Positions 1-64,000 of a stretch of DNA of 64,000 nt are shown in pieces. Where the stretch lies: the NCBI RefSeq assembly GCF_037201815.1, contig NZ_CP147407.1, positions 2,984,723-3,048,722 on the forward strand, in the 5' to 3' direction. The first letter of the stretch is position 1. Each line of letters begins with the position of its first letter. The position numbers were made by a program, and so were the translations under genes. The notes under the pieces are model-generated. The model ran no database searches. It was not told the DNA's origin and was given only the letters and a program-made list of their open reading frames with translations. The DNA comes from Metabacillus sp. FJAT-52054. GTDB taxonomy: Bacteria; Bacillota; Bacilli; Bacillales; Bacillaceae.

Positions 1-1221
1 AAAACGAATGCCGTCTATATCATATTCCTCCAGCCAATAGCGGACAGAATCCAAAATGAACTTTTTTGCCATCCTTCTTTCAGAAGCAAAATCATTGCCG
101 ACCCCTGTTCCATTGGACGGATAGCCATGCTCATCCATTCTGAAAAAATACCCTGGAACAAGCTTTTCGAAGGAAGACAGATTCATATCATACACATGAT
201 TGTATACGCCGTCCATAATCATCTTCAGTCCATTTTCATGCAATGACTGGATGCATTCTTTCAGCTCTCTGATCCTTGCCATCGGATTATCCGGGTCCGT
301 CGAGTAGCTGCCCTCAGGTGCATTGAAATGAACAGGATTGTAGCCCCAATTGTAGCCTCCGTCTTCCTCGCCCTCCTTAACTCCCTCAAAGTCATAGATC
401 GGGAGAAGTTCAACGTGGGTAACCCCGAGACTTTTAATATAGGACATCCCGGTAGTAAAACCTTTTTTTGAAGCCGTATTTTTTTCTGTAAACGCTTTGA
501 ATTTCCCTTTCGCGCTCATGCCGCTGTTTTCGTGAATGGAAAAGTCTCTTACATGCAGTTCATAAATAATGGCATCCGTAACCTGGTTCAAAGGAGCAAC
601 CGGAATTTTATCCACCTGAGCGTCTGCTGGATTCAAAAGGACGCCCCACTCCCCGTTTATCGTCACAGCTTTTGCATAAGGATCTGCTGCTTCTCTCCAT
701 TTTCCATTAATCAAGGCACGGTATTTATAAAATTTCCCGTATTGATCCACGCCAGTTTGAGCACGCCATATTCCTTGGCCTGCCTTTCTCATCGGCATTT
801 CGATTATCTGCTGGGCAGGATCGCTCAATAGGAGACGAACCTCTACTGCTGTAGGCACCCATACTTTTAAAGAAATTTGGGCTTCCGTAAATTCAACTCC
901 GAGTTTACCGTCATATCCGTATAGTTCATCAAAAGCCGCCGTTCTAATTACAGCTCCCATCAGCAATTCTGCAGAGAGGCCGCTTGAATCAGTAACCACT
1001 TGCCGTTCACCGGCTTTCAGCTGGATGCTTGAATGACAAATGCATTTTACAAAATTTTCAATATCATAACAATCTGACATAGATAAAGGAGATTCGTTCC
1101 CTGCTTCATCTGTCACTGTAAACGTTTTTTTAAAGGAATGCTGACGATCTCCCGGCAGCAAAATGGTAATGGTATGAAGATCATCTAAGTAAGCTTCAAA
1201 TGGGCTGTTTACACTCGTCAT
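1..1221 (-). CDS. pulA: Type I pullulanase, N-terminal 407 residues (runs off window start)
   Basis: Debranching enzyme that hydrolyses alpha-1,6 links in pullulan and in glycogen or starch limit dextrins. The visible part begins MTSVNSPFEAYLDD behind a strong GGGGGAAGAG ribosome site. It contains an N-terminal beta domain, a CBM48-like domain (about residues 130-210) and the start of the GH13 barrel. Seen directly are YNWGYNP, the signature of type I pullulanases, and MDGVYNH, GH13 conserved region I. The last visible codons read DGIRF, just before the expected catalytic-nucleophile strand, so the active-site Asp/Glu pair lies outside the window. No signal peptide is visible, which suggests a cytoplasmic enzyme like B. 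subtilis AmyX (about 718 residues). It lies downstream of the thpR-lrgAB operon on the same strand, 134 bp after its last gene. Confidence 0.93.
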   Translation of the reverse strand, partial: MTSVNSPFEAYLDDLHTITILLPGDRQHSFKKTFTVTDEAGNESPLSMSDCYDIENFVKCICHSSIQLKAGERQVVTDSSGLSAELLMGAVIRTAAFDELYGYDGKLGVEFTEAQISLKVWVPTAVEVRLLLSDPAQQIIEMPMRKAGQGIWRAQTGVDQYGKFYKYRALINGKWREAADPYAKAVTINGEWGVLLNPADAQVDKIPVAPLNQVTDAIIYELHVRDFSIHENSGMSAKGKFKAFTEKNTASKKGFTTGMSYIKSLGVTHVELLPIYDFEGVKEGEEDGGYNWGYNPVHFNAPEGSYSTDPDNPMARIRELKECIQSLHENGLKMIMDGVYNHVYDMNLSSFEKLVPGYFFRMDEHGYPSNGTGVGNDFASERRMAKKFILDSVRYWLEEYDIDGIRF

Positions 1222-1355
1222 TGCTCTTCCCCCCTGGAGAAACTGTAAATGAATAAATTACGATGAATACCTGCAATTGTTCAGTCTCTCCACTTATTAC
1301 CGGATCTATAATTCATTTTATGTGCAATTGCCCTTCGTGTGTTAGAGGACTTCCC

Positions 1356-2297
1356 TTAATTTCCCTTCTCCTCCCAGTCACTGCGGATTCTGGAACGGGT
1401 TAGAGTGCAGTCAAGAATGGCTTTTACTGCCCTCAGCTGATCATGTTTGATCGGTGAAGATAAATTTCTCATTTTGCTGAACCACTCATCGAAACATCTC
1501 TTATCAGTTACCTCCACCTCATAAGGGGGTGTTTGAAAATCAGCATAACCATGTTCAAAAATAAGCCGTTTCATCACAGGAAAATCAATTCCCCTGCTTT
1601 TTATAATTCTTGAAATAATCGTGGTTGTACGATGTAAATCAAGCAAAGGATTTAACGTTTTTTTTGTATATTTCCCGCTTTTAATGGTCCAAAATCTTTC
1701 TCCGGAGCCGACAAGTATATCCTCTTTTTTGCCTGTAATCCAGGAAATGCACTGAATTCCGGCAGGCGTTATAAGAACAGGACCAATCTCAACGGCCGCA
1801 TTTTTCACTTCGAGAACGGCATTGTGCATATACAAATTATGATCGGGAAGCCGCTTCAGGAAAAATTGAAGTGTCTCGTCATAAAAATAGCGTCTGTCAA
1901 AATCCGACTGCTCACGAATTGTCGAGCTCGCCCACTTCAGCTGAAAGCGGTAGATCTTATCCAGAAATTCATGCTTTAAATCATTATTGGAAGCAGGCAC
2001 ATGGCTAAACAGCATATCAGGGTCTTCTTCAGCCGCAAAAGACGAAGACTCGGAAACCGGTTCTTCGTGTTCTCTTTGTTTTCGAAACGGCCATTTTTCC
2101 CAAAAAGAAGCTTTTTCTTCCCCATGATCAGGCTCTGCAGGAAACGGTACAAGATAGGGGTCGAACTGCCTTTCCTCCCAGGCCTTGTTAATCCTCTCCC
2201 ATTGATGTTTTTTCAAACGAATGTATTGACCCGTATAGTGATAAGGATCTATTTCATATCTTGATATGTAATCTCTCAGTTTGATCAATTGACCCAT
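1356..2297 (-). CDS. NERD-like conserved Bacillaceae protein (YtlQ-like), unknown function
   Basis: 313-residue cytoplasmic protein starting MGQLIKLRDYISRYEID. This start is preferred over an in-frame Met 14 codons upstream because AAGGAG lies 7 nt before it, and the upstream start would overlap lrgB. A charged linker (about residues 50-100) separates an N-terminal helical part from a C-terminal domain with an NAVLEVKNAAVEIGPVLIT stretch that resembles nuclease-related (NERD) folds. The catalytic residues cannot be confirmed by eye. It is the last gene of thpR-lrgA-lrgB-ytlQ-like, 11 nt after lrgB. B. subtilis has a gene of unknown function (ytlQ) beside ytlP, and I infer orthology from memory of context. 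Function unknown. Confidence 0.75.
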   Translation of the reverse strand: MGQLIKLRDYISRYEIDPYHYTGQYIRLKKHQWERINKAWEERQFDPYLVPFPAEPDHGEEKASFWEKWPFRKQREHEEPVSESSSFAAEEDPDMLFSHVPASNNDLKHEFLDKIYRFQLKWASSTIREQSDFDRRYFYDETLQFFLKRLPDHNLYMHNAVLEVKNAAVEIGPVLITPAGIQCISWITGKKEDILVGSGERFWTIKSGKYTKKTLNPLLDLHRTTTIISRIIKSRGIDFPVMKRLIFEHGYADFQTPPYEVEVTDKRCFDEWFSKMRNLSSPIKHDQLRAVKAILDCTLTRSRIRSDWEEKGN

Positions 2298-2308
2298 ATC
2301 GGTCTCCT

Positions 2309-2989
2309 TTATAAAAGTAGTGCCGCAATATGCGGACATAATAATGAAGCAAAAATAGCACTGAAGGTCATCGCTGCTGAGCTGACCGCGCCCTCTTGTT
2401 CCCCGTATTCCAGGGCCCTGGCCGTACCGACACCATGGGATGCAGCACCATACCCTATTCCAACTGCGATTGGATTTCGGATAAAGAGCTTTCTCATGAG
2501 GAAGGGGCCGAACATCGATCCTGATATTCCTGCTACCATGACATATACGGCGGCTAACGCTGGAATTCCGTGAATCATGGATGCGATATCCATTGCGATC
2601 GGAGCGGTGACAGATTTCGGCATTAACGAACGAATAATTTCAGAATCCATTCCGAACAGGATGGCCATATACATTCCGCTGAAAAGCCCAATCAATGTCC
2701 CGGCAAAGGAAGCACCGGCAAGCAACAGAATATGCTTCTTTAAACGGTCCCACTGATCATGAAGGGGAAATGCAAGAGCGACGACGGCAGGACCAAGGAG
2801 CATGCTAATAAAAGTTCCGCCCTCCATGTAAGCCTGATATGCCGTACCCGTCAGGAGCAGAACCATAATAAGGATCGCTGTACTTGTTACAATGGGAAGC
2901 AGCAAAGGAGTCGGAAGATACGTATGAACCTTTTTCATTCCATTAAAAAGAAGAATGGTTCCTGCAAAGGATAAGACGGCCATAATCAT
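2309..2989 (-). CDS. LrgB/CidB family membrane protein
   Basis: 226-residue polytopic membrane protein of the LrgB/CidB (YwbG/YsbB/YxaC) family. These act with LrgA/CidA-type holin-like partners in murein hydrolase control, or in export of small organic acids such as pyruvate. The sequence has about six hydrophobic segments and family-typical stretches such as LMPKSVTAPIAMDIA and GYGAASHGVGTARALEYGE, which mark the conserved half of LrgB proteins. The start codon overlaps the lrgA stop by 4 nt (ATGA), so translation is coupled. Its own stop lies 11 nt before the ytlQ-like gene. Family membership is certain; the substrate is not. No lytSR-like two-component genes are adjacent. Confidence 0.9.
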   Translation of the reverse strand: MIMAVLSFAGTILLFNGMKKVHTYLPTPLLLPIVTSTAILIMVLLLTGTAYQAYMEGGTFISMLLGPAVVALAFPLHDQWDRLKKHILLLAGASFAGTLIGLFSGMYMAILFGMDSEIIRSLMPKSVTAPIAMDIASMIHGIPALAAVYVMVAGISGSMFGPFLMRKLFIRNPIAVGIGYGAASHGVGTARALEYGEQEGAVSSAAMTFSAIFASLLCPHIAALLL

Positions 2990-3372
2990 GACTCCAAACC
3001 CTCTCTTCTGCTTTTTGCTGCTTTTCGTTTAAGTGATTTTTCCGTCACCCAGGCAGTCAAAGACATAACCAAAAACGTACTGAGAAATGCAGCTGCTGCA
3101 CTAAGAATCCCTTTTCCCTCAAATAGATGAAGATACTGGATCAGCCCCACTGTCCCGGGTACAAATAAAAGGGTTAAATTTCTCAGCAAGAACGAACTTC
3201 CCTCTCTAACCCATTCCGGCTTCATCCATCCTGCTCTTAACAAGCAGAAAAGCAGAATCATGCCAATCATGCTGCCGGGCACTTGAAAATGGGAAACCTT
3301 TTGTATATACATACCAAACATGCTGATTCCAAAAAGGAGAACGACTTGAATAGCGATTTTTACATATAGCAT
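2986..3372 (-). CDS. LrgA/CidA family holin-like protein
   Basis: 128-residue membrane protein with four hydrophobic segments and a basic tail (KSLKRKAAKSRRE), the layout of CidA/LrgA holin-like proteins. Family stretches include QVPGSMIGMILLF and LFVPGTVGLIQYLHLF. It partners the LrgB protein encoded immediately downstream. Its ATG shares one base with the thpR stop (TAATG) and its own stop overlaps lrgB by 4 nt, so thpR, lrgA and lrgB are translationally coupled. In B. subtilis the LrgAB-like pairs take part in pyruvate uptake or cell-lysis control; which applies here cannot be told. Confidence 0.9.
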   Translation of the reverse strand: MLYVKIAIQVVLLFGISMFGMYIQKVSHFQVPGSMIGMILLFCLLRAGWMKPEWVREGSSFLLRNLTLLFVPGTVGLIQYLHLFEGKGILSAAAAFLSTFLVMSLTAWVTEKSLKRKAAKSRREGLES

Positions 3373-3938
3373 TAAGAATCCGCTCCTGTTAGAGGGAAAG
3401 AACGAATCGTCTTGTACTTAGGTTCTTCGTTTACATTTGTCTGCAGCAAATCAATGGCTGGCACTTCAAATGAAGGAATGGACTCAGGGTTCCAGCCGTC
3501 CGGATTCAAATATGGATCTTTTCCGTCCCATTTTCTCGCAAGGGTAATATGAGGCTTGAAAGGTCTTGGATCAAGCTGAAAACCATTCTTTATGCAACAA
3601 GAATAGACTTCCTCTCTCAATTCCATCAAAGTTTTAGACGGACGGACACCAAGCCATAAGATTCTTGGCGAATCTGCTGCTCCGAATGTTTGAATTCCTG
3701 CAAAGTCCAAATGAAAAGAAGGCAGCCTCCCTTCTATTATTTCGGATAAATCATCGCTTAACTGAAGAAGATGCTCCCCGGAAGGCGGCTCACCGAGAAA
3801 TGCAAGTGTAATATGATAATCAAACGGGTGAACCCACCGTTTGAACGGCATGCGGCTGCATTCCTGTTTGATCAATGATTGAATAATAGCTGACTGCTGT
3901 CTTGGGATTCGGACAGCCAGAAAATAATGTGTGCCCAT
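3372..3938 (-). CDS. thpR: RNA 2',3'-cyclic phosphodiesterase (2H family, YtlP-like)
   Basis: 188-residue soluble 2H phosphoesterase that opens 2',3'-cyclic phosphates on RNA ends (historically 2'-5' RNA ligase). Both HxTx catalytic motifs are present: HITLAFLGEP near residue 45 and HITLARKWDG near residue 130. The start MGTHYFLAVRIP is preferred over a Met 21 codons upstream because AGAGGG lies 7 nt before it and family proteins begin at this point. First gene of the minus-strand operon thpR-lrgA-lrgB-ytlQ-like. It is divergent from the cysteine synthase gene, with about 135 bp between starts. Confidence 0.9.
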   Translation of the reverse strand: MGTHYFLAVRIPRQQSAIIQSLIKQECSRMPFKRWVHPFDYHITLAFLGEPPSGEHLLQLSDDLSEIIEGRLPSFHLDFAGIQTFGAADSPRILWLGVRPSKTLMELREEVYSCCIKNGFQLDPRPFKPHITLARKWDGKDPYLNPDGWNPESIPSFEVPAIDLLQTNVNEEPKYKTIRSFPLTGADS

Positions 3939-4072
3939 TTTTTTACCCTCTTTGCTAAAAACTCTTATTCCTATTCTACCAAATGAACGGATTGGATACA
4001 CAATTCGATGACTAGGTAAACCATCATAATTTTTGATATGATATTTTCAAATAGTACCTGGAGGAATGACGA

Positions 4073-5005
4073 ATGGATGTAGCAAATAATATGGCAGATT
4101 TGATTGGAAGAACTCCGCTCGTGAAGCTTAACCGGCTTGCTCCTGAAGGCGGAGCACAAATCTACCTGAAGCTGGAGTTTTTCAATCCGAGCAAAAGCGT
4201 GAAAGACCGCGCAGCCTTCCAGATGATTTCCGAAGCGGAAAAAAGCGGACTGCTTACTGAGAAGTCGACGATTATTGAACCAACTAGCGGCAATACCGGC
4301 ATTGGCCTTGCCATGAACGCTGCCGCGCGAGGCTATAAAGCCATATTAGTGATGCCTGATACGATGTCCCAGGAACGAATTAACCTGTTAAAGGCATATG
4401 GAGCAGAGGTCGTCCTTACTCCGGGAGATGAAAAAATGCCGGGGGCTATTAAAAAAGCTAAAGAACTGACCGAGCAAATTGAAGACAGCTACATGCCGAT
4501 GCAATTTGAAAATGCGGCCAATCCGGATGCCCACAGGAAAACGACCGCTGTTGAAATTTTGGAGGCAATGGAGGGGGCAGGCAAAAAGCTACGTGCATTC
4601 GTTGCAACCTCCGGCACCGGCGGAACCATTACTGGAACTGGTGAAGAACTGAAAAAACACCTGAAAGACCTTACTGTGCATGTAGTGGAGCCTGCCGGAT
4701 CTCCTGTCCTCTCAGGCGGAAAGCCCGGAAAGCATAAACTCGTTGGAACAAGCCCGGGGTTCATTCCATCTATATTGAACGAGGAAGTATATGATGAAAT
4801 TTTCCGCATAGAGGATGAAGAAGCCTACACAACGGCGAGAAGGCTTGCGAAAGAAGAAGGAATCCTTGTCGGGCCTTCATCCGGTGCTGCATGCTTCGCT
4901 GCAATCGAAGTGGCTAAGCGCCTGACGCCTGAGGATACAGTGGTATGCATTGCCTGCGATACAGGGGAACGCTACCTGTCTACCGATTTGTTTACTTTTA
5001 ATTAA
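4073..5005 (+). CDS. cysK: Cysteine synthase (O-acetylserine sulfhydrylase family, YtkP-like)
   Basis: 310-residue PLP enzyme expected to make L-cysteine from O-acetyl-L-serine and sulfide in the cytoplasm. Seen: NPSKSVKDRAAF with the Schiff-base Lys (about residue 44), the SGNTGIGLAM substrate loop, the TSGTGGTITGTG phosphate-binding loop (about 180) and GILVGPSSGAA near the C-terminus. Ribosome site CTGGAGGAATGACG precedes the ATG. The length matches CysK/CysM. B. subtilis has a ytkP paralogue in the same neighbourhood as ytlP, so this may be that paralogue rather than the main CysK. A bidirectional terminator follows. Confidence 0.92.
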   Translation: MDVANNMADLIGRTPLVKLNRLAPEGGAQIYLKLEFFNPSKSVKDRAAFQMISEAEKSGLLTEKSTIIEPTSGNTGIGLAMNAAARGYKAILVMPDTMSQERINLLKAYGAEVVLTPGDEKMPGAIKKAKELTEQIEDSYMPMQFENAANPDAHRKTTAVEILEAMEGAGKKLRAFVATSGTGGTITGTGEELKKHLKDLTVHVVEPAGSPVLSGGKPGKHKLVGTSPGFIPSILNEEVYDEIFRIEDEEAYTTARRLAKEEGILVGPSSGAACFAAIEVAKRLTPEDTVVCIACDTGERYLSTDLFTFN

Positions 5006-5058
5006 TACAAGAAAAAAGCTTATTATCGATCCGTCTCTATGTTTAGATGTACAATTAT

Positions 5059-5092
5059 AAAAAGCGCCGGAGCGTATACCCGGCGCTTTTAA
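5059..5092. terminator. Bidirectional rho-independent terminator (cysK / SDR)
   Basis: AAAAGCGCCGG and CCGGCGCTTTT arms around an 8-nt loop, with A-run on one side and T-run on the other. It serves both the convergent cysK transcript and the SDR gene on the minus strand. Confidence 0.85.
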
Positions 5093-5098
5093 ATTGAT

Positions 5099-5902
5099 TT
5101 AGAGGATGCTTTGAATTATACCGCCTTCTACTCTTTGTGCGGTTCCAGTGATTGCTGATGCTTTGGATGAAGCTAGGAAAACGATTGTATCCGCTACTTC
5201 TTCGACAGTAGCATACCGCTGAATCAGAGAAGTAGGCTGATCGTTTTTGAAATATTCCTTAATATATGTTTTCAGATCCATGCCGTTTTCTGCTGCCATA
5301 TCGTTAATGAAGGTACCAAACCCTTCCGTCCATGTTGGGCCTGGCAAGACAGAATTAACCGTTACATTCGTTCCTTTAGCTACCTCGGCCAACCCTCTGG
5401 ATAAAGTGATAAGAGCCGTCTTTGAAACCCCATAAGGAACAAGCTCTGGATATGGCTTGATGCCCGCTTCACTGGCCAGGTTAATTATTCTGCCTTCATT
5501 TCGTTTAATCATATCAGGAAGGAATGCCCGTGAAAGGCGTACAGCGCTCATTACATTAATTTGATAGTAATCCAGCCACTCTTCATCTGTTACCTCTTCG
5601 AATGGTTTGACAGTAAACACCCCTGTGTTATTAACAAGGATATCTAAATCTCCTAGCTCCTTGATTTGTGCAATCAGGCTGTCCGTTTCATCTTTTTTAG
5701 AAACATCCGCTGCTATACCGTAAACCGTACCAAGGGAAGAAAGTTCTGCCACGGCTGAATCCACATTTTTTTTTGACCGTCCATTAATGATAACTCTTGC
5801 TCCTTCATTAAGAAAACTGACGGCAGCTGCTTTCCCGATTCCAGCTGTTGATCCTGTTACAAGTACTAATTTATCAGTTAAATTTAGTTTCAATACAAAC
5901 AT
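5099..5902 (-). CDS. SDR family NAD(P)-dependent oxidoreductase
   Basis: 267-residue classical short-chain dehydrogenase. Cofactor motif TGSTAGIGKAA (about residue 16), NNTGV (the usual NNAG with Thr for Ala), and catalytic YGVSK. Substrate unknown. The C-terminal half carries an insertion around GFGTFINDMAAENGMDL, resembling SDRs often called 3-oxoacyl-ACP reductase-like in Bacillus. It is divergent from an HxlR-type regulator gene 171 bp away, the typical layout of a regulator and its target, so it may answer to reactive electrophiles or quinones as other HxlR regulons do (inference). Confidence 0.88.
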   Translation of the reverse strand: MFVLKLNLTDKLVLVTGSTAGIGKAAAVSFLNEGARVIINGRSKKNVDSAVAELSSLGTVYGIAADVSKKDETDSLIAQIKELGDLDILVNNTGVFTVKPFEEVTDEEWLDYYQINVMSAVRLSRAFLPDMIKRNEGRIINLASEAGIKPYPELVPYGVSKTALITLSRGLAEVAKGTNVTVNSVLPGPTWTEGFGTFINDMAAENGMDLKTYIKEYFKNDQPTSLIQRYATVEEVADTIVFLASSKASAITGTAQRVEGGIIQSIL

Positions 5903-5989
5903 CTCGCTTTCAAGGTATTTTGTTTTTGTTTTCTCATTTTGCCTATCATTTGCTAGCTCATTCAGTATGCAATATAATTTTCAACGTGA

Positions 5990-6039
5990 AAAGTACGCAC
6001 TTTACAGTTATTAAGTTACCATCCGGTGCCGAAGTTACC
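5990..6039. promoter_or_regulatory. Candidate HxlR operator region
   Basis: Between the divergent SDR and HxlR genes lie an inverted repeat AAAGT-ACGC-ACTTT (5990-6003) and a direct repeat AAGTTACC at 6013-6020 and 6032-6039 (19 bp, about two helical turns apart). The layout fits binding of dimeric regulators, but which repeat is bound is not known. Confidence 0.35.
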
Positions 6040-6073
6040 GTTTAGTACCTATAGATTTGGAGGCAAAATTTAA

Positions 6074-6430
6074 ATGAAGAAATACACGATGCCTGTAGAA
6101 GCAGCGCTCGAAGTAATTGGAGGAAAATGGAAAGTAGTTATTTTGTGCCATTTAATTCTTGGAACAAGAAGGAATAGTGAATTGAAAAGGCTTATGCCGG
6201 GTATATCGCAAAAAATGCTTATTCAGCAGCTTAAGGAATTAGAAGAAGACAAGCTTATTTTAAGAGAGGTATTTCACGAGGTCCCTTTGCGAGTAGAATA
6301 CTCACTGACGGATTATGGCTGGACTCTGAAGGATATTCTCGATGCATTATGTGCTTGGGGTGAAGTTCATATTGAACGGAATTTTGAAAATAAGTATGAT
6401 GTTTTAGAAAAAAGCATTTTGAATGACTGA
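6074..6430 (+). CDS. HxlR family transcriptional regulator
   Basis: 118-residue winged-helix regulator of the HxlR/YodB type. The start sits 10 nt after GGAGG. Family core: ALEVIGGKWKVVILCHL, the recognition region NSELKRLMPGISQKMLIQQL, and the wing RVEYSLTDYGWTL. No Cys appears in the first 15 residues, so a YodB/HypR-type N-terminal Cys redox switch is not evident; one Cys lies in helix 2 and one near the C-terminus. It probably controls the divergent SDR gene and itself. Confidence 0.9.
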   Translation: MKKYTMPVEAALEVIGGKWKVVILCHLILGTRRNSELKRLMPGISQKMLIQQLKELEEDKLILREVFHEVPLRVEYSLTDYGWTLKDILDALCAWGEVHIERNFENKYDVLEKSILND

Positions 6431-6473
6431 ACAGATTAAGCGTCATGCAGAAATTTGAAAGAGGGGATTCCAA

Positions 6474-6502
6474 GTTACTTGTGCCCTTAGACAACAAGTA
6501 AC
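6474..6502. repeat. Short perfect inverted repeat in HxlR-isomerase gap
   Basis: GTTACTTGT and ACAAGTAAC, 9-bp perfect arms with an 11-nt loop, within the 169-bp gap between convergent genes. No T-run follows, so it is a poor terminator. It could be the end of a lost element. Nothing else is seen in the gap. Confidence 0.4.
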
Positions 6503-6599
6503 CTGACTAACCCCTTGCCGCGAAGGTTGTTTATACTATTTTTGACCTCAGTCGGGATGGCTAATTTAAGAAGGGATGAGGCTGACCGTCTTAATTCCT

Positions 6600-7388
6600 T
6601 TAAACCCTCAAACGCTCTTCCACAAAGTTCCCCATCCACAGGCAGACATCCCATAAATCAGCTAATGGCCGCTGCGTATACGGCTCGGTGTGCATGTATC
6701 CTGGTGGGCCGTATTCTGGTGTAAAGCTTAAGTATCCGGCTCCTTTTTTTCGGTGTGCTTCCGCTATCTTCCTCCACCATTCTGCATGGATATCCAGCTC
6801 TTCCTTATACTCCGGGGCTCTTGGATCTGGTACTTGCGGGCCCTGGCTAAATCCCACCCGCGTATGGACATGGACGGTTCGCTGAATGGCAAGATCAAGC
6901 CGATCGGCTTGATCTTGCAGCATGGACTCACATACACATACCCAGTGACTGAAATCCGCTGTTATGCTTAAATCCTTAATATCTTCAAGCAAATGGGCCG
7001 TACTCCAGGGAGTAAACATCGCTCTCCCCCGATGCGTTTCATGTCCAATCAGGATTTGTGCCTGTTCTTCAATTTGAACAGCCTTTGTAAAGAAAATCAG
7101 CTGATCTTCATAACGCATATCATCTTTCGCACTTTGGGAATTTATCAAGAGGGGCTGAAATTCTGCCGCATCCGCCACCTGCTTTTCAAAACTGCTTGTA
7201 TCCTCTGCGAAAATTTGAGCAACGTAATCGAGCTGATGCTCCTGAAGCAGTTCCTTGAATTCACTTTGCCGCCCATGAGCAGGCAGGGGGGATTCAATTC
7301 CGCTGTACCCTGCGTCTGAGACCGCTTTGAACTGTTCGCTGAGAGAACCCTCCATCCCCCACAGCGATTTGATTCTTTTCAACTTCAT
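6600..7388 (-). CDS. Sugar phosphate isomerase/epimerase-like TIM-barrel protein
   Basis: 262-residue xylose-isomerase-like TIM barrel (AP endonuclease 2 superfamily). Metal-site candidates include ILIGHETHRGRAMFTPW, SITADFSHWVCV, TVHVHTRVGFSQGPQV and SFTPEYGPPGY, so His, Glu and Asp ligands occur where expected. The start overlaps the stop of the upstream dioxygenase gene (ATGA), so it is translated by coupling. Together with the PhyH gene, an AraC regulator and an MFS permease it looks like a small catabolic unit for a sugar-like or inositol-like compound (inference); substrate unknown. Confidence 0.82.
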   Translation of the reverse strand: MKLKRIKSLWGMEGSLSEQFKAVSDAGYSGIESPLPAHGRQSEFKELLQEHQLDYVAQIFAEDTSSFEKQVADAAEFQPLLINSQSAKDDMRYEDQLIFFTKAVQIEEQAQILIGHETHRGRAMFTPWSTAHLLEDIKDLSITADFSHWVCVCESMLQDQADRLDLAIQRTVHVHTRVGFSQGPQVPDPRAPEYKEELDIHAEWWRKIAEAHRKKGAGYLSFTPEYGPPGYMHTEPYTQRPLADLWDVCLWMGNFVEERLRV

Positions 7389-8218
7389 GTTGTCTTGGAG
7401 TAAACAAGGGGATTCAGCGGGCTATTTACTTGATCTCCTGTTTTCAATCCAGGCATCCACTGCTTTAAGTCATTTTCCCTTGCTTCGTGATCTATTTCAG
7501 ATACAGTTGTACCGTCTGCCATATAAATAATGGTCATGACTTCTCTTGTCCGGTCCGTTGGATTACCAGCCGCGCTATGCAGTGTCCATCCATAATGGAA
7601 TGTGGCGTCCCCAGCGTTCATTCCCCCGTACGTCACTTTTTCTAATCCCTCTGCATCAATATAATCGCCGAGCGTCCGGTGGGATTCGTCCGAGATGCCA
7701 AGCTTGCTGATATATCCGCGTTTATGGGATTCAGAAGCAAACGACATCGATCCCATCTCATCCGTTACATCCACAAGCGGCATCCACATAGTGATGGTTT
7801 TATTTGTGTCAATCGGCCAGTATGTCTGATCCTGATGCCATGGAGTATGACCCCCGCCCGGCTCTTTAAACAGTGCCTGATCATGATAAATCCGGACGCC
7901 GTCAACTCCCAGCAGATCGGCTGCAATCTTTGCAAACCGGCGCGCCATAACAAACTTCTTAACATCCTCTGACTGCTCCCACAGGTTCATTACCTGTACA
8001 AAGGCTTTTCCGTACGTATCCCTTTCTGATAAAGGTGCAAGCTTTTCAGTATGTTCAAGCGTTCTTTGATAAATCACGTCGCGATAAGCTTTAATTTCTT
8101 CCTTTGAAGCAGCTCCCCGTATACAAATATGGCCTTTATCCTGGTATTCTTGAATTTGATTCTGAGAAAGACTAAATTCACTGCTTAAGTCCGGAAGCGT
8201 TTCCAATTGGTTTTTCAA
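7385..8218 (-). CDS. Phytanoyl-CoA dioxygenase family Fe(II)/2-oxoglutarate oxygenase
   Basis: 277-residue PhyH-type non-haem iron oxygenase with an unusual TTG start behind GAGGGA. Iron ligands: the HxD pair in HTPWHQDQTYW (about residues 128-130) and the distal His in HYGWTLHSAAGN (about 210), followed by Arg in NPTDRTREVM that should bind 2-oxoglutarate. Such enzymes hydroxylate small metabolites or acyl-CoAs. The gene is coupled to the TIM-barrel isomerase downstream and divergent from an AraC regulator 191 bp away. The substrate cannot be deduced. Confidence 0.88.
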   Translation of the reverse strand: MKNQLETLPDLSSEFSLSQNQIQEYQDKGHICIRGAASKEEIKAYRDVIYQRTLEHTEKLAPLSERDTYGKAFVQVMNLWEQSEDVKKFVMARRFAKIAADLLGVDGVRIYHDQALFKEPGGGHTPWHQDQTYWPIDTNKTITMWMPLVDVTDEMGSMSFASESHKRGYISKLGISDESHRTLGDYIDAEGLEKVTYGGMNAGDATFHYGWTLHSAAGNPTDRTREVMTIIYMADGTTVSEIDHEARENDLKQWMPGLKTGDQVNSPLNPLVYSKTT

Positions 8219-8409
8219 AACAATCCCTCATTTCTTCTTGTTTACAGACGGCTTTGCCTGTTAACGTTATCATAAGGCTTGCGGAAAGAGAGATGTTCTA
8301 TTTTTTTGTGCCTGAATGTGCGTTTTTTTGATGTTTTTTTAATTGTTGAAACCAGACTTTTGCTATAAGATATGTAAAAGGCCGCTTAATTCGGAAGGAC
8401 GATTGATCA

Positions 8410-9282
8410 ATGGATGCCGTTAGAGAGTCGCACAGCTTTGATCCAATGTTTCCCTTTGTGTTTTTTTATCATTTGAAAGGAAATCCGGAGCAGGAGCCGC
8501 ATTTATATCATTTTCACGATTGGTATGAAATTGTGTTCGTCCTTGATGGACAGGGCACCTTTTTTATCGATAAAGAGTTTTATCCAATGAAAAAAAATGA
8601 CCTTTTCCTCATTCCGGGAAATGTCATTCATCATGCGAATCCTTCTAAGAGAAATCCTTTCCTCTGCACTGTGGTCTTATTCCACCCTGCACTTATTCAA
8701 TCCATGGAGCTCGGTGATTTCTTTTCCTTTCTGTCACCATTTTCCCAAAAAGAATTCCACTATCTCCTCATCGCTGAACACATGAAAGAGCATGAAGAAA
8801 TTTTAATCCGCATGCATACTGAGCTTTTAAAAAAAGAAATTGGATACCGTCATGCGCTGCTCGCTCATCTCCAGGGGATTCTTCTGCTGATTGCCAGACA
8901 GCAGCCTGCTATTCCGGAAACATCCCGAAAGCTTTCAAAGAGTGAGATATGGATGAAAGAGGTATTATTCTATATTGATCTTCATTTTAGTGATCATGAA
9001 CTTACCTTGCCTGCCCTCGCCGAGCAGGCTCTAGTCAGTCCTGAACATTTCAGCCGGATTTTTAAACGTGTAACCGGCTTGACGCTGCCCGCTTATTTGG
9101 GAGTGAAACGATTATTTAAAGCCAAAGAGCTCTTATTGCAAACGGACTCTTCTGTTTCGTTTATATCGGATGCATGCGGGTACAAGAGCGTTTCCTATTT
9201 TCACAGCAGGTTTAAAGAACAGCTGGGCTGTACCCCCGGAGAGTTCAGAAAGAAAAATAAGCAATCGGATCCAGCTGATTAA
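8410..9282 (+). CDS. AraC family transcriptional regulator with N-terminal cupin
   Basis: 290-residue regulator. The N-terminal AraC-type cupin (about residues 30-100; HFHDWYEIVFVLDGQGTFF, IPGNVIHHANP) should bind the inducer. Two C-terminal helix-turn-helix motifs follow (about 185-285; LALAEQ region and SFISDACGYKSVSYFHSRF). It is divergent from the PhyH-isomerase operon and its stop overlaps by 4 nt the stop of the convergent MFS gene. It most likely activates the divergent operon in response to that pathway's substrate. Confidence 0.9.
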   Translation: MDAVRESHSFDPMFPFVFFYHLKGNPEQEPHLYHFHDWYEIVFVLDGQGTFFIDKEFYPMKKNDLFLIPGNVIHHANPSKRNPFLCTVVLFHPALIQSMELGDFFSFLSPFSQKEFHYLLIAEHMKEHEEILIRMHTELLKKEIGYRHALLAHLQGILLLIARQQPAIPETSRKLSKSEIWMKEVLFYIDLHFSDHELTLPALAEQALVSPEHFSRIFKRVTGLTLPAYLGVKRLFKAKELLLQTDSSVSFISDACGYKSVSYFHSRFKEQLGCTPGEFRKKNKQSDPAD

Positions 9283-10490
9283 AAAGCAGGGTGGTTCCCT
9301 TCTTTTACTTTCCTTTTTTCCTTCATTAATTGATTTAATCTCTCTGAACTGAACAGCATCGCAGCAATTGCAGCGATAATAAACAGCGGAAAAATCCCCA
9401 TTGTCGTATGATATGATGCAAATCCAAGCAAAGGCGGAAGAAATGTATTTCCTGTAAAGGCAAATGCCATTTGATAGCCCACAATAGCCTGGGAATGCTT
9501 TTTTCCAAAATGAACAGGGGTTTCATGCATCATGCACGGGAAAATCGGGGCTAATCCAAGGCCGGTCAAAACAAAGCCTGCGAGTGCAAAGCCAGCCGGC
9601 AATGGCAGGATCAATAGCGCAGCTCCCGCTAACGCAATCCCCTGCCCTGCTAAAATCAGCATCCGATTGCTTACCTTTAATGTGATAAAACCCGTTATTA
9701 AGCGCCCAACAGTAATTCCCCCGTAATAAAGGGAAACCCACTGGGCAGCCGTTGCGGCCGGCAGCCCCTTCGTATCCACCAGAAAGCTGCTTCCCCATAA
9801 CCCCATTGCAGCTTCAGCACCGCAGTAAAACAGAAAAGAAAACAGAGCCAGATGAACTCCCTTGATTTTATACGCCTTGACCGGTTTTCCGGATGGCTGT
9901 TCCGCTTCAGATGTTTCTTCTTTCACAGGCTCACTCTTACCCGCGGCACGTTTCCATAAAGGCAGGGTGAAAAATAAGATGGCTGCTAAAGCAAGCTGAA
10001 TCAAAGCAATGATGAGATATCCGTTTCTCCATGAGTTTTCCGCAGAAATGGATTGCGCCATAATAATCGGTCCGAGCGTTGCTCCTACACCCCAGAAACA
10101 ATGCAGCCAGCTCATGTGATGCGCTTTATAATGAATAGCCACATAATTGTTCAATCCAGTATCGATAGCACCTGCCCCAAGACCAAGCGGAATGGCACAA
10201 ATCATCAGCCAAATCAGTGAAGGGGCAATAGAAAATCCCAAAAGTCCGCCAGCTGTCATCAGGCAGCTGACAAGGGTGACAGGACCGGTACCGAACCGAT
10301 TAAGGATTTTACCGCTTGCCAGACTGGAAATAATGGTCCCTGCAGCAATCGTCATAAAGAGCAGGCCAGCCCGATCCATTGGTTCGCCCAAGTCTCCCTG
10401 CATGACAGGCCAAGCCGCACCAAGTACGGAATCCGGCAGCCCTAAGCTGATGAAAGCTAAATAGATGATCATCAAGAAAAATGTTGCCAT
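9279..10490 (-). CDS. MFS transporter, fucose-permease-like
   Basis: 403-residue major facilitator with 12 predicted membrane segments and a charged central loop around residues 185-205 (SEPVKEETSEAEQPSGKP). It begins MATFFLMIIYLAFISLGLPD, the N-terminus typical of FucP/YfkF-like sugar permeases, and has a strong GGAGG site. A 75-residue gene of unknown function lies 16 nt upstream on the same strand and is probably cotranscribed. Proximity to the AraC-PhyH-isomerase unit suggests it imports that substrate (inference). Confidence 0.85.
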   Translation of the reverse strand: MATFFLMIIYLAFISLGLPDSVLGAAWPVMQGDLGEPMDRAGLLFMTIAAGTIISSLASGKILNRFGTGPVTLVSCLMTAGGLLGFSIAPSLIWLMICAIPLGLGAGAIDTGLNNYVAIHYKAHHMSWLHCFWGVGATLGPIIMAQSISAENSWRNGYLIIALIQLALAAILFFTLPLWKRAAGKSEPVKEETSEAEQPSGKPVKAYKIKGVHLALFSFLFYCGAEAAMGLWGSSFLVDTKGLPAATAAQWVSLYYGGITVGRLITGFITLKVSNRMLILAGQGIALAGAALLILPLPAGFALAGFVLTGLGLAPIFPCMMHETPVHFGKKHSQAIVGYQMAFAFTGNTFLPPLLGFASYHTTMGIFPLFIIAAIAAMLFSSERLNQLMKEKRKVKEGNHPAF

Positions 10491-10506
10491 GTCTGATAGT
10501 CCTCCT

Positions 10507-10734
10507 TCACTTATCCTCTTTGATCGGACCGGTAACCATTAAATCCAGTCCAAGGCTTTGCAGCCCATATAGATAATCCTTCTTCCAATCACTAATAACA
10601 AGCTTTGGAAGGTGTTCTGCAGGAATGTAGTGTGCGCTTCTAAGTTCTATTTCTTTAATAGCCGCTTGGTCCACTTCCTCCTGGCTGAAAATAATCGACC
10701 GAGGATTGATAATGGCACTAAATGAAGGGCCCAT
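10507..10734 (-). CDS. Small conserved-looking protein of unknown function
   Basis: 75-residue soluble protein, MGPSFSAIINPRSIIFSQEE to TGPIKEDK, not recognised. GGAAG lies 4 nt before the ATG, a short spacing; the frame is open for a further 11 codons upstream, so the start is uncertain. The composition is coding-like, with many acidic residues, and it ends 16 nt before the MFS start, suggesting one transcript. It could be a fragment of a larger protein, as no fold is visible. Confidence 0.5.
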   Translation of the reverse strand: MGPSFSAIINPRSIIFSQEEVDQAAIKEIELRSAHYIPAEHLPKLVISDWKKDYLYGLQSLGLDLMVTGPIKEDK

Positions 10735-10786
10735 TCTGCTTCCAAAAGTCCTTGTTACCTTTCATACACCTATTCCACGCCATAAT

Positions 10787-10814
10787 AAAAAGCCCCCCTT
10801 TACATAAGGGGGCA
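10787..10814 (-). terminator. Rho-independent terminator after YwbF-like MFS gene
   Basis: On the minus strand GCCCCCTTATGTAAAGGGGGGC is followed by TTTTTATTA, immediately downstream of the MFS stop. Confidence 0.75.
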
Positions 10815-10821
10815 GCATAGC

Positions 10822-11991
10822 TCAGGCTGGCGCCCCCGGCTCCTGCTTCACAAACAGCAGCAGAATAACGGCAAGCAGCGATAATATGCCAAAGAATAGA
10901 TAGACGGAAAAGACGGAATACGCTTCTAATATAAATCCGCCGAGAAACGTGCAAAACCAGTTGCCCAGGCCATTTCCTACTGCGGAATAGAGACTGATTG
11001 CTGTAGCCCCTGCAGAAACCGGTGCGAGATCTTTTACATATTGAAGTGCGGCGGGAATAAACAGCCCTGTTGAAAACCCTTGTGCCACCGTTGTTGCATA
11101 GACGAGAGCAAGCGGGGGTTCGAAGAAATATAAGAACCATCTTGCCATTGAAACAATGGCGGCAAGAAGGAGAATCTGTTTCATTCCGAATTTCCCAATC
11201 CAGCGGTTTGCAAATTTCATAACGGGTGCTTCGCTTCCGGCAGCAAGCATGAATGCCAGTCCAATTCCCGCAAGCCCTCCCCCTAAATCATCTACGAAAA
11301 TACCAAAATAAAAATTGTTGGCGAGGATGGGCCCGAGAACGAGAAAAGCAACAGCCAAAAAGATAAAATACGATGGTGCTTTGACAAGATCACTCATCCC
11401 TTTTTTAAAGCTCACCTTTATCGGCTTGCTTTCTCTCGGAAGCTGCCACGCAAAAACCATCCCTAAACCCATAACAAGCGTAAACGTATAAAAAATAACG
11501 GACAGGCTGGTGGTTTCCGCCAGTTTTCCGACAGCCAGAACCGATACGGCAAATCCAATGGCTCCCCAAAGCCGTATCGAACCATAGTCCATTTTTGTTT
11601 TTTGAACATAGTTAATCGAGATGCTGTCCGATAATGGAATGATGGCTGCCTGGAATATGGCGAGCATCGCTGCGGCGCCAATAATGAGTGAATAGCTTGA
11701 AACGGCCGAATAGGCGATTCCCATCAAAGCCGTCACTGCAATTGCTGCGGTGAGGAGGTGAACAGGCTTTTTCGTTACGTCGCTCAATATTCCCCAGACT
11801 GGCTGAATCAGAATCATCACAACCGGACTGATCGAAAGCACCATACCGATCTGGCTCCCTGAAAGACCAATCTCATCCCGTAAATAAACCGAAAGAAGCG
11901 GGGAGAGAGACCCAATACCGAAAAACACCAGAAAATAAAATAGATAAAAATTCAATTTCACAGACCGTTTTTTTGCTAGAGAAGCTTCCAA
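10822..11991 (-). CDS. MFS transporter, PPP/LacY-like family (YwbF-like)
   Basis: 389-residue permease with 12 membrane segments, similar to the phenylpropionate permease/nucleoside-H+ symporter group and to B. subtilis YwbF. TTG at 11991 is chosen because AAGGA lies 8 nt upstream and the membrane core (KLNFYLFYFLVFFGIGSLSP) starts right after it. An ATG-started version would add 34 polar residues with no ribosome site. Family stretches: PVWGILSDVTKKPVHLL, DYGSIRLWGAIGFA. Substrate unknown. It stands as a single gene with its own terminator. Confidence 0.82.
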   Translation of the reverse strand: MEASLAKKRSVKLNFYLFYFLVFFGIGSLSPLLSVYLRDEIGLSGSQIGMVLSISPVVMILIQPVWGILSDVTKKPVHLLTAAIAVTALMGIAYSAVSSYSLIIGAAAMLAIFQAAIIPLSDSISINYVQKTKMDYGSIRLWGAIGFAVSVLAVGKLAETTSLSVIFYTFTLVMGLGMVFAWQLPRESKPIKVSFKKGMSDLVKAPSYFIFLAVAFLVLGPILANNFYFGIFVDDLGGGLAGIGLAFMLAAGSEAPVMKFANRWIGKFGMKQILLLAAIVSMARWFLYFFEPPLALVYATTVAQGFSTGLFIPAALQYVKDLAPVSAGATAISLYSAVGNGLGNWFCTFLGGFILEAYSVFSVYLFFGILSLLAVILLLFVKQEPGAPA

Positions 11992-12091
11992 ATCATTATC
12001 CTTCTTTCTGTAAACGCATTTAAAATCAGCTTCTCTAACTATATCATTGATCAGGGAGGTATTGGCTCTCATTTTCCATGAATGCGAGTGC

Positions 12092-12126
12092 AAAAAAAAA
12101 GCGCCGGATCCGCGATCCAGCGCCTC
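12092..12126 (-). terminator. Rho-independent terminator after SDR gene
   Basis: Minus strand GGCGCTGGATCGCGGATCCGGCGC hairpin followed by nine T residues, directly after the SDR stop. Confidence 0.85.
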
Positions 12127-12132
12127 TTACTC

Positions 12133-12894
12133 TTACCTGCGATTCCGGTCTGCGTAAGGATAAACCGGATCCTTCAGTTCGAAGTCATACGTTTCTCCGT
12201 TCACAAGTCCGACTGTTTTTTCACTGTCATACAGATCAAGCATGAAGCCGGCCATTTCTTTAGCCGTATGGAATTTCTGAACGGCACCCTCGTATTCAAA
12301 GCTGTCAAGGTCCATCGAACGCTTGGCAAACTCCGTTTCTGTTGCAGCAGGAGCAAGTACTTTTGCCTGCATAAGAGCACCTTTCGATTTAAGTTCCTGT
12401 GCAAGACCCTCAGTAAAAGCACTCACATAAAACTTTGTCGCGCAGTAGGTAACGGCATCGGCTACGATGGTATAACCGCCTCCTGATGAAACGTTAATCA
12501 GCTGTGTGCCCTCTTTATCAGAGTAGTCTCCTGCGAAAAGTGAGGATAAAATCGTCAACGCTTCGATATTCAGATGAAGCATCGTTTGGATTTTATTCAA
12601 GTTCTGTTCACCAACAGCTGCGAAGTTCCCGAAACCTGCGTTATTAATAAACGTTTCGAGTTCATAATCTTTAAGACCTTCGTAAAATTGGTGTACTTCT
12701 TCTGATGAAGATAAATCAGCCGTACGGATCACAACATCAAGATCAGCGTTAATGCTTTGAACCTCTGATTTAAGCTTCTGAAGCTCGTCCTCTCTGCGGG
12801 CCGTAATAATTAAGTTCTTGCCGCGGGCAGCAAAGGCCAGCGCCGATTCATATCCGATACCTGAGCTTGCCCCTGTAATAACCGTATACTTCAT
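12133..12894 (-). CDS. SDR family oxidoreductase (YqjQ/DltE-like)
   Basis: 253-residue short-chain dehydrogenase. TGASSGIGYESA cofactor motif, NNAGF, and catalytic YCATK. It starts MKYTVITGASS behind GGAGGAGATCAT; an upstream in-frame Met lacks a site. Substrate unknown. It is divergent from a MerR-type gene, and the shared 96-bp region contains a perfect 16-bp palindrome. The arrangement resembles aldehyde-responsive MerR (AdhR-like) units, so a role in carbonyl detoxification is plausible (inference). Confidence 0.88.
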   Translation of the reverse strand: MKYTVITGASSGIGYESALAFAARGKNLIITARREDELQKLKSEVQSINADLDVVIRTADLSSSEEVHQFYEGLKDYELETFINNAGFGNFAAVGEQNLNKIQTMLHLNIEALTILSSLFAGDYSDKEGTQLINVSSGGGYTIVADAVTYCATKFYVSAFTEGLAQELKSKGALMQAKVLAPAATETEFAKRSMDLDSFEYEGAVQKFHTAKEMAGFMLDLYDSEKTVGLVNGETYDFELKDPVYPYADRNRR

Positions 12895-12955
12895 ATGATC
12901 TCCTCCTATTTTCTGCATTCTATATTGTGATTCTTTTACGATTTCATTATACTGA

Positions 12956-12971
12956 TTAGAGTTAACTCTAA
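12956..12971. promoter_or_regulatory. MerR-type operator, perfect 16-bp palindrome
   Basis: TTAGAGTTAACTCTAA lies 19 bp before the merR start and 61 bp before the SDR start. Perfect dyads of this length in the promoter spacer are the normal binding site of MerR-family activators (AdhR/NmlR group). Confidence 0.75.
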
Positions 12972-12990
12972 GTCAAATCCGGAGGTTTAT

Positions 12991-13344
12991 ATGTACACAA
13001 TCAGCAAAGCTGCTAAAGCTTTAGGAATCAGTACGCATACATTAAGATATTATGAAAAAGAAGAAATTATCGAACCGGAACGTAAATCCAATGGAGACCG
13101 GATTTACAATGATCTGCATCTTAAATGGCTGCAGTTTGTTCTTAAATTAAAAGAAACCCAAATGCCTGTAGCGAAAATTAAAGAGTATGCACAATTATAC
13201 AAATTAGGCGATCATACAAACATGGCAAGACTTCAGCTCCTAGAGGAACATCGAAAGAGTATCCAGGAACAGCTCGCTGTCTTGTCTGTTACCGATCAAA
13301 TGCTTGAAGAAAAGATTGATGCGTATCGAAAGAGCCTCTATTAA
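12991..13344 (+). CDS. MerR family transcriptional regulator (AdhR/YraB-like)
   Basis: 117-residue regulator. N-terminal MerR winged helix (AAKALGISTHTLRYYEKEEII, about residues 6-26), then the recognition and wing region with RIYNDLHLKWLQFVLKLKET and a long C-terminal dimerisation helix (about 70-115). No Cys is present, which distinguishes it from the Cys-sensing AdhR subgroup. The GGAGG site is 8 nt upstream. It probably controls the divergent SDR gene through the palindrome between them. Confidence 0.9.
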   Translation: MYTISKAAKALGISTHTLRYYEKEEIIEPERKSNGDRIYNDLHLKWLQFVLKLKETQMPVAKIKEYAQLYKLGDHTNMARLQLLEEHRKSIQEQLAVLSVTDQMLEEKIDAYRKSLY

Positions 13345-13460
13345 TCCTTCATTCTTATCATTAAGACCTGTTAAACTTGTTTGTACCGGGTGCTTGCTAT
13401 CATCATTTGCAGCCCTATCGAAATAAGATTTTATCTGGTTGCACGCAAAGGAGAATCATT

Positions 13461-16016
13461 ATGGGAAAGCAAGTAAACTTAGTCAAACTGGCTAAGATTT
13501 TGATCCCGTTTGTCATCATCATTTTCATTTATATGGAAGGAAAGAAGGAAATCAACCAAATCGATCCTTCCAGCCTGTTAATTCAGCTGAAATCCCTTGA
13601 ACCTATGCAAATCGCTGCTATGCTTTTGATTGGATTAGCCGGGGTGTCAGCCTTAATGGCGTACGACCTCGTTTTGACCAAAAAATTAAACGTGTCATTG
13701 CCTTGGCATACCTTTTTAAAAGTTTCCTGGATTGCCAATACTTTTAATAGTGTTATAGGATTTGGAGGTTTTGCGGGTGCAGCTCTAAGGGGATTGCTGC
13801 TGAAAAATCATGTAAGGGATTCAATGATTTTTTTATCTTCCATCGTTTGGCTGATGCCTATTATGCTAACTGGAATCTCTATTCTTGCATGGCTGCCGAT
13901 TTTTTCAGCCGGAACGATGATCCCCATTTATACTAGCTACCCATGGGTGAAATTTCTATTATGGGGAATGGCCTTATATTTGCCTGTTTACCTCCTTACT
14001 TGTCTCGTATTGAAAAACAAAAAACCTTTCTTTTCAATAAATCGGTGGACGGCCTGGGGAATTGCTGCCTCCCTTCTGGAATGGATTGCAGCTTCCCTCG
14101 TTCTTTGGGCTATTGCTCTCATAACAGGGACGAATATTCCCTTTGTTTCCATGCTGACGATTTTTGTTCTTGCATCGATTGCCGGTGTCATCAGTTTAGT
14201 TCCTGGTGGGATTGGTTCATTCGACTTGCTGCTGTTAGTCGGTTTGAATCATGCCGGTGCACAGGACAGCCAAATCTTGATCATTCTGCTTTTTTATCGG
14301 GTCTTTTACTCTCTCATTCCTTTCGTTATTGGGCTGTTTTTCGCTTTATCGGAAGCTTACTCCCAAACGCGGGATACCGTTGCTGATCCGTTTAAAAATA
14401 ACAAATGGATGAAACGGTTCTCCTTCATTCCAAATTCGCTAATTCCTAATTTGAGCTTCTGGGCACTCGCTGTCTTAGTTTTTCTTAGCGGGGTTCTTCT
14501 TCTCTTATCTGCTGCAACGCCTGGAATTCTGGAAAGGATCAAGTTTGCAGAAAAGCTTTTATCTGAGCCCGTTATGAATATTTCTGATCTGTTATCAGTA
14601 ACAGCAGGAATTTCGCTGATTTTGCTATCCCGTTCCATACAGCTTAAAGTGAAAAGCGCTTATGTGCTAACGTATATGGCTCTTTTGGGAGGAGCACTGT
14701 TTACATTTTCTAAAGGGCTGGACTATGAAGAATCTCTATTTTTAATGGCCATTCTTGCCCTCTTAAGACTTTCAAAAAATCATTTTTACCGGGAACGCCA
14801 CCCCTTTTCATGGAAAGCTTCAATCTATATGATGGCTCTGACTCTTTGTGCTTTGCTCGGCTATATATCAATCGGTTTCTTTGATCAGCCGTTTGAACAG
14901 CTGTCTCTGCCTGCTTCTGTGAAGGATGTACTAATAAAAACCCCAGGAGAGCTCATCATCACAGCTGCATCAGGCTTCATTCTTGCTGTTCTTTTCAACA
15001 CGATCGGCTTCACCTTTTTAATGAAAAAGGAACAGACTGCCAGGAACTCGGCCGAGCTGCTGGAATTTCTGGAGTACACGAAAGGCAATGTATTAACTCA
15101 TTTGGCATTGATGGGGGATAAAGAATATTTTTGGAATAAAAACCGGGACGTTTTTATGATGTACACCGTTTATTCTGATAAATTAGTCGTGCTGGGCGAT
15201 CCAATCGGAGACCGAAATTCTTTTGGAAAGGCGATTATGGAGCTTAGGGAATACGCTGATATTAGAGGCTTGGCACCTATTTTCTATCAAACAGAAAAGG
15301 ATTGGCTCTCCTTATACCATGAAAATGGCTATCAGTTTTTTAAGCTTGGAGAAGAAGCGTATGTGAATCTCGAAGAATTTACGCTGACAGGAAAGAAAAA
15401 AACAAATCTGCGTACCGTCAGAAATAAATTTGAGAGAGAAGGATATGACTTTACGATTGCCGAACCTCCTTTTTCAGATTCTTTTATTCAGGAATTAGAG
15501 GCTGTCTCCTTAGACTGGCTTAACGGCCGAAAAGAGAAAGGGTTCTCTTTAGGCTATTTTGACAGGGACTATATTCAGCGGGCTCCGGTAGCTGTATTAA
15601 GAAACTCCGCCGGAACGATGATGGGATTCGCAACCATTATTCCGGTATATGACGGCGAGACCATATCCGTTGACTTGATGAGGTATTCACAGGAGGTTCC
15701 GAGCGGCACGATGGATATGATTTTCATTTCAACCATGCTTCATATGAAAGAACAGGGCTATAAGTGGTTTAACTTAGGAATGGCTCCGTTATCAAATGTC
15801 GGCCAAAATAAGTATGCCTTCTGGAGTGAAAAAGCAGCTGCACGAATCTATAGGCATGGCCAGTATTTTTACCAGTTTGAAGGAATTCGAAAATACAAAG
15901 AAAAATTTGCCAGCCGCTGGGAACCAAAATATTTGGCCTTCAGCTCCAGATCCGCTCTTCCTGTTACGATGCTGCAGCTATCGAGACTCATTCAAAAAGA
16001 CATAGAGAAAAATTGA
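13461..16016 (+). CDS. mprF: Lysylphosphatidylglycerol synthase/flippase MprF
   Basis: 851-residue bifunctional membrane enzyme that transfers lysine from Lys-tRNA to phosphatidylglycerol and flips the product outward, lowering surface charge and resisting cationic peptides. The N-terminal flippase part (about residues 1-500) has about 14 hydrophobic segments. The C-terminal cytoplasmic synthase (GNAT-like DUF2156, about 520-835) includes DRNSFGKAIMELREYAD, SLDWLNGRKEKGFSLGYF and GMAPLSNVGQNKYAFWSEKA. Start MGKQVNLVKLAKIL is chosen because AAAGGAG lies 7 nt before it; an upstream in-frame Met has none. Length agrees with other MprF proteins. Monocistronic from the look of it. Confidence 0.95.
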   Translation: MGKQVNLVKLAKILIPFVIIIFIYMEGKKEINQIDPSSLLIQLKSLEPMQIAAMLLIGLAGVSALMAYDLVLTKKLNVSLPWHTFLKVSWIANTFNSVIGFGGFAGAALRGLLLKNHVRDSMIFLSSIVWLMPIMLTGISILAWLPIFSAGTMIPIYTSYPWVKFLLWGMALYLPVYLLTCLVLKNKKPFFSINRWTAWGIAASLLEWIAASLVLWAIALITGTNIPFVSMLTIFVLASIAGVISLVPGGIGSFDLLLLVGLNHAGAQDSQILIILLFYRVFYSLIPFVIGLFFALSEAYSQTRDTVADPFKNNKWMKRFSFIPNSLIPNLSFWALAVLVFLSGVLLLLSAATPGILERIKFAEKLLSEPVMNISDLLSVTAGISLILLSRSIQLKVKSAYVLTYMALLGGALFTFSKGLDYEESLFLMAILALLRLSKNHFYRERHPFSWKASIYMMALTLCALLGYISIGFFDQPFEQLSLPASVKDVLIKTPGELIITAASGFILAVLFNTIGFTFLMKKEQTARNSAELLEFLEYTKGNVLTHLALMGDKEYFWNKNRDVFMMYTVYSDKLVVLGDPIGDRNSFGKAIMELREYADIRGLAPIFYQTEKDWLSLYHENGYQFFKLGEEAYVNLEEFTLTGKKKTNLRTVRNKFEREGYDFTIAEPPFSDSFIQELEAVSLDWLNGRKEKGFSLGYFDRDYIQRAPVAVLRNSAGTMMGFATIIPVYDGETISVDLMRYSQEVPSGTMDMIFISTMLHMKEQGYKWFNLGMAPLSNVGQNKYAFWSEKAAARIYRHGQYFYQFEGIRKYKEKFASRWEPKYLAFSSRSALPVTMLQLSRLIQKDIEKN

Positions 16017-16124
16017 AGCGGGGGACTTCTCACTGAATAAACAAAATAATTAATTTTCCTTATTGTTCCAATTGTGATGAAGAGGTACAATTTCATTAGT
16101 TGAATAATGAAGGAGTACTCTCAC

Positions 16125-17546
16125 GTGAAAAAACTGTTTTTAAAAGTAGGGTTGGCTCAGTTTGGTTTTTCAATTTTAGCATTGTTTCTTACGTCTGCCA
16201 TAAATAGTACATTGCAGGCATCTCTTATTTCTTTACTCATCGGCGGGCTATTGTTCGGATGGCTGACATCACGGAAGCTAGAAGAAAAAAATACTTTTTA
16301 CTGCATCCTTCCCATCGCCTACACTGCTTCACTCTGGGCAATATTTATTTTTATTACCTGGGGGGCATTGGGAAAAAGCCCATGGATGTTCTATTCCCTT
16401 CTTCACCTTCCTTTTTTACCCGTTTTTTTCATGGCTAACATGGAAGGGGAAGGACGGATTTTCCTATGGGCTCCGCTTGCATTTGAACTGGCGTTTGTTC
16501 TGCCTATCGTGATTAAGTTTGCCGCGTTGAAAAAATTACATATGATTTCAAGAAGGAATACCCTTATCCTGTTTTCCATTGTCCTTTTGGCAATTGGCTC
16601 TGGAATGGCCGTTCAATGGCAGCGAAGCAAGAGTGTTCTTCCTTCCTACGGATTTAAATACGGTGGAGGCTATTCAAGCACTGATTTGTCCCCATACCGT
16701 GTGTCAAATCCTGATCATGTACTCCCAAAATTGGACGAAGCCTCAGAATATGTGATTAAAGATCCTAAGCAGATGCCTGTCATGGACGGGGCAGAAGCCG
16801 CCTATCCTGTTTATTCAGCTTTTGCCAATGCCGTCTACGAAAATGCTAAAGCAGCTAATAATCAAAAAGAGATTATCAGCTTTACCAATACGATCTATGC
16901 TTTTGAGCGCTTACTCTCTAAGGAAGTGGATATTTATTTCGGGGCTGAACCGTCTTCTGCACAACGGGAAATGGCTAAAAAAGCCGGGGCAGAGCTCGTT
17001 ATGACCCCGATAGGAAAAGAGGCGTTTGTCTTTTTTGTCAATCCTGAGAATCAGATTGATCGTTTAACGGTTTCCGAGATTCAATCGATCTATTCAGGTG
17101 AGTTGAAGAACTGGTCTCAGCTTGAAGGCAAATCTAAAAACATTGTTGCATTCCAGCGGCCAGCAGATTCAGGGAGCCAGACGCTGCTTGAGAAAATCAT
17201 GGGTGATAAACCGATTATTCAGCCATTGAAGGAAGAAACCCCTGCTGGGATGGGCGGTATCATTGAGCAGGTTGCGGATTACCGGAATTTTGATAATGCC
17301 ATCGGCTTTTCCTTCCGTTTTTTCGCTACTGGAATGAGAAAAAATGAAAAGATTAAACTTCTTTCCATTAATGGGATAAGCCCAAGTCCGGAAAATATTG
17401 CGAGTGAAAAATATCCTTTTACCGCCTCTCTTTATGCGATTACCTTAAAATCGAACAAAAAGAAAACAATCCCGCCGTTTCTTGAATGGATGAAAGGGTC
17501 TCAGGGGCAGGAGCTCGTTGAAAAAGTCGGATATATTAAGAACTAA
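16125..17546 (+). CDS. PstS-like phosphate-binding domain fused to a membrane N-terminus
   Basis: 473-residue protein. The GTG start at 16125 is chosen because AAGGAG lies 9 nt upstream; the in-frame ATG 6 codons earlier overlaps that site. The first 170 residues hold four or five hydrophobic segments, and residues about 200-470 form a PstS-type periplasmic-binding domain (YFGAEPSSAQ, VFFVNPENQIDRLTVSEIQ, QRPADSGSQTLLEKIM, FTASLYAITLK). PstS domains bind phosphate, normally as lipoproteins feeding PstCAB. Here no permease or ATPase gene is nearby, so it may be a sensor or scavenger. It sits 108 bp after mprF on the same strand. Confidence 0.8.
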   Translation: MKKLFLKVGLAQFGFSILALFLTSAINSTLQASLISLLIGGLLFGWLTSRKLEEKNTFYCILPIAYTASLWAIFIFITWGALGKSPWMFYSLLHLPFLPVFFMANMEGEGRIFLWAPLAFELAFVLPIVIKFAALKKLHMISRRNTLILFSIVLLAIGSGMAVQWQRSKSVLPSYGFKYGGGYSSTDLSPYRVSNPDHVLPKLDEASEYVIKDPKQMPVMDGAEAAYPVYSAFANAVYENAKAANNQKEIISFTNTIYAFERLLSKEVDIYFGAEPSSAQREMAKKAGAELVMTPIGKEAFVFFVNPENQIDRLTVSEIQSIYSGELKNWSQLEGKSKNIVAFQRPADSGSQTLLEKIMGDKPIIQPLKEETPAGMGGIIEQVADYRNFDNAIGFSFRFFATGMRKNEKIKLLSINGISPSPENIASEKYPFTASLYAITLKSNKKKTIPPFLEWMKGSQGQELVEKVGYIKN

Positions 17547-17549
17547 CAA

Positions 17550-17584
17550 ATAGACGCCGCCGGGATTCCCGGGGCGTCTGTTTC
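17550..17584 (+). terminator. Rho-independent terminator after PstS-like gene
   Basis: AGACGCC-gCCGGG-att-CCCGG-gGCGTCT stem followed by GTTT. It lies between convergent genes and ends at the amidohydrolase stop. Confidence 0.7.
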
Positions 17585-17586
17585 AA

Positions 17587-18588
17587 TTAGCGGATGTCTG
17601 CCTGCTGCTTTTGAAAAAAGAGCTGCTGCGGATTTTTAGTGAATAAGTCTTCGAGCTCCTCTTCAGAAAATCCGCGGTCATTCAGCTTGGGCAAAATGTT
17701 TTCAAATAAATGGACCGGATGCCAGTTTCTCAATTGTACAGCGATCGGTTCCGGGATTTCAGGCGGTCTGCCCAGCCAGATATTTACCGTATCATGCGAG
17801 AGCAGAATTTGATTGCCATAACCTTCTTTCAGCAGTACGCTGAGCGTCTCTATTTTTTCTGCATCAGGCCTTGCCCCCGCAATCCCCTGCAGGCCAAAAC
17901 GGTCGAATCCGATATAGACGCCTCGTTCCAAGACCCTTCGATGATAAGCAGGATCCGTATTTCCGCACATATGACCGACGACTATTTTTTCCGGCGAGGC
18001 TCCTTCCGATATAAGGAGTTCTGCCTGTTCCGGTCCCATTGTTCCTTCCTGTGTATGGGTTAGGATGACAGCTCCTGTCTCCTTTTGAGCTTTTGCTGCT
18101 GCCCGGAAGAACATTTCTTCATAAGAGGTGATGTGATCCTTGCTTGAAGCCACCTTGATCACTCCTGCTTTCACTCCTGTTTCGCCAATTCCTTCAGTAA
18201 GCTCCGTCATGAACATTTCATAAATTTCATCCTCCGCTGTTCCAAGCTGCTGCCGGAATTTGAAATAGGGGGTGGCGCCTTCTCCTTCGTAATAGTAGCC
18301 TGTCGCGCATACGATCTGCAGTCCGGTTCTATCTGATACTTCTTTTAAAAATTCCGGATTTCGCCCGCATTCATTCGGAGTAGGATCAACAACGGTTTCT
18401 ACTCCAAAGCTTCTTAAGGACAACGCAATCGTTTCAGCCGTTTCCAGAGCTTCCTTTGTATTCATTCCGCCCAGCGTCAAGTCTCCGCTGTATCCTGGAT
18501 AGCCGAATAGAAAGTGCTCATGGATGAGTGTTTTCCCCAGCTCATCTGCAGTTATGGCTCCAGTTACCGTTTCTACCCCCTGATTCAT
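17587..18588 (-). CDS. Phosphotriesterase-family metal hydrolase (probable lactonase)
   Basis: 333-residue amidohydrolase of the PTE/PHP group. All binuclear metal ligands are visible: HEH in TLIHEHFLFG, the bridging Lys in AGVIKVASSKD, His in AVILTHTQEG and VVGHMCGNTD, and Asp in LLSHDTVNIW. Natural PTE-family members are mostly lactonases. Start MNQGVETVTGAI has GGAGGA 8 nt upstream, and its ATG overlaps the stop of the acyl-CoA ligase gene (ATGA). Tight coupling to a ligase suggests lactone opening followed by CoA activation of the hydroxy acid (inference). Confidence 0.87.
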   Translation of the reverse strand: MNQGVETVTGAITADELGKTLIHEHFLFGYPGYSGDLTLGGMNTKEALETAETIALSLRSFGVETVVDPTPNECGRNPEFLKEVSDRTGLQIVCATGYYYEGEGATPYFKFRQQLGTAEDEIYEMFMTELTEGIGETGVKAGVIKVASSKDHITSYEEMFFRAAAKAQKETGAVILTHTQEGTMGPEQAELLISEGASPEKIVVGHMCGNTDPAYHRRVLERGVYIGFDRFGLQGIAGARPDAEKIETLSVLLKEGYGNQILLSHDTVNIWLGRPPEIPEPIAVQLRNWHPVHLFENILPKLNDRGFSEEELEDLFTKNPQQLFFQKQQADIR

Positions 18589-20261
18589 CGCTCGATTCCT
18601 CCGCTCACCTTTTGGCGTTCCTCTTCCTGCAGCTGTCTCCACAGCAATTTTCCGCTTGTAGTCATCGGCAGAGATTCCCTAAATTCAATCACTCTTGGAT
18701 ACTTGTAATCTGCCATATTCTGCTTCGCCCAGTCTATGATTTCCTCAGGCGCGGTGCCAAGCCCGTCCTGTGTGAGAACGACAAAGGCTTTTACGGTCTC
18801 TCCTCTTCTCTCATCCGGAATTCCTACTACACAGGCCTGCTGAACAGCCGGATGCTTATAAAGCAGCGATTCTACTTCCGCCGGCCATACTTTAAATCCG
18901 GATGCATTAATCATCCTCTTTACGCGGTCGACCATAAAATAATAGCCTTCCTCGTCCCTTTTGCCGATATCACCTGTCCTGAAATATCTTTTTCCATCAA
19001 TTTCTATAAACGCCTGTTCATTTTCCTCCGGTCTGTTATAGTAGCCAAGAAAAACCTGCGGTCCGTTTACAACAATTTCTCCTTCTCCGCCTATCGGCAG
19101 CTCTTCGTGAGTGAGGGGATCGATAATTTTCGCATCCACATCAAAGGATGGAATGCCGAGGCATTGAAGCTTTGGACGATCCGGCGGATTAAAGTGAGTT
19201 TGGGCGATCGTTTCAGAAAGCCCATAGCCTTCGACAAAATGGAGACCTGTCAGATCAAACAGCTTTTCTCCTACTGCTGCCGGGAGGGCCGCTCCTCCGC
19301 CTGCAAGTCCCTGAAGTGACGCCATATCTTCCTTTTTCAGCTTCGGATTCGCCAGGAAATCAATAAGCATTGTACTAATGTTGACCCAGTTGCTTACCTT
19401 TTTCTCACGGATGATGCTGCGCGCGTATTCACGTTCCCATCTTGTCATCAGCACCATGGTCGCCCCTGACATGATCGGAATATGCATACTATGGATCATG
19501 CCGGTAACGTGAAAGAGCGGAAGGGTTGCAAGGCTGACGGCATCGGAAGTTGCATTAAGCCAGTGGTATCCACCGAATGTATTTGCCTGAACGGTCCGAT
19601 TTGTATGCATACAGCCCTTTGGCAATCCGGTAGTCCCGGACGTATAAGGCATAACAGCTAGATCATCCGGTCCTGAAGCGGACGGAAGCGGTATGCACCC
19701 TGCACCTAATGCCTCCTTCCATAAAAAATGTCCTTCTTCATTAAACATTCTTCTTTCTGCACGAACCTCTTCCGGCAAATTCAACTCGTGAGTTCCGGCA
19801 TAATCAGAATAGGCAGCAGCGACGACCTGTGTAATCAAGCCTTCTTTTATTAGCGGTGCAGCCCGGTCATATAATTCCTGTCCCACTATGGCACTTTTTA
19901 TTTCACAGTCTTTTACATAGAAACGGAGTTCATCTGCGGTGTTCATTGGATTGATTGGAACGACCACTGCATCCGCTCTAAGAATGGCATAAAATCCAAT
20001 AATAAATTGAGGTGAGTTCTGCATATAGAGGAGAACGCTCTCCCCTTTCGTCACATTCATTTTTTGCTGCAGAAAACCAGCCAGTTCATCGGCCTCTTTT
20101 AATAAATCTCCAAAACTCATTTCATTTCCGTAATAATCGATCGCTGTTTTACTGGGATATCTGGAAGCCGTTACCTCAAGGTTGTGATATAGAGTAGTTT
20201 CCGGCAAAGTCAGTGTTGTGGAAGTTCTTACCGGCCAAAATTTAAAATGATCCTGATTCAA
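18585..20261 (-). CDS. AMP-forming acyl-CoA synthetase
   Basis: 558-residue ANL-superfamily ligase that activates a carboxylic acid to its CoA thioester with ATP. Motifs: P-loop MPYTSGTTGLPKG (about residue 180), GYGLSETIAQTH (about 315), FRTGDIGKRDEEGYYFMV (about 420) and the catalytic Lys in TTSGKLLWRQL near the C-terminus. TTG at 20261 is chosen with GAGGTGG 5 nt upstream; a GTG three codons earlier overlaps that site. Followed with 4-nt overlap by a lactonase-like gene. Medium- or long-chain specificity cannot be read from the sequence. Confidence 0.9.
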   Translation of the reverse strand: MNQDHFKFWPVRTSTTLTLPETTLYHNLEVTASRYPSKTAIDYYGNEMSFGDLLKEADELAGFLQQKMNVTKGESVLLYMQNSPQFIIGFYAILRADAVVVPINPMNTADELRFYVKDCEIKSAIVGQELYDRAAPLIKEGLITQVVAAAYSDYAGTHELNLPEEVRAERRMFNEEGHFLWKEALGAGCIPLPSASGPDDLAVMPYTSGTTGLPKGCMHTNRTVQANTFGGYHWLNATSDAVSLATLPLFHVTGMIHSMHIPIMSGATMVLMTRWEREYARSIIREKKVSNWVNISTMLIDFLANPKLKKEDMASLQGLAGGGAALPAAVGEKLFDLTGLHFVEGYGLSETIAQTHFNPPDRPKLQCLGIPSFDVDAKIIDPLTHEELPIGGEGEIVVNGPQVFLGYYNRPEENEQAFIEIDGKRYFRTGDIGKRDEEGYYFMVDRVKRMINASGFKVWPAEVESLLYKHPAVQQACVVGIPDERRGETVKAFVVLTQDGLGTAPEEIIDWAKQNMADYKYPRVIEFRESLPMTTSGKLLWRQLQEEERQKVSGGIER

Positions 20262-20474
20262 TTTATCCACCTCATCCCATGTTTTGTAAACGCTTACTCT
20301 TTTGATTTTCGAGGCATTACTCCGTTTTCCTCTTACGCATCGTATTTTTTTCTTCCCTTAAATTCGACATTCAATGGAAGGTGTTCTTATTAGTAAAAAT
20401 TGCCGCTTGAATGTACTCCCAATATAAAAGACACTTAAGTTAGTAAAATACAGCCATACCATTAGGAGGAGATT

Positions 20475-21113
20475 ATGAAGAATTATAGATTGATGCTTTC
20501 ACTCATCATGTCCGCGGCTATCTTTTTTTCAGCTCTAACCATCCAGCCATCTGTATCAAAAGCAGAGACCGGTGACCGTAATCCTGTTATTTTCATTCAT
20601 GGTGCAGGCGGAATCGGCGCAAGCTTCTACAGCATTGAAAATTACTTAAAAGCACAAGGCTGGTCCGACAATGAACTCTTTGCGATTGAAATGCGCGATA
20701 AGTCGGGAAATAACAAGAATAACGCGAAGCAGCTTGCTGCATATGTAGATGAAGTTCTTGAGAAAACCGGGAAAAGCAAGGTCGATATTGTGGGACACAG
20801 CATGGGAGGACCGAATGCCCTCACCTATATTCTGAACAGCGGCGGAAGCAAGGTTGACGACGTTGTTACATTCGGATCGCCAAATAAAATGGTGACATCG
20901 AAGGCGCCTGCCGGCGATGATCCTAACCATAAAATTCTCTATACTTCTATCTACAGTACGAATGACATTGTCGTAAATAAATGGCTATCCCCTCTTCAAG
21001 GAGCGAAGAATGTTCAAATCAGCGGACCGGGCCATCTTGGAATGCTTGCGAACACTCAAGTTAACGAACTTATTAAAGAAGGATTAAATGGCGGGGGCAA
21101 AAATACGAATTAA
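20475..21113 (+). CDS. Secreted lipase, B. subtilis LipA/EstA type (family I.4)
   Basis: 212-residue secreted alpha/beta hydrolase. A signal peptide (residues 1 to about 31) ends PSVSKA-E, leaving a mature enzyme of about 180 residues, the minimal lipase of Bacillus. Catalytic triad: Ser in VGHSMGGPNA (about 109), Asp in STNDIVV (about 166) and His in GPGHLGM (about 189); oxyanion loop FIHGAGGIG. The nucleophile motif is GHSMG rather than the AHSMG seen in B. subtilis LipA. AGGAGG precedes the ATG and a strong terminator follows. It could supply fatty acids for the neighbouring acyl-CoA genes. Confidence 0.93.
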   Translation: MKNYRLMLSLIMSAAIFFSALTIQPSVSKAETGDRNPVIFIHGAGGIGASFYSIENYLKAQGWSDNELFAIEMRDKSGNNKNNAKQLAAYVDEVLEKTGKSKVDIVGHSMGGPNALTYILNSGGSKVDDVVTFGSPNKMVTSKAPAGDDPNHKILYTSIYSTNDIVVNKWLSPLQGAKNVQISGPGHLGMLANTQVNELIKEGLNGGGKNTN

Positions 21114-21118
21114 TGATT

Positions 21119-21152
21119 AGGGCCTGTCTCAATGAGGCAGGCCCTTTTTACT
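21119..21152 (+). terminator. Rho-independent terminator after lipase gene
   Basis: GGGCCTGtCTC-aat-GAGgCAGGCCC followed by TTTTTA. Confidence 0.85.
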
Positions 21153-21169
21153 TCCTGAAAATGAGAGCG

Positions 21170-21205
21170 CAAAAAGCCAAAGGATTCTTTCCTCTGGCTT
21201 TTTTA
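21170..21205 (-). terminator. Rho-independent terminator ending the acyl-CoA operon
   Basis: On the minus strand AAAAAAGCCAGAGG and CCTTTGGCTTTTT pair around a short loop, just past the quinone-oxidoreductase stop. Confidence 0.8.
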
Positions 21206-21208
21206 AAT

Positions 21209-22192
21209 TTACGGCACCAAAATTAATTTCCCCTTCGTTTCCCTCCCTTGAAGCATCCGGTGAACTTCCGGCGCTTTCTCAAGCGGGTAGACGCCTCCTA
21301 TTGTCAGCTGCAGCTTCCCCTCGCTTAAAAAGGCAAGCAGTTCATGCAGGCTTTGTGTGTAAAGCTCTTTCTTGCGCATCATTTGCGGGAGAAAGAAGCC
21401 AATGACAGACAGGTTTTGCCCCATAAGCGACGAAGGATACAGCTTTGCCTGTTCTCCGCTTGCTACTCCGTAGATGACGAGACGTCCAAACGGTGCCATG
21501 CAGGAAAGAGTTTTTCTGAAAATATCCCCTCCGGCCATTTCAAGCGCCACGTCCACCCCTTTACCTTCCGTAAGGTTAAGTACTTCCTTTTCCCAGCCTT
21601 CCATCGTATAATCGACAGCCTCGTCTGCACCAAGACTTAATGCAGCCTGACGCTTTTCTTCTGTACTGGCCGTTGCAATGATTTTCCCTGCTCCAAAAAG
21701 CTTGGCAAGCTGAACTGCAATCGAGCCTACTCCTCCCGCTGCCGCATGGATAAGAACCGTTTCTCCCTCTTCAAGCCGGCCCATTGTTTTCAAGACATGA
21801 TATGCACTTAAACCCTGCAGCGGCATCGCTACCGCATGATGAAGATCAACACCTGCCGGCACGGGAATAAGACCGCGTTCATCCGCTACTGTATATTCCG
21901 CATAGCCGGTAGCTCTTGACGTTCCCAGAAGAGTAACGATTTTATCCCCTTGTTTGAACCTCTTTACTTCACTCCCTGTTTCAACGATTGTTCCAGCCAC
22001 CTCAGCTCCCGGAACAAATGGAAGCGGAGTATCGATGACATACTGTCCCTCTCGTCTTGCTGTATCCGCATAGTTCACTCCGATTGCTTCAATTTTAATC
22101 AATACTTCTTTTTCCCCCGGGCTTGGTGTTTCAAGATCGACGACCTTCATCACTTCTGGCCCGCCATATTCATTCAGCTGAATCGCTTTCAT
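21209..22192 (-). CDS. Zinc-free quinone oxidoreductase (MDR family)
   Basis: 327-residue NADPH-dependent medium-chain reductase of the QOR group. It has the Rossmann motif HAAAGGVGSIAVQLAK (about residues 145-160) and lacks the Cys/His ligands of zinc alcohol dehydrogenases. Typical substrates are quinones or enones, and enoyl-CoA-like reduction is possible in this setting. Start MKAIQLNEYGGPEV is preferred because GAGGAGAAGAAG precedes it; an ORF-extending Met 28 codons upstream lies inside the preceding gene. Last gene of the operon that starts at the 3-hydroxyacyl-CoA dehydrogenase gene. Confidence 0.88.
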   Translation of the reverse strand: MKAIQLNEYGGPEVMKVVDLETPSPGEKEVLIKIEAIGVNYADTARREGQYVIDTPLPFVPGAEVAGTIVETGSEVKRFKQGDKIVTLLGTSRATGYAEYTVADERGLIPVPAGVDLHHAVAMPLQGLSAYHVLKTMGRLEEGETVLIHAAAGGVGSIAVQLAKLFGAGKIIATASTEEKRQAALSLGADEAVDYTMEGWEKEVLNLTEGKGVDVALEMAGGDIFRKTLSCMAPFGRLVIYGVASGEQAKLYPSSLMGQNLSVIGFFLPQMMRKKELYTQSLHELLAFLSEGKLQLTIGGVYPLEKAPEVHRMLQGRETKGKLILVP

Positions 22193-22202
22193 CTTCTTCT
22201 CC

Positions 22203-22976
22203 TCACTTTCCCTCAAATTCCGGTTTTCTTTTTTCTTTAAATGCCAAGACTCCTTCTTGATGGTCAGCTGTTTCAATCATCATCGGCTGTGTCAGCCTCT
22301 CCTGCTCAAGAATGTCCTCTAATCGGGAATAGGAGGCTTGTTCAATAATCCGCTTCATTTGGCCGAATGCCTGAAGCGGTCCCTGGGAAAGACGGAAAGC
22401 ATAGGAGCTCACCTCGTCCTTTAGCTGCTCGAGCGGGACCGTCCGGTTGACAATGCCATAGGACTTTGCCGTCACTGCATCGATTGGCTCTGCATTGAAA
22501 AACAGCTCCTTCGCCCGCTGCGGCCCTATCAAACGCGGGAGAAAATAAAGGCCTCCTCCATCGGAAATCAGCCCCACCTGGGCAAAGCTCATGACGAATT
22601 TGCTGTCCTCCGCTGCAAAGATAAAATCACAGGCAAGCGCCAGGTTAAACGCAGCACCTGCTGCAAAACCATGAACCGCAGCAATGACTGGCTTGCCAAG
22701 GTTTTTAATAGCAAGAATACACTCATTCAATTTTCCAAGGTGCTCGTATATTTGCTGTCCGTTAACCTGGCCCATTGTTTTGACATCCCCGCCTGCACTG
22801 AATGAGCGGCCAGCCCCCGACAAAATCACGGCTTTTATTTCCTCATTTGCCTCTGCCATACGAAGCGCCTCGGTGATTCCAACAATCATTTCTGCACTGA
22901 ATGCATTTAACGATTCCGGACGGTTCATCGTGATCGATAAAACCGGTCCGCTTTGTTCAACCAATAAATGAGACAT
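22203..22976 (-). CDS. Enoyl-CoA hydratase/isomerase family protein
   Basis: 257-residue crotonase-fold enzyme. Oxyanion-hole motifs are SGAGRSFSAGGDVKTMG (about residue 60) and HGFAAGAAFNLALACD (about 105). At the usual hydratase Glu positions the protein reads AQVGLISDGGG, with Asp in place of the second Glu, as in PaaG/isomerase-like members, so isomerase activity is as likely as hydration. Strong GGAGG site 6-8 nt upstream. It sits between an SDR and a quinone oxidoreductase gene with gaps of about 10-14 nt, clearly one operon. Confidence 0.88.
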   Translation of the reverse strand: MSHLLVEQSGPVLSITMNRPESLNAFSAEMIVGITEALRMAEANEEIKAVILSGAGRSFSAGGDVKTMGQVNGQQIYEHLGKLNECILAIKNLGKPVIAAVHGFAAGAAFNLALACDFIFAAEDSKFVMSFAQVGLISDGGGLYFLPRLIGPQRAKELFFNAEPIDAVTAKSYGIVNRTVPLEQLKDEVSSYAFRLSQGPLQAFGQMKRIIEQASYSRLEDILEQERLTQPMMIETADHQEGVLAFKEKRKPEFEGK

Positions 22977-22990
22977 TATATTTCCTCCTT

Positions 22991-23761
22991 TTATTTAATG
23001 AGCCATCCGCCATCAACAAGTAAATCGGAGCCTGTCATATAGGACGCCTGCTCAGATGCAGCGAAAGCAATGACATGAGCGATTTCCTCTGCCTTGCCCA
23101 CCCGCCGCAATGCCGTGTTTTTTTCAATCGCAGCGGCAAATTGAGTATTTTGCAGTCCTTCTTCGGTTAAAGGCGTCTCCGCAAATCCAGGTGAAACGGA
23201 GTTGACCCGGATTCCATATGGGGCAAGCTCCAGAGCAAGGGCCTTAGAAAAATTAATGACACCTGCCTTGGCTGCGCTGTAATGAGGAATATGAGAACCT
23301 GCTTTATAGCCGGAAAGGGATGCCACATTCACAATCGCACGATCCATCCTTTTCTCCTTGCTGCTCTCAATCATGAGTTTCCCAAGTACCTTGCTCACAA
23401 GAAAAACGCTTCTCAGGTTCAGGGACTGGACCTCGTCCCAGTTTTCTAATGACGTTTCAAGAATTTTGGATTGCCCGGACCCTCCGGCATTGTTCACGAG
23501 AATATCGAGCGAACCGGCTTCCTTTACATATTGAGCTAAGGCTTGAATTTCTTCTTCGTTCGTCACATCTGCCCTAAAAAACACGGCCTTCTCCTGTATT
23601 GTCTGTTCATTTATATACGCTGCCGCCTTTGAGAGCTTATCCTCGGTCCGTCCGACAAGGATCACCCTGGCTCCCTCTTTGGCGAGCATACAGGCCGTTT
23701 CCATCCCGATTCCGCTGCCGCCGCCGCCCGTTACTACTGCTGTCCGCTGTGAAAAACGCAT
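22991..23761 (-). CDS. SDR family oxidoreductase in acyl-CoA operon
   Basis: 256-residue short-chain dehydrogenase. Cofactor motif TGGGGSGIGMETA, NNAGG, and catalytic YSAAK; C-terminal GSDLLVDGGWL, the hallmark of 3-oxoacyl reductase or 2,4-dienoyl reductase-like SDRs. Position between acyl-CoA dehydrogenase and enoyl-CoA hydratase genes suggests oxidation of a hydroxyacyl-CoA or reduction of an unsaturated one. Exact substrate unknown. Confidence 0.87.
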   Translation of the reverse strand: MRFSQRTAVVTGGGGSGIGMETACMLAKEGARVILVGRTEDKLSKAAAYINEQTIQEKAVFFRADVTNEEEIQALAQYVKEAGSLDILVNNAGGSGQSKILETSLENWDEVQSLNLRSVFLVSKVLGKLMIESSKEKRMDRAIVNVASLSGYKAGSHIPHYSAAKAGVINFSKALALELAPYGIRVNSVSPGFAETPLTEEGLQNTQFAAAIEKNTALRRVGKAEEIAHVIAFAASEQASYMTGSDLLVDGGWLIK

Positions 23762-23776
23762 GAAGTTTCTTCCTCC

Positions 23777-25552
23777 CTACATAACGGTATAAGATTCTTT
23801 TTGCAGAAGAGCGTCCGCTATAAAACGGTTTCTTTCTACACGGTTTGCTGAACCGAGTTCAGCAAATTTAAGGCTGATCCGGGAAAGAAGAAGGTTCTTC
23901 CGGTCATCGGCCACTAATTGATGAACGAGCTGCCTGGCTAGAGTTTCGCCTTCATACAATGCTTCCTCCGCCGCCGTTTGGCATAGGCTAACCATTAGCT
24001 TTGCTTTTTCTTCTCCTTTTGCATCCAGCGTCTTTTTAGCGCGGAGCAGAGAGGATTCTGCAGAAAACAAAGCCGCTGCCAGATTGGACAGTTTCAAAAG
24101 CGTCTCCTGTTCTTCGTTCATGTTCCCGCCGTATTTCTCAAAGGCAGCTCCAAAGCAGACAAGCAGGGTATTCCGGAGTGCTGAAACAATCATTTCTTCG
24201 TTTTCAAGAAGCCTGCCGATGCCTTTTATATCCTCTTGAAGGGCTTTATACGCCTTCGATACCATGCTTTCAAATTCAACCTCTCCTTTTGCAGCCTTCC
24301 TCAAAAAGTGGGTAGGCAGCAAAAGACGATTGATCTCATTCGTTCCTTCAAATATCCGGTTGATCCGTGAATCCCGGTACACCTGCTCAATCGGATATTC
24401 CTGAATAAAGCCCGCACCTCCATGCAGCTGCAGGGATTCATCTGCCGCATAATCGAGGGTTTCTGAACCAAACACCTTGCAGATTGCGCATTCGGCAGCG
24501 TACTCCATCATCTGTTTTCCAATCAGCCTGTGATCCTCTGCTTCATATAAATCACCAAGCGCATCCTCAAGGAGACCTGCTGTTCGATACTGAATCGACT
24601 CCGCCGCATAAATTCTTGAAGCCATGAGGGCAAGTTTTTCCTTCGTTGCCGGAAAGTCTGCGATGCTGCGCCCGAACTGAAAGCGCCCTTTCGTAAATTC
24701 AAGTGCGAGCTTAAGTGCATGCTTGGATGCACCCATACAGGCTGAACCTAGATTAAACCTGCCCAGATTTAAAACATTCAGAGCGATCACATGACCTTTT
24801 CCCGGTTCCCCAAGCAGATTTTCTTTCGGTACAAGACAATCTTCGAGCAGCACCGTTCTAGTTGACGAGCCTTTGATCCCCATCTTTTTCTCTTCGGGTC
24901 CTAAGGTTAAACCTGGGAAGCTTTTTTCAGCGATAAAGGCAGAGAAATGCTGGCCATCAATTTTAGCGTAGATGATAAACGTGTCCGAAAAAGCAGCGTT
25001 CGTAATGTACAGCTTCGATCCGTTCAGCACATAGTGCGTTCCGGCATCATTCAGAACAGCAGTCGTTTTCGCAGCCAGTGCATCCGATCCAGAACCGGGC
25101 TCAGTCAGGCAGTACGCACCGATGTATTCACCGGATGCAAGCTTCGGGAGATATTTAGCTTTCTGTTCCTTTGTTCCAAAATACGTAATAGGCAGGGTCG
25201 CAATACACGTATGATTGGAGTGGGCGACCCCGTAGCCGCTCGTTCTCCCAATCACTTCTCCAACGATTCCTTTCGTGATTTTGTCTAATCCCAGTCCGCC
25301 GTATGTCTCTGGAATGCTGTGGGCAAGCAGGCCAAGCTCTCCCGCTTTATGCAAAAGCCCGACAACCCGCTCAAAATTTTGTTCTTCAATTTCTTCACGG
25401 TATGGATCCACTTCCCTTTCAACAAAAGCCCGCGCTGTTGAAGCCATCATTTTTTGCTCATCGGTAAAGTCTTCAGGTGTAAAGATGGTGCGGTAATCTG
25501 AAGCTTCATACATAAAGCTTCCGCCTTTAATTTTTACAGAGGCTGTCTGCAA
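23777..25552 (-). CDS. Acyl-CoA dehydrogenase, long FadE (YusJ-like) type
   Basis: 591-residue FAD enzyme catalysing the first step of beta-oxidation. The core ACAD domains (about residues 20-400) show [19 protein letters not shown] and the catalytic Glu in [13 protein letters not shown] (about 395). A C-terminal helical extension of about 170 residues marks the YusJ/VLCAD-like long form. TTG at 25552 is preferred with AAGGAG 10 nt upstream; a GTG three codons earlier is too close to it. Repeat copy A lies between this gene and the upstream ComB-like gene, inside the operon. Confidence 0.9.
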
Positions 25553-25592
25553 TTCTTTCACTCTCCTTTTTTAATAGCTCTGTTGGACTTGG

Positions 25593-25728
25593 CTGTTGAT
25601 TGCAGTTAGCAGGCGCTCAGCGACCAGCGGGGCGGGCGGTGAGCCTCCTCACCGCTTTGCGCCTGCGGGGTCTCACCTGTCCCGCTGCTCTTAGCTCGGA
25701 GTCTCGCGCCTTCCACTCCAATCAACAG
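25593..25728 (-). repeat. Dispersed GC-rich inverted-repeat element, copy A
   Basis: 136-bp core bounded by CTGTTGATT and AATCAACAG, with a GC-rich imperfect palindrome inside (GGGCGGTGAGCC against GGGGTCTCACC). Outer, weaker repeats (AGCTCTGTTGGAC at about 25577 and CTTTAACGCAGCCT at about 25751) suggest a full unit of about 190 bp. It lies between comB-like and fadE-like genes of one operon, on the same orientation as copy B. It is nearly identical to the reverse complement of copy C. It fills most of the 271-bp gap and no gene is seen there. Confidence 0.85.
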
Positions 25729-25823
25729 GTATTAAAAAATCAGCACCATGCTTTAACGCAGCCTTTTTAAAAACCGTATCCTGCATACCTCACCCCATAC
25801 TCATCGGAATGAAGCCCAGGCTT

Positions 25824-26555
25824 TCAGGGTATCTGCTTAAAACGCTTCAGCGATCTGTTTTTTAAAATGGGCAGGACATCATAAACATCTGTTTGGGCCG
25901 CATAGGCAATTTCTTCTGCAAATCCGTATTGGCTGAGCATCTTTCCGACTCTTGAGGCAGACAGTATTTCTGTTTTTTGACTTTTAAGACTTGAATAAAA
26001 GAGCTTTGCCGCAAGCGCCGAATCGGTCAAATCCCATGTTGAACCCAATGTAAGAAGTTCAATCAGATAGCCGGCCCCTAGAAAATCCTCCACACAGAAC
26101 TGGCCGGAGGATCCGGAGCAAATGAGAATCAGAGTTTCTTCAGAATGTTCCGACTTCAGTTGCGCTGCCACTGTCTTTGCATTAAGGAAGCTGGCCGCAT
26201 ACACCGCTTTTGCAGATGCTGAATTTCTGATTGCAACGGTTCCATTCGTTGTTGAGAGAATGGCCGTTTTTCCCCAAACATGTTCTTTCAACATAGAAGG
26301 CCCTGGATCAAGAAAGCCTTCAATCGTTTTCCCCTCATACTCCCCAATCAGGACAAACGAATTCCCCTCAAGTGCGGCGGCTGTATTTCGTGCTTCTTCT
26401 CCGTTTAGCACCGGAATAACTTCCCTTGCACCGTTGGCAAGGATGCTCGTTATGGTCGTTGTCGCAAGCAGCACATCAAAAACGACAGCGATTTTCCCGG
26501 CAATCTTTTCCTGCTCAATCTCTTCCTTTTTCAATAAAACATGGATTTTACCCAT
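25824..26555 (-). CDS. comB: 2-phosphosulfolactate phosphatase family protein (ComB-like)
   Basis: 243-residue ComB-fold phosphatase. Family stretches: VVFDVLLATTTITSILANGA (residues about 22-41), GEYEGKTIEGFLDPGPS, LSTTNGTVAIRNS and CSGSSGQFCVEDFLGAGYL. ComB makes sulfolactate, a coenzyme M precursor in archaea and a spore component in B. subtilis. Neither ComA nor the other sulfolactate genes are here. It instead overlaps the end of an APH-like kinase gene by 8 nt within a fatty-acid operon. The later Met (MGKIHVLLKK) is chosen from family N-termini; no good ribosome site is visible, implying coupling. Confidence 0.85.
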   Translation of the reverse strand: MGKIHVLLKKEEIEQEKIAGKIAVVFDVLLATTTITSILANGAREVIPVLNGEEARNTAAALEGNSFVLIGEYEGKTIEGFLDPGPSMLKEHVWGKTAILSTTNGTVAIRNSASAKAVYAASFLNAKTVAAQLKSEHSEETLILICSGSSGQFCVEDFLGAGYLIELLTLGSTWDLTDSALAAKLFYSSLKSQKTEILSASRVGKMLSQYGFAEEIAYAAQTDVYDVLPILKNRSLKRFKQIP

Positions 26556-27612
26556 GAAACGTCCCATTTGCTGTTCTCATTGCCTGATCGATTAAAGTGC
26601 AGACAAACGGCGCAAACTTAGCGAAGCGTTTATCCTTTGTCTGGCCCTTTTGATAGCGGTAATAAATCTGCTGGCAGATTACGGCCAGTTTAAAATAAGC
26701 GAAAGCCAGATAATAAGGAAATTCTTCTAAATTGCGGCCGCTTTTCTCTGCATAGCGTTCTGCAAACTGCTGTCTTGAATAAAAGGCGGGATGAACGGTA
26801 ATAGAGGGCTTCCCAAAGCCGAATTTGAGTGAATCCGGGTCATCCTCCTCTACCCAGTAGCTCATAGCTGCTCCAAGATCAGCAAGCGGGTCGCCGATCG
26901 TCGCCATTTCCCAATCAAATAAACCCGCCATACCTGTTAAGTCCTCAGTAAAAAGAGCATTGTTCAGCTTGTAATCATAATGAATGACAGATGGAGAACC
27001 GGACGCAGGAAGGTTCTTTTCGAGCCACCCTGTCAAGGAGTCGACCGCTTCAATTTCTTCAGTCTTTGCCCGGTGGTATCGTTCAATCCAGCCGCCCACC
27101 TGACGTTCCATAAATCCTTCAGGCTTGCTTAGATGGATTAAGTCTGAATCCTGATAAGGAATGGAGTGGAGCTGTACGAGTTTATCCACCATAAGCTCAG
27201 AAAGCATCCGCCCCTTTTCTTCCGTCATTTCCATACCTTCTGGAAGCACGGTATCCACCATGACCCCTCTTCTTCTCTCCATCAGGAAAAACGAACTGCC
27301 TGCCACTGAAGGATCTTCTTCATATAAGAAAGGCTTAGGCGCTTCAGGAAACAGCGGATGCAGCGCTTTTAATATACTAAACTCCCTTTTCATATCATGA
27401 GCCTTCGGTGCAACAGGACCGAGCGGCGGTCTTCTCAGCACCGCCTCCCAGTCTCCCGCTTTTAATGCATAGGTGAGGTTGGAAGCACCCGCTCCAAATT
27501 GCTCAATTTGCAGCGGCTGATCCGACATTACCGGAAACCGCTCTTTTAAATACCGCTCAAGCTTCTGCAGCTGAAGCTCTTCCCCTTCTCTTACAGGGAT
27601 TGTATAGGACAT
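26548..27612 (-). CDS. APH-like phosphotransferase (ACAD10/11-associated kinase family)
   Basis: 354-residue aminoglycoside-phosphotransferase-fold kinase. Glycine-rich EQFGAGASNLTY, catalytic loop VIHYDYKLNNALF (about residue 205) and metal-binding FDWEMATIGDPLADLG (about 235). In animals this domain is fused to acyl-CoA dehydrogenase in ACAD10 and ACAD11, which phosphorylate and then remove the hydroxyl of 4-hydroxyacyl-CoAs. Here the kinase and an ACAD11-like gene (33861-35087) are separate but in the same gene region. A role in 4-hydroxyacyl-CoA breakdown is therefore a reasonable inference. Preceded by a thioesterase gene at 17 nt. Confidence 0.87.
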   Translation of the reverse strand: MSYTIPVREGEELQLQKLERYLKERFPVMSDQPLQIEQFGAGASNLTYALKAGDWEAVLRRPPLGPVAPKAHDMKREFSILKALHPLFPEAPKPFLYEEDPSVAGSSFFLMERRRGVMVDTVLPEGMEMTEEKGRMLSELMVDKLVQLHSIPYQDSDLIHLSKPEGFMERQVGGWIERYHRAKTEEIEAVDSLTGWLEKNLPASGSPSVIHYDYKLNNALFTEDLTGMAGLFDWEMATIGDPLADLGAAMSYWVEEDDPDSLKFGFGKPSITVHPAFYSRQQFAERYAEKSGRNLEEFPYYLAFAYFKLAVICQQIYYRYQKGQTKDKRFAKFAPFVCTLIDQAMRTANGTFHG

Positions 27613-27629
27613 CCTTGACGCCTCCCTTT

Positions 27630-28034
27630 TTAGGCGTGAGCCAAATATTTTTCAAGCACGCTCCGAAGCTCATCCGGGATTTCTTCACTCTTCTGCCGTG
27701 TAAAATTAAAATAGACAATCACTGCTTTTCCTTTTGCAATCATATTTCCGCTGTTTGCATCTTCAATGATGTGTTCGAGATGAAAGCTTTTCCCGCCTAC
27801 CTTTGAAATCGCCGTTTTCACAATCAGCTCCTGATTGAAATAGGCCTGCTCCATAAAATCACAGGAAGCAGAAGCGAGGATAAACGGCCAATTATCCGCC
27901 GTTAGCGGGGAGCCCAGTTTTCCGAAAAACTGAACCCTCGCTTCCTCTATGTAGATGAAATAGCTCGTATTATTCACGTGCCCTAAGACATCGGTTTCAC
28001 AAAATCTGACTTTGACCTTTATCTCATCATGCAT
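27630..28034 (-). CDS. Acyl-CoA thioesterase, YbgC/4-HBT hotdog family
   Basis: 134-residue hotdog-fold thioesterase that hydrolyses acyl-CoA to free acid and CoA. The active-site loop FCETDVLGHVNNTSYFIYIE carries the family Asp (about residue 14), His and the helix start. The C-terminal part includes GKAVIVYFNFTRQKSEEIP. Sits between enoyl-CoA hydratase and the APH-like kinase with gaps of 14-17 nt, with a good GGAGG site. May release blocked intermediates or recycle CoA. Confidence 0.88.
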   Translation of the reverse strand: MHDEIKVKVRFCETDVLGHVNNTSYFIYIEEARVQFFGKLGSPLTADNWPFILASASCDFMEQAYFNQELIVKTAISKVGGKSFHLEHIIEDANSGNMIAKGKAVIVYFNFTRQKSEEIPDELRSVLEKYLAHA

Positions 28035-28048
28035 GTCGTTATGCCTCC

Positions 28049-28828
28049 TTAGCGGTGGGTAAATTCCGGCTTCCTTTTTTCAATAAACGCCTGTACGCCT
28101 TCTTTAATATCATCCGTCTGGAAAACCTCCTCAAAAAGCTCGGCCTCCCGTTCCAGCCCATCCTTTAAGGAAACACCCAATCCTTCATCAACAGAGCGTT
28201 TAATCCTTGAGAGGGCAGGCAATGAAAAACGGCTGATTTTCGCAGCGAGCTTCAAGCCATGCTGAAGACCCTCACCTTTTGGCGTGACTTCATTCACCAA
28301 ACCGATTTCTTTCGCTTTGGCTGAATCAATCGGATCTCCGGTAAACATCATTTCCTTTGCCCGCGCTTCCCCTATTACTCTCGGAAGCCGCTGTGTCCCG
28401 CCGCCTCCTGGGAATAGACCGAGTTTAATTTCAGGCAATCCGATTTGAACGTGTTCTTCTGCAATTCGTATATCGCACGTCAGCGCAAGCTCGCAGCCTC
28501 CACCGAACGTCAGCCCATTTAATACAGCAATCACCGGCTTTGGAAAATCATCGAGTTTATTCAGAACAGCGTGGGATTCCATGAACTGTGATTTGATTCC
28601 CTTTTTCCCTATCAAACTCGGAAACTCCTTAATGTCCGCTCCTGCCATAAACGCACGGTCCCCAGCACCGGTCAGGATGACACAAACGATCTCCTGGTCA
28701 TCTCTCATTTCATCAAGCAGCTGATCCAGTTCTCGCAGAACACCCTGGCTCATTACATTTAGCGGCGGATGGTCAATGGTCAGGATCATAATCGAACCTT
28801 GTTTATCTCTTCTGATCACATTTTCCAT
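28049..28828 (-). CDS. Enoyl-CoA hydratase
   Basis: 259-residue crotonase-family enzyme. Oxyanion-hole segments TGAGDRAFMAGADIKEF (about residue 60) and NGLTFGGGCELALTCD (about 105); both hydratase acids appear, Glu in GGGCELAL and Glu in LPEIKLGLFPGGGG (about 135), so it is a true hydratase candidate. C-terminal FIEKRKPEFTHR is typical. Its start shares one base with the stop of the 3-hydroxyacyl-CoA dehydrogenase gene (TAATG). Confidence 0.92.
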   Translation of the reverse strand: MENVIRRDKQGSIMILTIDHPPLNVMSQGVLRELDQLLDEMRDDQEIVCVILTGAGDRAFMAGADIKEFPSLIGKKGIKSQFMESHAVLNKLDDFPKPVIAVLNGLTFGGGCELALTCDIRIAEEHVQIGLPEIKLGLFPGGGGTQRLPRVIGEARAKEMMFTGDPIDSAKAKEIGLVNEVTPKGEGLQHGLKLAAKISRFSLPALSRIKRSVDEGLGVSLKDGLEREAELFEEVFQTDDIKEGVQAFIEKRKPEFTHR

Positions 28829-29712
28829 TATTGATTCACCTCTTCCTTCGCGTATTCATACCAGCCCTTGCCGGTTTTTCTTCCAAGATGGCCCTGTTTT
28901 ACTTTTTCTTCAATGCAGCCGAATGGCTTGTCGGCAGGATCTCCCGTTTCTGCATACCGCTGCTGCATAACATAATAACCGACGTCAATACCGGATAAAT
29001 CCATAAGCTCAAACGGTCCGATAGGATGATTGAGGGCTTTCCGGCAAATGGTATCGATGTCTTTATAGTCTGCATAGCCGTTCTCATAAAGGTAAACTGC
29101 TTCCCTTTGAAGCGCTCCAAGAATCCGGTTGGCGATGAAGCCTGAAATTTCTTTTTTCAGAAGAACCGCTGTCCGGTTAATGGTTTCGCATACGCCCATT
29201 GTCAGCTGCGCTGTTTCTTCAGATGTCTTTTCGCTTGTCACCACTTCCACACAGTCCATCACAAGGGCAGGAAAGAAAAAGTGCATATTGATCACTTTAT
29301 CCGGTCTGTTCGTAGCTCCCGCGATATAAGAGTTCATAATCGTTGAAGAATTCGTGGCTAAAATCGCATGAGGCTTCGCATATTCATCCAGCTGTGCAAA
29401 CACTTCTTTTTTTACCTCCAGCTTTTCCACCACGGCTTCAATAATAAAATCAGCCTTTGCGGCAGCTTCTTTTAAGCTTGCAGTCATGGTGAGGAGGGAG
29501 AACGCCTTTTTCGCTTCCTCTTCTGACAGCTTGTTTTTCTGCACCCGCTTGTCTATTAATCTTTGGAGGACGGCATCGGCATTTGATAAAGCGTTTTCAT
29601 TTACATCCTGCAAAATGGTTTTATATCCTCCAAGCGCACACAGCATGGCAATTTGATGTCCCATTTGTCCAGCGCCAATGACGGCGATCGTTTTGATGTC
29701 TTCTTTTTTCAT
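28828..29712 (-). CDS. 3-hydroxyacyl-CoA (3-hydroxybutyryl-CoA) dehydrogenase
   Basis: 294-residue NAD-dependent dehydrogenase that oxidises L-3-hydroxyacyl-CoA. Rossmann motif VIGAGQMGHQIAML at the N-terminus; catalytic His in INMHFFFPALVMDCVEVV (usual HFFNP, here FFFPA), and the C-terminal helical domain GPFELMDLSGIDVGYYV. The start at MKKEDIKTIA follows GAAGGAG. An upstream in-frame Met would only translate repeat copy B and is rejected. First gene of an operon running to 21209; the ACCGGT-centred operator lies 260 bp upstream with repeat B in the leader. Confidence 0.9.
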   Translation of the reverse strand: MKKEDIKTIAVIGAGQMGHQIAMLCALGGYKTILQDVNENALSNADAVLQRLIDKRVQKNKLSEEEAKKAFSLLTMTASLKEAAAKADFIIEAVVEKLEVKKEVFAQLDEYAKPHAILATNSSTIMNSYIAGATNRPDKVINMHFFFPALVMDCVEVVTSEKTSEETAQLTMGVCETINRTAVLLKKEISGFIANRILGALQREAVYLYENGYADYKDIDTICRKALNHPIGPFELMDLSGIDVGYYVMQQRYAETGDPADKPFGCIEEKVKQGHLGRKTGKGWYEYAKEEVNQ

Positions 29713-29754
29713 AAACAGCTCTCCTTCTTTAATTTTTAGCTCTGTTAAACTCGG

Positions 29755-29886
29755 CTGTTGATTGCAGTTAGCGGGCATTTGCTTATCCTTGAGCGGGCGG
29801 TGAGCCTCCTCCGCGCTTTGCGCGTGCGGGGTCTCACTGTCCCGCTGCTCCCGCAGGAGTCTCATGCCCTCCACTCCAATCAACAG
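29755..29886 (-). repeat. Dispersed GC-rich inverted-repeat element, copy B
   Basis: 132-bp core bounded by CTGTTGATT and AATCAACAG, flanked by AGCTCTGTTAAAC and a TTTAATTTAGCCT-like arm. It is more diverged inside than copies A and C. It lies in the leader between the TetR-type operator and the first gene of the lower operon, so it should be transcribed. Confidence 0.85.
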
Positions 29887-29971
29887 GTGTTTAGAAAATT
29901 AAAACATTCTTTAATTTAGCCTGATTTTTAGAACGGATGTATTTCTCTAGGCACTCATGCTTTTACACCTT

Positions 29972-29988
29972 ACTGACCGGTTGGTATG
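29972..29988. promoter_or_regulatory. TetR-type operator upstream of the lower acyl-CoA operon
   Basis: ACTGACCGGTTGGTATG, centred on ACCGGT. It matches the site at 35112-35128 in 16 of 17 bases. It lies between the tetR stop and the 3-hydroxyacyl-CoA dehydrogenase gene. Confidence 0.8.
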
Positions 29989-30006
29989 CTGAAAGGAAAG
30001 AAAGCA

Positions 30007-30576
30007 TCAAGTGCTTCCCTTCAATCCCTCAAGCAGTATTTTAATAAAGATGTCTGAGATGCTAGAATCCGTTTCACGGCCGGATGGGTCAAACCAGAAG
30101 TAGCTCCAGTTGGCCATTCCCAGTACTCCGAGGGCGACAATATCCACTGGCAGATCATCTCTGAATTCCTGTTTTTCCATCCCGGACCGCAGAATTTCTT
30201 CAATTTGCCTGCGGAACAAATCGCGTTTAGAGGCAATGAGGCTAAGATGGGGTTCGCTCAAATTCCGCATTTCCCTGAAATACACCTTCGCGCTCAATCC
30301 CTCTTTTTCTATATCGTGAATGAGCAAATAAACGACCTCATGCAATTTTTCTCTATAACTTTTTTGCGGATCTTCGAGGATGGTCTTCTGCTTTTGAAGA
30401 AGACTGTCAATATAGCTTAAATGAATGTCCATCAGCAGCTGTTCTTTGCTTGTGAAATAATAATAGAATGTTCCTTTTGTGACATTCAGCGCGTTGACGA
30501 TATCCTGAATCGATGTTTCCTTGAACCCTTTTTCAGCAAAAAGCTGAATACTCATTTGTCTGATTTGTTCTTTCAT
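30007..30576 (-). CDS. TetR family regulator (FadR/YsiA-like)
   Basis: 189-residue TetR regulator. N-terminal helix-turn-helix TSIQDIVNALNVTKGTFYYY (about residues 21-40), C-terminal ligand domain with FREMRNLSEPHLSLI and GVLGMANWSYFWFDPSGR, the latter typical of acyl-CoA-sensing regulators. It is the last gene of the upper operon (35087 to 30007), and near-identical operators precede that operon and the next one. The likely model is repression relieved by an acyl-CoA. Distinct operator sequence from the B. subtilis FadR box as I remember it (TGAATGA-type half-sites). Confidence 0.9.
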   Translation of the reverse strand: MKEQIRQMSIQLFAEKGFKETSIQDIVNALNVTKGTFYYYFTSKEQLLMDIHLSYIDSLLQKQKTILEDPQKSYREKLHEVVYLLIHDIEKEGLSAKVYFREMRNLSEPHLSLIASKRDLFRRQIEEILRSGMEKQEFRDDLPVDIVALGVLGMANWSYFWFDPSGRETDSSISDIFIKILLEGLKGST

Positions 30577-30633
30577 GCTTATGTCCTCTCGATCTAGCCG
30601 GTTTTGCTCCGATTATAGCATAGCCGCTTAAGA

Positions 30634-32256
30634 TTAGAGTTTCTTTGCTGATTCTTCTCTTAGAGCACGTCTTAAAATTTTCCCAACGTTTGTTTTCGGC
30701 AGCTCTCCCCGGAACTCTACCTCGCGCGGCACTTTATAGGCAGCCATCTGATTGCGGCAAAATTCAATTATTCCATCAGGCGAAGCACTTTTGCCTTCTT
30801 TGCACACCAGAATCGCTTTAACGGTTTCACCCCGGTATGGATCCGGAACACCTATCACTACAGCTTCCTGTACAGCTGGATGTTCATACAGCACCTCTTC
30901 CACGTCGCGTGGATAGATATTATAGCCGCTCGCAATAATCAGGTCCTTCTTTCTGTCTACGATATAAAGATAGCCCTCATCGTCTACCCTGGCCAAATCA
31001 CCGGTAAAAAGCCATCCGTCCCTTAATGCGGCAGCCGTTTCCTCCGGCATGTTCCAATAGCCTTTCATAATTTGCGGTCCGCTGATGACCACTTCTCCAA
31101 GCTCTCCATTCGGAAGTTCCTCAAGGCCTGTAGCAACATCGACAATTTTATAAGCGGTTTTAGGAAAACCGATTCCAACACTGCCTGGTTTGCGCTCCCC
31201 AAAGTTCGGGTTGCAGTGGGTACAAGGCGACGCTTCAGATAAGCCATACCCCTCGAGTACCTTCGCCCCTGTTTTTCGTTCAAACTCTCTCATAAGCTCA
31301 ACCGGCATGGGTGCACTGCCGCTATTGCAGATCCGGATGCTGCTAAGATCGTACTCTTCCGCTTTAGGATGGCTTGTGAGCGCTACATACATGGTCGGTA
31401 CACCAGGGAACATCGTTGGCTGATCTTCCTTAATCGTTTCAAGAACTTCCTCAAGGTCAAATCGCGGCAGCAAAACCATGCAGCTTGCCGTTAATACAGA
31501 TAGATTCATACAGGAAGTCATACCGAAGACATGGAAAAACGGGATAACCGATAAGCTTTTTTCCTCTCCGATTACAATATCATTCTTAAAGAACTCATAG
31601 GACTGGTAAACATTTGCGACAAGATTCCGATGGGAAAGCATCGCTCCCTTCGATCTTCCTGTCGTTCCGCCGGTATACTGAAGGACGGCAATGTCATGCT
31701 CCGGTTCAATCGGAACATGAATGGGAGCTTCTGCTGCTTCTGCAAGAAAGGAATCAAAGCTGAAGGCCGCATTTGCAGGCTTTTCGGTGTATCCTGGTGT
31801 AAGGCTTACCGTGACCACTTGTTTTACACTCGTTTCTTCCTTAACTGCTTCTACTTTCGGATAAAGCAGGTCATACACAATGAGCGTTTCCGCACCGGAG
31901 TCCGTTAAAATATGGGAAAGCTCTCTCTCCATCAGCATCGGATTCACTTGAGTGACAATCGCGCCTGCAGCCAGGATACCGTAATAGGCGATGACATATT
32001 GGGGGCAGTTCGGCAGCATGATGGCCACCCGATCGCCTTTTTGCACACCATTTTTTTGAAGAGCCGCAGCGAATTTCCCGGCCAATCCTGCAAGTTCCTT
32101 GTAGCTGAATGTTTTTTTGTAAAACGTGATCGCGGTCTTTTCCCCGTGCACCTCAGCAGTTGAGCGAAGCATTTCATGAATCGGTATGTCAGGTATCAGG
32201 CAATCATGGTCAATGCCTGGCGGGTAGCTTGCTAACCATTGATTCGTTGTCTCCAT
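30634..32256 (-). CDS. Long-chain fatty-acid--CoA ligase (LcfA-like)
   Basis: 540-residue AMP-forming ligase. Motifs: LQYTGGTTGRSKGAM (about residue 190), GYGLSEASPCTH (about 340), LFTGDLARVDDEGYLYIVDR (about 415) and the catalytic Lys in KTNVGKILRRAL near the end. Second ligase of this region, in the operon with the ACAD11-like dehydrogenase, two SDRs and tetR. It should load fatty acids onto CoA for the pathway. GGATGGAG-type ribosome site upstream; 18 nt from the SDR gene. Confidence 0.92.
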   Translation of the reverse strand: METTNQWLASYPPGIDHDCLIPDIPIHEMLRSTAEVHGEKTAITFYKKTFSYKELAGLAGKFAAALQKNGVQKGDRVAIMLPNCPQYVIAYYGILAAGAIVTQVNPMLMERELSHILTDSGAETLIVYDLLYPKVEAVKEETSVKQVVTVSLTPGYTEKPANAAFSFDSFLAEAAEAPIHVPIEPEHDIAVLQYTGGTTGRSKGAMLSHRNLVANVYQSYEFFKNDIVIGEEKSLSVIPFFHVFGMTSCMNLSVLTASCMVLLPRFDLEEVLETIKEDQPTMFPGVPTMYVALTSHPKAEEYDLSSIRICNSGSAPMPVELMREFERKTGAKVLEGYGLSEASPCTHCNPNFGERKPGSVGIGFPKTAYKIVDVATGLEELPNGELGEVVISGPQIMKGYWNMPEETAAALRDGWLFTGDLARVDDEGYLYIVDRKKDLIIASGYNIYPRDVEEVLYEHPAVQEAVVIGVPDPYRGETVKAILVCKEGKSASPDGIIEFCRNQMAAYKVPREVEFRGELPKTNVGKILRRALREESAKKL

Positions 32257-32274
32257 CCTTCATCCCTCCATCTG

Positions 32275-33027
32275 TCAGTAAGTTAACGTGCCCCCATCAA
32301 CAAGGAGCGTACTGGCCGTTACAAATGAGGCATCATCGCTTGCGAGGAAGAGTGCGGCTTTTGCGACTTCATCCGGTCTTCCCGGTCTGCCAAGAGCACT
32401 AGCGGAGGAAATAATCGGCCAGTTTTTTTCATCCAGCTTCCAGTCTTTAATAATATCTGTATCAATGACTCCCGGGGCAATCGCATTTACCCGGACCTTT
32501 TTCTTCCCGTATTCAAGCGCAGCATTTTTCGTCAGCATAATCACGCCTGCTTTTGAAGCATTGTAAGGCGCAAGGAGCTTCTTCCCTTTTAGCCCAAGGA
32601 TGCTTGAGGTGTTAATCACACTTCCGCCACCGCTCTCCAGCATTTTCGGAATTCCATATTTCATCCCAAGAAAAACACCCGTCAAATTGATATCGATGAC
32701 CCGCTGCCATTCCTGAAGGGACATCTCTGCAAGTCTCATACTCTCGTTGCTGACACCGGCATTATTAAATAATATATCGAGAGATCCATAGGTTTCCGCC
32801 GCTTGCTCCATAAGCTGCTTGATTTCATCCTCTGACGTTACGTCTGTCTTAATAAAAATGGCTTCTCCGCCATCGTCGCGGATTTGAGAGACCGTTTGCT
32901 GGCCCCCCTCTTCCATTACGTCCGCTACGGCTACCCTTGCCCCTTCCTTTGCAAAAAGGAGAGCCGCCGCCCGGCCAATTCCGCCGGCTCCACCGGTCAC
33001 GACCGCTGTTTTCCCCGCTAGCTTCAT
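32275..33027 (-). CDS. SDR family oxidoreductase (glucose-1-dehydrogenase-like)
   Basis: 250-residue short-chain dehydrogenase: TGGAGGIGRAAA cofactor motif, NNAGV, catalytic YNASK, C-terminal STLLVDGGTL. Classed with the broad FabG-like group. Next to an acyl-CoA ligase and another SDR, it likely acts on a 3-oxo or hydroxy intermediate. Specific substrate not readable. Confidence 0.87.
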   Translation of the reverse strand: MKLAGKTAVVTGGAGGIGRAAALLFAKEGARVAVADVMEEGGQQTVSQIRDDGGEAIFIKTDVTSEDEIKQLMEQAAETYGSLDILFNNAGVSNESMRLAEMSLQEWQRVIDINLTGVFLGMKYGIPKMLESGGGSVINTSSILGLKGKKLLAPYNASKAGVIMLTKNAALEYGKKKVRVNAIAPGVIDTDIIKDWKLDEKNWPIISSASALGRPGRPDEVAKAALFLASDDASFVTASTLLVDGGTLTY

Positions 33028-33073
33028 ACTGGTCTCCCTGCTCTCTTTTGTATTTCAGTCTCCAAACCTGCTT

Positions 33074-33850
33074 TTACAAAACGTGCGTGCCTCCATCTAC
33101 CACCAGTACATCACCTGTCACATAATCAGACGCCTGCGAAGCCAGAAAAACAGCTGCTCCTTTTAACTCCTGATCAGATCCAAATCTGCCAAGCGGAGTA
33201 CGCTGAAGAAGACCTTCCTTCCCCTTTTCTATGATGACCTGTGACATTTTAGTAGGGAAAAAACCTGGTGCAATGGCGTTGACATTGATGTTGTGCTGAC
33301 CCCACTTGGCTGCGAGATCCTTCGTGAACGTAATAACCGCACCCTTGCTCGTATTGTAGCCGATGGTATCCATATATTTCGGATCCGCACCGCCAAGACC
33401 CGCAACGGATGATATATTGATGATTTTTCCGCTTCTCTGCCGGATCATGTAGCGGCCAGCTTCCTGCGACATTAAAAACGTGCCTGTTACATTTACATTC
33501 AATACTTTTTGCCAAGCATCAAGAGGCATATCCTCAGCAGGCGAACCCCAGGTGGCACCGCTGTTGTTAACTAAAATATCAATGGCGCCAAACCGTTCAT
33601 ACGCAAGCTGAACAGTCCTTTTTACATCTTCCTGTGACGTAATGTCGCAAGCAAGGGCCATCGCATGACAGCCTGTTTCTTTCTCGAGTCTTAAAGCCGT
33701 TTGCTCGCAGGCTTCTTTTTTCCTTGAACAAAGCACGATATTCGCCCCTGCCTCGGCAAGCGCCTCCGCAATCTGCTCACCAAGCCCTCGTCCCCCGCCG
33801 GTAATAATCGCGGTTTTGCCTCTTAAGTTGAATAGTTCATTTACATGCAT
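33074..33850 (-). CDS. SDR family oxidoreductase (gluconate-5-dehydrogenase-like)
   Basis: 258-residue short-chain dehydrogenase: TGGGRGLGEQIA cofactor motif, NNSGA, catalytic YNTSK, C-terminal GDVLVVDGGTHV. The start MHVNELFNLRG at 33850 is chosen because GAGGTG lies 6 nt upstream; a GTG three codons earlier overlaps that site. Directly follows the ACAD11-like gene with a 10-nt gap. Confidence 0.87.
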   Translation of the reverse strand: MHVNELFNLRGKTAIITGGGRGLGEQIAEALAEAGANIVLCSRKKEACEQTALRLEKETGCHAMALACDITSQEDVKRTVQLAYERFGAIDILVNNSGATWGSPAEDMPLDAWQKVLNVNVTGTFLMSQEAGRYMIRQRSGKIINISSVAGLGGADPKYMDTIGYNTSKGAVITFTKDLAAKWGQHNINVNAIAPGFFPTKMSQVIIEKGKEGLLQRTPLGRFGSDQELKGAAVFLASQASDYVTGDVLVVDGGTHVL

Positions 33851-33860
33851 TCGCTTCACC

Positions 33861-35087
33861 TCATACCGTCTGCAGGGAGACGTCGTATTTTTTCAATTCA
33901 AGCCTTGCAAGCTGTGCTTTATGCACTTCATCCGGTCCATCTGCAAGTCTGAGCGTTCTCGCATTCGCCCACTGTGCAGCAAGCGGAACATCCTCGCTGA
34001 CTCCTGCTGCACCGAATGCCTGAATGGCCCTGTCGATCACTCGTAAAGCCATGTTCGGTGCGACTACTTTAATCATCGCAATTTCAGGCTTCGCTATTTT
34101 ATTGCCGACCGTATCCATCATATAGGCTGCTTTAAGCGTCAAAAGCCTGGCCTGCTCAATGTCGATACGTGATTCAGCAATCCAGTCCTGTACAACACCC
34201 TGTTTAGAAAGCGGTTTGCCAAACGCTTCTCTTCTTTGTACACGCTTACATAACTCCTCAAGCGAACGTTCAGCAGCTCCAATTAATCTCATGCAATGAT
34301 GAATTCTCCCGGGTCCCAGCCTCCCTTGGGCAATGGCAAACCCCTTTCCTTCTCCCCAAATCATATTGGATGCAGGAACGCGGACATCCGTAAATGAAAT
34401 TTCCCCATGGCCATGCGGGGCATGATCATATCCGAAAACCGGCAATGTCCGTTCGATTTTCACTCCAGCTGTATCCAGGGGAACAAGAATCATCGACTGC
34501 TGCTCATACTTCGGTGCATCCGAATCGTTTTTCCCCATCACGATCGCAATTTTGCAGCGAGGATCACCTGCCCCTGAAGACCACCACTTCGTACCGTTAA
34601 TGACGTATTCATCGCCATCTCTTTCTATGCGGCATGAGATATTCGTAGCATCAGAGGAAGCAGCATCAGGCTCTGTCATTGAAAAACAGGATCTGATTTC
34701 TCCGGCAAGCAAAGGCTCAAGCCACTGCTTTTTTTGCTCCTCTGTTCCATAGCGGACAAGCACTTCCATATTTCCTGTGTCAGGAGCCCCGCAGTTAAAC
34801 ACCTCAGGACCGATTAGCGACCGTCCCATAATCTCACATAGAGGAGCATATTCAACGTTCGTCAAGCCTGCTCCATATTCACTGTCTGGAAGAAACAAAT
34901 TCCACAGACCCTGCTTCTGAGCTTCTTTTTTCAACGTTTCCATGACTTCGGGAACAGCTGACCATCTCGATGATTGGCTGTTTAATTCTTCTTCATACCG
35001 TTTTTCATTCGGATACACGTGCTCATCCATAAATTCATTGAGCCGCTTCTGCAGATCCTGAACCTTTTCCGAATACGAAAAATTCAT
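33861..35087 (-). CDS. Acyl-CoA dehydrogenase, ACAD10/11-like
   Basis: 408-residue flavoprotein. FAD/substrate loop [20 protein letters not shown] (about residue 140), [21 protein letters not shown], and C-terminal [16 protein letters not shown] with [10 protein letters not shown], typical of the ACAD10/11 subgroup. Those enzymes work with an APH-domain kinase on 4-hydroxyacyl-CoAs, and such a kinase gene lies at 26548-27612. First gene of the upper operon, preceded by a good sigma-A promoter and an ACCGGT-centred operator. AGGAGG ribosome site. Confidence 0.9.
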
Positions 35088-35111
35088 ATCGGTTCCTCCT
35101 TCGGTCAGCTA

Positions 35112-35128
35112 ACTAACCGGTTGGTATG
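35112..35128. promoter_or_regulatory. TetR-type operator upstream of the upper acyl-CoA operon
   Basis: ACTAACCGGTTGGTATG, palindromic around ACCGGT. It starts 12 bp downstream of the -10 element of the promoter below, a position that would block transcription. Near-identical to the site at 29972. Confidence 0.82.
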
Positions 35129-35140
35129 TAACATATCTAT

Positions 35141-35170
35141 ATCATATACTAAATATTCTAAATCTTACAA
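35141..35170 (-). promoter_or_regulatory. Sigma-A promoter of the ACAD11-like operon
   Basis: TTGTAA (35165-35170) and TATGAT (35141-35146) separated by 18 bp on the minus strand. The TetR operator lies just downstream. Confidence 0.65.
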
Positions 35171-35279
35171 CCGATAATCTGAAATTTTAGTCATTACCGA
35201 TACTGAATGACATACCGGGTCTATTTTTCGGCCTCAGCCAATACAGATAAAGAAGAAAATATGGAGAGGCTGATGAGAG

Positions 35280-35447
35280 ATGACCGGATTAAATCAGGAT
35301 GAACTCGAGAAAAAAATCGATGAGCTGAACAAAAAGATCGAAAGACTGGAGTCAAAATTGCAGCAGCCACACAATATAGGATCGAACATTTGGGTGCTTG
35401 TTCCCGTTGCGGCAATCATTATGTGGGGGCTAACAAAAATCTTTTAA
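35280..35447 (+). CDS. Small coiled-coil tail-anchored membrane protein
   Basis: 55-residue protein, MTGLNQDELEKKIDELNKKI onward, not recognised. Residues about 5-29 form a heptad coiled coil (DELEKKIDELNKKIERLESK), followed by a C-terminal membrane helix (NIWVLVPVAAIIMWG) and a short tail. A GGAGAGG sequence lies 10-14 nt before the ATG and a strong terminator follows directly, so it looks like a genuine monocistronic gene. Such proteins recur in Bacillaceae as uncharacterised short ORFs; function unknown. Confidence 0.6.
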   Translation: MTGLNQDELEKKIDELNKKIERLESKLQQPHNIGSNIWVLVPVAAIIMWGLTKIF

Positions 35448-35454
35448 AAGCAGA

Positions 35455-35500
35455 AAGGCACAGACAGGCATAGGTCCCGCCAGTTTCTGTGCCCTTTTTG
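35455..35500 (+). terminator. Rho-independent terminator after 55-residue gene
   Basis: GGCACAGA and TCTGTGCC arms with a 21-nt loop, followed by CTTTTTG. Confidence 0.7.
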
Positions 35501-35508
35501 ATTTAGAT

Positions 35509-35850
35509 ATGTTAAATAACTCTGTTGATAGTACGCAAAAGAAAAAAGTGTGGAGCATTACAGATTTCAAATCAGATGGTAAGGAACGTGTTAGAGGTGT
35601 GTACCATATTCAAAATTTGAATGGTTATCACAATCTCTTGAAGGAAAATATAAATCGGGTTAATGGAGCGGCAGTGAAATACCTCGAGCATTATTTGAGC
35701 TGGTTTCAATTTTTAGACCAAATCAGGCACCGAAATGACGACACAACCGTTAGCAAGATGATTGTTGAAGGCTGCCTGTTCTCAATAGATGCCACCTATG
35801 ATAAATTTAGGTTATCAGAATTTTCCAAAGGAATATCAAAGCGATATTGA
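35509..35850 (+). pseudogene. IS1595-family transposase, C-terminal remnant
   Basis: Encodes 113 residues that match only the C-terminal part of ISXO2/IS1595 transposases: KSDGKERVRGVYHIQNLN, NRVNGAAVKYLEHYLSWFQF, and a tail with DDTTVSKMIVEGCLF. The N-terminal zinc ribbon and the DDE catalytic core are missing, and the frame begins directly after a terminator with no ribosome site. No terminal repeats are found. Scar of a lost insertion, next to AT-rich DNA. Confidence 0.8.
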
Positions 35851-35928
35851 TCATCAAGGGGCAGTTATATGGAACAAGTTAAGTTCCTAATTTGAATAAA
35901 TAATATTACATAGTAAAAGGGGATAGTT

Positions 35929-36783
35929 ATGAGTTTATTATTAGGTAAAGTTTCTATGGATGAAAGTGAACTAAAAAGTATATTAACTAAAATAAAATAT
36001 GGAGAAAGTGACTGGCAAGAGGCGGATAGGTTATTTATATTAAAATCTATGATAGAGCATATCGGTTCAACAGATGGTGAACTCCGCGACCAGTTGATTT
36101 ATACCTCTTTTTATAGATTGATAATTGAGAGTAATCAATTAGAACCTGAAATTTTAAATGAATTATTAGATACTTGTTTGAATGACCTTCTTTTTAAAGG
36201 AATCGGTGAAAAAGAAACGGATACTGTATTCACAAGAGCGTTTACTACACTTTTAATAGCAATAATCTTGAACAGAGATAATCAAGCAAATTTTTTATCA
36301 CCAAGCACAGTTTATAGCATTAAAGAGAAGTTAATTAAGTACATCAACCTTGAGAGAGATTTAAGAGGATATGTCGCTGGCAAAGGGTGGGCACACAGTA
36401 TTGCACACGTAGCTGACACTTTTGAAGAATTGGTGAAAAATCCAAAATTAGACACAGAAGTTTATCCAGAAATACTAAAGACATTGTGGAGTAAGATTCT
36501 AATATCTAACAGTGTCTATGTCCACGATGAAGATGAAAGGATATTAATACCTATACTTGAAATGCTGGAAAGAGGATTGGATGTTCAAGAAATAGAAGAA
36601 TTAATGCAACACTTACCGATTGAATTAATGGCTCAAAAGGAGCAGCTTGAGGATGAAAAGTATTGGCTCTTAGTGTTTAATATTAAAACATTCTTAAAAA
36701 GTTTTCACATTAAAATAAACGGTAATTCTAAATTACTATCATTTCAGAAAAGTATTGAACAGTGCCTAACAAAAATCCATTGA
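35929..36783 (+). CDS. DUF2785 family protein
   Basis: 284-residue helical protein with the DUF2785 core DLRGYVAGKGWAHSIAHVAD (about residues 144-163). Function of the family is unknown. AAGGGGATAG precedes the ATG. Its DNA is clearly richer in A+T than the flanking genes and it follows a transposase remnant, suggesting recent acquisition. Terminator follows at 36857. Confidence 0.82.
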   Translation: MSLLLGKVSMDESELKSILTKIKYGESDWQEADRLFILKSMIEHIGSTDGELRDQLIYTSFYRLIIESNQLEPEILNELLDTCLNDLLFKGIGEKETDTVFTRAFTTLLIAIILNRDNQANFLSPSTVYSIKEKLIKYINLERDLRGYVAGKGWAHSIAHVADTFEELVKNPKLDTEVYPEILKTLWSKILISNSVYVHDEDERILIPILEMLERGLDVQEIEELMQHLPIELMAQKEQLEDEKYWLLVFNIKTFLKSFHIKINGNSKLLSFQKSIEQCLTKIH

Positions 36784-36856
36784 AGAAACCTCTTCACTAT
36801 CTGTGATATGAGATTAAGCATAATACTTGGTCCTTATCAGGGGGCTTTAATTAGTC

Positions 36857-36890
36857 AAAGGAACTCCAAAATAACGGAGTTCCTTTTCTT
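36857..36890 (+). terminator. Rho-independent terminator after DUF2785 gene
   Basis: AAAGGAACTCC and GGAGTTCCTTT arms, 8-nt loop, then TTCTTTA. Confidence 0.8.
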
Positions 36891-36933
36891 TATTTCAAAG
36901 ACTCTGTTAATGCCTGGTGTTGATTTTTAACAC

Positions 36934-37068
36934 CTGTTGATTGGAGCGGAAGGCGTGAGACTCCGTGCTAAGAGCAGCGGGACAGGTGAGACCCCGCAGT
37001 CGCGAAGCGAAGAGGAGGCTCACCGCCCGCCCCGCTGGTCGCTGAGCGCCTGCAGCGGAAATCAACAG
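36934..37068 (+). repeat. Dispersed GC-rich inverted-repeat element, copy C
   Basis: 135-bp core CTGTTGATT to AATCAACAG in the opposite orientation to copies A and B. Outer arms ACTCTGTTAA (36901) and GTTTAACATAGC (about 37108) bound a full unit of about 220 bp that also includes paired TTGATTTTTAACAC-like stretches. It fills the gap between the DUF2785 terminator and pepV; no gene is seen there. Confidence 0.85.
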
Positions 37069-37149
37069 CCAAGTTTAAAAGAGCTATTTAAAAAATCAAC
37101 ATGATTGTTTAACATAGCTTTTCATTTAGTTAAAAATCTAATCAAAAAC

Positions 37150-38532
37150 TTATTTCGCTAATTCATAAATCGCCTGCGCATAAATTGCGGTTGCGCGGAT
37201 TAGGTCCTCTATTTCAATATACTCGTCCTTTTGATGAGCAATATCCGGTCTGCCAGGGAACAGCGGACCGAATGCCACGCCCGCTTTCAGTGAGCGGGCA
37301 TATGTTCCGCCGCCAATGGAAATCAGGCTCGCTTTCTCCCCGGTTTGCTCTTCATACACTTTGGAAAGCGTTTGGATAAGCGGATGATCCGCTTCTACAT
37401 AATGGGATGGTGAGTCATTGAACATGGTCAGTTCCGCACCTTCAATGGATTCAAAAGCAGCCTTGATTGGCTGGGATGATGCGGTAACCGGATAGCGGAC
37501 GTTGATTCCAAGCTCGCCGGTCTGATTTGAAAATTTCATCGTTCCAAGATTAACCGTTAAATCTCCGCTCACCTCATCGTTCGCTTTTATTCCAAGAGCC
37601 TGACCCCTTGTATCCCCATCAAAATGGTCTTTAATAAAAGAAACGAATCGTTTTCCGGCTTCGTCCAAATCGAGTGTTTCAAGGAATGATGCTAAGCTGA
37701 CTCCGGCATTCTTTCCATTGTTCGGTTCCATCGCATGTGCGGAAACCCCTTCAACCTGAAGGACCGTTTGTCCGCTTCCTCTTTTAACAGAACCCTTTAC
37801 ATCTTCTTTTTCAAGCCATGCTGAAAATTGAGCCTCGAGTTCATCGGTTCCTTTTACTTCAGCTTCCGCAAAATCAGGCACCATGTTAAAGCGGCGGCCC
37901 GAGGAGAAGGAAACAAGGGTTAAGCTACCGGAATCAGCTGATTCTCCATTAAATTGGAGTTTCGCATCAATAATCCCTTTTTCCGCATGAATAATCGGGA
38001 AATCCGCATCTGGTGCAAATCCGATATCAGGCATTTGCTCGTGTTTAAAATAGTGATCTACACAGCGCCAGTCACTCTCTTCGTCCGTTCCGATAATCAT
38101 GCGGACTTTTTTATTCAGCTCCACACCTGAATCCTTAACAAGCTTCATCGCGTGATAAGCTGCCATTGTCGGCCCCTTATCATCCAGTGCGCCGCGCGCA
38201 AATATTTTTCCGTCCCGTATCTCCGCTCCATAAGGATCTGAAGTCCATCCGTCTCCCTCAGGAACCACATCAATATGGCACAGGATACCAAGCAGTTCAT
38301 CCCCCTTGCCCATTTCCAAATGACCTGCATAGCCGTCCAGGTTTTTTGAAATGAAGCCATCCTTCTCGCCTTTATTCAGCAAGTGCTCAAACGCTTCCTG
38401 AATTCCTTTCCCAAAAGGAGCTCCTTCCTGTCCGTCTTCCTCATCCAATACGCTTTTAATGCGCAAAAATTCCTGAGTATCCTTAATGATCTGTTCCCGT
38501 CTTTTTTCTGTTTCTTCAATCCAATTAAACAT
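37150..38532 (-). CDS. pepV: Dipeptidase PepV (M20 family)
   Basis: 460-residue zinc dipeptidase that cleaves dipeptides in the cytoplasm. Metal and catalytic motifs: GILCHIDVVPEGDGW (His and Asp, about residues 82-92), ARGALDDKGPTMAA (bridging Asp about 117), GTDEESDWRC (catalytic Glu-Glu about 151) and GGGTYARS near the C-terminus. GAGGGG ribosome site. The order pepV-purine permease-ytzE matches ytjP-ytiP-ytzE in B. subtilis from memory, so this is backbone DNA. Confidence 0.93.
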   Translation of the reverse strand: MFNWIEETEKRREQIIKDTQEFLRIKSVLDEEDGQEGAPFGKGIQEAFEHLLNKGEKDGFISKNLDGYAGHLEMGKGDELLGILCHIDVVPEGDGWTSDPYGAEIRDGKIFARGALDDKGPTMAAYHAMKLVKDSGVELNKKVRMIIGTDEESDWRCVDHYFKHEQMPDIGFAPDADFPIIHAEKGIIDAKLQFNGESADSGSLTLVSFSSGRRFNMVPDFAEAEVKGTDELEAQFSAWLEKEDVKGSVKRGSGQTVLQVEGVSAHAMEPNNGKNAGVSLASFLETLDLDEAGKRFVSFIKDHFDGDTRGQALGIKANDEVSGDLTVNLGTMKFSNQTGELGINVRYPVTASSQPIKAAFESIEGAELTMFNDSPSHYVEADHPLIQTLSKVYEEQTGEKASLISIGGGTYARSLKAGVAFGPLFPGRPDIAHQKDEYIEIEDLIRATAIYAQAIYELAK

Positions 38533-38652
38533 CTTTAAACCCCTCTTCTGCTCTATGTATGATTTTGCTCTATATATGATAAGATACCAAACGAATAGGT
38601 TCTATGAAAGAACGGGGCACAAAAAAGAAACATACCCCTTGCATTTTTAATA

Positions 38653-38697
38653 AAAAACGAATATTATTATTAAGGTTTTGAAATAATGTTCGTATTA
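38653..38697. promoter_or_regulatory. PurR box pair upstream of purine permease
   Basis: Inverted CGAATATT (38658-38665) and AATGTTCG (38685-38692), each within a 13-base match to the Bacillus PurBox AWWWCCGAACWWT with two differences. They lie 20 bp before the permease start, so purine repression is likely. No room for a purine riboswitch. Confidence 0.6.
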
Positions 38698-38711
38698 TTT
38701 GGAGGTTTCCC

Positions 38712-40010
38712 ATGTTTAAACTAAAAGAGAACCAAACCACTTTAAGAACTGAAATAATCGCTGGCTTTACGACTTTTCTTACCATGGTCTACATCGTGGT
38801 AGTTAACCCGCAAATTCTATCTGCTGCCGGAGTACCTCCTCAGCAAGTATTTGTTGCAACCATTATCGCATCCATCATCGGAACCCTGTGGATGGCGTTT
38901 TTCGCGAACTACCCTATCGCAATCGCTCCGGGAATGGGCCTGAACGCCTATTTTGCTTTTTCCGTCGTTGGAGGAAAAGCAAACATTTCCTATGAAGTAG
39001 CATTTGCTTCCGTGTTTGTTGCTGGTATTATTTTTGTCATCCTTTCCCTTACTCCATTCCGAAAACAGCTGATTGAAGCGATCCCTTCAAACCTGAAAAA
39101 TGGAATTACAGCCGGAATTGGATTATTTATCGCTTTTATCGGACTCCGTACTTCCGGAATTGTTGCCGATCATCCTCAAAATCTCGTAGCACTGGGGGAT
39201 CTTCATTCAGCACCTGTCGTGCTCACCTTAGTCGGACTTGCTATTACACTCGTTCTGATGACACGCAATGTTAACGGCGCAATCTTTATTGGAATGATCG
39301 CGACCGGCCTCATTGCCTATTTTACCGGTCAGCTTAAGATTACCGGAGTAATGGCACTGCCGCATCTGCCTGAAGGAATCATCATCAACCCTATTACTGC
39401 ATTTGGTGATGTCATTCATTACGGTTTGTACGCTGTTGTATTCTCCTTTCTGCTTGTGACGATTTTTGACACAACCGGAACGATGATCGGGGTTGCCCAG
39501 CAGGCAGGCCTTATGAAAGGCAAAGAGCTTCCTAATGCAAGAAAAGCATTGCTTGCAGATTCGTCCGCTACAACAATCGGCGCCATGTTTGGTACAAGTC
39601 CTACGACAGCATACATTGAATCATCCGCAGGTGTTGCCGCTGGAGGAAGAACAGGTCTTACTGCGCTCGTAGTCGCCATTCTGTTCGCAATATCCTCCTT
39701 CTTCTTTCCGCTAGTAAGCGCAGTATCCGGGATTCCGGCGATTACGGCTCCTGCCCTGATCATTGTCGGAAGCTTGATGATGGGATCCATTGCGAACATC
39801 AACTGGGGAGAATTGGACGAAGCGTTCCCTGCATTCCTTGTTATTCTTAGCATGCCCCTTACTTCAAGCATTGCAACAGGTATTGCCCTGGGATTCATTT
39901 CTTACCCGCTCATGAAAGCAGCTAAGGGCAAATGGAAAGAGGTTCATCCTTTTGTTTATATCTTTGCCGTTTTGTTCTTTATTCATCTTGTTGTTATTGG
40001 GTCACATTAA
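38712..40010 (+). CDS. pbuO: NCS2 family guanine/hypoxanthine permease (PbuO-like)
   Basis: 432-residue AzgA-type purine permease with about 12-14 membrane segments. Family motifs: NYPIAIAPGMGLNAYFAF (about residue 70), FDTTGTMIGVAQQAG (about 250) and FGTSPTTAYIESSAGVA (about 300). PbuO rather than PbuG is inferred from the neighbourhood (pepV before, ytzE after) and the PurR boxes. TTTGGAGG ribosome site 5 nt upstream. Imports guanine, hypoxanthine or related bases by proton symport. Confidence 0.9.
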   Translation: MFKLKENQTTLRTEIIAGFTTFLTMVYIVVVNPQILSAAGVPPQQVFVATIIASIIGTLWMAFFANYPIAIAPGMGLNAYFAFSVVGGKANISYEVAFASVFVAGIIFVILSLTPFRKQLIEAIPSNLKNGITAGIGLFIAFIGLRTSGIVADHPQNLVALGDLHSAPVVLTLVGLAITLVLMTRNVNGAIFIGMIATGLIAYFTGQLKITGVMALPHLPEGIIINPITAFGDVIHYGLYAVVFSFLLVTIFDTTGTMIGVAQQAGLMKGKELPNARKALLADSSATTIGAMFGTSPTTAYIESSAGVAAGGRTGLTALVVAILFAISSFFFPLVSAVSGIPAITAPALIIVGSLMMGSIANINWGELDEAFPAFLVILSMPLTSSIATGIALGFISYPLMKAAKGKWKEVHPFVYIFAVLFFIHLVVIGSH

Positions 40011-40013
40011 AAA

Positions 40014-40057
40014 AATGCCGCCAATACTCTGTATACAGAGCTGGCGGCATTTTTTTT
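40014..40057 (+). terminator. Rho-independent terminator after purine permease
   Basis: AAATGCCGCCA and TGGCGGCATTT arms with an inner CTGTATACAG stem, then a T-run. Confidence 0.9.
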
Positions 40058-40122
40058 ATGGACAACGTTAAATGCTGCAGAGCGATAGATTCGGTAAGCT
40101 GCAATTTTGCGGGAGTGAATTC

Positions 40123-40275
40123 TTAATTGGATTCCCACGTCCTTCTGTTCACATAAAACGGAATATTGTCCTCAGGTACGGTATAAATCAATCCTCCATA
40201 AGGAAGGTATTCTGGCTGACCAAGCTTTGTCTCATAGTATGACCTTGCCTGCTGCTTTGGCCAGATCATTTTCAT
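40123..40275 (-). CDS. Possible 50-residue ORF of unknown nature
   Basis: Open frame MKMIWPKQQARSYYETKLGQ through YGGLIYTVPEDNIPFYVNRR, ending WESN. The composition looks protein-like but there is no ribosome site and it overlaps a glycosyltransferase-like remnant in another frame. It may be the tail of a degraded gene rather than a functional one. Not recognised. Confidence 0.25.
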   Translation of the reverse strand: MKMIWPKQQARSYYETKLGQPEYLPYGGLIYTVPEDNIPFYVNRRTWESN

Positions 40276-40360
40276 TGGAATAAACTAGTCCGGTTACCTG
40301 ATGCTGAACCATTTCAGGAATGCTCCCAGCCGCAGGCAATCCAAAGATTTGAACCTTAGC
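40232..40360 (-). pseudogene. Possible glycosyltransferase family 4 fragment
   Basis: A 42-codon frame reads AKVQIFGLPAAGSIPEMVQH then QVTGLVYSNENDLAKAAGK, which resembles the GLPVVATxxGGIPEMVxxGxTGxLV region of GT4 enzymes with a small gap. It begins right after a stop and ends in a stop, with nothing recognisable around it. The 40058-40625 gap otherwise holds no gene. Confidence 0.4.
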
Positions 40361-40691
40361 TTAGAAAATCATATTTCATATTAACATTCTGTTTCTATAG
40401 AACTAGGCAGAAGTCGAATTTGAGAAAAATTCATAATATGTGTGCCAGCTGGCATAAAGGATCGAAAATAGCATATATAGTAAACTGAAGTATGTTTTTA
40501 AATATGAATATGTTAATATTGTGTAAATTCAAGCCTCAAGGTAGAATCTTTCCAGCGATATCGTGTAAAATATAAATGTAGCATCAACTATACCAACTAA
40601 ATAGGGTAATACGAAGACATTTTCAGTGGTTGACATCCTAGATTGCTTCGGGTCTTTAGACCTGTTCAATCCAATAATGAGGAGTGGTTTT

Positions 40692-40913
40692 TTGAAACCT
40701 TCAACTAATCGTATGCTAAACCGTATCAAATCTATCTACATGTACATCATGGAAAGAGGTACAGTTACAACACAGCAGCTTGTTGACGAGTTTGGTATAA
40801 CACCAAGAACCATTCAGCGTGATTTAAATGTGTTAGCATACAACGAGCTTGTCAAGAGCCCCAGCAGAGGTAAGTGGACGACTACAAAAAAGAAAGTAAA
40901 ACTCACTTCGTAA
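40692..40913 (+). CDS. ytzE: DeoR-type HTH regulator YtzE
   Basis: 73-residue protein that is little more than a DeoR-type winged helix: MERGTVTTQQLVDEFGITPR and TIQRDLNVLAYNELVKSPSR. TTG at 40692 is the start, with GAGGAG 7-8 nt upstream; the ATG 22 codons earlier has none. It has no sugar-binding domain, as in B. subtilis YtzE, which occupies the same place next to the ytiP-type permease. Target unknown. Confidence 0.85.
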   Translation: MKPSTNRMLNRIKSIYMYIMERGTVTTQQLVDEFGITPRTIQRDLNVLAYNELVKSPSRGKWTTTKKKVKLTS

Positions 40914-40938
40914 CGCAAGCATGGTAAGAACCTATACA

Positions 40939-40976
40939 TAAAAAAGGAGCCCAAAAATTCTGGCTCCTCTTTTTTA
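40939..40976. terminator. Bidirectional terminator ytzE / pseudouridine synthase
   Basis: AAAAAAGGAGCC and GGCTCCTCTTTTTT arms around a 10-nt loop between convergent genes. It covers the stop codon of the minus-strand gene. Confidence 0.85.
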
Positions 40977-41702
40977 TATAAAATCTGCCGGTTTGCTATT
41001 TCGCAGAATCTCCACTTCTTCATCGGTCAAATCCCGGTACTCTCCAGGTTCAAGATCCTCATCCAGCTCTAAATCACCCATCGTAAGCCGCTTTAGGTAC
41101 GTCACTTTCTTACCGACCGCCTCAAACATTCTTTTCACCTGATGAAACTTCCCTTCTGTAATCGTCAGTTCAATTTCAGAGGTTTCCCCGCTTTTTAGAA
41201 TAATGAGTCTCGCAGGCTTTGTTACATATTCATCATCCAAGGTTACTCCTATTTTGAAAGCAGAGATATCAGATTCCGTGACCTCACCTGAAATAACCGC
41301 ATAATACGTTTTCGGAACATGCTTTTTTGGAGAAAGAAGCTGGTGGGAAAGCTGTCCATCATTCGTTATCACAAGCAGGCCTTCCGTGTCTTTGTCCAAT
41401 CTGCCAACTGGAAAAGGCTCTCTGACCGCATCCTCTGGAGTCAGCAGATCGATTACCGTATGCTGTGCAATATCCTCTGTAGCTGATAAAACGCCGGGAG
41501 GCTTATTCATCATCAGGTAAATAAACTCCCTGTACTCTACCTGTTCACCATTTACCGTCACCATCTGGTTTTCAGGATCCACATGTGTCTTGGCATCCTT
41601 AATGACGACACCATCCGCAAGCACAGCGCCTGTTTTCAGCATTTTCTTTACTTCCTTGCGGCTTCCATAACCAATTGTAGCCAGAAGTTTATCTATTCTC
41701 AT
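40974..41702 (-). CDS. RsuA-type rRNA pseudouridine synthase
   Basis: 242-residue enzyme that converts a specific 16S uridine (U516 in E. coli numbering) to pseudouridine. N-terminal S4 RNA-binding domain (MRIDKLLATIGYGSRKEVKK), catalytic Asp in VGRLDKDTEGLLVITNDG (about residue 104), and the KxxTEGKFHQVKRMF-like motif ITEGKFHQVKRMFEAVG (about 180). In B. subtilis the corresponding gene lies next to ytgP. 33 nt after murJ on the same strand. Confidence 0.92.
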   Translation of the reverse strand: MRIDKLLATIGYGSRKEVKKMLKTGAVLADGVVIKDAKTHVDPENQMVTVNGEQVEYREFIYLMMNKPPGVLSATEDIAQHTVIDLLTPEDAVREPFPVGRLDKDTEGLLVITNDGQLSHQLLSPKKHVPKTYYAVISGEVTESDISAFKIGVTLDDEYVTKPARLIILKSGETSEIELTITEGKFHQVKRMFEAVGKKVTYLKRLTMGDLELDEDLEPGEYRDLTDEEVEILRNSKPADFI

Positions 41703-41715
41703 TTACTTCCACCTC

Positions 41716-41750
41716 ATTTTAAAAGGAAAGGCTCTTAGGCCTTTCCTTTG
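41716..41750 (-). terminator. Terminator overlapping the murJ stop codon
   Basis: Minus strand AAAGGAAAGGCC-taaga-GCCTTTCCTTTT. The left arm contains the last murJ codons. May reduce readthrough into the pseudouridine synthase gene, since only 33 nt separate them. Confidence 0.65.
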
Positions 41751-43360
41751 TTTTTTCTGTTCAAAAATGCAAACCGTGAGCCGAAGAGTTTTTCAAGAAG
41801 GCGGGATTTATAAGCTCCATAAAGATAAGCTGTCGCCCCCCCGCCAATCGTCAATGCAAGCAAGAAACCAGCCTGTACTTTTCCAGCTTTAAAGTTAATA
41901 AAGATTTCGGCAAATGACTGTACAACCGAAACAATAATACCCATCATAACAGTCAAAATCAGAATGAAGATTGTTCTTTTAAAGAATTTATTCATACTAA
42001 ACTTCGCATGTCTTTTAATCATAGCAAACCCGTACAGAATGGAAACGGCGAAGCCAAGAGAAGTCGCAAGAATTGATCCTTCTCCTCCCAGCCACAGCAC
42101 CAGCGGATAGTTTACTGCCGCTTTAACGATTAACCCGACTGCAAGGCTGATAACCGCAAGCTTCTGCTTGTTAATCCCCTGCAGGATCGCAGCATTTACG
42201 GTGAAGTAGCAAAAGAGCAGGGCAGATGGTGCCTGCCATTGGAGGAGCCATGCTGCTTCTTGAGAATAATCAAAAAACAGTTTATAAATCGGTCCGGCGA
42301 GAATGATCATTCCTGCTGAGGCCGGCAAAATTAAAAACATGATGATTTGAAAGGCCTGGTTGATCTGCTGGTGCACCTGACGCATCCCGCCTGCTGTAAA
42401 GGCTCTTGTGATAGATGGAACAAGAGTTAGACCAAATGCAGTAGCTAATGAAACCAGAATCATAATTAAAGATCTGCCTTGAAATTGCACATAAGCAAAA
42501 ATATCTTTGGATTCTTTAAGCGTATATCCTTTTTCCGTTAAAGCAGGATACATCGAATCCTGATCAATCAACTGATAAAGAGGAATCGCGAGACCTACAA
42601 ATACAAAAGGAAGCGAATAGGCGAGGAGTTCTCTAAAGAGCTTTCTCATTTTGATATCGGAAGGCGGTATTGTATTTTCTTTCATCGCCTCAAGGGTATG
42701 TCTTCGCTTTCTCCAATATGCATACAGAACCAAAAGTCCCCCAGCCGCTCCAACTGCCGCAGCCAGAGTCGCATATCCAATAGCGGTGACAAGTGAGCCA
42801 TCGTAAATATGAAGCACTGCATACACGGAGGCCAGCAGGAAAATAATCCGGAACAGCTGCTCGACTACCTGAGACACGGATGTCGGGCCCATCATTTGAT
42901 GCCCCTGAAAAAAACCTCTGATGAGAGCCATAATAGGTACGATTATCAGTGCAACGCTTAGCATCCGAATCACATACGTAACATTCTCAATGTCCTCAAT
43001 TGGAGATTTTTTAGAGTCAAGAGAGGCCTGGGCAATGTCCGGAGCAAGATAATACAAGGCTGCAAAACTGGCTAAGCCCATAAGAAGCATGACAATCATT
43101 CCATTACGGAACATTCTCAGGCTGGTCTGATAATCGCCCATAGAGTTATATTTCGATACAAATTTGGAGACAGCCATTGGAAAACCTGCTGTTGCAATAC
43201 TTAGAAAAATAACATATGGAGTATATCCCATTTGATAGAGAAAGGTTCCTTCGTTACCGACCATTGCAAAAAATGGTACCATGTAAATAATCCCGAGCAA
43301 TCTCGATATGTATGTACCTAAAGTTAATATAAACGTGCCTTTTAACAATTTATCCGACAT
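41735..43360 (-). CDS. murJ: Lipid II flippase MurJ (YtgP-like, MOP superfamily)
   Basis: 541-residue integral membrane protein with 14 predicted segments. It begins MSDKLLKGTFILTLGTYISR, the usual YtgP N-terminus, and the second Met is taken as start. Family features: conserved GTFLYQMGYTPYVIFLSIAT, MALIRGFFQGHQMMGPTSVSQ and GINKQKLAVISL. YtgP serves as the MurJ-type lipid II flippase for peptidoglycan in B. subtilis, with Amj as alternative. Divergent from ytfP and followed by the pseudouridine synthase gene, as in B. subtilis. Confidence 0.9.
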   Translation of the reverse strand: MSDKLLKGTFILTLGTYISRLLGIIYMVPFFAMVGNEGTFLYQMGYTPYVIFLSIATAGFPMAVSKFVSKYNSMGDYQTSLRMFRNGMIVMLLMGLASFAALYYLAPDIAQASLDSKKSPIEDIENVTYVIRMLSVALIIVPIMALIRGFFQGHQMMGPTSVSQVVEQLFRIIFLLASVYAVLHIYDGSLVTAIGYATLAAAVGAAGGLLVLYAYWRKRRHTLEAMKENTIPPSDIKMRKLFRELLAYSLPFVFVGLAIPLYQLIDQDSMYPALTEKGYTLKESKDIFAYVQFQGRSLIMILVSLATAFGLTLVPSITRAFTAGGMRQVHQQINQAFQIIMFLILPASAGMIILAGPIYKLFFDYSQEAAWLLQWQAPSALLFCYFTVNAAILQGINKQKLAVISLAVGLIVKAAVNYPLVLWLGGEGSILATSLGFAVSILYGFAMIKRHAKFSMNKFFKRTIFILILTVMMGIIVSVVQSFAEIFINFKAGKVQAGFLLALTIGGGATAYLYGAYKSRLLEKLFGSRFAFLNRKNKGKA

Positions 43361-43533
43361 AAAGGTTATCACCATTCTTGTGAAAGATAGGGTTCTTCTA
43401 TTAATTGAACTTTTCTATTTTAACACACGAATGCACGAAGAGGAAAAGTTGTTCGGATTTGGCATTTTTCTTTCTCCTGCTTTCGGCTATAATGAATGGA
43501 GATTTGCGGAATGAAAACGAAGGTTGTGAAAAG

Positions 43534-44817
43534 ATGAACTATGATGTAATCGTAATCGGCGGCGGCCCCTCAGGACTTATGGCGGCAATATCTGCCGGCA
43601 GCAGGGGCGCCAAGGTTCTGCTCATCGATAAGGGCAGCAAGCTTGGCCGGAAACTCGCGATTTCCGGAGGCGGACGCTGCAATGTGACCAATAGGCTGCC
43701 TGTGGATGAAATTATTAAGCATATACCCGGCAATGGCCGATTTTTATATAGTGCTTTCTCAGAATTCAGCAATGAAGATATCATTTCCTTTTTTGAAGGA
43801 CTTGGAGTCGGACTGAAGGAAGAAGATCACGGACGGATGTTTCCCGTTTCCAATAAAGCTCAGTCTGTCGTCGATTCGCTGCTTGAGGAGCTTAAAAGAC
43901 TCAAGGTTCAAATCAGGGTCAACGAGCCGGTAAATCAGGTTGAATATGAAAATCAACAGGTGAAGGGCGTCACCTTGAAGACCGGCGAGTTTATTTCCTG
44001 TGATGCCGTCGTAACAGCCGTCGGCGGAAAAAGTGTGCCTCACACAGGAAGCACAGGCGACGGATATGCGTGGGCTGAAAAAGCCGGGCACACCATCACC
44101 GACCTATTCCCGACCGAAGTTCCTGTTACATCAAGCGAACCCTTTATCAAAAATAAATCACTTCAGGGACTCGCATTAAGAGATGCGGCTCTGAGCGTGC
44201 TCAATCCTAAAGGAAAAACAGTCATAACCCATAAAATGGACATGCTCTTTACTCATTTTGGCATTTCAGGACCAGCCGTCCTTCGCTGCAGCCAGTATAT
44301 CGTGAAAACGATGAAGAAGTTCAATGCGCAGTATGTCAGAGTATCCATTGATGCTTTGCCTGGCCGAAAAGAAGAGGAAATTTTTCAGGAGCTCGTGAAG
44401 CTTGGAAAAGATGAACCGAAAAAAGCCCTTAAAAATCTCTATAAAGGGCTGCTTCCTGAGAGGTATCTGCTATTCTTACTGGAACAGCAATCCATCGATC
44501 CGAGTGAAACGTATGCCCAGATTCCCCATGATAAGCTCAGAGCTTTCGCTAAATCATGCAAGCAATTTGAGTTTAAGGTCGATGGCACCCTGCCGCTCGA
44601 TAAAGCATTCGTTACAGGCGGCGGTGTATCCGTAAAGGAAATTCATCCGAAAGAAATGGCCTCCAAGCTAATGCCTGGTCTTTATTTCTGCGGTGAAATC
44701 CTTGATATTCACGGCTATACAGGGGGGTACAATATAACGGCCGCCCTCATTACCGGAAAACTTGCAGGACACAATGCCGCAGAATACGCGAAATATAAAG
44801 AGGAAAGCCCGGTGTGA
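43534..44817 (+). CDS. ytfP: HI0933/BaiN-like flavoprotein YtfP
   Basis: 427-residue NAD(P)/FAD-dependent oxidoreductase. Rossmann motif [20 protein letters not shown] at the start, family signature [10 protein letters not shown] (about residue 48), [20 protein letters not shown] (about 165) and C-terminal [16 protein letters not shown]. Substrate in Bacillus unknown; relatives act on bile acids or unknown quinoid compounds. The start [10 protein letters not shown] is preferred, although a longer frame upstream is open, because cofactor-binding strand 1 should lie at the N-terminus. Confidence 0.88.
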
Positions 44818-44836
44818 ATTTGCCGGGCTTTTTTGC
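44804..44836 (+). terminator. Terminator overlapping ytfP stop codon
   Basis: AAAGCCCGG and CCGGGCTTTTTT arms with a 10-nt loop that contains the TGA stop. Confidence 0.8.
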
Positions 44837-44910
44837 TTTTTATAAGGGGCTGCATATGGGGCTGCGGGCATTAGCGAAAGCTGTCGAAAAGTCAATATTC
44901 TTAAAAAATA

Positions 44911-45110
44911 GCCGATATATTCGAATTTGGGTCGATATATCTAAATTTCGGTCGATATATCTAAATTTCAGTCGATATATTCGAATTTCGGTCGATATTC
45001 GAATTTCGCCTAGGAGATATCCGTATTTCGGTCCAGATATCCATATTTCGGTCGAGATCTATCTTAATATCACCCAAGACATCCGTATTCCATCCCGCTA
45101 TATAAGAATT
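44911..45110. repeat. Decaying 20-bp tandem repeat array
   Basis: About ten units of a 20-bp repeat, best form GTCGATATATYYRAATTTCG. Units at 44911, 44931, 44951 and 44971 are nearly identical; the unit at 44991 is 18 bp (loss of AT), the one at 45009 is 22 bp, and later units (45031 to about 45110) drift progressively. Fainter periodicity may continue to about 45200. The 44837-45241 gap contains this array and no convincing gene. Confidence 0.85.
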
Positions 45111-45237
45111 TCACACGAAATAACACCGTTTCGGCCAACATTCCAGTTGCACCCGACCTAAATAAGTTTCCACCGCCACTCCAGTTCGATCCCTTTATAT
45201 CAAGCCTCACTAAATAGATCGAGTCCAGCCCCCGCCT

Positions 45238-45305
45238 AAAAAAAAGCAAGCACACTGTTCCTCATGCCCGGTACATGACCATAGCTGAGAAACAGTACAC
45301 TTGCT
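45238..45305 (-). terminator. Terminator overlapping the 3' end of cse60
   Basis: Minus strand AGCAAGTGTACTGTT pairs with AACAGTGTGCTTGCT, then eight T residues. The left arm lies in the last coding part of cse60 and the loop holds its stop codon. Confidence 0.7.
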
Positions 45306-45441
45306 CACCACCGGAATCACATGAGGCTGCTACAGAAAATTTTATATCCACCAGCTGTTCATCATCGATGGAGGATAAGAAGCGGTTTACCTCTTTCTCC
45401 AGGTCTTTTTCATGCTCTTCATCAAACAGAGCTACTTTCAT
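45262..45441 (-). CDS. cse60: Sporulation protein Cse60
   Basis: 59-residue protein, MKVALFDEEHEKDLEKEVNR then VDIKFSVAAS and EQVYCFSAMVMYRA, matching the sigma-E-controlled Cse60 family of B. subtilis in length and in its IDIKFSV and YCFSAMIMYRA stretches. Role in spore formation unknown. GGGTGGTG precedes the ATG. It starts 4 nt after the stop of a 78-residue gene, so both are likely sporulation genes transcribed together. Confidence 0.8.
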   Translation of the reverse strand: MKVALFDEEHEKDLEKEVNRFLSSIDDEQLVDIKFSVAASCDSGGEQVYCFSAMVMYRA

Positions 45442-45445
45442 TGAA

Positions 45446-45682
45446 TCAGCACCACCCTAAGTCGCAGCCCTCCGCATATTGCTGCTGGCCGCAGTTTCGG
45501 TCATACAATTTGTAAATCCTGCCTTCTTCCAGTATAAAACCTTCCATTAAATCATATTGCTTGCCCTCTTCATTTATGACAAGCAGTCCGATGCAATCTT
45601 TTCCGCAGTACAATTCAATGAGGTCGTCACTTAATTTCGCTGTTACGCGCTTTGTGATGTCGAGCATATGGTATTCACTCAT
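45446..45682 (-). CDS. Small Cys-containing protein upstream of cse60
   Basis: 78-residue soluble protein, MSEYHMLDITKRVTAKLSDD to AEGCDLGWC, not recognised. It has four Cys (two near residues 26-30, two at the C-terminus) that could bind metal. Start preceded by AAAGGGGGAATGGGCG. Cotranscription with cse60 (4-nt gap) suggests mother-cell expression during sporulation (inference). Confidence 0.7.
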   Translation of the reverse strand: MSEYHMLDITKRVTAKLSDDLIELYCGKDCIGLLVINEEGKQYDLMEGFILEEGRIYKLYDRNCGQQQYAEGCDLGWC

Positions 45683-45751
45683 CGCCCATTCCCCCTTTAC
45701 CTCAATGTATGAAAGGAGGGGTTATTTATGTTAACGCTTTCAGTTTATACC

Positions 45752-45799
45752 ATATTTTTCAGCGCCTCCTGTCTCCATTTAAAAGGAGCTGAAAAATAT
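45752..45799 (-). terminator. Hairpin after YcgQ-like gene, probable terminator
   Basis: Perfect 12-base arms ATATTTTTCAGC and GCTGAAAAATAT around a 24-nt loop. It ends 20 nt past the TIGR03943-family stop. A 32-codon plus-strand frame with a good AAAGGAGG site (45728-45826) runs through it and is thought fortuitous. Confidence 0.6.
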
Positions 45800-45819
45800 C
45801 ATCAATACTCTATCGCTGC

Positions 45820-46791
45820 TCAATAACTTTCATATACATAAGGATTTTCGGGCTGCTTTATTGACACAATCTTCGTAATTTTAATAACAGGGAGCTGCTT
45901 TCCATTAAACTCATTTTTTGACAGCACTCCCTCTGCCTTTACCCATTGATCCTTATTGAATTTTTTAGCACCTTTATGTTCAGCGATGGTTCCATAAACA
46001 TTGGCATCCGCTACGCAGCATGATATTCCAAACCTTGAAATGGCCAGCTGTTCATCTGTAAAACCAGGTTCTCTATAAACAAAACCTATAATTTCAACCT
46101 TTTTTCCTTCAAAATATCCTGGATTCTCATCCATGATATTTGTCATTTTAATAAAATGATCGTCAGTAAAGATAAGTTTGTCCTTTTCCTTCATTTGTTT
46201 TTCCATCTTGTTATATGCCTTTTCAATCACTTCGTCTTCAACGATAACACCATCAGGATTTTCCTTCGCCATTTCCTCCATTACTTTATCGGTTTCATCG
46301 GATCCCTTGGTGCGCTCATCCAGCTTTTTCATATATTCTTCTGGATTTTCGAGATACTCTTCAGCACGGCTTGTCCCATTTGCACGTTTCTCTCCCGGAT
46401 CATCCGAGGCTGCTAGGGCAGTTCCCGACTTGAATCCCCTTTTTTCAGCAACTGAGCTGTCCAGAATGACCTTTGGAAACATGAACCCCGTGACAATCGG
46501 AAAAATGAATACAAGGTATACAGCTATTGACAGCACAGGAATTTTTTTATTTCCATGATCAAATCCGCAATCACAAACAACCTCTTCTTGTTTTTTTGAT
46601 CCGCTCCTCCACATTTGCACAAATCCCAGAATAAGAAACGAAACGGAAGCGAAATACATAAAGGGCACCATTCTTGGCGCTATAAAATTTTGAATATTTC
46701 CAGTCAAAATCAGCTTGAAGATCAGCATAGAAAAGCCTGTCAGAATGATTCCTCTGATGAATAAATGATACCTGTAATCCGGTTCCTCCAT
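45820..46791 (-). CDS. TIGR03943 family membrane protein (YcgQ-like)
   Basis: 323-residue protein with membrane segments near residues 12-30, 38-58 and 82-102. A Cys/His motif CDCGFDH lies after the second one, followed by an acidic linker (about 125-205) and a soluble C-terminal domain (about 205-310; KKVEIIGFVYREPGF, FGISCCVADANVYG). It always accompanies a DUF318 permease; here that gene ends 12 nt upstream. The Zur box upstream of the pair suggests a role in zinc-limited growth, perhaps metal or metallochaperone export; biochemical role unknown. Confidence 0.85.
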   Translation of the reverse strand: MEEPDYRYHLFIRGIILTGFSMLIFKLILTGNIQNFIAPRMVPFMYFASVSFLILGFVQMWRSGSKKQEEVVCDCGFDHGNKKIPVLSIAVYLVFIFPIVTGFMFPKVILDSSVAEKRGFKSGTALAASDDPGEKRANGTSRAEEYLENPEEYMKKLDERTKGSDETDKVMEEMAKENPDGVIVEDEVIEKAYNKMEKQMKEKDKLIFTDDHFIKMTNIMDENPGYFEGKKVEIIGFVYREPGFTDEQLAISRFGISCCVADANVYGTIAEHKGAKKFNKDQWVKAEGVLSKNEFNGKQLPVIKITKIVSIKQPENPYVYESY

Positions 46792-46803
46792 AGCCTTTCC
46801 TCC

Positions 46804-47811
46804 TTAAAGTATAAGTGCTTGGCAAATCAGCACTAAAATATAGACAACACCTGTTATGACGCCAATTAAAACGAGTGTGAATTTCGTGCGGAAGAATGCG
46901 AGCAGCATAATGGTATTTTTCAAGTCAATCATGGGGCCATAAACAAGAAAAGCTAATAGCGATCCAGCTGTAAAGGTACTGCCAAACGAGGCCGCGATAA
47001 AAGCATCCGCCTCCGAGCATAGTGAAAGGATATAGGCCAGTCCCATCATAATGGCTGGTGATTGAAACTCATTCGAACCGAGTGTCTGAAGGATTGACCG
47101 ATCAAGAAATGTTTGAAAAACACTTGCAATCAAGGCTCCAAGGAGCAAATATTTCCCCATATCAAAAAACTCATCTCCAGCATGATAAAACGTGGATTTC
47201 CATTTTCCAATATCAGGTGAAGCTTCATGTTTAGGTCCTTTTCCCATTAATTCTTCTTTCGACCACTTAAGCTGATTCGTCTTTTTAAATAGCAGCCAGA
47301 TTACCAGCCCTATTAATATAGCAGCGACAAAAGAAAGACCCATTCTCGCATAGGCAATTTCCGGTTTGGATTGAAATGCATAATAAGTAGACGCAAAAAC
47401 AACCGGATTAAGAACAGGCGCTGCTACAAGAAACACGACCCCTATATGCAGGGGCATTCCCTTTTTTATGAGCCGTCTCACAACCGGAACGATTGCACAT
47501 TCACATACAGGGAAAATAATTCCCAGCAGGGCTGCGGGGAAAAGAGCCAGCAAGGCATTTCTCGGCAGAACCCGGCGAATCGTCTCTTCTGACACAAAAA
47601 CTTGAATAAGTGCCGATATAAATACTCCCAGCATAATAAATGGAATGGCTTCAAGGACAATGCTGAGGAAGATCGTGTTGACTGTTAATAGATTAGGCGG
47701 TACATTCCATTGATCCTGCTGCAAATCAACAAAGAAAAACAGGTAGAGGAACAAGGCGATTAATCCAAAGGCAGCCGTTTCTTTGACCCATGTACTTTTT
47801 TGTTTAGTCAT
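46804..47811 (-). CDS. DUF318/ArsP-like permease (YcgR-like)
   Basis: 335-residue permease with about eight to ten membrane segments in two halves. Conserved stretches: LGVFISALIQVFVSEETIRR, FPVCECAIVPVVRRLIKKG (CEC motif about residue 103) and LCSEADAFIAASFGSTF (Cys about 250), the paired Cys-containing motifs typical of the family. Relatives export organoarsenicals or unknown substrates. Partner of the TIGR03943 gene. The Zur box at 47928 lies 117 bp upstream in the region shared with a divergent flavoprotein gene. GGAG site 9 nt before ATG. Confidence 0.87.
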   Translation of the reverse strand: MTKQKSTWVKETAAFGLIALFLYLFFFVDLQQDQWNVPPNLLTVNTIFLSIVLEAIPFIMLGVFISALIQVFVSEETIRRVLPRNALLALFPAALLGIIFPVCECAIVPVVRRLIKKGMPLHIGVVFLVAAPVLNPVVFASTYYAFQSKPEIAYARMGLSFVAAILIGLVIWLLFKKTNQLKWSKEELMGKGPKHEASPDIGKWKSTFYHAGDEFFDMGKYLLLGALIASVFQTFLDRSILQTLGSNEFQSPAIMMGLAYILSLCSEADAFIAASFGSTFTAGSLLAFLVYGPMIDLKNTIMLLAFFRTKFTLVLIGVITGVVYILVLICQALIL

Positions 47812-47898
47812 TCTATTAAACTCCTATTAGTTGTTTTATTGCATTCTATGTAATTTTTCGCATCTTTATGATTTTCTTAATCAGTTTAGCAAGTATGC

Positions 47899-47927
47899 TT
47901 GTAAAATGGAATGGTTTCCTTTAATAT
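47899..47927 (+). promoter_or_regulatory. Sigma-A promoter of the Zur-controlled flavoprotein gene
   Basis: TTGTAA (47899-47904), 17-bp spacer, TAATAT (47922-47927). The Zur box begins at the next base. Confidence 0.55.
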
Positions 47928-47948
47928 AAATCGTAATTGTTTCGTTTT
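47928..47948. promoter_or_regulatory. Zur box between ycgR-like and flavoprotein genes
   Basis: 21-bp site beginning AAATCGTAAT and ending TTTCGTTTT, 17 of 20 defined positions matching the Bacillus Zur palindrome (AAATCGTAAT-N-ATTACGATTT). It directly follows the flavoprotein -10 element and could also control the divergent permease pair. Confidence 0.75.
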
Positions 47949-47965
47949 AAAGAAAGGAGGATCTT

Positions 47966-49141
47966 ATGTTTGACTGGATTATTATTGGAGGCGGCATACA
48001 AGGTATATCCGCTGCTTCCTTTCTTATAGAAAGCGGGAGATTCAGCAGTAAAGGCATTAAAATTATGGATCCTCATTCAGAGCCTCTTGCTAATTGGAAA
48101 ACATGCACGTCCCTTATCTCCATGCCTTATTTGCGTTCTCCCTCTGTTCATCATTTAGAGGCTGATCCATTCGGGCTGCAGAAGTATTCAAAAAAAAAGC
48201 AAGATTCATTATGTTTTTATGGACGCTATAAACGCCCCTCTCTTTCGATATTTAATGAACACTGCGATGAACTCATCAAAAAATTGAATGTAAAAGATTG
48301 CTGGATAAAAGATGAGGCAGTCTCCATAACCAAAAAAGAGACAGGATGGCAGGTTGAAACAAAAAGCACCGGACGCTTTCACACAGCAAGAGTCATTTTG
48401 GCGTTAGGGATTGGAGGGCAGCCTCATATTCCAGAATGGGCGAGGAATTTCAGGGAGAGCGATGACGAAGAAGTCTATCACGTATTTGATCAGCACCTTC
48501 CTCCTTTTGAAGAATTAAAAGAGCCGATTACTGTCGTAGGCGGAGGAATTACCGCTGCTCATCTGTTAATTAAACTTGCTCAATCTTTCCCCGGAAAGGT
48601 CACCCAGGTTTCACGTCATAAAATCCGGATAAAAGATTTTGATAGCGATCCAGCTTGGATAGGAGATAAAAACCAATCCAGTTTCAGAAAGATTTCTGAT
48701 TACACGATCCGCCGTAAAAAAATAAAAGAAGCCCGGCACAGAGGGACAATGCCCAGGGAAATCGCTCTTAAGTTAAATCGTTTGAAGACAGATCGAGTAA
48801 TAAAAATACTAAACTCGAACATTCAGGGGCTAACGAAAAATAAAAACGGCTTCTACGAGATGCAGCTGGAATCGAGTCCTGCCCCTGTATCCGCAGGAAC
48901 GATTTTAATGGCAACCGGTTTTGACAGCCAGCTTCCCGGTCAGCAGCTTTTGAAGCCTTTAATAAAAAATAAAAACCTTCCATGTGCTCCCTGCGGGTAT
49001 CCAATCGTTTCAAATAAATTAGAATGGGCTCCGGATTTGTTTGTAATGGGCGCACTGGCGGAGCTTGAAGTTGGTCCCGTTGCGAGGAATATTACAGGAG
49101 CCAGGCAGGCTGCTGAAAGAATTGCTTCTATTTTTGCGTGA
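47966..49141 (+). CDS. FAD/NAD(P)-binding flavoprotein, Zur-associated
   Basis: 391-residue two-dinucleotide-domain protein resembling the N-hydroxylase/monooxygenase group (SidA/PvdA, CzcO). N-terminal FAD motif WIIIGGGIQGISAASFL and second NAD(P) motif ITVVGGGITAAHLLIKLAQ (about residues 190-210); C-terminal MATGFDSQLPG typical of these folds. AAAGGAGGATC ribosome site. Substrate unknown. The Zur box 18-38 bp upstream indicates expression under zinc starvation, so it could alter a zincophore or a thiol or substitute a zinc enzyme (inference). Confidence 0.82.
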   Translation: MFDWIIIGGGIQGISAASFLIESGRFSSKGIKIMDPHSEPLANWKTCTSLISMPYLRSPSVHHLEADPFGLQKYSKKKQDSLCFYGRYKRPSLSIFNEHCDELIKKLNVKDCWIKDEAVSITKKETGWQVETKSTGRFHTARVILALGIGGQPHIPEWARNFRESDDEEVYHVFDQHLPPFEELKEPITVVGGGITAAHLLIKLAQSFPGKVTQVSRHKIRIKDFDSDPAWIGDKNQSSFRKISDYTIRRKKIKEARHRGTMPREIALKLNRLKTDRVIKILNSNIQGLTKNKNGFYEMQLESSPAPVSAGTILMATGFDSQLPGQQLLKPLIKNKNLPCAPCGYPIVSNKLEWAPDLFVMGALAELEVGPVARNITGARQAAERIASIFA

Positions 49142-49271
49142 AATGTTTTTGACATACTTTAGCGGTTCTTACGATTATTATATATTTCTAATCTTAACTT
49201 TCCTCTATTTGTATGATTTTGCTGGTGCAGAGTAAGCTGCTCCCCGCCAGAAGAACTTAGTTCTGTCCTTC

Positions 49272-49292
49272 AAATCGTAATAATTACTATTT
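49272..49292. promoter_or_regulatory. Zur box upstream of zagA-like gene
   Basis: AAATCGTAAT-A-ATTACTATTT, one difference from the Bacillus Zur palindrome. It ends 23 bp before the TTG start. A candidate promoter (TTGACA at 49149, GATTAT at 49173, 18-bp spacer) is about 95 bp upstream, so a second promoter nearer the box is possible. Confidence 0.85.
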
Positions 49293-49315
49293 AAACCTTA
49301 TAAGGAGTGTACAAA

Positions 49316-50311
49316 TTGACTATGCTAATACCTGTTACGGTTCTCAGCGGATATTTGGGAGCTGGGAAAACGACATTATTAAATCATTTGCTGAACAATC
49401 ATGAGGGAAAGAAAATTGCGGTGATCGTTAATGATATGAGTGAAGTAAATATTGATGCAAGTTTAGTGAAACAAGGCGGTTTTTCCAGAACGGGAGAAAA
49501 GCTGGTAGAAATGCAGAATGGCTGCATTTGCTGCACATTGCGGGAGGATTTACTCATCGAAGTTGAAAAACTTGCCAAGGCCGGTGACATTGATTACATT
49601 GTGATTGAATCTTCCGGTATTAGCGAGCCCATACCCGTTGCTCAAACCTTCACTTATTCTGATGAAGAAACAGGGATCGATTTATCAAAAATCTGCCGGC
49701 TTGATACCATGGTAACTGTTGTAGATGGAAATCGCTTTTGGGATGACTATGCTTCCGGCGACAGCCTTCTTGATCGTAAACAAGGAACGGATGATCAGGA
49801 TACCCGGGAAGTGATTGATTTGCTTATTGACCAAATCGAATTCGCTAATGTCATTTTGCTCAATAAGATCGATTGCCTTCAAAAAGAGGACCAGACCGAG
49901 CTCAGCGCCCTGCTGCGAAAGCTGAATCCTGAGGCAAAAATCCTGCCTGTCTCCTATAGCAAGGTCTCCCTTTCAGAAATTATGGATACAAGGCTGTTTG
50001 ATTTTGAGAAAGCGAGCCAGGGGGCTGGCTGGATAAAGGAATTAAATGAGGAGCATGTACCTGAAACGGAGGAGTATGGAATATCATCGTTCGTTTATCG
50101 AAGGAAAAGGCCGTTCCATCCCGCGAGATTTATGAATTGGCTTGAAAATTGGCCGCTTGAGATTGTAAGAGCTAAAGGCTTTTTTTGGCTTCCTACGAGA
50201 AACCATATGGCTGGACTCATTTCACAAGCAGGCAATTCCATCATGATTCAGGGAGCCGGCGAGTGGGTAGCTTCCTATCCGGATAAGGAAAGGGAAGGGA
50301 AGCAGCGATAA
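49316..50311 (+). CDS. zagA: ZagA/YciC-like CobW-family GTPase, C-terminally truncated by frameshift
   Basis: 331 residues as read here; intact relatives have about 400. COG0523 zinc metallochaperone GTPases deliver zinc to FolE-type targets under Zur control. Motifs: Walker A GYLGAGKTTLLNHLL, the metal site NGCICCTLREDL (about residue 66-72), NKID (about 182), and the C-terminal domain FHPARFMNWLENWPLEIVRA. TTG start 8 nt after AAGGAG. After SYPDKEREGK the frame ends early, but the rest of the family's C-terminus continues in the -1 frame (next entry), so one base has probably been lost near 50297-50302. Confidence 0.88.
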   Translation: MTMLIPVTVLSGYLGAGKTTLLNHLLNNHEGKKIAVIVNDMSEVNIDASLVKQGGFSRTGEKLVEMQNGCICCTLREDLLIEVEKLAKAGDIDYIVIESSGISEPIPVAQTFTYSDEETGIDLSKICRLDTMVTVVDGNRFWDDYASGDSLLDRKQGTDDQDTREVIDLLIDQIEFANVILLNKIDCLQKEDQTELSALLRKLNPEAKILPVSYSKVSLSEIMDTRLFDFEKASQGAGWIKELNEEHVPETEEYGISSFVYRRKRPFHPARFMNWLENWPLEIVRAKGFFWLPTRNHMAGLISQAGNSIMIQGAGEWVASYPDKEREGKQR

Positions 50312-50508
50312 TAGAAGATCCGGATTTATTAGTCAAATGGGATGAGGAGTTTGGTGACCGCATGACGGAAATGGTATTTATCGGACTCCATTTTAATCAG
50401 GATAAACTGATTCAATCACTGGATCTCTGCCTTCTCTCCGATAAGGAGATGAATTCAGATTGGACTTTGCTCCAAGATCCTATCCCTCCGTTCACCATAC
50501 AGGATTAA
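50302..50508 (+). pseudogene. Out-of-frame C-terminal part of the zagA-like gene
   Basis: The -1 frame reads AAIIEDPDLLVKWDEEFGDR, then MTEMVFIGLHFNQDKLIQSL and a D-rich tail ending PPFTIQD-stop, which is the normal C-terminus of YciC/ZagA proteins (KWDEEFGDR...VFIG). No start or ribosome site precedes it. Joining it to the upstream frame restores a product of about 400 residues. No canonical slippery heptamer is visible. Confidence 0.8.
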
Positions 50509-50524
50509 TGATTGACATCCCTAT

Positions 50525-50561
50525 AAAAAATCCGCGAGCCTGATGGGCTCGCGGATTTTTT
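50525..50561. terminator. Bidirectional terminator between the two CobW genes
   Basis: AAAAAATCCGCGAGCC-tgat-GGGCTCGCGGATTTTTT; strong stem with A and T runs, between convergent genes. Confidence 0.92.
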
Positions 50562-51465
50562 ATAGTTCTGGAGTAAAGTCATCACCTGTTCCGATTAAGA
50601 TAACAGCCGTCTCTTCTGCTGTTCCGCTTATAGCTTCTTGTTCCATTATTCCTGAAGCATACTGAAAGGAGTAAGCCTGTCCCCCTTCCACCGATACGAT
50701 TCCTTTTGCTCTAAGCAAACCAGGTTTCGCTTTCAACCGCTCTTCCAGCTCTCGGATCGTCCACTGGGCCGGAGAAATCCTGAATGTTTTAATGGCCGTT
50801 CCATGGTGATGCAATGCACCCCTTGCCTCTCCAATTCTGCTCCTTTTTTTTTCAAGCTCAGAAAATGAGACATCAGCATAAATGCTTTCAATAATAGACG
50901 TTTCAGACGAAACCATCTTTTCCAGTTTCCTGCGGATCTTATTTTTTTTATGATCCTGAATAAGATCTACCTTATTCATTAATAGCAAATCCGCTGTTTC
51001 AATCTGTTCCTTCATCAGCATTCTGATTTCCTTAGAACTAGTAAAGATGCTCTGATATTCTAAAAAATGAGCAGCGTCTGCAATGCCTATCATGGAATGA
51101 AGCTCAAATGTACGGCTTATTGAAGGATCCATCAAAGCACTTTTGATTTCAGCTGGATTTGCAACACCTGTTCCTTCAATGAGAAGGACATCGACCGGCT
51201 CATCCGGAAGCTCCCCGGCAATTCTTATGAGCGTTTCAGATAGATCCCCTTTAATGGTACAGCAGATGCAGCCATCCAAGAGCTCATACATAGTTTCTCC
51301 CTGAAACAAATGAGCCTCCAGGTTCACTTCCCCCAGCTCGTTTAAGATCACGGCGGTCTTTTTCCCTCGCTCTTTTAATCGTTCAAGCATCTTCAGCAAA
51401 ACCGTTGTTTTACCGCTGCCAAGAAATCCGCTTATCACATATACAGGAATCGCCTGCACTTGCAT
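50560..51465 (-). CDS. CobW/COG0523 family GTPase (zinc metallochaperone-like)
   Basis: 301-residue GTPase. Walker A GFLGSGKTTVLLKML, metal motif DGCICCTIKGDL (about residue 70), NKVD (about 165) and a metal-binding-like HHH in ARGALHHHGTAIKTF (about 228). Shorter than the zagA-like product and without its tail. Start at MQVQAIPVYVISG; GGGGG precedes it closely and a GTG two codons later is an alternative. The promoter overlaps a Zur box. It may compensate for the frameshifted paralogue. Confidence 0.87.
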   Translation of the reverse strand: MQVQAIPVYVISGFLGSGKTTVLLKMLERLKERGKKTAVILNELGEVNLEAHLFQGETMYELLDGCICCTIKGDLSETLIRIAGELPDEPVDVLLIEGTGVANPAEIKSALMDPSISRTFELHSMIGIADAAHFLEYQSIFTSSKEIRMLMKEQIETADLLLMNKVDLIQDHKKNKIRRKLEKMVSSETSIIESIYADVSFSELEKKRSRIGEARGALHHHGTAIKTFRISPAQWTIRELEERLKAKPGLLRAKGIVSVEGGQAYSFQYASGIMEQEAISGTAEETAVILIGTGDDFTPEL

Positions 51466-51487
51466 CCGCCCCCTTTTTGATTTCCTC

Positions 51488-51508
51488 AAATCGTAATATT
51501 AACGTTTT
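51488..51508. promoter_or_regulatory. Zur box upstream of second CobW gene
   Basis: AAATCGTAATA then TTAACGTTTT, three differences from the Bacillus Zur palindrome. It overlaps the spacer and -10 of the minus-strand promoter, a repressing position. Confidence 0.75.
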
Positions 51509-51518
51509 GCTTTGTCAA
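51490..51518 (-). promoter_or_regulatory. Sigma-A promoter of second CobW gene
   Basis: TTGACA (51513-51518), 17-bp spacer, TACGAT (51490-51495) on the minus strand, overlapped by the Zur box. Confidence 0.65.
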
Positions 51519-51520
51519 AT

Positions 51521-52414
51521 TCATTGCCGGGAAAATTTCTTCCTGTTCATAATCCTTTTATGCTCCACTCCAGGGTGCGTGGTATTTCTTCTACTAGACA
51601 GCATGATACAGGACCCTACTATTAAAACACCTCCTGCAATCGTATAGATGTCAGGCACTTCAAACCAGAACAAAAGGCCCCATAGAGCATTAAACACTAT
51701 TCCGATGTACCTTGTTACTTCCACTACTACCACATTTTCATGCGTGAAAGCTTTCGTTAGAAAAATTTGTCCAAGCAAAGAAACCACTCCTATGCAAATC
51801 AAAAAAAACAATTCTGATGAGGATGGAATAACAAACTGATTCCACATTAAAGGAATGGAAATGACGGCTGCCGTCGCCAAAAAGTAGAATACAATTTCAT
51901 AGGAATGATGTTTTGAACTTAAATACCTTATAGAAGTAGCTGCCCCTGCTGCGAAAACAGCACTTAAAATACCTGCTAAGGCGTAAATGGAATAAGTACT
52001 GTAATCAAATGGTTTGATCACCAGCATCCCCCCTAAAAACGCGATTGGGATGACCATCCACACTGTTTTGGAAAGCTTTTCTTTAAGAAACATAAAGGCA
52101 AACAGAATGGCGAAGAACGGCGACAAATGAGCCAGTATACTTGCATCCGTAAGAGGCAAATTTGCAATGGTATAGAAATAGGCGATCAAATATAATGCTC
52201 CCAATGCCCCCCTTAGTGCAAGCATCGGAATGCCTGTTTTTGAAAAAGTTACCTTCTTCTTTTTCATCATAAAGAATATTAAAATGGCACCTATCGCGCT
52301 TCTGAAAAAAACGATTTCACCGATAGGAATATTTAAGCTTACAGCCTTAACAAAAGCATTCATGACACTGAAAATGAGAGATGACAAAACAGCCATGAGA
52401 ATACCTCTATTCAT
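51521..52414 (-). CDS. EamA/DMT transporter, probable opine-metallophore exporter (CntI-like)
   Basis: 297-residue drug/metabolite transporter with ten membrane segments in two EamA repeats (MNRGILMAVLSSLIFSVMNA; second repeat from about residue 148, YALAGILSAVFAAGAATS). Start after GGGAGGGG; its ATG overlaps the cntM stop (ATGAATAG). In Pseudomonas aeruginosa the EamA protein CntI exports pseudopaline, whereas S. aureus uses the MFS CntE. Being the last gene of cntL-cntM-, it is the obvious exporter of the product (inference from context and family). Confidence 0.85.
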   Translation of the reverse strand: MNRGILMAVLSSLIFSVMNAFVKAVSLNIPIGEIVFFRSAIGAILIFFMMKKKKVTFSKTGIPMLALRGALGALYLIAYFYTIANLPLTDASILAHLSPFFAILFAFMFLKEKLSKTVWMVIPIAFLGGMLVIKPFDYSTYSIYALAGILSAVFAAGAATSIRYLSSKHHSYEIVFYFLATAAVISIPLMWNQFVIPSSSELFFLICIGVVSLLGQIFLTKAFTHENVVVVEVTRYIGIVFNALWGLLFWFEVPDIYTIAGGVLIVGSCIMLSSRRNTTHPGVEHKRIMNRKKFSRQ

Positions 52415-53729
52415 TTTGGCGCCCCTCCCATTCTGATACAATCATCAGTATTTCCTCTGCAATCGAAGTCTCCCTCGGAATAATCAAGTGTTTATCCACT
52501 TGATGGTAATCACAAAATTCCTCCACTCGTTTTTCGAATAGCTGAATGAGTTCTTTTGCAGCTGGCATATCAGTTTTTGCATACCGGGCGAGACCCGTCA
52601 GCCTTTTCAAATTTCTATAATCCTCAAACGGAATACGCGGAAACCTCCATCTGCCATCCGGTTCTTTTGATACCTTTGGGTAAGGCACTTTTGAAAATTC
52701 AAAATACCGTCCGTTCCGGTCCGGCTCCGAATGCGGATCATTTAATAAAGAGGCATACCTGACATACAGATGGTACTCTTGTTTGGTCTGTTCAGAGGAT
52801 AGAAATCCTTCGATGTCCTCTCTGGAAAGTGACTCCGGGAGCACTGGATAATTATCATCATTTAAAAATTGGAGAAGATTAACCGGTTCAATATTAAACC
52901 TTGTAAATAATCCATTCAACTCTTTCCAAAGCTTAACCATAATCTGAATCGTATCCTTTGTAATGGGTCCTTCTGGAAATAGTTTATAGAGCGATTTATG
53001 AGATGCATTCACAGTAAGTATTTCATTCAAAGAAAAGTCATTCATGAAAAAAGGAGGATGCACAAAGGTTGTAATGCTTCTTGACTCCGCCTCCAAAGGA
53101 TCCTTTACAAGAACACATGTAACTTTTATTTCTTCCAGCAAATTTTGAATGGCTAAAAGAGAAGGACTGTTTTGCATGCTCGATCCAGCATAAATTTTTT
53201 TCTTGGCAGCCTTGGTCAGAGCAATTGTAAGCATATCCTTTTCTTTTAGCTTAGTTGCCGCATAGTAGGATGAAAGACTGATGACCTCTGCATTCAAATT
53301 AACTTTTTTCAAATACCCTCTGACCAGCAAATTCGAACCCGCATTAGGTGAGATCAAAACGATTGTTTTGATCCATATAAGGGCTGCTGGTTTCATGTTT
53401 TTTAATATCGATAAATAAGTATCACTCGGAGTGCATAAAATCAGGGTTTCCCATTGTCCCTCTATGTATGGATAGCCCTCGTAAAATGCTTCCAGAACAG
53501 CCGAACCGGCAAAATCTTTTAAGCGTTCAAGCTCGGCCATTGCTTGAATGGTATAGTTATTTTCCATAAGCTCTGCAGTAAACGCCATTGATCGGGATCC
53601 TTCACGGTTTGCCATTCCAATTGGATTTCCCCATTGGCTGTTCAAAACGACCGCGGTCTGGACAGCTGCAGGACCCGCTCCCGCAATCAAAATCCGGCCG
53701 AATTTTGAATGTACCCTCAACTCATTCAT
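52407..53729 (-). CDS. cntM: Opine metallophore dehydrogenase CntM
   Basis: 440-residue NAD(P)H-dependent enzyme that reductively condenses the CntL product with a 2-oxo acid. Matches staphylopine dehydrogenase: RILIAGAGPAAVQTA near the N-terminus, then VHPPFFMNDFSL, YKLFPEGPIT, VNLLQFL and YVRYASLLNDPHSEPD. At the position of S. aureus Asp150 (STYLGD) this protein has Ala158 (SSYYAA); Ala there is linked to alpha-ketoglutarate use and Asp to pyruvate use. The start overlaps the cntL stop (ATGAATGA), with AGAGGA upstream. A longer in-frame start lies inside cntL and is rejected. Confidence 0.92.
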   Translation of the reverse strand: MNELRVHSKFGRILIAGAGPAAVQTAVVLNSQWGNPIGMANREGSRSMAFTAELMENNYTIQAMAELERLKDFAGSAVLEAFYEGYPYIEGQWETLILCTPSDTYLSILKNMKPAALIWIKTIVLISPNAGSNLLVRGYLKKVNLNAEVISLSSYYAATKLKEKDMLTIALTKAAKKKIYAGSSMQNSPSLLAIQNLLEEIKVTCVLVKDPLEAESRSITTFVHPPFFMNDFSLNEILTVNASHKSLYKLFPEGPITKDTIQIMVKLWKELNGLFTRFNIEPVNLLQFLNDDNYPVLPESLSREDIEGFLSSEQTKQEYHLYVRYASLLNDPHSEPDRNGRYFEFSKVPYPKVSKEPDGRWRFPRIPFEDYRNLKRLTGLARYAKTDMPAAKELIQLFEKRVEEFCDYHQVDKHLIIPRETSIAEEILMIVSEWEGRQNE

Positions 53730-54546
53730 ATGTATAAGTCCTCTCTGAACTGCCCGAGGACTGATGACAGCCTGCTTTTTCAATGAGGATTGTGTCATAA
53801 AAGCCAGGTTCATCTTCATTGATTAATGTTTGAATCCATTCTTTAGAGCCTGATGGCATATATGGATAATTAAAAACAGATTTCAAGCCATTTCCATACC
53901 TCAATAAGATTTTCACATTGCTTTTTGCATGCTGATACAGATCCTTCAGTACACCTTTTTTATCCTCTACCAGTGAAGCAATGACGATATGTGTTGCTTT
54001 TTTAAGAAAGGGCAGAAGAGCTAGCTTTTCACTTGTAAACTCGGCTTGGACACCTGCTGTAAGCGCTATTTCCCGTGCCATACGGACTGCTTCCTGGTCG
54101 ATATCAACACCAACAACTTCTGACCCGGTTTCCTTAGCGATGGTAAGTGTTGTGACAGGAAATGCTCCTGACCCGATAATAAGCACTTTAGAATCTCTGT
54201 TTATACCAAACGCAGTCATTTCCTTCATTACGCTGCCAGACAACTGACTGATATAAGAGGAAATATTCGAGACCCCTGCATGAGATGAGTGGTACTTCTC
54301 TATATCGCATACAGCCTGTACAGATGCTTTTCTCAAACGGTTTGTATATTTGATTACCTCTTCATCTTTTTTGCAAGCCTCCCACTGTTTTTCATATTTG
54401 CCGTTTTGTATGAAAGCAGGAAGTTCATCCAGTTTCTTTTTCAAAAGCTCAAAGCAATCCGGGCACTCTTTTGCGAAACCTAAAAGTTCATTCATTTCAT
54501 ATTCTTTTACTTTCAAAGTTAATAAAATCTCGTATTTATCCTTCAA
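53722..54546 (-). CDS. cntL: Nicotianamine synthase-like enzyme CntL
   Basis: 274-residue enzyme expected to move the aminobutyrate group of S-adenosylmethionine onto histidine, the first metallophore step. The methyltransferase-like fold is visible: VLIIGSGAFPVTTLTIAKET (about residues 125-145), VVGVDIDQEAVRMAREIA (about 150) and ILLRYGNGLKSVFNYPY (about 215-232). The TTG start follows AAGGAGG at 8 nt. Length matches S. aureus CntL (271). First gene of the cntL-cntM-exporter operon, with Zur box and promoter immediately upstream. No cntK histidine racemase is in the locus. Confidence 0.9.
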   Translation of the reverse strand: MKDKYEILLTLKVKEYEMNELLGFAKECPDCFELLKKKLDELPAFIQNGKYEKQWEACKKDEEVIKYTNRLRKASVQAVCDIEKYHSSHAGVSNISSYISQLSGSVMKEMTAFGINRDSKVLIIGSGAFPVTTLTIAKETGSEVVGVDIDQEAVRMAREIALTAGVQAEFTSEKLALLPFLKKATHIVIASLVEDKKGVLKDLYQHAKSNVKILLRYGNGLKSVFNYPYMPSGSKEWIQTLINEDEPGFYDTILIEKAGCHQSSGSSERTYTYE

Positions 54547-54565
54547 AGCAATCACCCTCCTTTTT

Positions 54566-54586
54566 AAATCGAAATAATTACGATTT
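54566..54586. promoter_or_regulatory. Zur box of the cntL-cntM-exporter operon
   Basis: AAATCGAAAT-A-ATTACGATTT, one difference from the Bacillus Zur palindrome. It starts 9 bp downstream of the -10 element on the minus strand, so bound Zur would block transcription. Confidence 0.88.
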
Positions 54587-54594
54587 ACCAAGGA

Positions 54595-54623
54595 ATCATA
54601 TCATGCTCTCGAATAACCGACAA
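54595..54623 (-). promoter_or_regulatory. Sigma-A promoter of cntL
   Basis: TTGTCG (54618-54623), 17-bp spacer, TATGAT (54595-54600) on the minus strand. Confidence 0.65.
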
Positions 54624-54761
54624 GAGCCTGCATTTCCTAATTTAAACGGACGATTTACCCCAGCAATTTTCATCTTTCTCTTTCTTGCAAATCATCACCG
54701 TGGCACTTCTTTCTAAATCCTCCTATGCAGCATTCGGTCTCTACCGAAGTTAAAATTGCAA

Positions 54762-54790
54762 TTGACTCTCCTAAAATATAATGCTAAAAT
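54762..54790 (+). promoter_or_regulatory. Sigma-A promoter of the cntABCDF operon
   Basis: TTGACT (54762-54767), 17-bp spacer, TAAAAT (54785-54790). Two Zur boxes follow. Confidence 0.68.
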
Positions 54791-54799
54791 CCAACTTAT

Positions 54800-54820
54800 A
54801 AATCGTAATGGTTACTATTT
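54800..54820. promoter_or_regulatory. Zur box 1 of the cntABCDF operon
   Basis: AAATCGTAAT-G-GTTACTATTT, two differences from the Bacillus Zur palindrome, at the expected transcription start. Confidence 0.82.
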
Positions 54821-54822
54821 AT

Positions 54823-54843
54823 AAGTCGTAATGGTTACTACTT
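54823..54843. promoter_or_regulatory. Zur box 2 of the cntABCDF operon
   Basis: AAGTCGTAAT-G-GTTACTACTT, a near copy of box 1 placed 23 bp downstream. The tandem layout should tighten repression. Confidence 0.75.
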
Positions 54844-54957
54844 GTATAACTTTTGAAAGGAGTCTGAATTTTAATACATACGAATTTACAACTTTCTAAC
54901 AAGTAAAAACGATTGTCAGCTGTACCTAGTTTCATAGGATCAAAGGAGGAGCACTAC

Positions 54958-56487
54958 TTGAAAAAAAAATATAGTCTTGGCCTAATCATTAGTCTTTTAT
55001 TGGTATTTTCAACTGCATGTACGTCTCAGCAATCACAAGGTAACGAGAAAAAGAAAGAGCTTACCTTTCTGTCTAACTTCCCCAGTGAAACACTGGATCC
55101 TCATTTGAATTTCACTCCCGTCAGAGCAGGGATCAGTGAGACACTGATCAAAGTGGACGAAAACCAGGAGCTTGAGCCATGGCTTGCAGAAAGCTGGGAA
55201 TCTAAAGATAATGGCTCGACATGGGTTATGAAAATAAAAGAGGGCATTCATTTTCAAAATGGGAAAAAAGTAGATGCCGAAGCTGTTAAAGATTCTCTCC
55301 AACGGAATATTGAGGTCAGTGAAGCCATGAAGGCGTCCCTGAAAATTAAATCGATGGAAGCAGATAAACAAATTCTGACAATCATTACAGAGAAGCCGCT
55401 CCCTCAGTTTCCTTCTGAACTGGTTCATCCCAACACAGCCATCATAGACAGCAAAGCTGAAAACATCGAGGAAAAACCTGTAGGAACCGGGCCTTTTAAA
55501 ATTCAGTCCTTTGATGCTAACAGCAGTCTCAAGCTCCAAAAGAACAGTAATTACTGGGACGGAAATGTGAAACTTGATCAGGTAACGATGATGTTTAATG
55601 AGGATGCGAATGCAAGGACAGCCGCCCTTCAATCAGGTGACGCAGACATCTCCTATCGCCCTGCCCTCGAAAGCATGGAAGCGCTAAAAAAAGATCCAGC
55701 CATTAAAACGGATTTCGTAACGAGCCTCAGGGATCAATTTCTCTTATATAATTTTAAAAATGAGCTTTTACAGGATCCAAACGTAAGAAAAGCGTTTGAC
55801 GTTCTCCTTGATCGCAATGAAGTTGCACAAAAAACACTGGCTGGACAAGCCTCTCCTGCCGAAGGACCTTTTGTGCCGGACTCTCTCTTTTCGCCTGAGT
55901 ACGCAAAGAAGGAATTTAGTATACGTTCAGCAAAAAGCTATCTTAGCAAAGCTGGAATTGACATGAAAGATGGAAAGGCATTTAATGATGGAAAACCGCT
56001 GTCCTTAAAAGTCCTGACCTATTCCTACCGTCCAGAGCTTCCATTAATGGCCCAGCTTCTTCAGGCCAATGCAAAAGAGCTTGGACTGGATATCGAAATC
56101 CAGACAGCGGAGAATATTGATGAATATATGGCTGAAAAAGACGACTGGGACATCGCTACGTATAGTATGATTTCTGACCCCCGTGGAGATGCCGCCTACT
56201 TCTTTAATGCTGTTTACATGCCAGGCGGAGCCATGAATCACAGTAATTTACAGAATAAAGAATTAACAAAGGCTATTGAAAAGCTTAATGAAACAGTTGA
56301 TAAAGCAGAGCGTGCCAAACTGGCTAAAGAAGCTTCAGCAATCATTGATAAAGAAACCCTGCATTCCTTTATCGTTCACCCCAAAAATTTCGTAGCGTAT
56401 AAAGATGACGTCTTGAATTGGGAAACTTCCAAAAGTGAGTATTACATGATTACTAAAGACCTTGATGTGAAAACTAAAAACCAATGA
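54958..56487 (+). CDS. cntA: Opine-metallophore ABC transporter, substrate-binding lipoprotein CntA
   Basis: 509-residue SBP_bac_5 (nickel/peptide type) lipoprotein. TTG start after AAAGGAGG (8-9 nt). The signal peptide LGLIISLLLVFSTAC ends in a lipobox Cys at about residue 20, anchoring it on the outer membrane face. Family stretches: SETLDPHLNFTPVRAGISET, PWLAESWESKDNGSTWVMKI and VGTGPFKIQSFD. Captures the metal-opine complex for CntBCDF. A long leader of about 160 nt with two Zur boxes precedes it. Confidence 0.9.
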   Translation: MKKKYSLGLIISLLLVFSTACTSQQSQGNEKKKELTFLSNFPSETLDPHLNFTPVRAGISETLIKVDENQELEPWLAESWESKDNGSTWVMKIKEGIHFQNGKKVDAEAVKDSLQRNIEVSEAMKASLKIKSMEADKQILTIITEKPLPQFPSELVHPNTAIIDSKAENIEEKPVGTGPFKIQSFDANSSLKLQKNSNYWDGNVKLDQVTMMFNEDANARTAALQSGDADISYRPALESMEALKKDPAIKTDFVTSLRDQFLLYNFKNELLQDPNVRKAFDVLLDRNEVAQKTLAGQASPAEGPFVPDSLFSPEYAKKEFSIRSAKSYLSKAGIDMKDGKAFNDGKPLSLKVLTYSYRPELPLMAQLLQANAKELGLDIEIQTAENIDEYMAEKDDWDIATYSMISDPRGDAAYFFNAVYMPGGAMNHSNLQNKELTKAIEKLNETVDKAERAKLAKEASAIIDKETLHSFIVHPKNFVAYKDDVLNWETSKSEYYMITKDLDVKTKNQ

Positions 56488-57419
56488 TAGTTAAAAGAAT
56501 AAGTGAATTCATCCTTTTCCTGCTGATTTTATCCGCTGTGAGTTTTGTTTTGATCCAAGCAGCACCGGGAGATCCAGTAAGGTCTATGATGAAGACAGAT
56601 GATACAGCCATATCAGCAGAACAGATGGATAGCCTCAGAAAGGAATTGGGATTGAACGATCCCATACTTCTTCAATATGGCAAGTGGCTGATCCGCTTTT
56701 TTCAGCTGGATTTTGGCCATTCCTATATGACAAAACAGCTTGTCATAGATGAGCTATTGAAAACATTCCCTGCCACTCTCGAATTGACATTTTCTTCACT
56801 TTTGGTGATGACTGTCATTGCTGTTCCTCTTGGAACGCTTGCCGCTCTTTATAAGGGAAAATGGCAGGATCATCTTAGCCGGATATTTGCTCTTGCAGGG
56901 GCTGCTGTTCCAAGCTTATGGCTGGGGCTTCTTTTTATTCAGTTATTTTCAGTGAAATTAGGCATCTTCCCTTCGATGGGCAAGGGATCAATATCCCACC
57001 TCATCTTGCCTTCTTTGACTCTAGGGATTGCTATGGCAGCAGTGTATGTGAGAATTCTGAGATCCAGTCTGCTAGAAAGCTTGAGCCAGGATTTTATCCG
57101 TTCTGCTAAGGCAAGGGGACTGTCAAACTCCCGAATTTTCATTCATCATACTTTCCGTCATAGCCTTACACCTGTGATTACGATATTTGGGATTAGTCTT
57201 GGAAGTCTTTTGGGAGGCACTGTTATTATTGAGGTTTTGTTTGGGTATCCCGGAGCAGGAAAGCTCGTGGTAGATGCGATTCTAAAAAGAGACTACCCAA
57301 TTATTCAAGGATATATCTTATTAATGGGAGCATTGGTCTGTATGATTAACATCTTGGTCGATCTTTCCTACCGGTATATCAATCCGGAATTACGCATTAA
57401 GGAGGCGAATAAAAGATGA
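56484..57419 (+). CDS. cntB: Opine-metallophore ABC transporter permease CntB
   Basis: 311-residue DppB/NikB-type permease with six membrane segments and N-terminal AAPGDPVRSMM typical of this group. The EAA loop is SLSQDFIRSAKARGLSNSRI (about residues 193-212), which contacts the ATPases. The start overlaps the cntA stop by 4 nt (ATGA), so translation is coupled. Confidence 0.92.
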   Translation: MIVKRISEFILFLLILSAVSFVLIQAAPGDPVRSMMKTDDTAISAEQMDSLRKELGLNDPILLQYGKWLIRFFQLDFGHSYMTKQLVIDELLKTFPATLELTFSSLLVMTVIAVPLGTLAALYKGKWQDHLSRIFALAGAAVPSLWLGLLFIQLFSVKLGIFPSMGKGSISHLILPSLTLGIAMAAVYVRILRSSLLESLSQDFIRSAKARGLSNSRIFIHHTFRHSLTPVITIFGISLGSLLGGTVIIEVLFGYPGAGKLVVDAILKRDYPIIQGYILLMGALVCMINILVDLSYRYINPELRIKEANKR

Positions 57420-58225
57420 TGCCATCGCCTCTTAACGGACGGGATAAATTTGGATGGATGCTCGTGTTCATTGCAGCCTTAATGATTGCTTCATTCCTTG
57501 ATCCGGTTGATCCCGCAAAAATCAATATGAGTGACCGTCTTTTGCCTATTAGCAGCGAGCATTTTTTAGGCACCGATCATATGGGCAGAGACTTATTTTC
57601 AAGAATACTGGCAGGAGCACAGAGCACTGTAGGTACCGCTTTTTTGGTTCTGTTTATCTCATTTATTATTGGACTTCCTATAGGCCTCATTGCCGGATAT
57701 GCAGGCGGAATAACAGACCGCTTCTTTATGAGAATAGCCGATGCATTTATGGCATTTCCCGACTATATCATCGCCATTATTTTAACGGGTCTAATTGGAC
57801 CTGGACTGGTTAATTTGATTATGGCCATTGTCATGGTGAAATGGGTGGGATATTCGAGGCTTGTCCGGAGCGTCGTTATTTCTGAAAAAGAAAAAGATTA
57901 TGTTCAGATGGCTAAAATTAATGGGGCCAGTTCAGCTTTGATTATTAGAAAACACCTGCTTCCGCATGTTCTTGGCCATCTACTAGTGATGGTAACGCTC
58001 GACATTGGAAAAGTAATCTTAATGATTGCCTCCCTCTCCTATATCGGACTTGGACCGCAGCCCCCTTCCCCTGAATGGGGAGCCATGCTGAATGAATCAA
58101 AAGCATTTTTTTACAATGCCCCGCAGCTGATGATTATTCCCGGATTAGCCATCATGCTCGTTGTTTTGGTATTCAATTTAATGGGAGATCAGCTAAGAGA
58201 CAAGCTGGATGTTAAAAATCGATAA
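57416..58225 (+). CDS. cntC: Opine-metallophore ABC transporter permease CntC
   Basis: 269-residue DppC/NikC-type permease with six membrane segments. Family stretches: LGTDHMGRDLFSRILAGAQ (about residues 49-67) and the EAA loop KEKDYVQMAKINGASSALII (about 160). Start overlaps the cntB stop by 4 nt. Forms the channel with CntB. Confidence 0.92.
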   Translation: MMPSPLNGRDKFGWMLVFIAALMIASFLDPVDPAKINMSDRLLPISSEHFLGTDHMGRDLFSRILAGAQSTVGTAFLVLFISFIIGLPIGLIAGYAGGITDRFFMRIADAFMAFPDYIIAIILTGLIGPGLVNLIMAIVMVKWVGYSRLVRSVVISEKEKDYVQMAKINGASSALIIRKHLLPHVLGHLLVMVTLDIGKVILMIASLSYIGLGPQPPSPEWGAMLNESKAFFYNAPQLMIIPGLAIMLVVLVFNLMGDQLRDKLDVKNR

Positions 58226-58236
58226 GGAGGAAAGGA

Positions 58237-59043
58237 ATGAATGTCCTAGAAATATCGAATCTCTCTATTCATCATAGAAATCAGAAAATCATCCACAGCT
58301 TAGACCTTGCCATTGAAAAAGGAGATTGGATGGCTGTGGCTGGTGAGAGCGGCAGCGGAAAAACCGTTATGGCCGCTTCAATTGGCAGGCTTCTTCCTTC
58401 TGAATTGACCATTACAGCAGGAACCATTTTACTCAACAGCTTAAACCTGTTAACTATAAAAGAAAATAACCTGCGGCCACTTCTTGGAAAAGAGATTTCT
58501 TATATATTCCAAGATTATAAAGGGGCTTTTACACCTTTCTTGACCATTGGAAAGCAATTTAATGAAATGTTAAAAGCCCATACAGGCGATTCAAAAAAGG
58601 TAAGAAATGAACGGGTATATGAAGCACTGAGGCTAGTCGGACTTCCTGAAGAAAGGGTGTACGCGAGTTACCCCTTTCAGCTTAGCGGAGGGCAGCTGCA
58701 AAGGGCGGCAATCGCAATGGCCATGATCCTGGAGCCGACACTGCTGATTGCAGATGAACCAACCACCGCACTTGACAGCCTCACTGCAGCATCTGTTCTG
58801 AAGCTAATTGAAAAAATGCAAAGGAAAACAAACTGCGCCGTACTATTTATTACTCATGATTTAAGGCATGCGAAAAAATATGCGAATAAAATAGCGATCA
58901 TGCATAATGGAACGATTGTAGAATCAGGATTAAAAACAGCCTTGTTCCATAGGCCTGAGCACCCATATACAAAATCCTTGCTTTCCGCTATTCCCAAATT
59001 AAAAAGCAGTCATCAGGAGCGGCTGATGACTGCTGATTCCTAA
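58237..59043 (+). CDS. cntD: Opine-metallophore ABC transporter ATPase CntD
   Basis: 268-residue ABC ATPase of the OppD/NikD type. Walker A GESGSGKTVM (about residue 38), signature LSGGQLQRAAIAMAMI (about 149), Walker B LLIADEPTTALD (about 169) and switch His in FITHDLRHAKKYA. It ends soon after the HPYTKSLLSAIPKL oligopeptide-family motif, without the usual C-terminal Cys cluster. 11 nt after cntC with GGAGGAAAGGA. Confidence 0.92.
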   Translation: MNVLEISNLSIHHRNQKIIHSLDLAIEKGDWMAVAGESGSGKTVMAASIGRLLPSELTITAGTILLNSLNLLTIKENNLRPLLGKEISYIFQDYKGAFTPFLTIGKQFNEMLKAHTGDSKKVRNERVYEALRLVGLPEERVYASYPFQLSGGQLQRAAIAMAMILEPTLLIADEPTTALDSLTAASVLKLIEKMQRKTNCAVLFITHDLRHAKKYANKIAIMHNGTIVESGLKTALFHRPEHPYTKSLLSAIPKLKSSHQERLMTADS

Positions 59044-59133
59044 AGCTTTCTTTAATAAGACAGGCGGGTTGCTAACAGGGCCTTATTCAAAATCAATCAT
59101 GCTGGATCATACATTTTATTAAAGGAGACTGAA

Positions 59134-59904
59134 ATGGAAATCCTTGCAGCAAGAAAAATTTCAAAGCAATATAACCCCCTTCAAAAAGCTGTTGACGGGA
59201 TATCATTAACGGTCAGAAAAGGCGAATGTGTCGGCATAGTCGGAGAAAGCGGAAGCGGAAAAAGTACGCTCGCCAAGTGTCTTCTCGGACTAGAAAAGCC
59301 CGAACAAGGAGAGATTTGGATTGGGGAAAACCGCCTCAACTCATTAAATAGGAAAACAGTTCGCGCAGTGAGAAAGGACATTCAGGCCGTCTTTCAAAAT
59401 CCTGCTGCATCCTTAAATCCAAAACTAAAAATTATGGATTCATTAATGGAACCCTTGGATATTCAGGAAAGAAATCCGTTTTCCCTTGTACCAAGGAGAA
59501 GAGAGGGCCGGGAGCGCACCGCGGCCGAGCTACTGAATATCGTCGGAATCTCTTCTTCCTATCTTCATCGTTATCCTCATGAACTAAGCGGCGGGCAAAA
59601 GCAAAGAGTAAGCATTGCAAGAGCCATCAGTATACGCCCCTCTCTCATTATCCTAGATGAGCCAACTGCCAGCCTGGATGTCTCTATTCAAGCGAAAATT
59701 CTCAATTTATTGAAGGACTTGCAGGAAAGCCTGGGGATTTCCTATTTATTCATCTCTCACGACTTAGCCGCTGTAAATTTTATGGGCAGCCGCACCCTCG
59801 TCATGAAGGATGGACGGATCGTTGATCAATTTCATAGAGAGGATTTATTTGCAGAGAGCCGTCATCCTTATACGAAAGCCCTGGTGAACGTATTTGAGGA
59901 CTAG
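59134..59904 (+). CDS. cntF: Opine-metallophore ABC transporter ATPase CntF
   Basis: 256-residue ABC ATPase of the OppF/NikE type. Walker A GESGSGKSTLAKCLLGLE (about residue 36), signature LSGGQKQRVSIARAIS (about 153), Walker B LIILDEPTASLD (about 173) and LFISHDLAAVNFMG. Together with CntD it energises uptake. A 90-bp gap from cntD carries no terminator, so it stays in the operon. AAAGGAG site 7-8 nt upstream; terminator at 59971. Confidence 0.92.
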   Translation: MEILAARKISKQYNPLQKAVDGISLTVRKGECVGIVGESGSGKSTLAKCLLGLEKPEQGEIWIGENRLNSLNRKTVRAVRKDIQAVFQNPAASLNPKLKIMDSLMEPLDIQERNPFSLVPRRREGRERTAAELLNIVGISSSYLHRYPHELSGGQKQRVSIARAISIRPSLIILDEPTASLDVSIQAKILNLLKDLQESLGISYLFISHDLAAVNFMGSRTLVMKDGRIVDQFHREDLFAESRHPYTKALVNVFED

Positions 59905-59970
59905 CTTCCAATCACAAAATCTATGGAACTGCTGCTGATTTGCAGAGTACAGCTTAACTCAGCAAACACC

Positions 59971-60003
59971 GAAGGGCATCCTGAATCAGGATGCCCTTCT
60001 TTA
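59971..60003 (+). terminator. Rho-independent terminator of the cntABCDF operon
   Basis: GAAGGGCATCCTG-aat-CAGGATGCCCTTC followed by TTT. Confidence 0.92.
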
Positions 60004-60021
60004 ACCGATGAGGAATTTTCT

Positions 60022-60552
60022 TTATTTTTTCTTCCTGAACATGCTGATCAGGAACACAATCACTAACACCACAAGCACTCCGCCAATTATGATTGGCAAG
60101 GAAGAAGAGGTTTTTTCCTGCTCTGAGGAGGTCTTAGGCTCCTGCGTTTGAGGCTTTTCTTCCTCTTGAGTTTGCGGGGATTTGTCCTCTGCCGCTGCTG
60201 TTTCTCTTTGAACATTGAAGTTCATGGAGTCTTTTACTACATGAGTATCTGCACCGACGATATCCCACTCTACCGTGTAGGAACCATTTTTCAATTCATC
60301 TGGAATCTTTCCTGTAAGCGTACTGCCGTCAATTTTTATATCACTTACAGGCACTTCGGTTTTTCCTTCGTGCAGAAGTATAAATTTGCTTGATTCCTCG
60401 ATTGTTGTATTGAAGGTAAGAGAAATCTCAGGAAGCTTCCCTGTTATCGTTTCTCCCGCTTTTGGTGTTGAGGTTTCCAATTTTGAATGGGCACTGGCCA
60501 CATTACTATTAAATAAAAGTGCTAAAAAAAGCATCAGGGCTATTTTTTTCAT
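60022..60552 (-). CDS. CopC-domain surface protein with C-terminal anchor
   Basis: 176-residue secreted protein. The signal peptide ends NSNVASA-HSKLETS, which leaves His1 free, the first copper ligand of CopC proteins; the second His is in VGADTHVVKD. The CopC beta fold (about residues 22-115) is followed by a Gln/Glu/Pro-rich linker, one membrane helix (IIIGGVLVVLVIVFLISM) and a basic tail, so it stays on the membrane. Lies 40 nt downstream of the PepSY gene on the same strand. Copper binding or delivery is likely. Confidence 0.88.
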   Translation of the reverse strand: MKKIALMLFLALLFNSNVASAHSKLETSTPKAGETITGKLPEISLTFNTTIEESSKFILLHEGKTEVPVSDIKIDGSTLTGKIPDELKNGSYTVEWDIVGADTHVVKDSMNFNVQRETAAAEDKSPQTQEEEKPQTQEPKTSSEQEKTSSSLPIIIGGVLVVLVIVFLISMFRKKK

Positions 60553-60592
60553 TGCTGTTCACATCTCCATTTAGTTTTATAGATTCTCGCTG

Positions 60593-61981
60593 TCAGTTTA
60601 ACCAGGCATTTAAAGGCTTAATCCTTTTGATGAGGAGCCAATCAATCAGAAATACAGCAATGATTGAGATTCCCACCAGCGGCATCACGATTCCCAAAAC
60701 CAGCATGATAAAAAAGACGGTTCTCGTTACTTTTTTATTTTGAGCCGGGGCCACAAAACCCAGCTTGCCATTCGATTTTCTCTTCTTCCACATCACATAA
60801 GAACTGGAGGCAACGACCATAAGGCCGATACATAAATTCAGTCCGATTATCTGGTTAGCGATTCCGAATAAAGTTCCCTCATGAAACGCAATTCCAATGG
60901 AAATAGCTTTAGCCATCCATCCGTAGTCAGCAAACCGGACATCTGTCAGCACCTTCCCGCTGTACTGATCAATATGAAGCGTGGCATCCTTCATTGGATT
61001 CGGATTGGACGCAGCGATCGTATAAACCCCTTTTTTTCCTTCAGGAAGTGAAATGCTGTAAGGCTTTTCAACTTTCTTGTGAGACGCGATTGCCTGGATA
61101 TCCTCAACCGTTAGGGTTCTGCTTCCACTGTCAGAAGCGGGAACTGGCTGATTTTCTGTTGCCCAAGGTACATCTTCTGCTACATCCTTTGTTTTTATGT
61201 CAGATTCAGGGGTTCCCATAAAACTGAATGCAAAGGGAGGATAGCCAGTATTGGTTGCTGTAGCGGCTTTATTAATTTGCTCCCCCATTACCCCTGACCA
61301 TGGAAGGCCTGTTGCAATTAAAACCAGTATACCTAGTGAAAGCCAAAAGGCGGGGACTGCATGCAAATCTCTCCAAAATGTCCTTCCCCTCGCATTAAAT
61401 CTTGGAAGAACCGTTCCCCAAATCGATTGTTTGTTCCGAGGCCACCATATATACAATCCGGTAGCGAGCAAAATGACTGCCCAGCAAGCTGCAAGCTCCA
61501 CAAGACGGTTTGCAGCGGTTCCTCCGACAATAAGCTCACTATGGAGTTTTTTGAAGAGTTCCGTAAATTTTTCCTCGGCTGCTAGAGAACCTTGTATTTT
61601 TCCGGTATAAGGATTTATGTAAACCGATTTTGCCGATACTTTGGTCATCACATTGATTTCAGTCGTTCTTGCAGGATCACCATAGAACTTAATCGCTGTA
61701 ATCGTACTTTCCGGATATTCGTCCTGAACGCGTTTTATTTGTTTTGCTGCCGTTATTTCTTTTCCAGGCGCCTCTTGCTGTACATAATAAAGATCTTTAT
61801 ATAGTACAGATTCAATTTGAGGCTTAAACAAATATACGCCTCCGCTGAATGCTAGAATGATCAGGAATGGTGCAAATATGATTCCAGCATAAAAGTGCCA
61901 TCTCCAAACCGTTTGATAAATAGAGCTTCTTTCTTTTTTACTTTCTTTTTCTTTGCCAGGATCCAACTTCAGAGCTTCCAT
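60593..61981 (-). CDS. PepSY-associated membrane protein
   Basis: 462-residue PepSY_TM protein with four or more membrane segments (WRWHFYAGIIFAPFLIILAF, LVELAACWAVILLATGLYIW, PAFWLSLGILVLIATGLPW and a C-terminal pair) and two extracytoplasmic PepSY repeats (about residues 75-130 and 280-335). Relatives include putative iron-siderophore reductases and YcnJ/PiuB-type proteins; conserved His in WHFYAG, LHSEL, LHAVPA and FHEG suggest haem or metal binding. Operon: His-rich lipoprotein, this gene, CopC-like gene. Confidence 0.85.
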   Translation of the reverse strand: MEALKLDPGKEKESKKERSSIYQTVWRWHFYAGIIFAPFLIILAFSGGVYLFKPQIESVLYKDLYYVQQEAPGKEITAAKQIKRVQDEYPESTITAIKFYGDPARTTEINVMTKVSAKSVYINPYTGKIQGSLAAEEKFTELFKKLHSELIVGGTAANRLVELAACWAVILLATGLYIWWPRNKQSIWGTVLPRFNARGRTFWRDLHAVPAFWLSLGILVLIATGLPWSGVMGEQINKAATATNTGYPPFAFSFMGTPESDIKTKDVAEDVPWATENQPVPASDSGSRTLTVEDIQAIASHKKVEKPYSISLPEGKKGVYTIAASNPNPMKDATLHIDQYSGKVLTDVRFADYGWMAKAISIGIAFHEGTLFGIANQIIGLNLCIGLMVVASSSYVMWKKRKSNGKLGFVAPAQNKKVTRTVFFIMLVLGIVMPLVGISIIAVFLIDWLLIKRIKPLNAWLN

Positions 61982-62005
61982 CCTATTCCCTCCAGCGGTT
62001 TATTC

Positions 62006-62128
62006 CTAAGGCTTTGTCTCCGAATGTACCAGGTGATTTTTATGTTCCTCATGTGAACCCCCTTGGCTGCAACCCGCTGCCGATAAAAAAAGGATGATAA
62101 TAAATGCAGCAAGTCCCAATTCTTTCAT
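62006..62128 (-). CDS. Small His-rich lipoprotein
   Basis: 40-residue secreted peptide. Starts MKELGLAAFIIILFLSAAGC, whose last five residues form a lipobox with Cys20, leaving a 21-residue mature lipopeptide SQGGSHEEHKNHLVH-type tail rich in His and Glu. GGAGGAGATCAC precedes the ATG. It lies 25 nt upstream of the PepSY gene and is the likely first gene of that operon. Metal binding at the membrane surface is plausible; not recognised as a named family. Confidence 0.72.
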   Translation of the reverse strand: MKELGLAAFIIILFLSAAGCSQGGSHEEHKNHLVHSETKP

Positions 62129-62291
62129 GTGATCTCCTCCATCCTTATCTACGCTAATGAATACGTTCCCAATTATAAATTCTTATTTCCATGGGATGAT
62201 GACTCTAAAGAGTGATTTGTATAAGATATCCCTACTGAAATGTGACGAAAATGCTAAAATAGAAGCAACTCTGCTGAAATAAGGTGAAAAT

Positions 62292-63119
62292 TTGACATAC
62301 AAACAAATCAAGTGGATGATCCTAATTCTCCCGACGGCCGCTATCGGTCTATGGGAATATATTAGGCATGCCTTTTTATTACCGTACTTATCGATGGACA
62401 TGGGAAATCTATTAACCCCCGCTATTGTTTTTGCAGCAACCATTTTCTTTCTATTGAAATTATTTTCGATGCTTGAAGGGATCCAGGAAGAATTGAAGAT
62501 GGAGAGGGCAAGAAAAGCAGCCCTGATTGAAAGGGAGAACCTTGCAAGAGAGCTTCATGACGGTGTTGCCCAATCTTTATTTCTTCTTTCGGTAAAATTA
62601 AATAAATTCGGGAAGAAAACAGGCATTGAAAAACATTCTGAATTTCAGGATACGAACCAAACATTGAAAGAAATTTATGAAGATACACGGCGGGCGATTG
62701 AAAACTTAAAGCAGCTGCCTGATCCTGAACTGTTCAGCTGGACAAAATCCATTCAGCAATACTTATCAGAGCTTGAAAAAAACCACTCAATGGAAGTAGA
62801 TTTCCAATGGGACATTAAGGAAGAGAAGCTTTCCGCTAAAGAAAAAATAGAACTTTTTGCTTGTATAAAAGAAGCTGTCATGAATGTGATAAAACATGCA
62901 CAGACAAATAGAGTTTGGATTAGCGGACAGGAATCCTTGAAGGGCTGGACATGTGAAATTCGGGATAACGGAGTTGGTTTTCCAGCGGAGCCTATTAATA
63001 TGGAGAATGGATTTGGTCTGCAGATTATGCAAAGACGTGCTTCGGAAATGAACTGGAGGTTTTCAAAAGAGGAAGGAAATAAAGGAACGAGGATTCTTCT
63101 TGAAAAGGAGTATAAGTAA
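62292..63119 (+). CDS. Sensor histidine kinase, NarL-partner (HisKA_3) type
   Basis: 275-residue kinase. TTG start after AAGGTG. Two membrane helices (about residues 8-28 and 42-60) enclose only a very short outside loop, so it may sense within the membrane or through another protein. Phosphoacceptor His89 in RELHDGVAQSLF; ATPase N-box EAVMNVIKHA and G-box DNGVGFPAEP, then GFGLQIMQRRA. Partner regulator follows with no gap. Divergent from the His-rich lipoprotein-PepSY-CopC operon, which it may control. Confidence 0.92.
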   Translation: MTYKQIKWMILILPTAAIGLWEYIRHAFLLPYLSMDMGNLLTPAIVFAATIFFLLKLFSMLEGIQEELKMERARKAALIERENLARELHDGVAQSLFLLSVKLNKFGKKTGIEKHSEFQDTNQTLKEIYEDTRRAIENLKQLPDPELFSWTKSIQQYLSELEKNHSMEVDFQWDIKEEKLSAKEKIELFACIKEAVMNVIKHAQTNRVWISGQESLKGWTCEIRDNGVGFPAEPINMENGFGLQIMQRRASEMNWRFSKEEGNKGTRILLEKEYK

Positions 63120-63764
63120 ATGCAGCCATTTCGTATAGTAGTTGCCGATGACCATAGTCATGCCAGGGAAGGAATTCGGATCATCTTAGAGGAATACAGT
63201 GATTTTATCATTGTGGGAGAAGCTCAGAACGGCGAAGAGGCGATTCTAATGACGGAAAAGCTAATGCCGGATATTATCCTGATGGATATTCAAATGCCTG
63301 TGATGGACGGTCTTGAAGCAACCAAAATCATCAAAACAAAATTTCCATATGTAAAGATTGTCATGATTACCGTATCTGATGATGTGACGAATTTATTCGA
63401 TGCATTAAAGCATGGGGCTCAAGGATACTTGCTCAAAAATATACAATCCGGGGATTGGTATGAATACCTTAAAGCGTTCGCATTGGATGAAGTGCCGATG
63501 TCCAAAGAAATCGCGTTTCGTATATTAAAGGAGTTTCCTCAAAACAAGCCTGAAGCTGATGTCAATCCTACCCCTCTGTCCTCCAGGGAACTCGAGGTCC
63601 TTCAGCTCGTCGCAAAGGGGCTGCCGAACAGAGAAATATCAGATAGGCTTTTCATATCGGAGCATACAGTGAAGAGCCATTTAAAGAATATTCTAAGCAA
63701 GCTTCATTTGGAAAATCGCGTTCAGCTTACCCATTATGCATTTAAGCAGGGGTTAATTGAGTAA
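63120..63764 (+). CDS. NarL/LuxR family response regulator
   Basis: 214-residue regulator. Receiver domain with acidic pair D10-D11, phosphorylated Asp56 (DIILMDIQMP) and conserved Lys in YLLKNIQSG. C-terminal LuxR-type HTH from about residue 150 (LSSRELEVLQLVAKGLPNRE, HTVKSHLKNILSKL). The start directly follows the kinase stop (TAAATG), with AAGGAG inside the kinase end. Confidence 0.94.
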   Translation: MQPFRIVVADDHSHAREGIRIILEEYSDFIIVGEAQNGEEAILMTEKLMPDIILMDIQMPVMDGLEATKIIKTKFPYVKIVMITVSDDVTNLFDALKHGAQGYLLKNIQSGDWYEYLKAFALDEVPMSKEIAFRILKEFPQNKPEADVNPTPLSSRELEVLQLVAKGLPNREISDRLFISEHTVKSHLKNILSKLHLENRVQLTHYAFKQGLIE

Positions 63765-63806
63765 AAAATAAACCAACCAAGACTCAAATAAAGACAGGAG
63801 GTAAAA

Positions 63807-64000
63807 ATGAAACGAGGGATCAGTTTCGAAATCCCCAATGAATACGGAAGATTTCTTATGAATGCATTAATGTCATTTGAAATATCTGAATTCGTATGGA
63901 CTAGCGGAGGCGAAGAATCATATTTAGTAAAGGGAGATGAGTTACAGGAACCTCTTTTCCCAGACGAGGTAAGCAGGATGGATGGCTTACTTCTTAGAGA
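63807..64000 (+). CDS. DUF2691-like protein, N-terminal 64 residues (runs off window end)
   Basis: Starts MKRGISFEIPNEYGRFLMNA after a strong ACAGGAGG site and stays open to the window edge. The opening RGISFEIPNEYG matches my memory of the DUF2691 family of Bacillus proteins, whose function is unknown. 42 nt after the response regulator on the same strand. Confidence 0.6.
   Translation, partial: MKRGISFEIPNEYGRFLMNALMSFEISEFVWTSGGEESYLVKGDELQEPLFPDEVSRMDGLLLR

Follow-up and report, generated by a model that had tools for sequence, protein, structure and literature searches.

A predicted Zur-controlled, racemase-free opine zincophore locus of the pseudopaline type in Metabacillus sp. FJAT-52054

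Cluster 5 of Morey and Kehl-Fie (2020), as far as the available text of that paper describes it, consists of loci of bacilli that combine a dipeptide/oligopeptide importer with an EamA exporter and have no racemase (PMC7438024). A locus of the same make-up is present in the 64,000-nt stretch of Metabacillus sp. FJAT-52054 analyzed here (NZ_CP147407.1, GCF_037201815.1), referred to below as the window. The original prediction had called this make-up unusual for a Gram-positive; going by that text, the class is not new, having been mapped in 2020 (PMC7438024), and in our own survey 33 of 91 distinct CntM occur with an EamA exporter, a Nik-lineage importer, Ala at the position of Staphylococcus aureus Asp150 and no CntK nearby. 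The window encodes a CntM homologue with an NAS-type CntL directly before cntM, and both exporter and importer lie six genes or fewer from cntM. The genes for CntL, CntM and the EamA exporter are on one strand and a five-gene ABC importer is on the opposite strand, as had been noted. The features are as follows.

45743–63720, 18-kb stretch missing from a same-species genome that retains the final codons of a response-regulator gene
46804–47811, minus strand, ArsP_1-type permease, a neighbour in the same island
47966–49141, plus strand, FAD/NAD(P)-binding oxidoreductase, a neighbour
49307–50311, plus strand, GTPase resembling the zinc metallochaperone ZigA (NF038288 score of 489 bits, under the cut-off of 600)
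50560–51465, minus strand, GTPase of the CobW type and putative zinc metallochaperone, which has a Zur-like box of its own (Pfam, NCBIfam)
51521–52414, minus strand, EamA/DMT exporter, CntI-like (Pfam, identity to Gram-negative exporters)
52407–53729, minus strand, cntM, opine dehydrogenase with Ala at the S. aureus Asp150 position (profile search, alignment)
53722–54546, minus strand, cntL, nicotianamine-synthase-like aminobutanoyltransferase, 274 residues from TTG (profile and structure-sequence matches)
54958–56487, plus strand, substrate-binding protein of the Opp5A/NikA lineage (NCBIfam)
56484–57419, plus strand, permease, Opp2B type, 434 bits against a cut-off of 350 (Pfam, NCBIfam)
57416–58225, plus strand, permease, Opp2C type, 357 bits against a cut-off of 300 (Pfam, NCBIfam)
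58237–59043, plus strand, importer ATPase (Pfam, NCBIfam)
59134–59904, plus strand, importer ATPase (Pfam, NCBIfam)

The refined starts are TTG at 54546 for cntL, preceded by AAAGGAGGG, ATG at 53729 for cntM, ATG at 52414 for the EamA gene and TTG at 54958 for the substrate-binding protein. Searching the window with TCGTAATNATTACGA, which we take to be the Zur box consensus, gave nine matches with three or fewer mismatches compared with 2.8 expected, a number reached in none of 100 shuffles. The boxes near the locus are listed below. Those at 54569, 54803 and 54826 agree, on this assumed consensus, with the earlier claim of Zur boxes between the two gene groups. Three Fur-family genes in the genome score over the cut-off.

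47931–47945, weaker Zur-like box between the ArsP-like permease and the FAD protein, 3 mismatches
49275–49289, Zur-like box before the ZigA-like gene, 1 mismatch
51491–51505, Zur-like box before the CobW gene, 3 mismatches
54569–54583, Zur-like box before cntL, 1 mismatch
54803–54817, Zur-like box before the importer, 2 mismatches
54826–54840, second Zur-like box before the importer, 2 mismatches

The claim that the window has no CntK extends to the whole genome, in which the CntK model NF033599 found no match. As a control, the same model matched 11 of 23 genomes that had been picked for bearing CntM or pieces of CntM, a set of 23 to which the FJAT-52054 genome belongs; the CntK matches in kin genomes all score below the NF033599 cut-off. 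The DAP_epimerase family (PF01678) is represented by DapF and by one protein below the cut-off that is presumably PhzF-like. These searches covered CntK- and DapF-type models, which a PLP-dependent histidine racemase would escape. D-Histidine supplied by a racemase outside both families would make bacillopaline the product. In favour of this, the available text of PMC11602996 names histidine racemases, including a PLP-dependent one, from outside staphylopine loci; CntK also occurs together with Ala150 in Paenibacillus methanolicus (L087). We regard this route as unlikely, because the genome has one DapF and no CntK and because of the residues of CntL described next.

The best match of CntL among solved structures is S. 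aureus CntL (119 bits), and its score against the NCBIfam model Sta_opine_CntL, 139.6 bits, is below the cut-off of 350. There are 24 alignment columns that strictly separate 45 racemase-free CntL sequences from 44 sequences of CntK loci, picked without use of the window sequence. At these columns the window CntL has the residue of the racemase-free class in 21, of neither class in 3 and of the CntK class in none. The CntL proteins of Arsenophonus and Vibrio, which are put to L-histidine by the absence of a racemase in their loci and not by assay, are both racemase-free-like at 11 of the 24 columns and both CntK-like at none; taken singly, they have CntK-class residues at 6 (Arsenophonus) and 3 (Vibrio) columns. 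The siding of the window CntL with one class may reflect ancestry and not substrate.

CntM belongs to the Pfam family Staph_opine_DH (PF10100, 466.6 bits) and scores 349 bits, below the cut-off of 675, against the NCBIfam staphylopine dehydrogenase; it scores higher with the pseudopaline dehydrogenase (320 bits) than with the staphylopine (264 bits) and yersinopine (213 bits) enzymes. In an alignment with the S. aureus and Pseudomonas aeruginosa enzymes, the second Ala of its SSYYAATK sequence, Ala158 counted from the Met at 53729, falls at S. aureus Asp150, as had been proposed, and within the corresponding motif of the P. aeruginosa enzyme. Among 21 CntM, namely that of the window and those of 20 further genomes out of 22 in which CntM was matched, Ala is found in all 11 without CntK and Asp in all 10 with it. 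The set of 91 distinct CntM, which leaves out the window protein, has 42 Asp and 1 Ala among the 43 with CntK nearby, and 43 Ala, 4 Ser and 1 Asp among the 48 without, the lone Asp being in a locus (L094) whose neighbourhood is cut. The rule is partial: according to the available text of PMC7438024, a swap at position 150 of S. aureus CntM yields an enzyme that prefers both oxo acids similarly. When the single window CntM was used as a query against genome contigs, no match was found; an alignment query matched 220 places, the best 80 of which gave 78 loci. The window CntM is less than 50% identical to every relative found and forms a long lone branch without a settled place in the CntM tree, with 48% identity or less to the other members. 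This isolation, together with the Ser at position 150 in some kin CntM, would fit an enzyme that uses another 2-oxo acid to make an opine not yet described; we think this improbable in view of the YYAATK motif, which is identical in the P. aeruginosa enzyme.

The exporter is an EamA protein (PF00892, 105 bits) with 52–53% identity to the exporters of the Arsenophonus and Vibrio zincophore loci. The absence of CntK, the Ala, the CntL residues and the identity of the exporter support, as a prediction, the original assignment of L-histidine and α-ketoglutarate as substrates. From these sequence features we consider it probable that the locus directs a Zur-controlled, racemase-free synthesis of an opine zincophore of the pseudopaline type. 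Zinc shortage would lift Zur repression of the locus. CntL would join the aminobutyrate of S-adenosylmethionine to L-histidine, and CntM would reductively condense this product with α-ketoglutarate to give pseudopaline or a close analogue. The EamA protein would export the zincophore, and the Opp5A/Opp2 ABC transporter, of a branch annotated for nickel, would re-import the zinc complex. The CobW and ZigA GTPases would presumably hand on the zinc.

The importer had been named cntABCDF. This designation fails, because Opp5A_nikA (NF045468, cut-off 600) gives the binding protein 702 bits and the CntA model (cut-off 800) only 119 bits; as controls, the L032 protein and that of Staphylococcus epidermidis reached 953 and 930 bits with the CntA model. 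The NCBIfam scores thus place the importer in the Opp5A/Opp2 ("NikA") lineage. The nickel annotation of this family counts against a zincophore reading. The importer might be a Ni-histidine transporter, unrelated to the zincophore and adjacent by chance, since the models and its closest solved structure are named for nickel, and urease is found somewhat more often where Opp5A exceeds the cut-off (24 of 51 genomes) than where it does not (30 of 99; Fisher p 0.05, the species not being independent). We rate this as unlikely. The urease co-occurrence is a weak association, and no urease was found in 16 of 34 genomes that have the importer alone. In addition, Zur-like boxes precede the importer, and a Nik-lineage binding protein is found near 42 of 48 cntM without CntK, whereas a CntA-lineage protein is found near 43 of 43 with CntK. 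An AU test rejected a common origin for the importers that accompany racemase-free loci; they have been swapped repeatedly.

An Opp5A-type importer over the cut-off is present in 51 of 150 genomes searched, and 34 of these lack CntM. A Zur-like box lies upstream in 28 of the 34 and a MATE gene downstream in 21, suggesting that these organisms may use the chelators of others. It is conceivable, as a tentative extension, that the Bacillales Opp5A "nickel importers" are mostly Zur-controlled importers of zinc opines, commonly paired with MATE or EamA exporters in species that would live on foreign zincophores and re-export the emptied chelator, the producers being a minority that readily loses synthesis. 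None of the literature matches listed, from a search that mostly excluded subscription journals, ties the importers to zinc or describes exporter-based recycling. Metallophore cheating with retained uptake is already published for staphylococci; a retained exporter is unmentioned in the available text of that report (PMC12709192).

Losses are also apparent among relatives. In a same-genus genome, cntLM are gone and the exporter and importer are kept behind a 25-codon cntL-like remnant. The 250–300-base stretches around the ends of the 18-kb island have no exact direct repeat of at least 10 bases in common, and there is no tRNA in the window. Together with the response-regulator end left in the same-species genome, this led us to reject a recent gain; as those last codons are retained there, loss from that genome appears the better reading. 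The new context is the apparent island loss, the reduction to transporters alone and the importer swaps among relatives. In species that lack the synthesis genes, importers publicly annotated for nickel have Zur-like boxes and are often accompanied by an exporter. This pattern opens the sharing of zincophores and the recycling of chelators among Gram-positives to direct test.

The locus resembles those of cluster 5, as the available text presents them, in its occurrence in Bacilli, in cntL directly before cntM, in the EamA exporter and Opp-type importer and in having no racemase. The likeness is by description, the importer lineage being unnamed in that text, and the identity of the window CntM to its relatives, below 50%, compares with a network threshold of about 50%. 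The layout differs in being divergent; in all 10 racemase-free loci compared here, the exporter and importer genes share the strand of cntLM. With P. aeruginosa pseudopaline (cntOLMI) it shares the predicted substrates, the EamA/DMT exporter, the predicted Zur control and the CntM motif, but the host is Gram-positive, there is no outer-membrane receptor and an ABC importer is part of the locus. Staphylococcal staphylopine loci (cntKLM-ABCDF-E) similarly have cntL, cntM and an adjoining Opp-type importer; in contrast, the window has no CntK, Ala in place of Asp, EamA in place of MFS and an importer of another lineage. The window binding protein falls, by its NF045468 score, in the S. aureus NikA/Opp5A-Opp2 family, its match to S. 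aureus NikA itself being only 254 bits; the importer is set apart from that family by its Zur-like boxes and the adjoining cntLM-EamA genes.

The window covers positions 2984723–3048722 of contig 1. Its zincophore locus has two halves on opposite strands: cntL, cntM and an EamA exporter gene occupy the minus strand, while the plus strand encodes a substrate-binding protein (SBP), two permeases and two ATPases. Gene starts were refined using ribosome sites and relatives. Zur-like boxes were called with a Zur consensus; the window has 9 matches against 2.8 expected, three of the 9 being distant from the locus.

Zur-like boxes and refined gene starts
47931: weaker Zur-like box (3 mismatches)
49275: Zur-like box ahead of a ZigA-like gene
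51491: weaker Zur-like box (3 mismatches) ahead of a CobW gene
52414, minus strand: ATG start of the EamA gene
53729, minus strand: ATG start of cntM
54546, minus strand: TTG start of cntL
54569, 54803 and 54826: Zur-like boxes between the two halves of the locus
54958, plus strand: TTG start of the SBP gene

The lack of cntK noted for the window extends to the whole genome, in which a profile search with the CntK model gave no matches. This null result is informative because the same model gave 11 matches in 23 CntM-bearing genomes, at 217–248 bits (all under the curated cut-off of 300 bits). The PF01678 model detected a single DapF, matched in two halves, and, below the threshold, a PhzF-like protein. 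As originally noted, the window CntM has Ala aligned on Asp150 of the Staphylococcus aureus enzyme, and the alignment is gap-free around that position. In a set of 21 CntM sequences, which excludes matches in G006 (fragments) and G052, the residue is Ala in all 11 without CntK and Asp in all 10 with it. A wider set of 91 distinct sequences was taken from 98 neighbourhoods (99 rows of at least 300 residues minus 8 identical rows; window not counted) and is biased to the kin of the window, since 78 of the 98 come from the 80 top-ranking of 220 places. Here, the 43 with CntK within 9 kb have Asp in 42 and Ala in 1, and the 48 without have Ala in 43, Ser in 4, and Asp in 1 (L094, a cut neighbourhood). 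The four Ser sequences, all from Paenibacillus (L068, L083, L088, and L089), form one tree group. The Paenibacillus methanolicus locus L087 combines CntK with Ala150, a bacillopaline-like arrangement.

Transporter types largely follow the same division. An EamA gene lies near 43 of the 48 CntM genes without CntK, the exceptions being three with an MFS gene instead, one with neither (L073), and one cut locus; the 43 with CntK all have an MFS gene and lack EamA. The three with an MFS exporter instead, Paenibacillus loci L075, L084, and L090 with Ala150, a Nik-type importer, and no CntK, contradict the exporter rule. The window EamA protein is 52–53% identical to the DMT exporters of one Arsenophonus and one Vibrio locus. 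The importer, originally labeled cntABCDF, belongs instead to the Opp5A/Opp2 lineage. With binding proteins divided into two classes by their phmmer score to the SBP of the window (300 bits or more, or 60–120 bits), an Opp5A-type protein occurs within 9 kb of 42 of the 48 CntM genes without CntK, and a CntA-lineage protein in all 43 CntK loci, one of which (L039) has an additional Opp5A-type protein. In L039 and L033 (the same place as L102), an Opp5A/Opp2-type operon lies upstream of a CntK-type zincophore operon.

CntL shows the same division: the two classes, represented by 45 racemase-free and 44 CntK-locus sequences, are strictly separated at 24 alignment columns. L094, L054, and L057 contributed no sequences, and the window was not used in choosing columns. 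The window CntL agrees with the racemase-free class at 21 of these and with neither class at 3. The Arsenophonus and Vibrio proteins jointly match the racemase-free class at 11 of the 24 columns and the CntK class at none; singly, they match the CntK class at 6 and 3, respectively. These columns are the chief independent support for use of L-His, although ancestry alone could produce the same pattern. Together with the lack of a CntK match and Ala at position 150, they uphold the original assignment to a pseudopaline-type product (L-His and α-ketoglutarate) as a well supported prediction.

The importers appear to have been exchanged among loci. A tree was built from 87 binding proteins, with the G133 and G088 proteins (EamA present, no CntM) labeled standalone; those from racemase-free loci fall into more than one group, with 8 changes, 6 of them forced by well supported branches. 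Constraining them to a single group was rejected (p-AU 7e-5, L085 and L186 omitted from naming). One CntM clade (L027, L064, L070, L086, L028, and L029) is split in the importer tree (p 5e-57). The same holds for L056, L060, L025, and L076 (p 2e-7), whose CntM clade also includes L080 and L092; the groups tested were chosen after the trees were seen, and the trees are of a quick type with long branches flagged. A branch of the CntM tree has the CntK loci on one side, Pseudomonas aeruginosa CntM falls among the racemase-free sequences, and the window CntM has no settled position.

The window locus itself is ordinary, and its relatives hold the more interesting story. G199, a draft genome labeled as the same species, has no match to CntM (E 1e-3) or close match to EamA (E 1e-50). 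It is 92–97% identical to the window over most of 4283–45742, and similarity resumes at 63721. Between the matching parts are 46 bases and then a response-regulator end, QLTHYAFKQGLLE (window: QLTHYAFKQGLIE). In the window, the regulator lies at the right end of an 18-kb zinc/copper gene island (45743–63720), and its last codons remain as a scar in G199 (L262, 470–640). Because this end persists, the stretch was most likely deleted in G199. A short dispersed repeat (75–88% alike) occurs in the window at 25567–25766, 29710–29891, and 36924–37095 and at several places in G199. The orthologous locus of the same-genus genome G003 (L186) retains the SBP (70% identity), permease (75%), EamA (73%), and flanking regulator (75%), with no CntM anywhere in the genome. 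Between its Zur-like box and EamA, a 25-codon frame, MSLKEKFEFLYSLKVREYEEQGALP (8357–8472), resembles the start of CntL, and at the start region the DNA can be aligned as well. Seven of 10 CntL queries, including that of the window, gave a match here with E values of 0.003 to 0.39, compared with 0.43 to 0.95 for chance matches elsewhere in five searched loci. The single matches are weak, and it is the position that argues for a cntL-like remnant. G003 and G199 are both drafts of 99–100% completeness. CntM and close EamA are both missing from the three remaining same-genus genomes (G001, G002, and G004), and G006 has cntM and EamA as fragments only.

Opp5A scored over the cut-off in 51 of 150 genomes, 17 with CntM and 34 without. 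A Zur-like box (at most 2 mismatches, in the 350 bases ahead of the gene or its first 60 bases) accompanies the importer in 28 of these 34 importer-only genomes versus 12 of 233 comparison genes, namely other genes of at least 200 codons in the 34 loci and six further loci; the Fisher value of 8e-23 is overstated because related species are not independent. In 21 of the 34, the importer is followed downstream by a MATE-like gene in the same orientation, and Pfam MatE was confirmed in four of these and in one gene of G164. EamA is nearby in three (G003, G088, and G133), and in two of these the MATE gene occurs as well; 12 have neither by this count. Loci with box, Opp5A importer, and MATE-like gene but no CntM include L193, L218, L222, L223, and L224. 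Close EamA matches (E 1e-60) occur in 16 of 199 genomes, 11 of them producers and five without CntM (G003, G088, G106, G133, and G164, with one stop in the EamA match of the last). Urease (E below 1e-50) is found in 54 of 150 genomes, 24 of 51 with Opp5A versus 30 of 99 without (p 0.05); among the 34 importer-only genomes, 16 gave no match at that threshold. Since a MatE exporter is reported in fusobacterial zincophore loci (Morey & Kehl-Fie, PMC7438024) and loss of CntI impairs growth of P. aeruginosa unless cntL is also deleted (PMC5719457), importer-only species that retain an exporter may be returning the emptied chelator. Staphylopine cheating within Staphylococcus is already published (PMC12709192). 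In L203, which contains an EamA fragment, a weak CntL-like match (about 9868–10182; 28% over 106 residues, E 1e-4) lies in or near a 607-residue frame adjoining the Opp5A importer and is possibly another NAS-type synthase. L199 and L200 share a set of frames (805, 283, 271–295, and 394 residues) before the importer.

Some large plasmids (L226, L228, and L248), from Priestia, Paenibacillus, and Staphylococcus epidermidis, also carry zincophore loci, and both classes are represented. That of Paenibacillus plasmid pART37 is racemase-free; Priestia plasmid pA has a CntK-type layout in which the gene at the racemase position carries a diaminopimelate epimerase annotation, and an S. epidermidis plasmid has a CntK-type layout as well. 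The make-up of the window locus was originally considered unusual for a Gram-positive, but PMC7438024 already defines a bacilli cluster of identical make-up and states the two prediction rules. Network placement aside, the window has each testable feature of the cluster described there.
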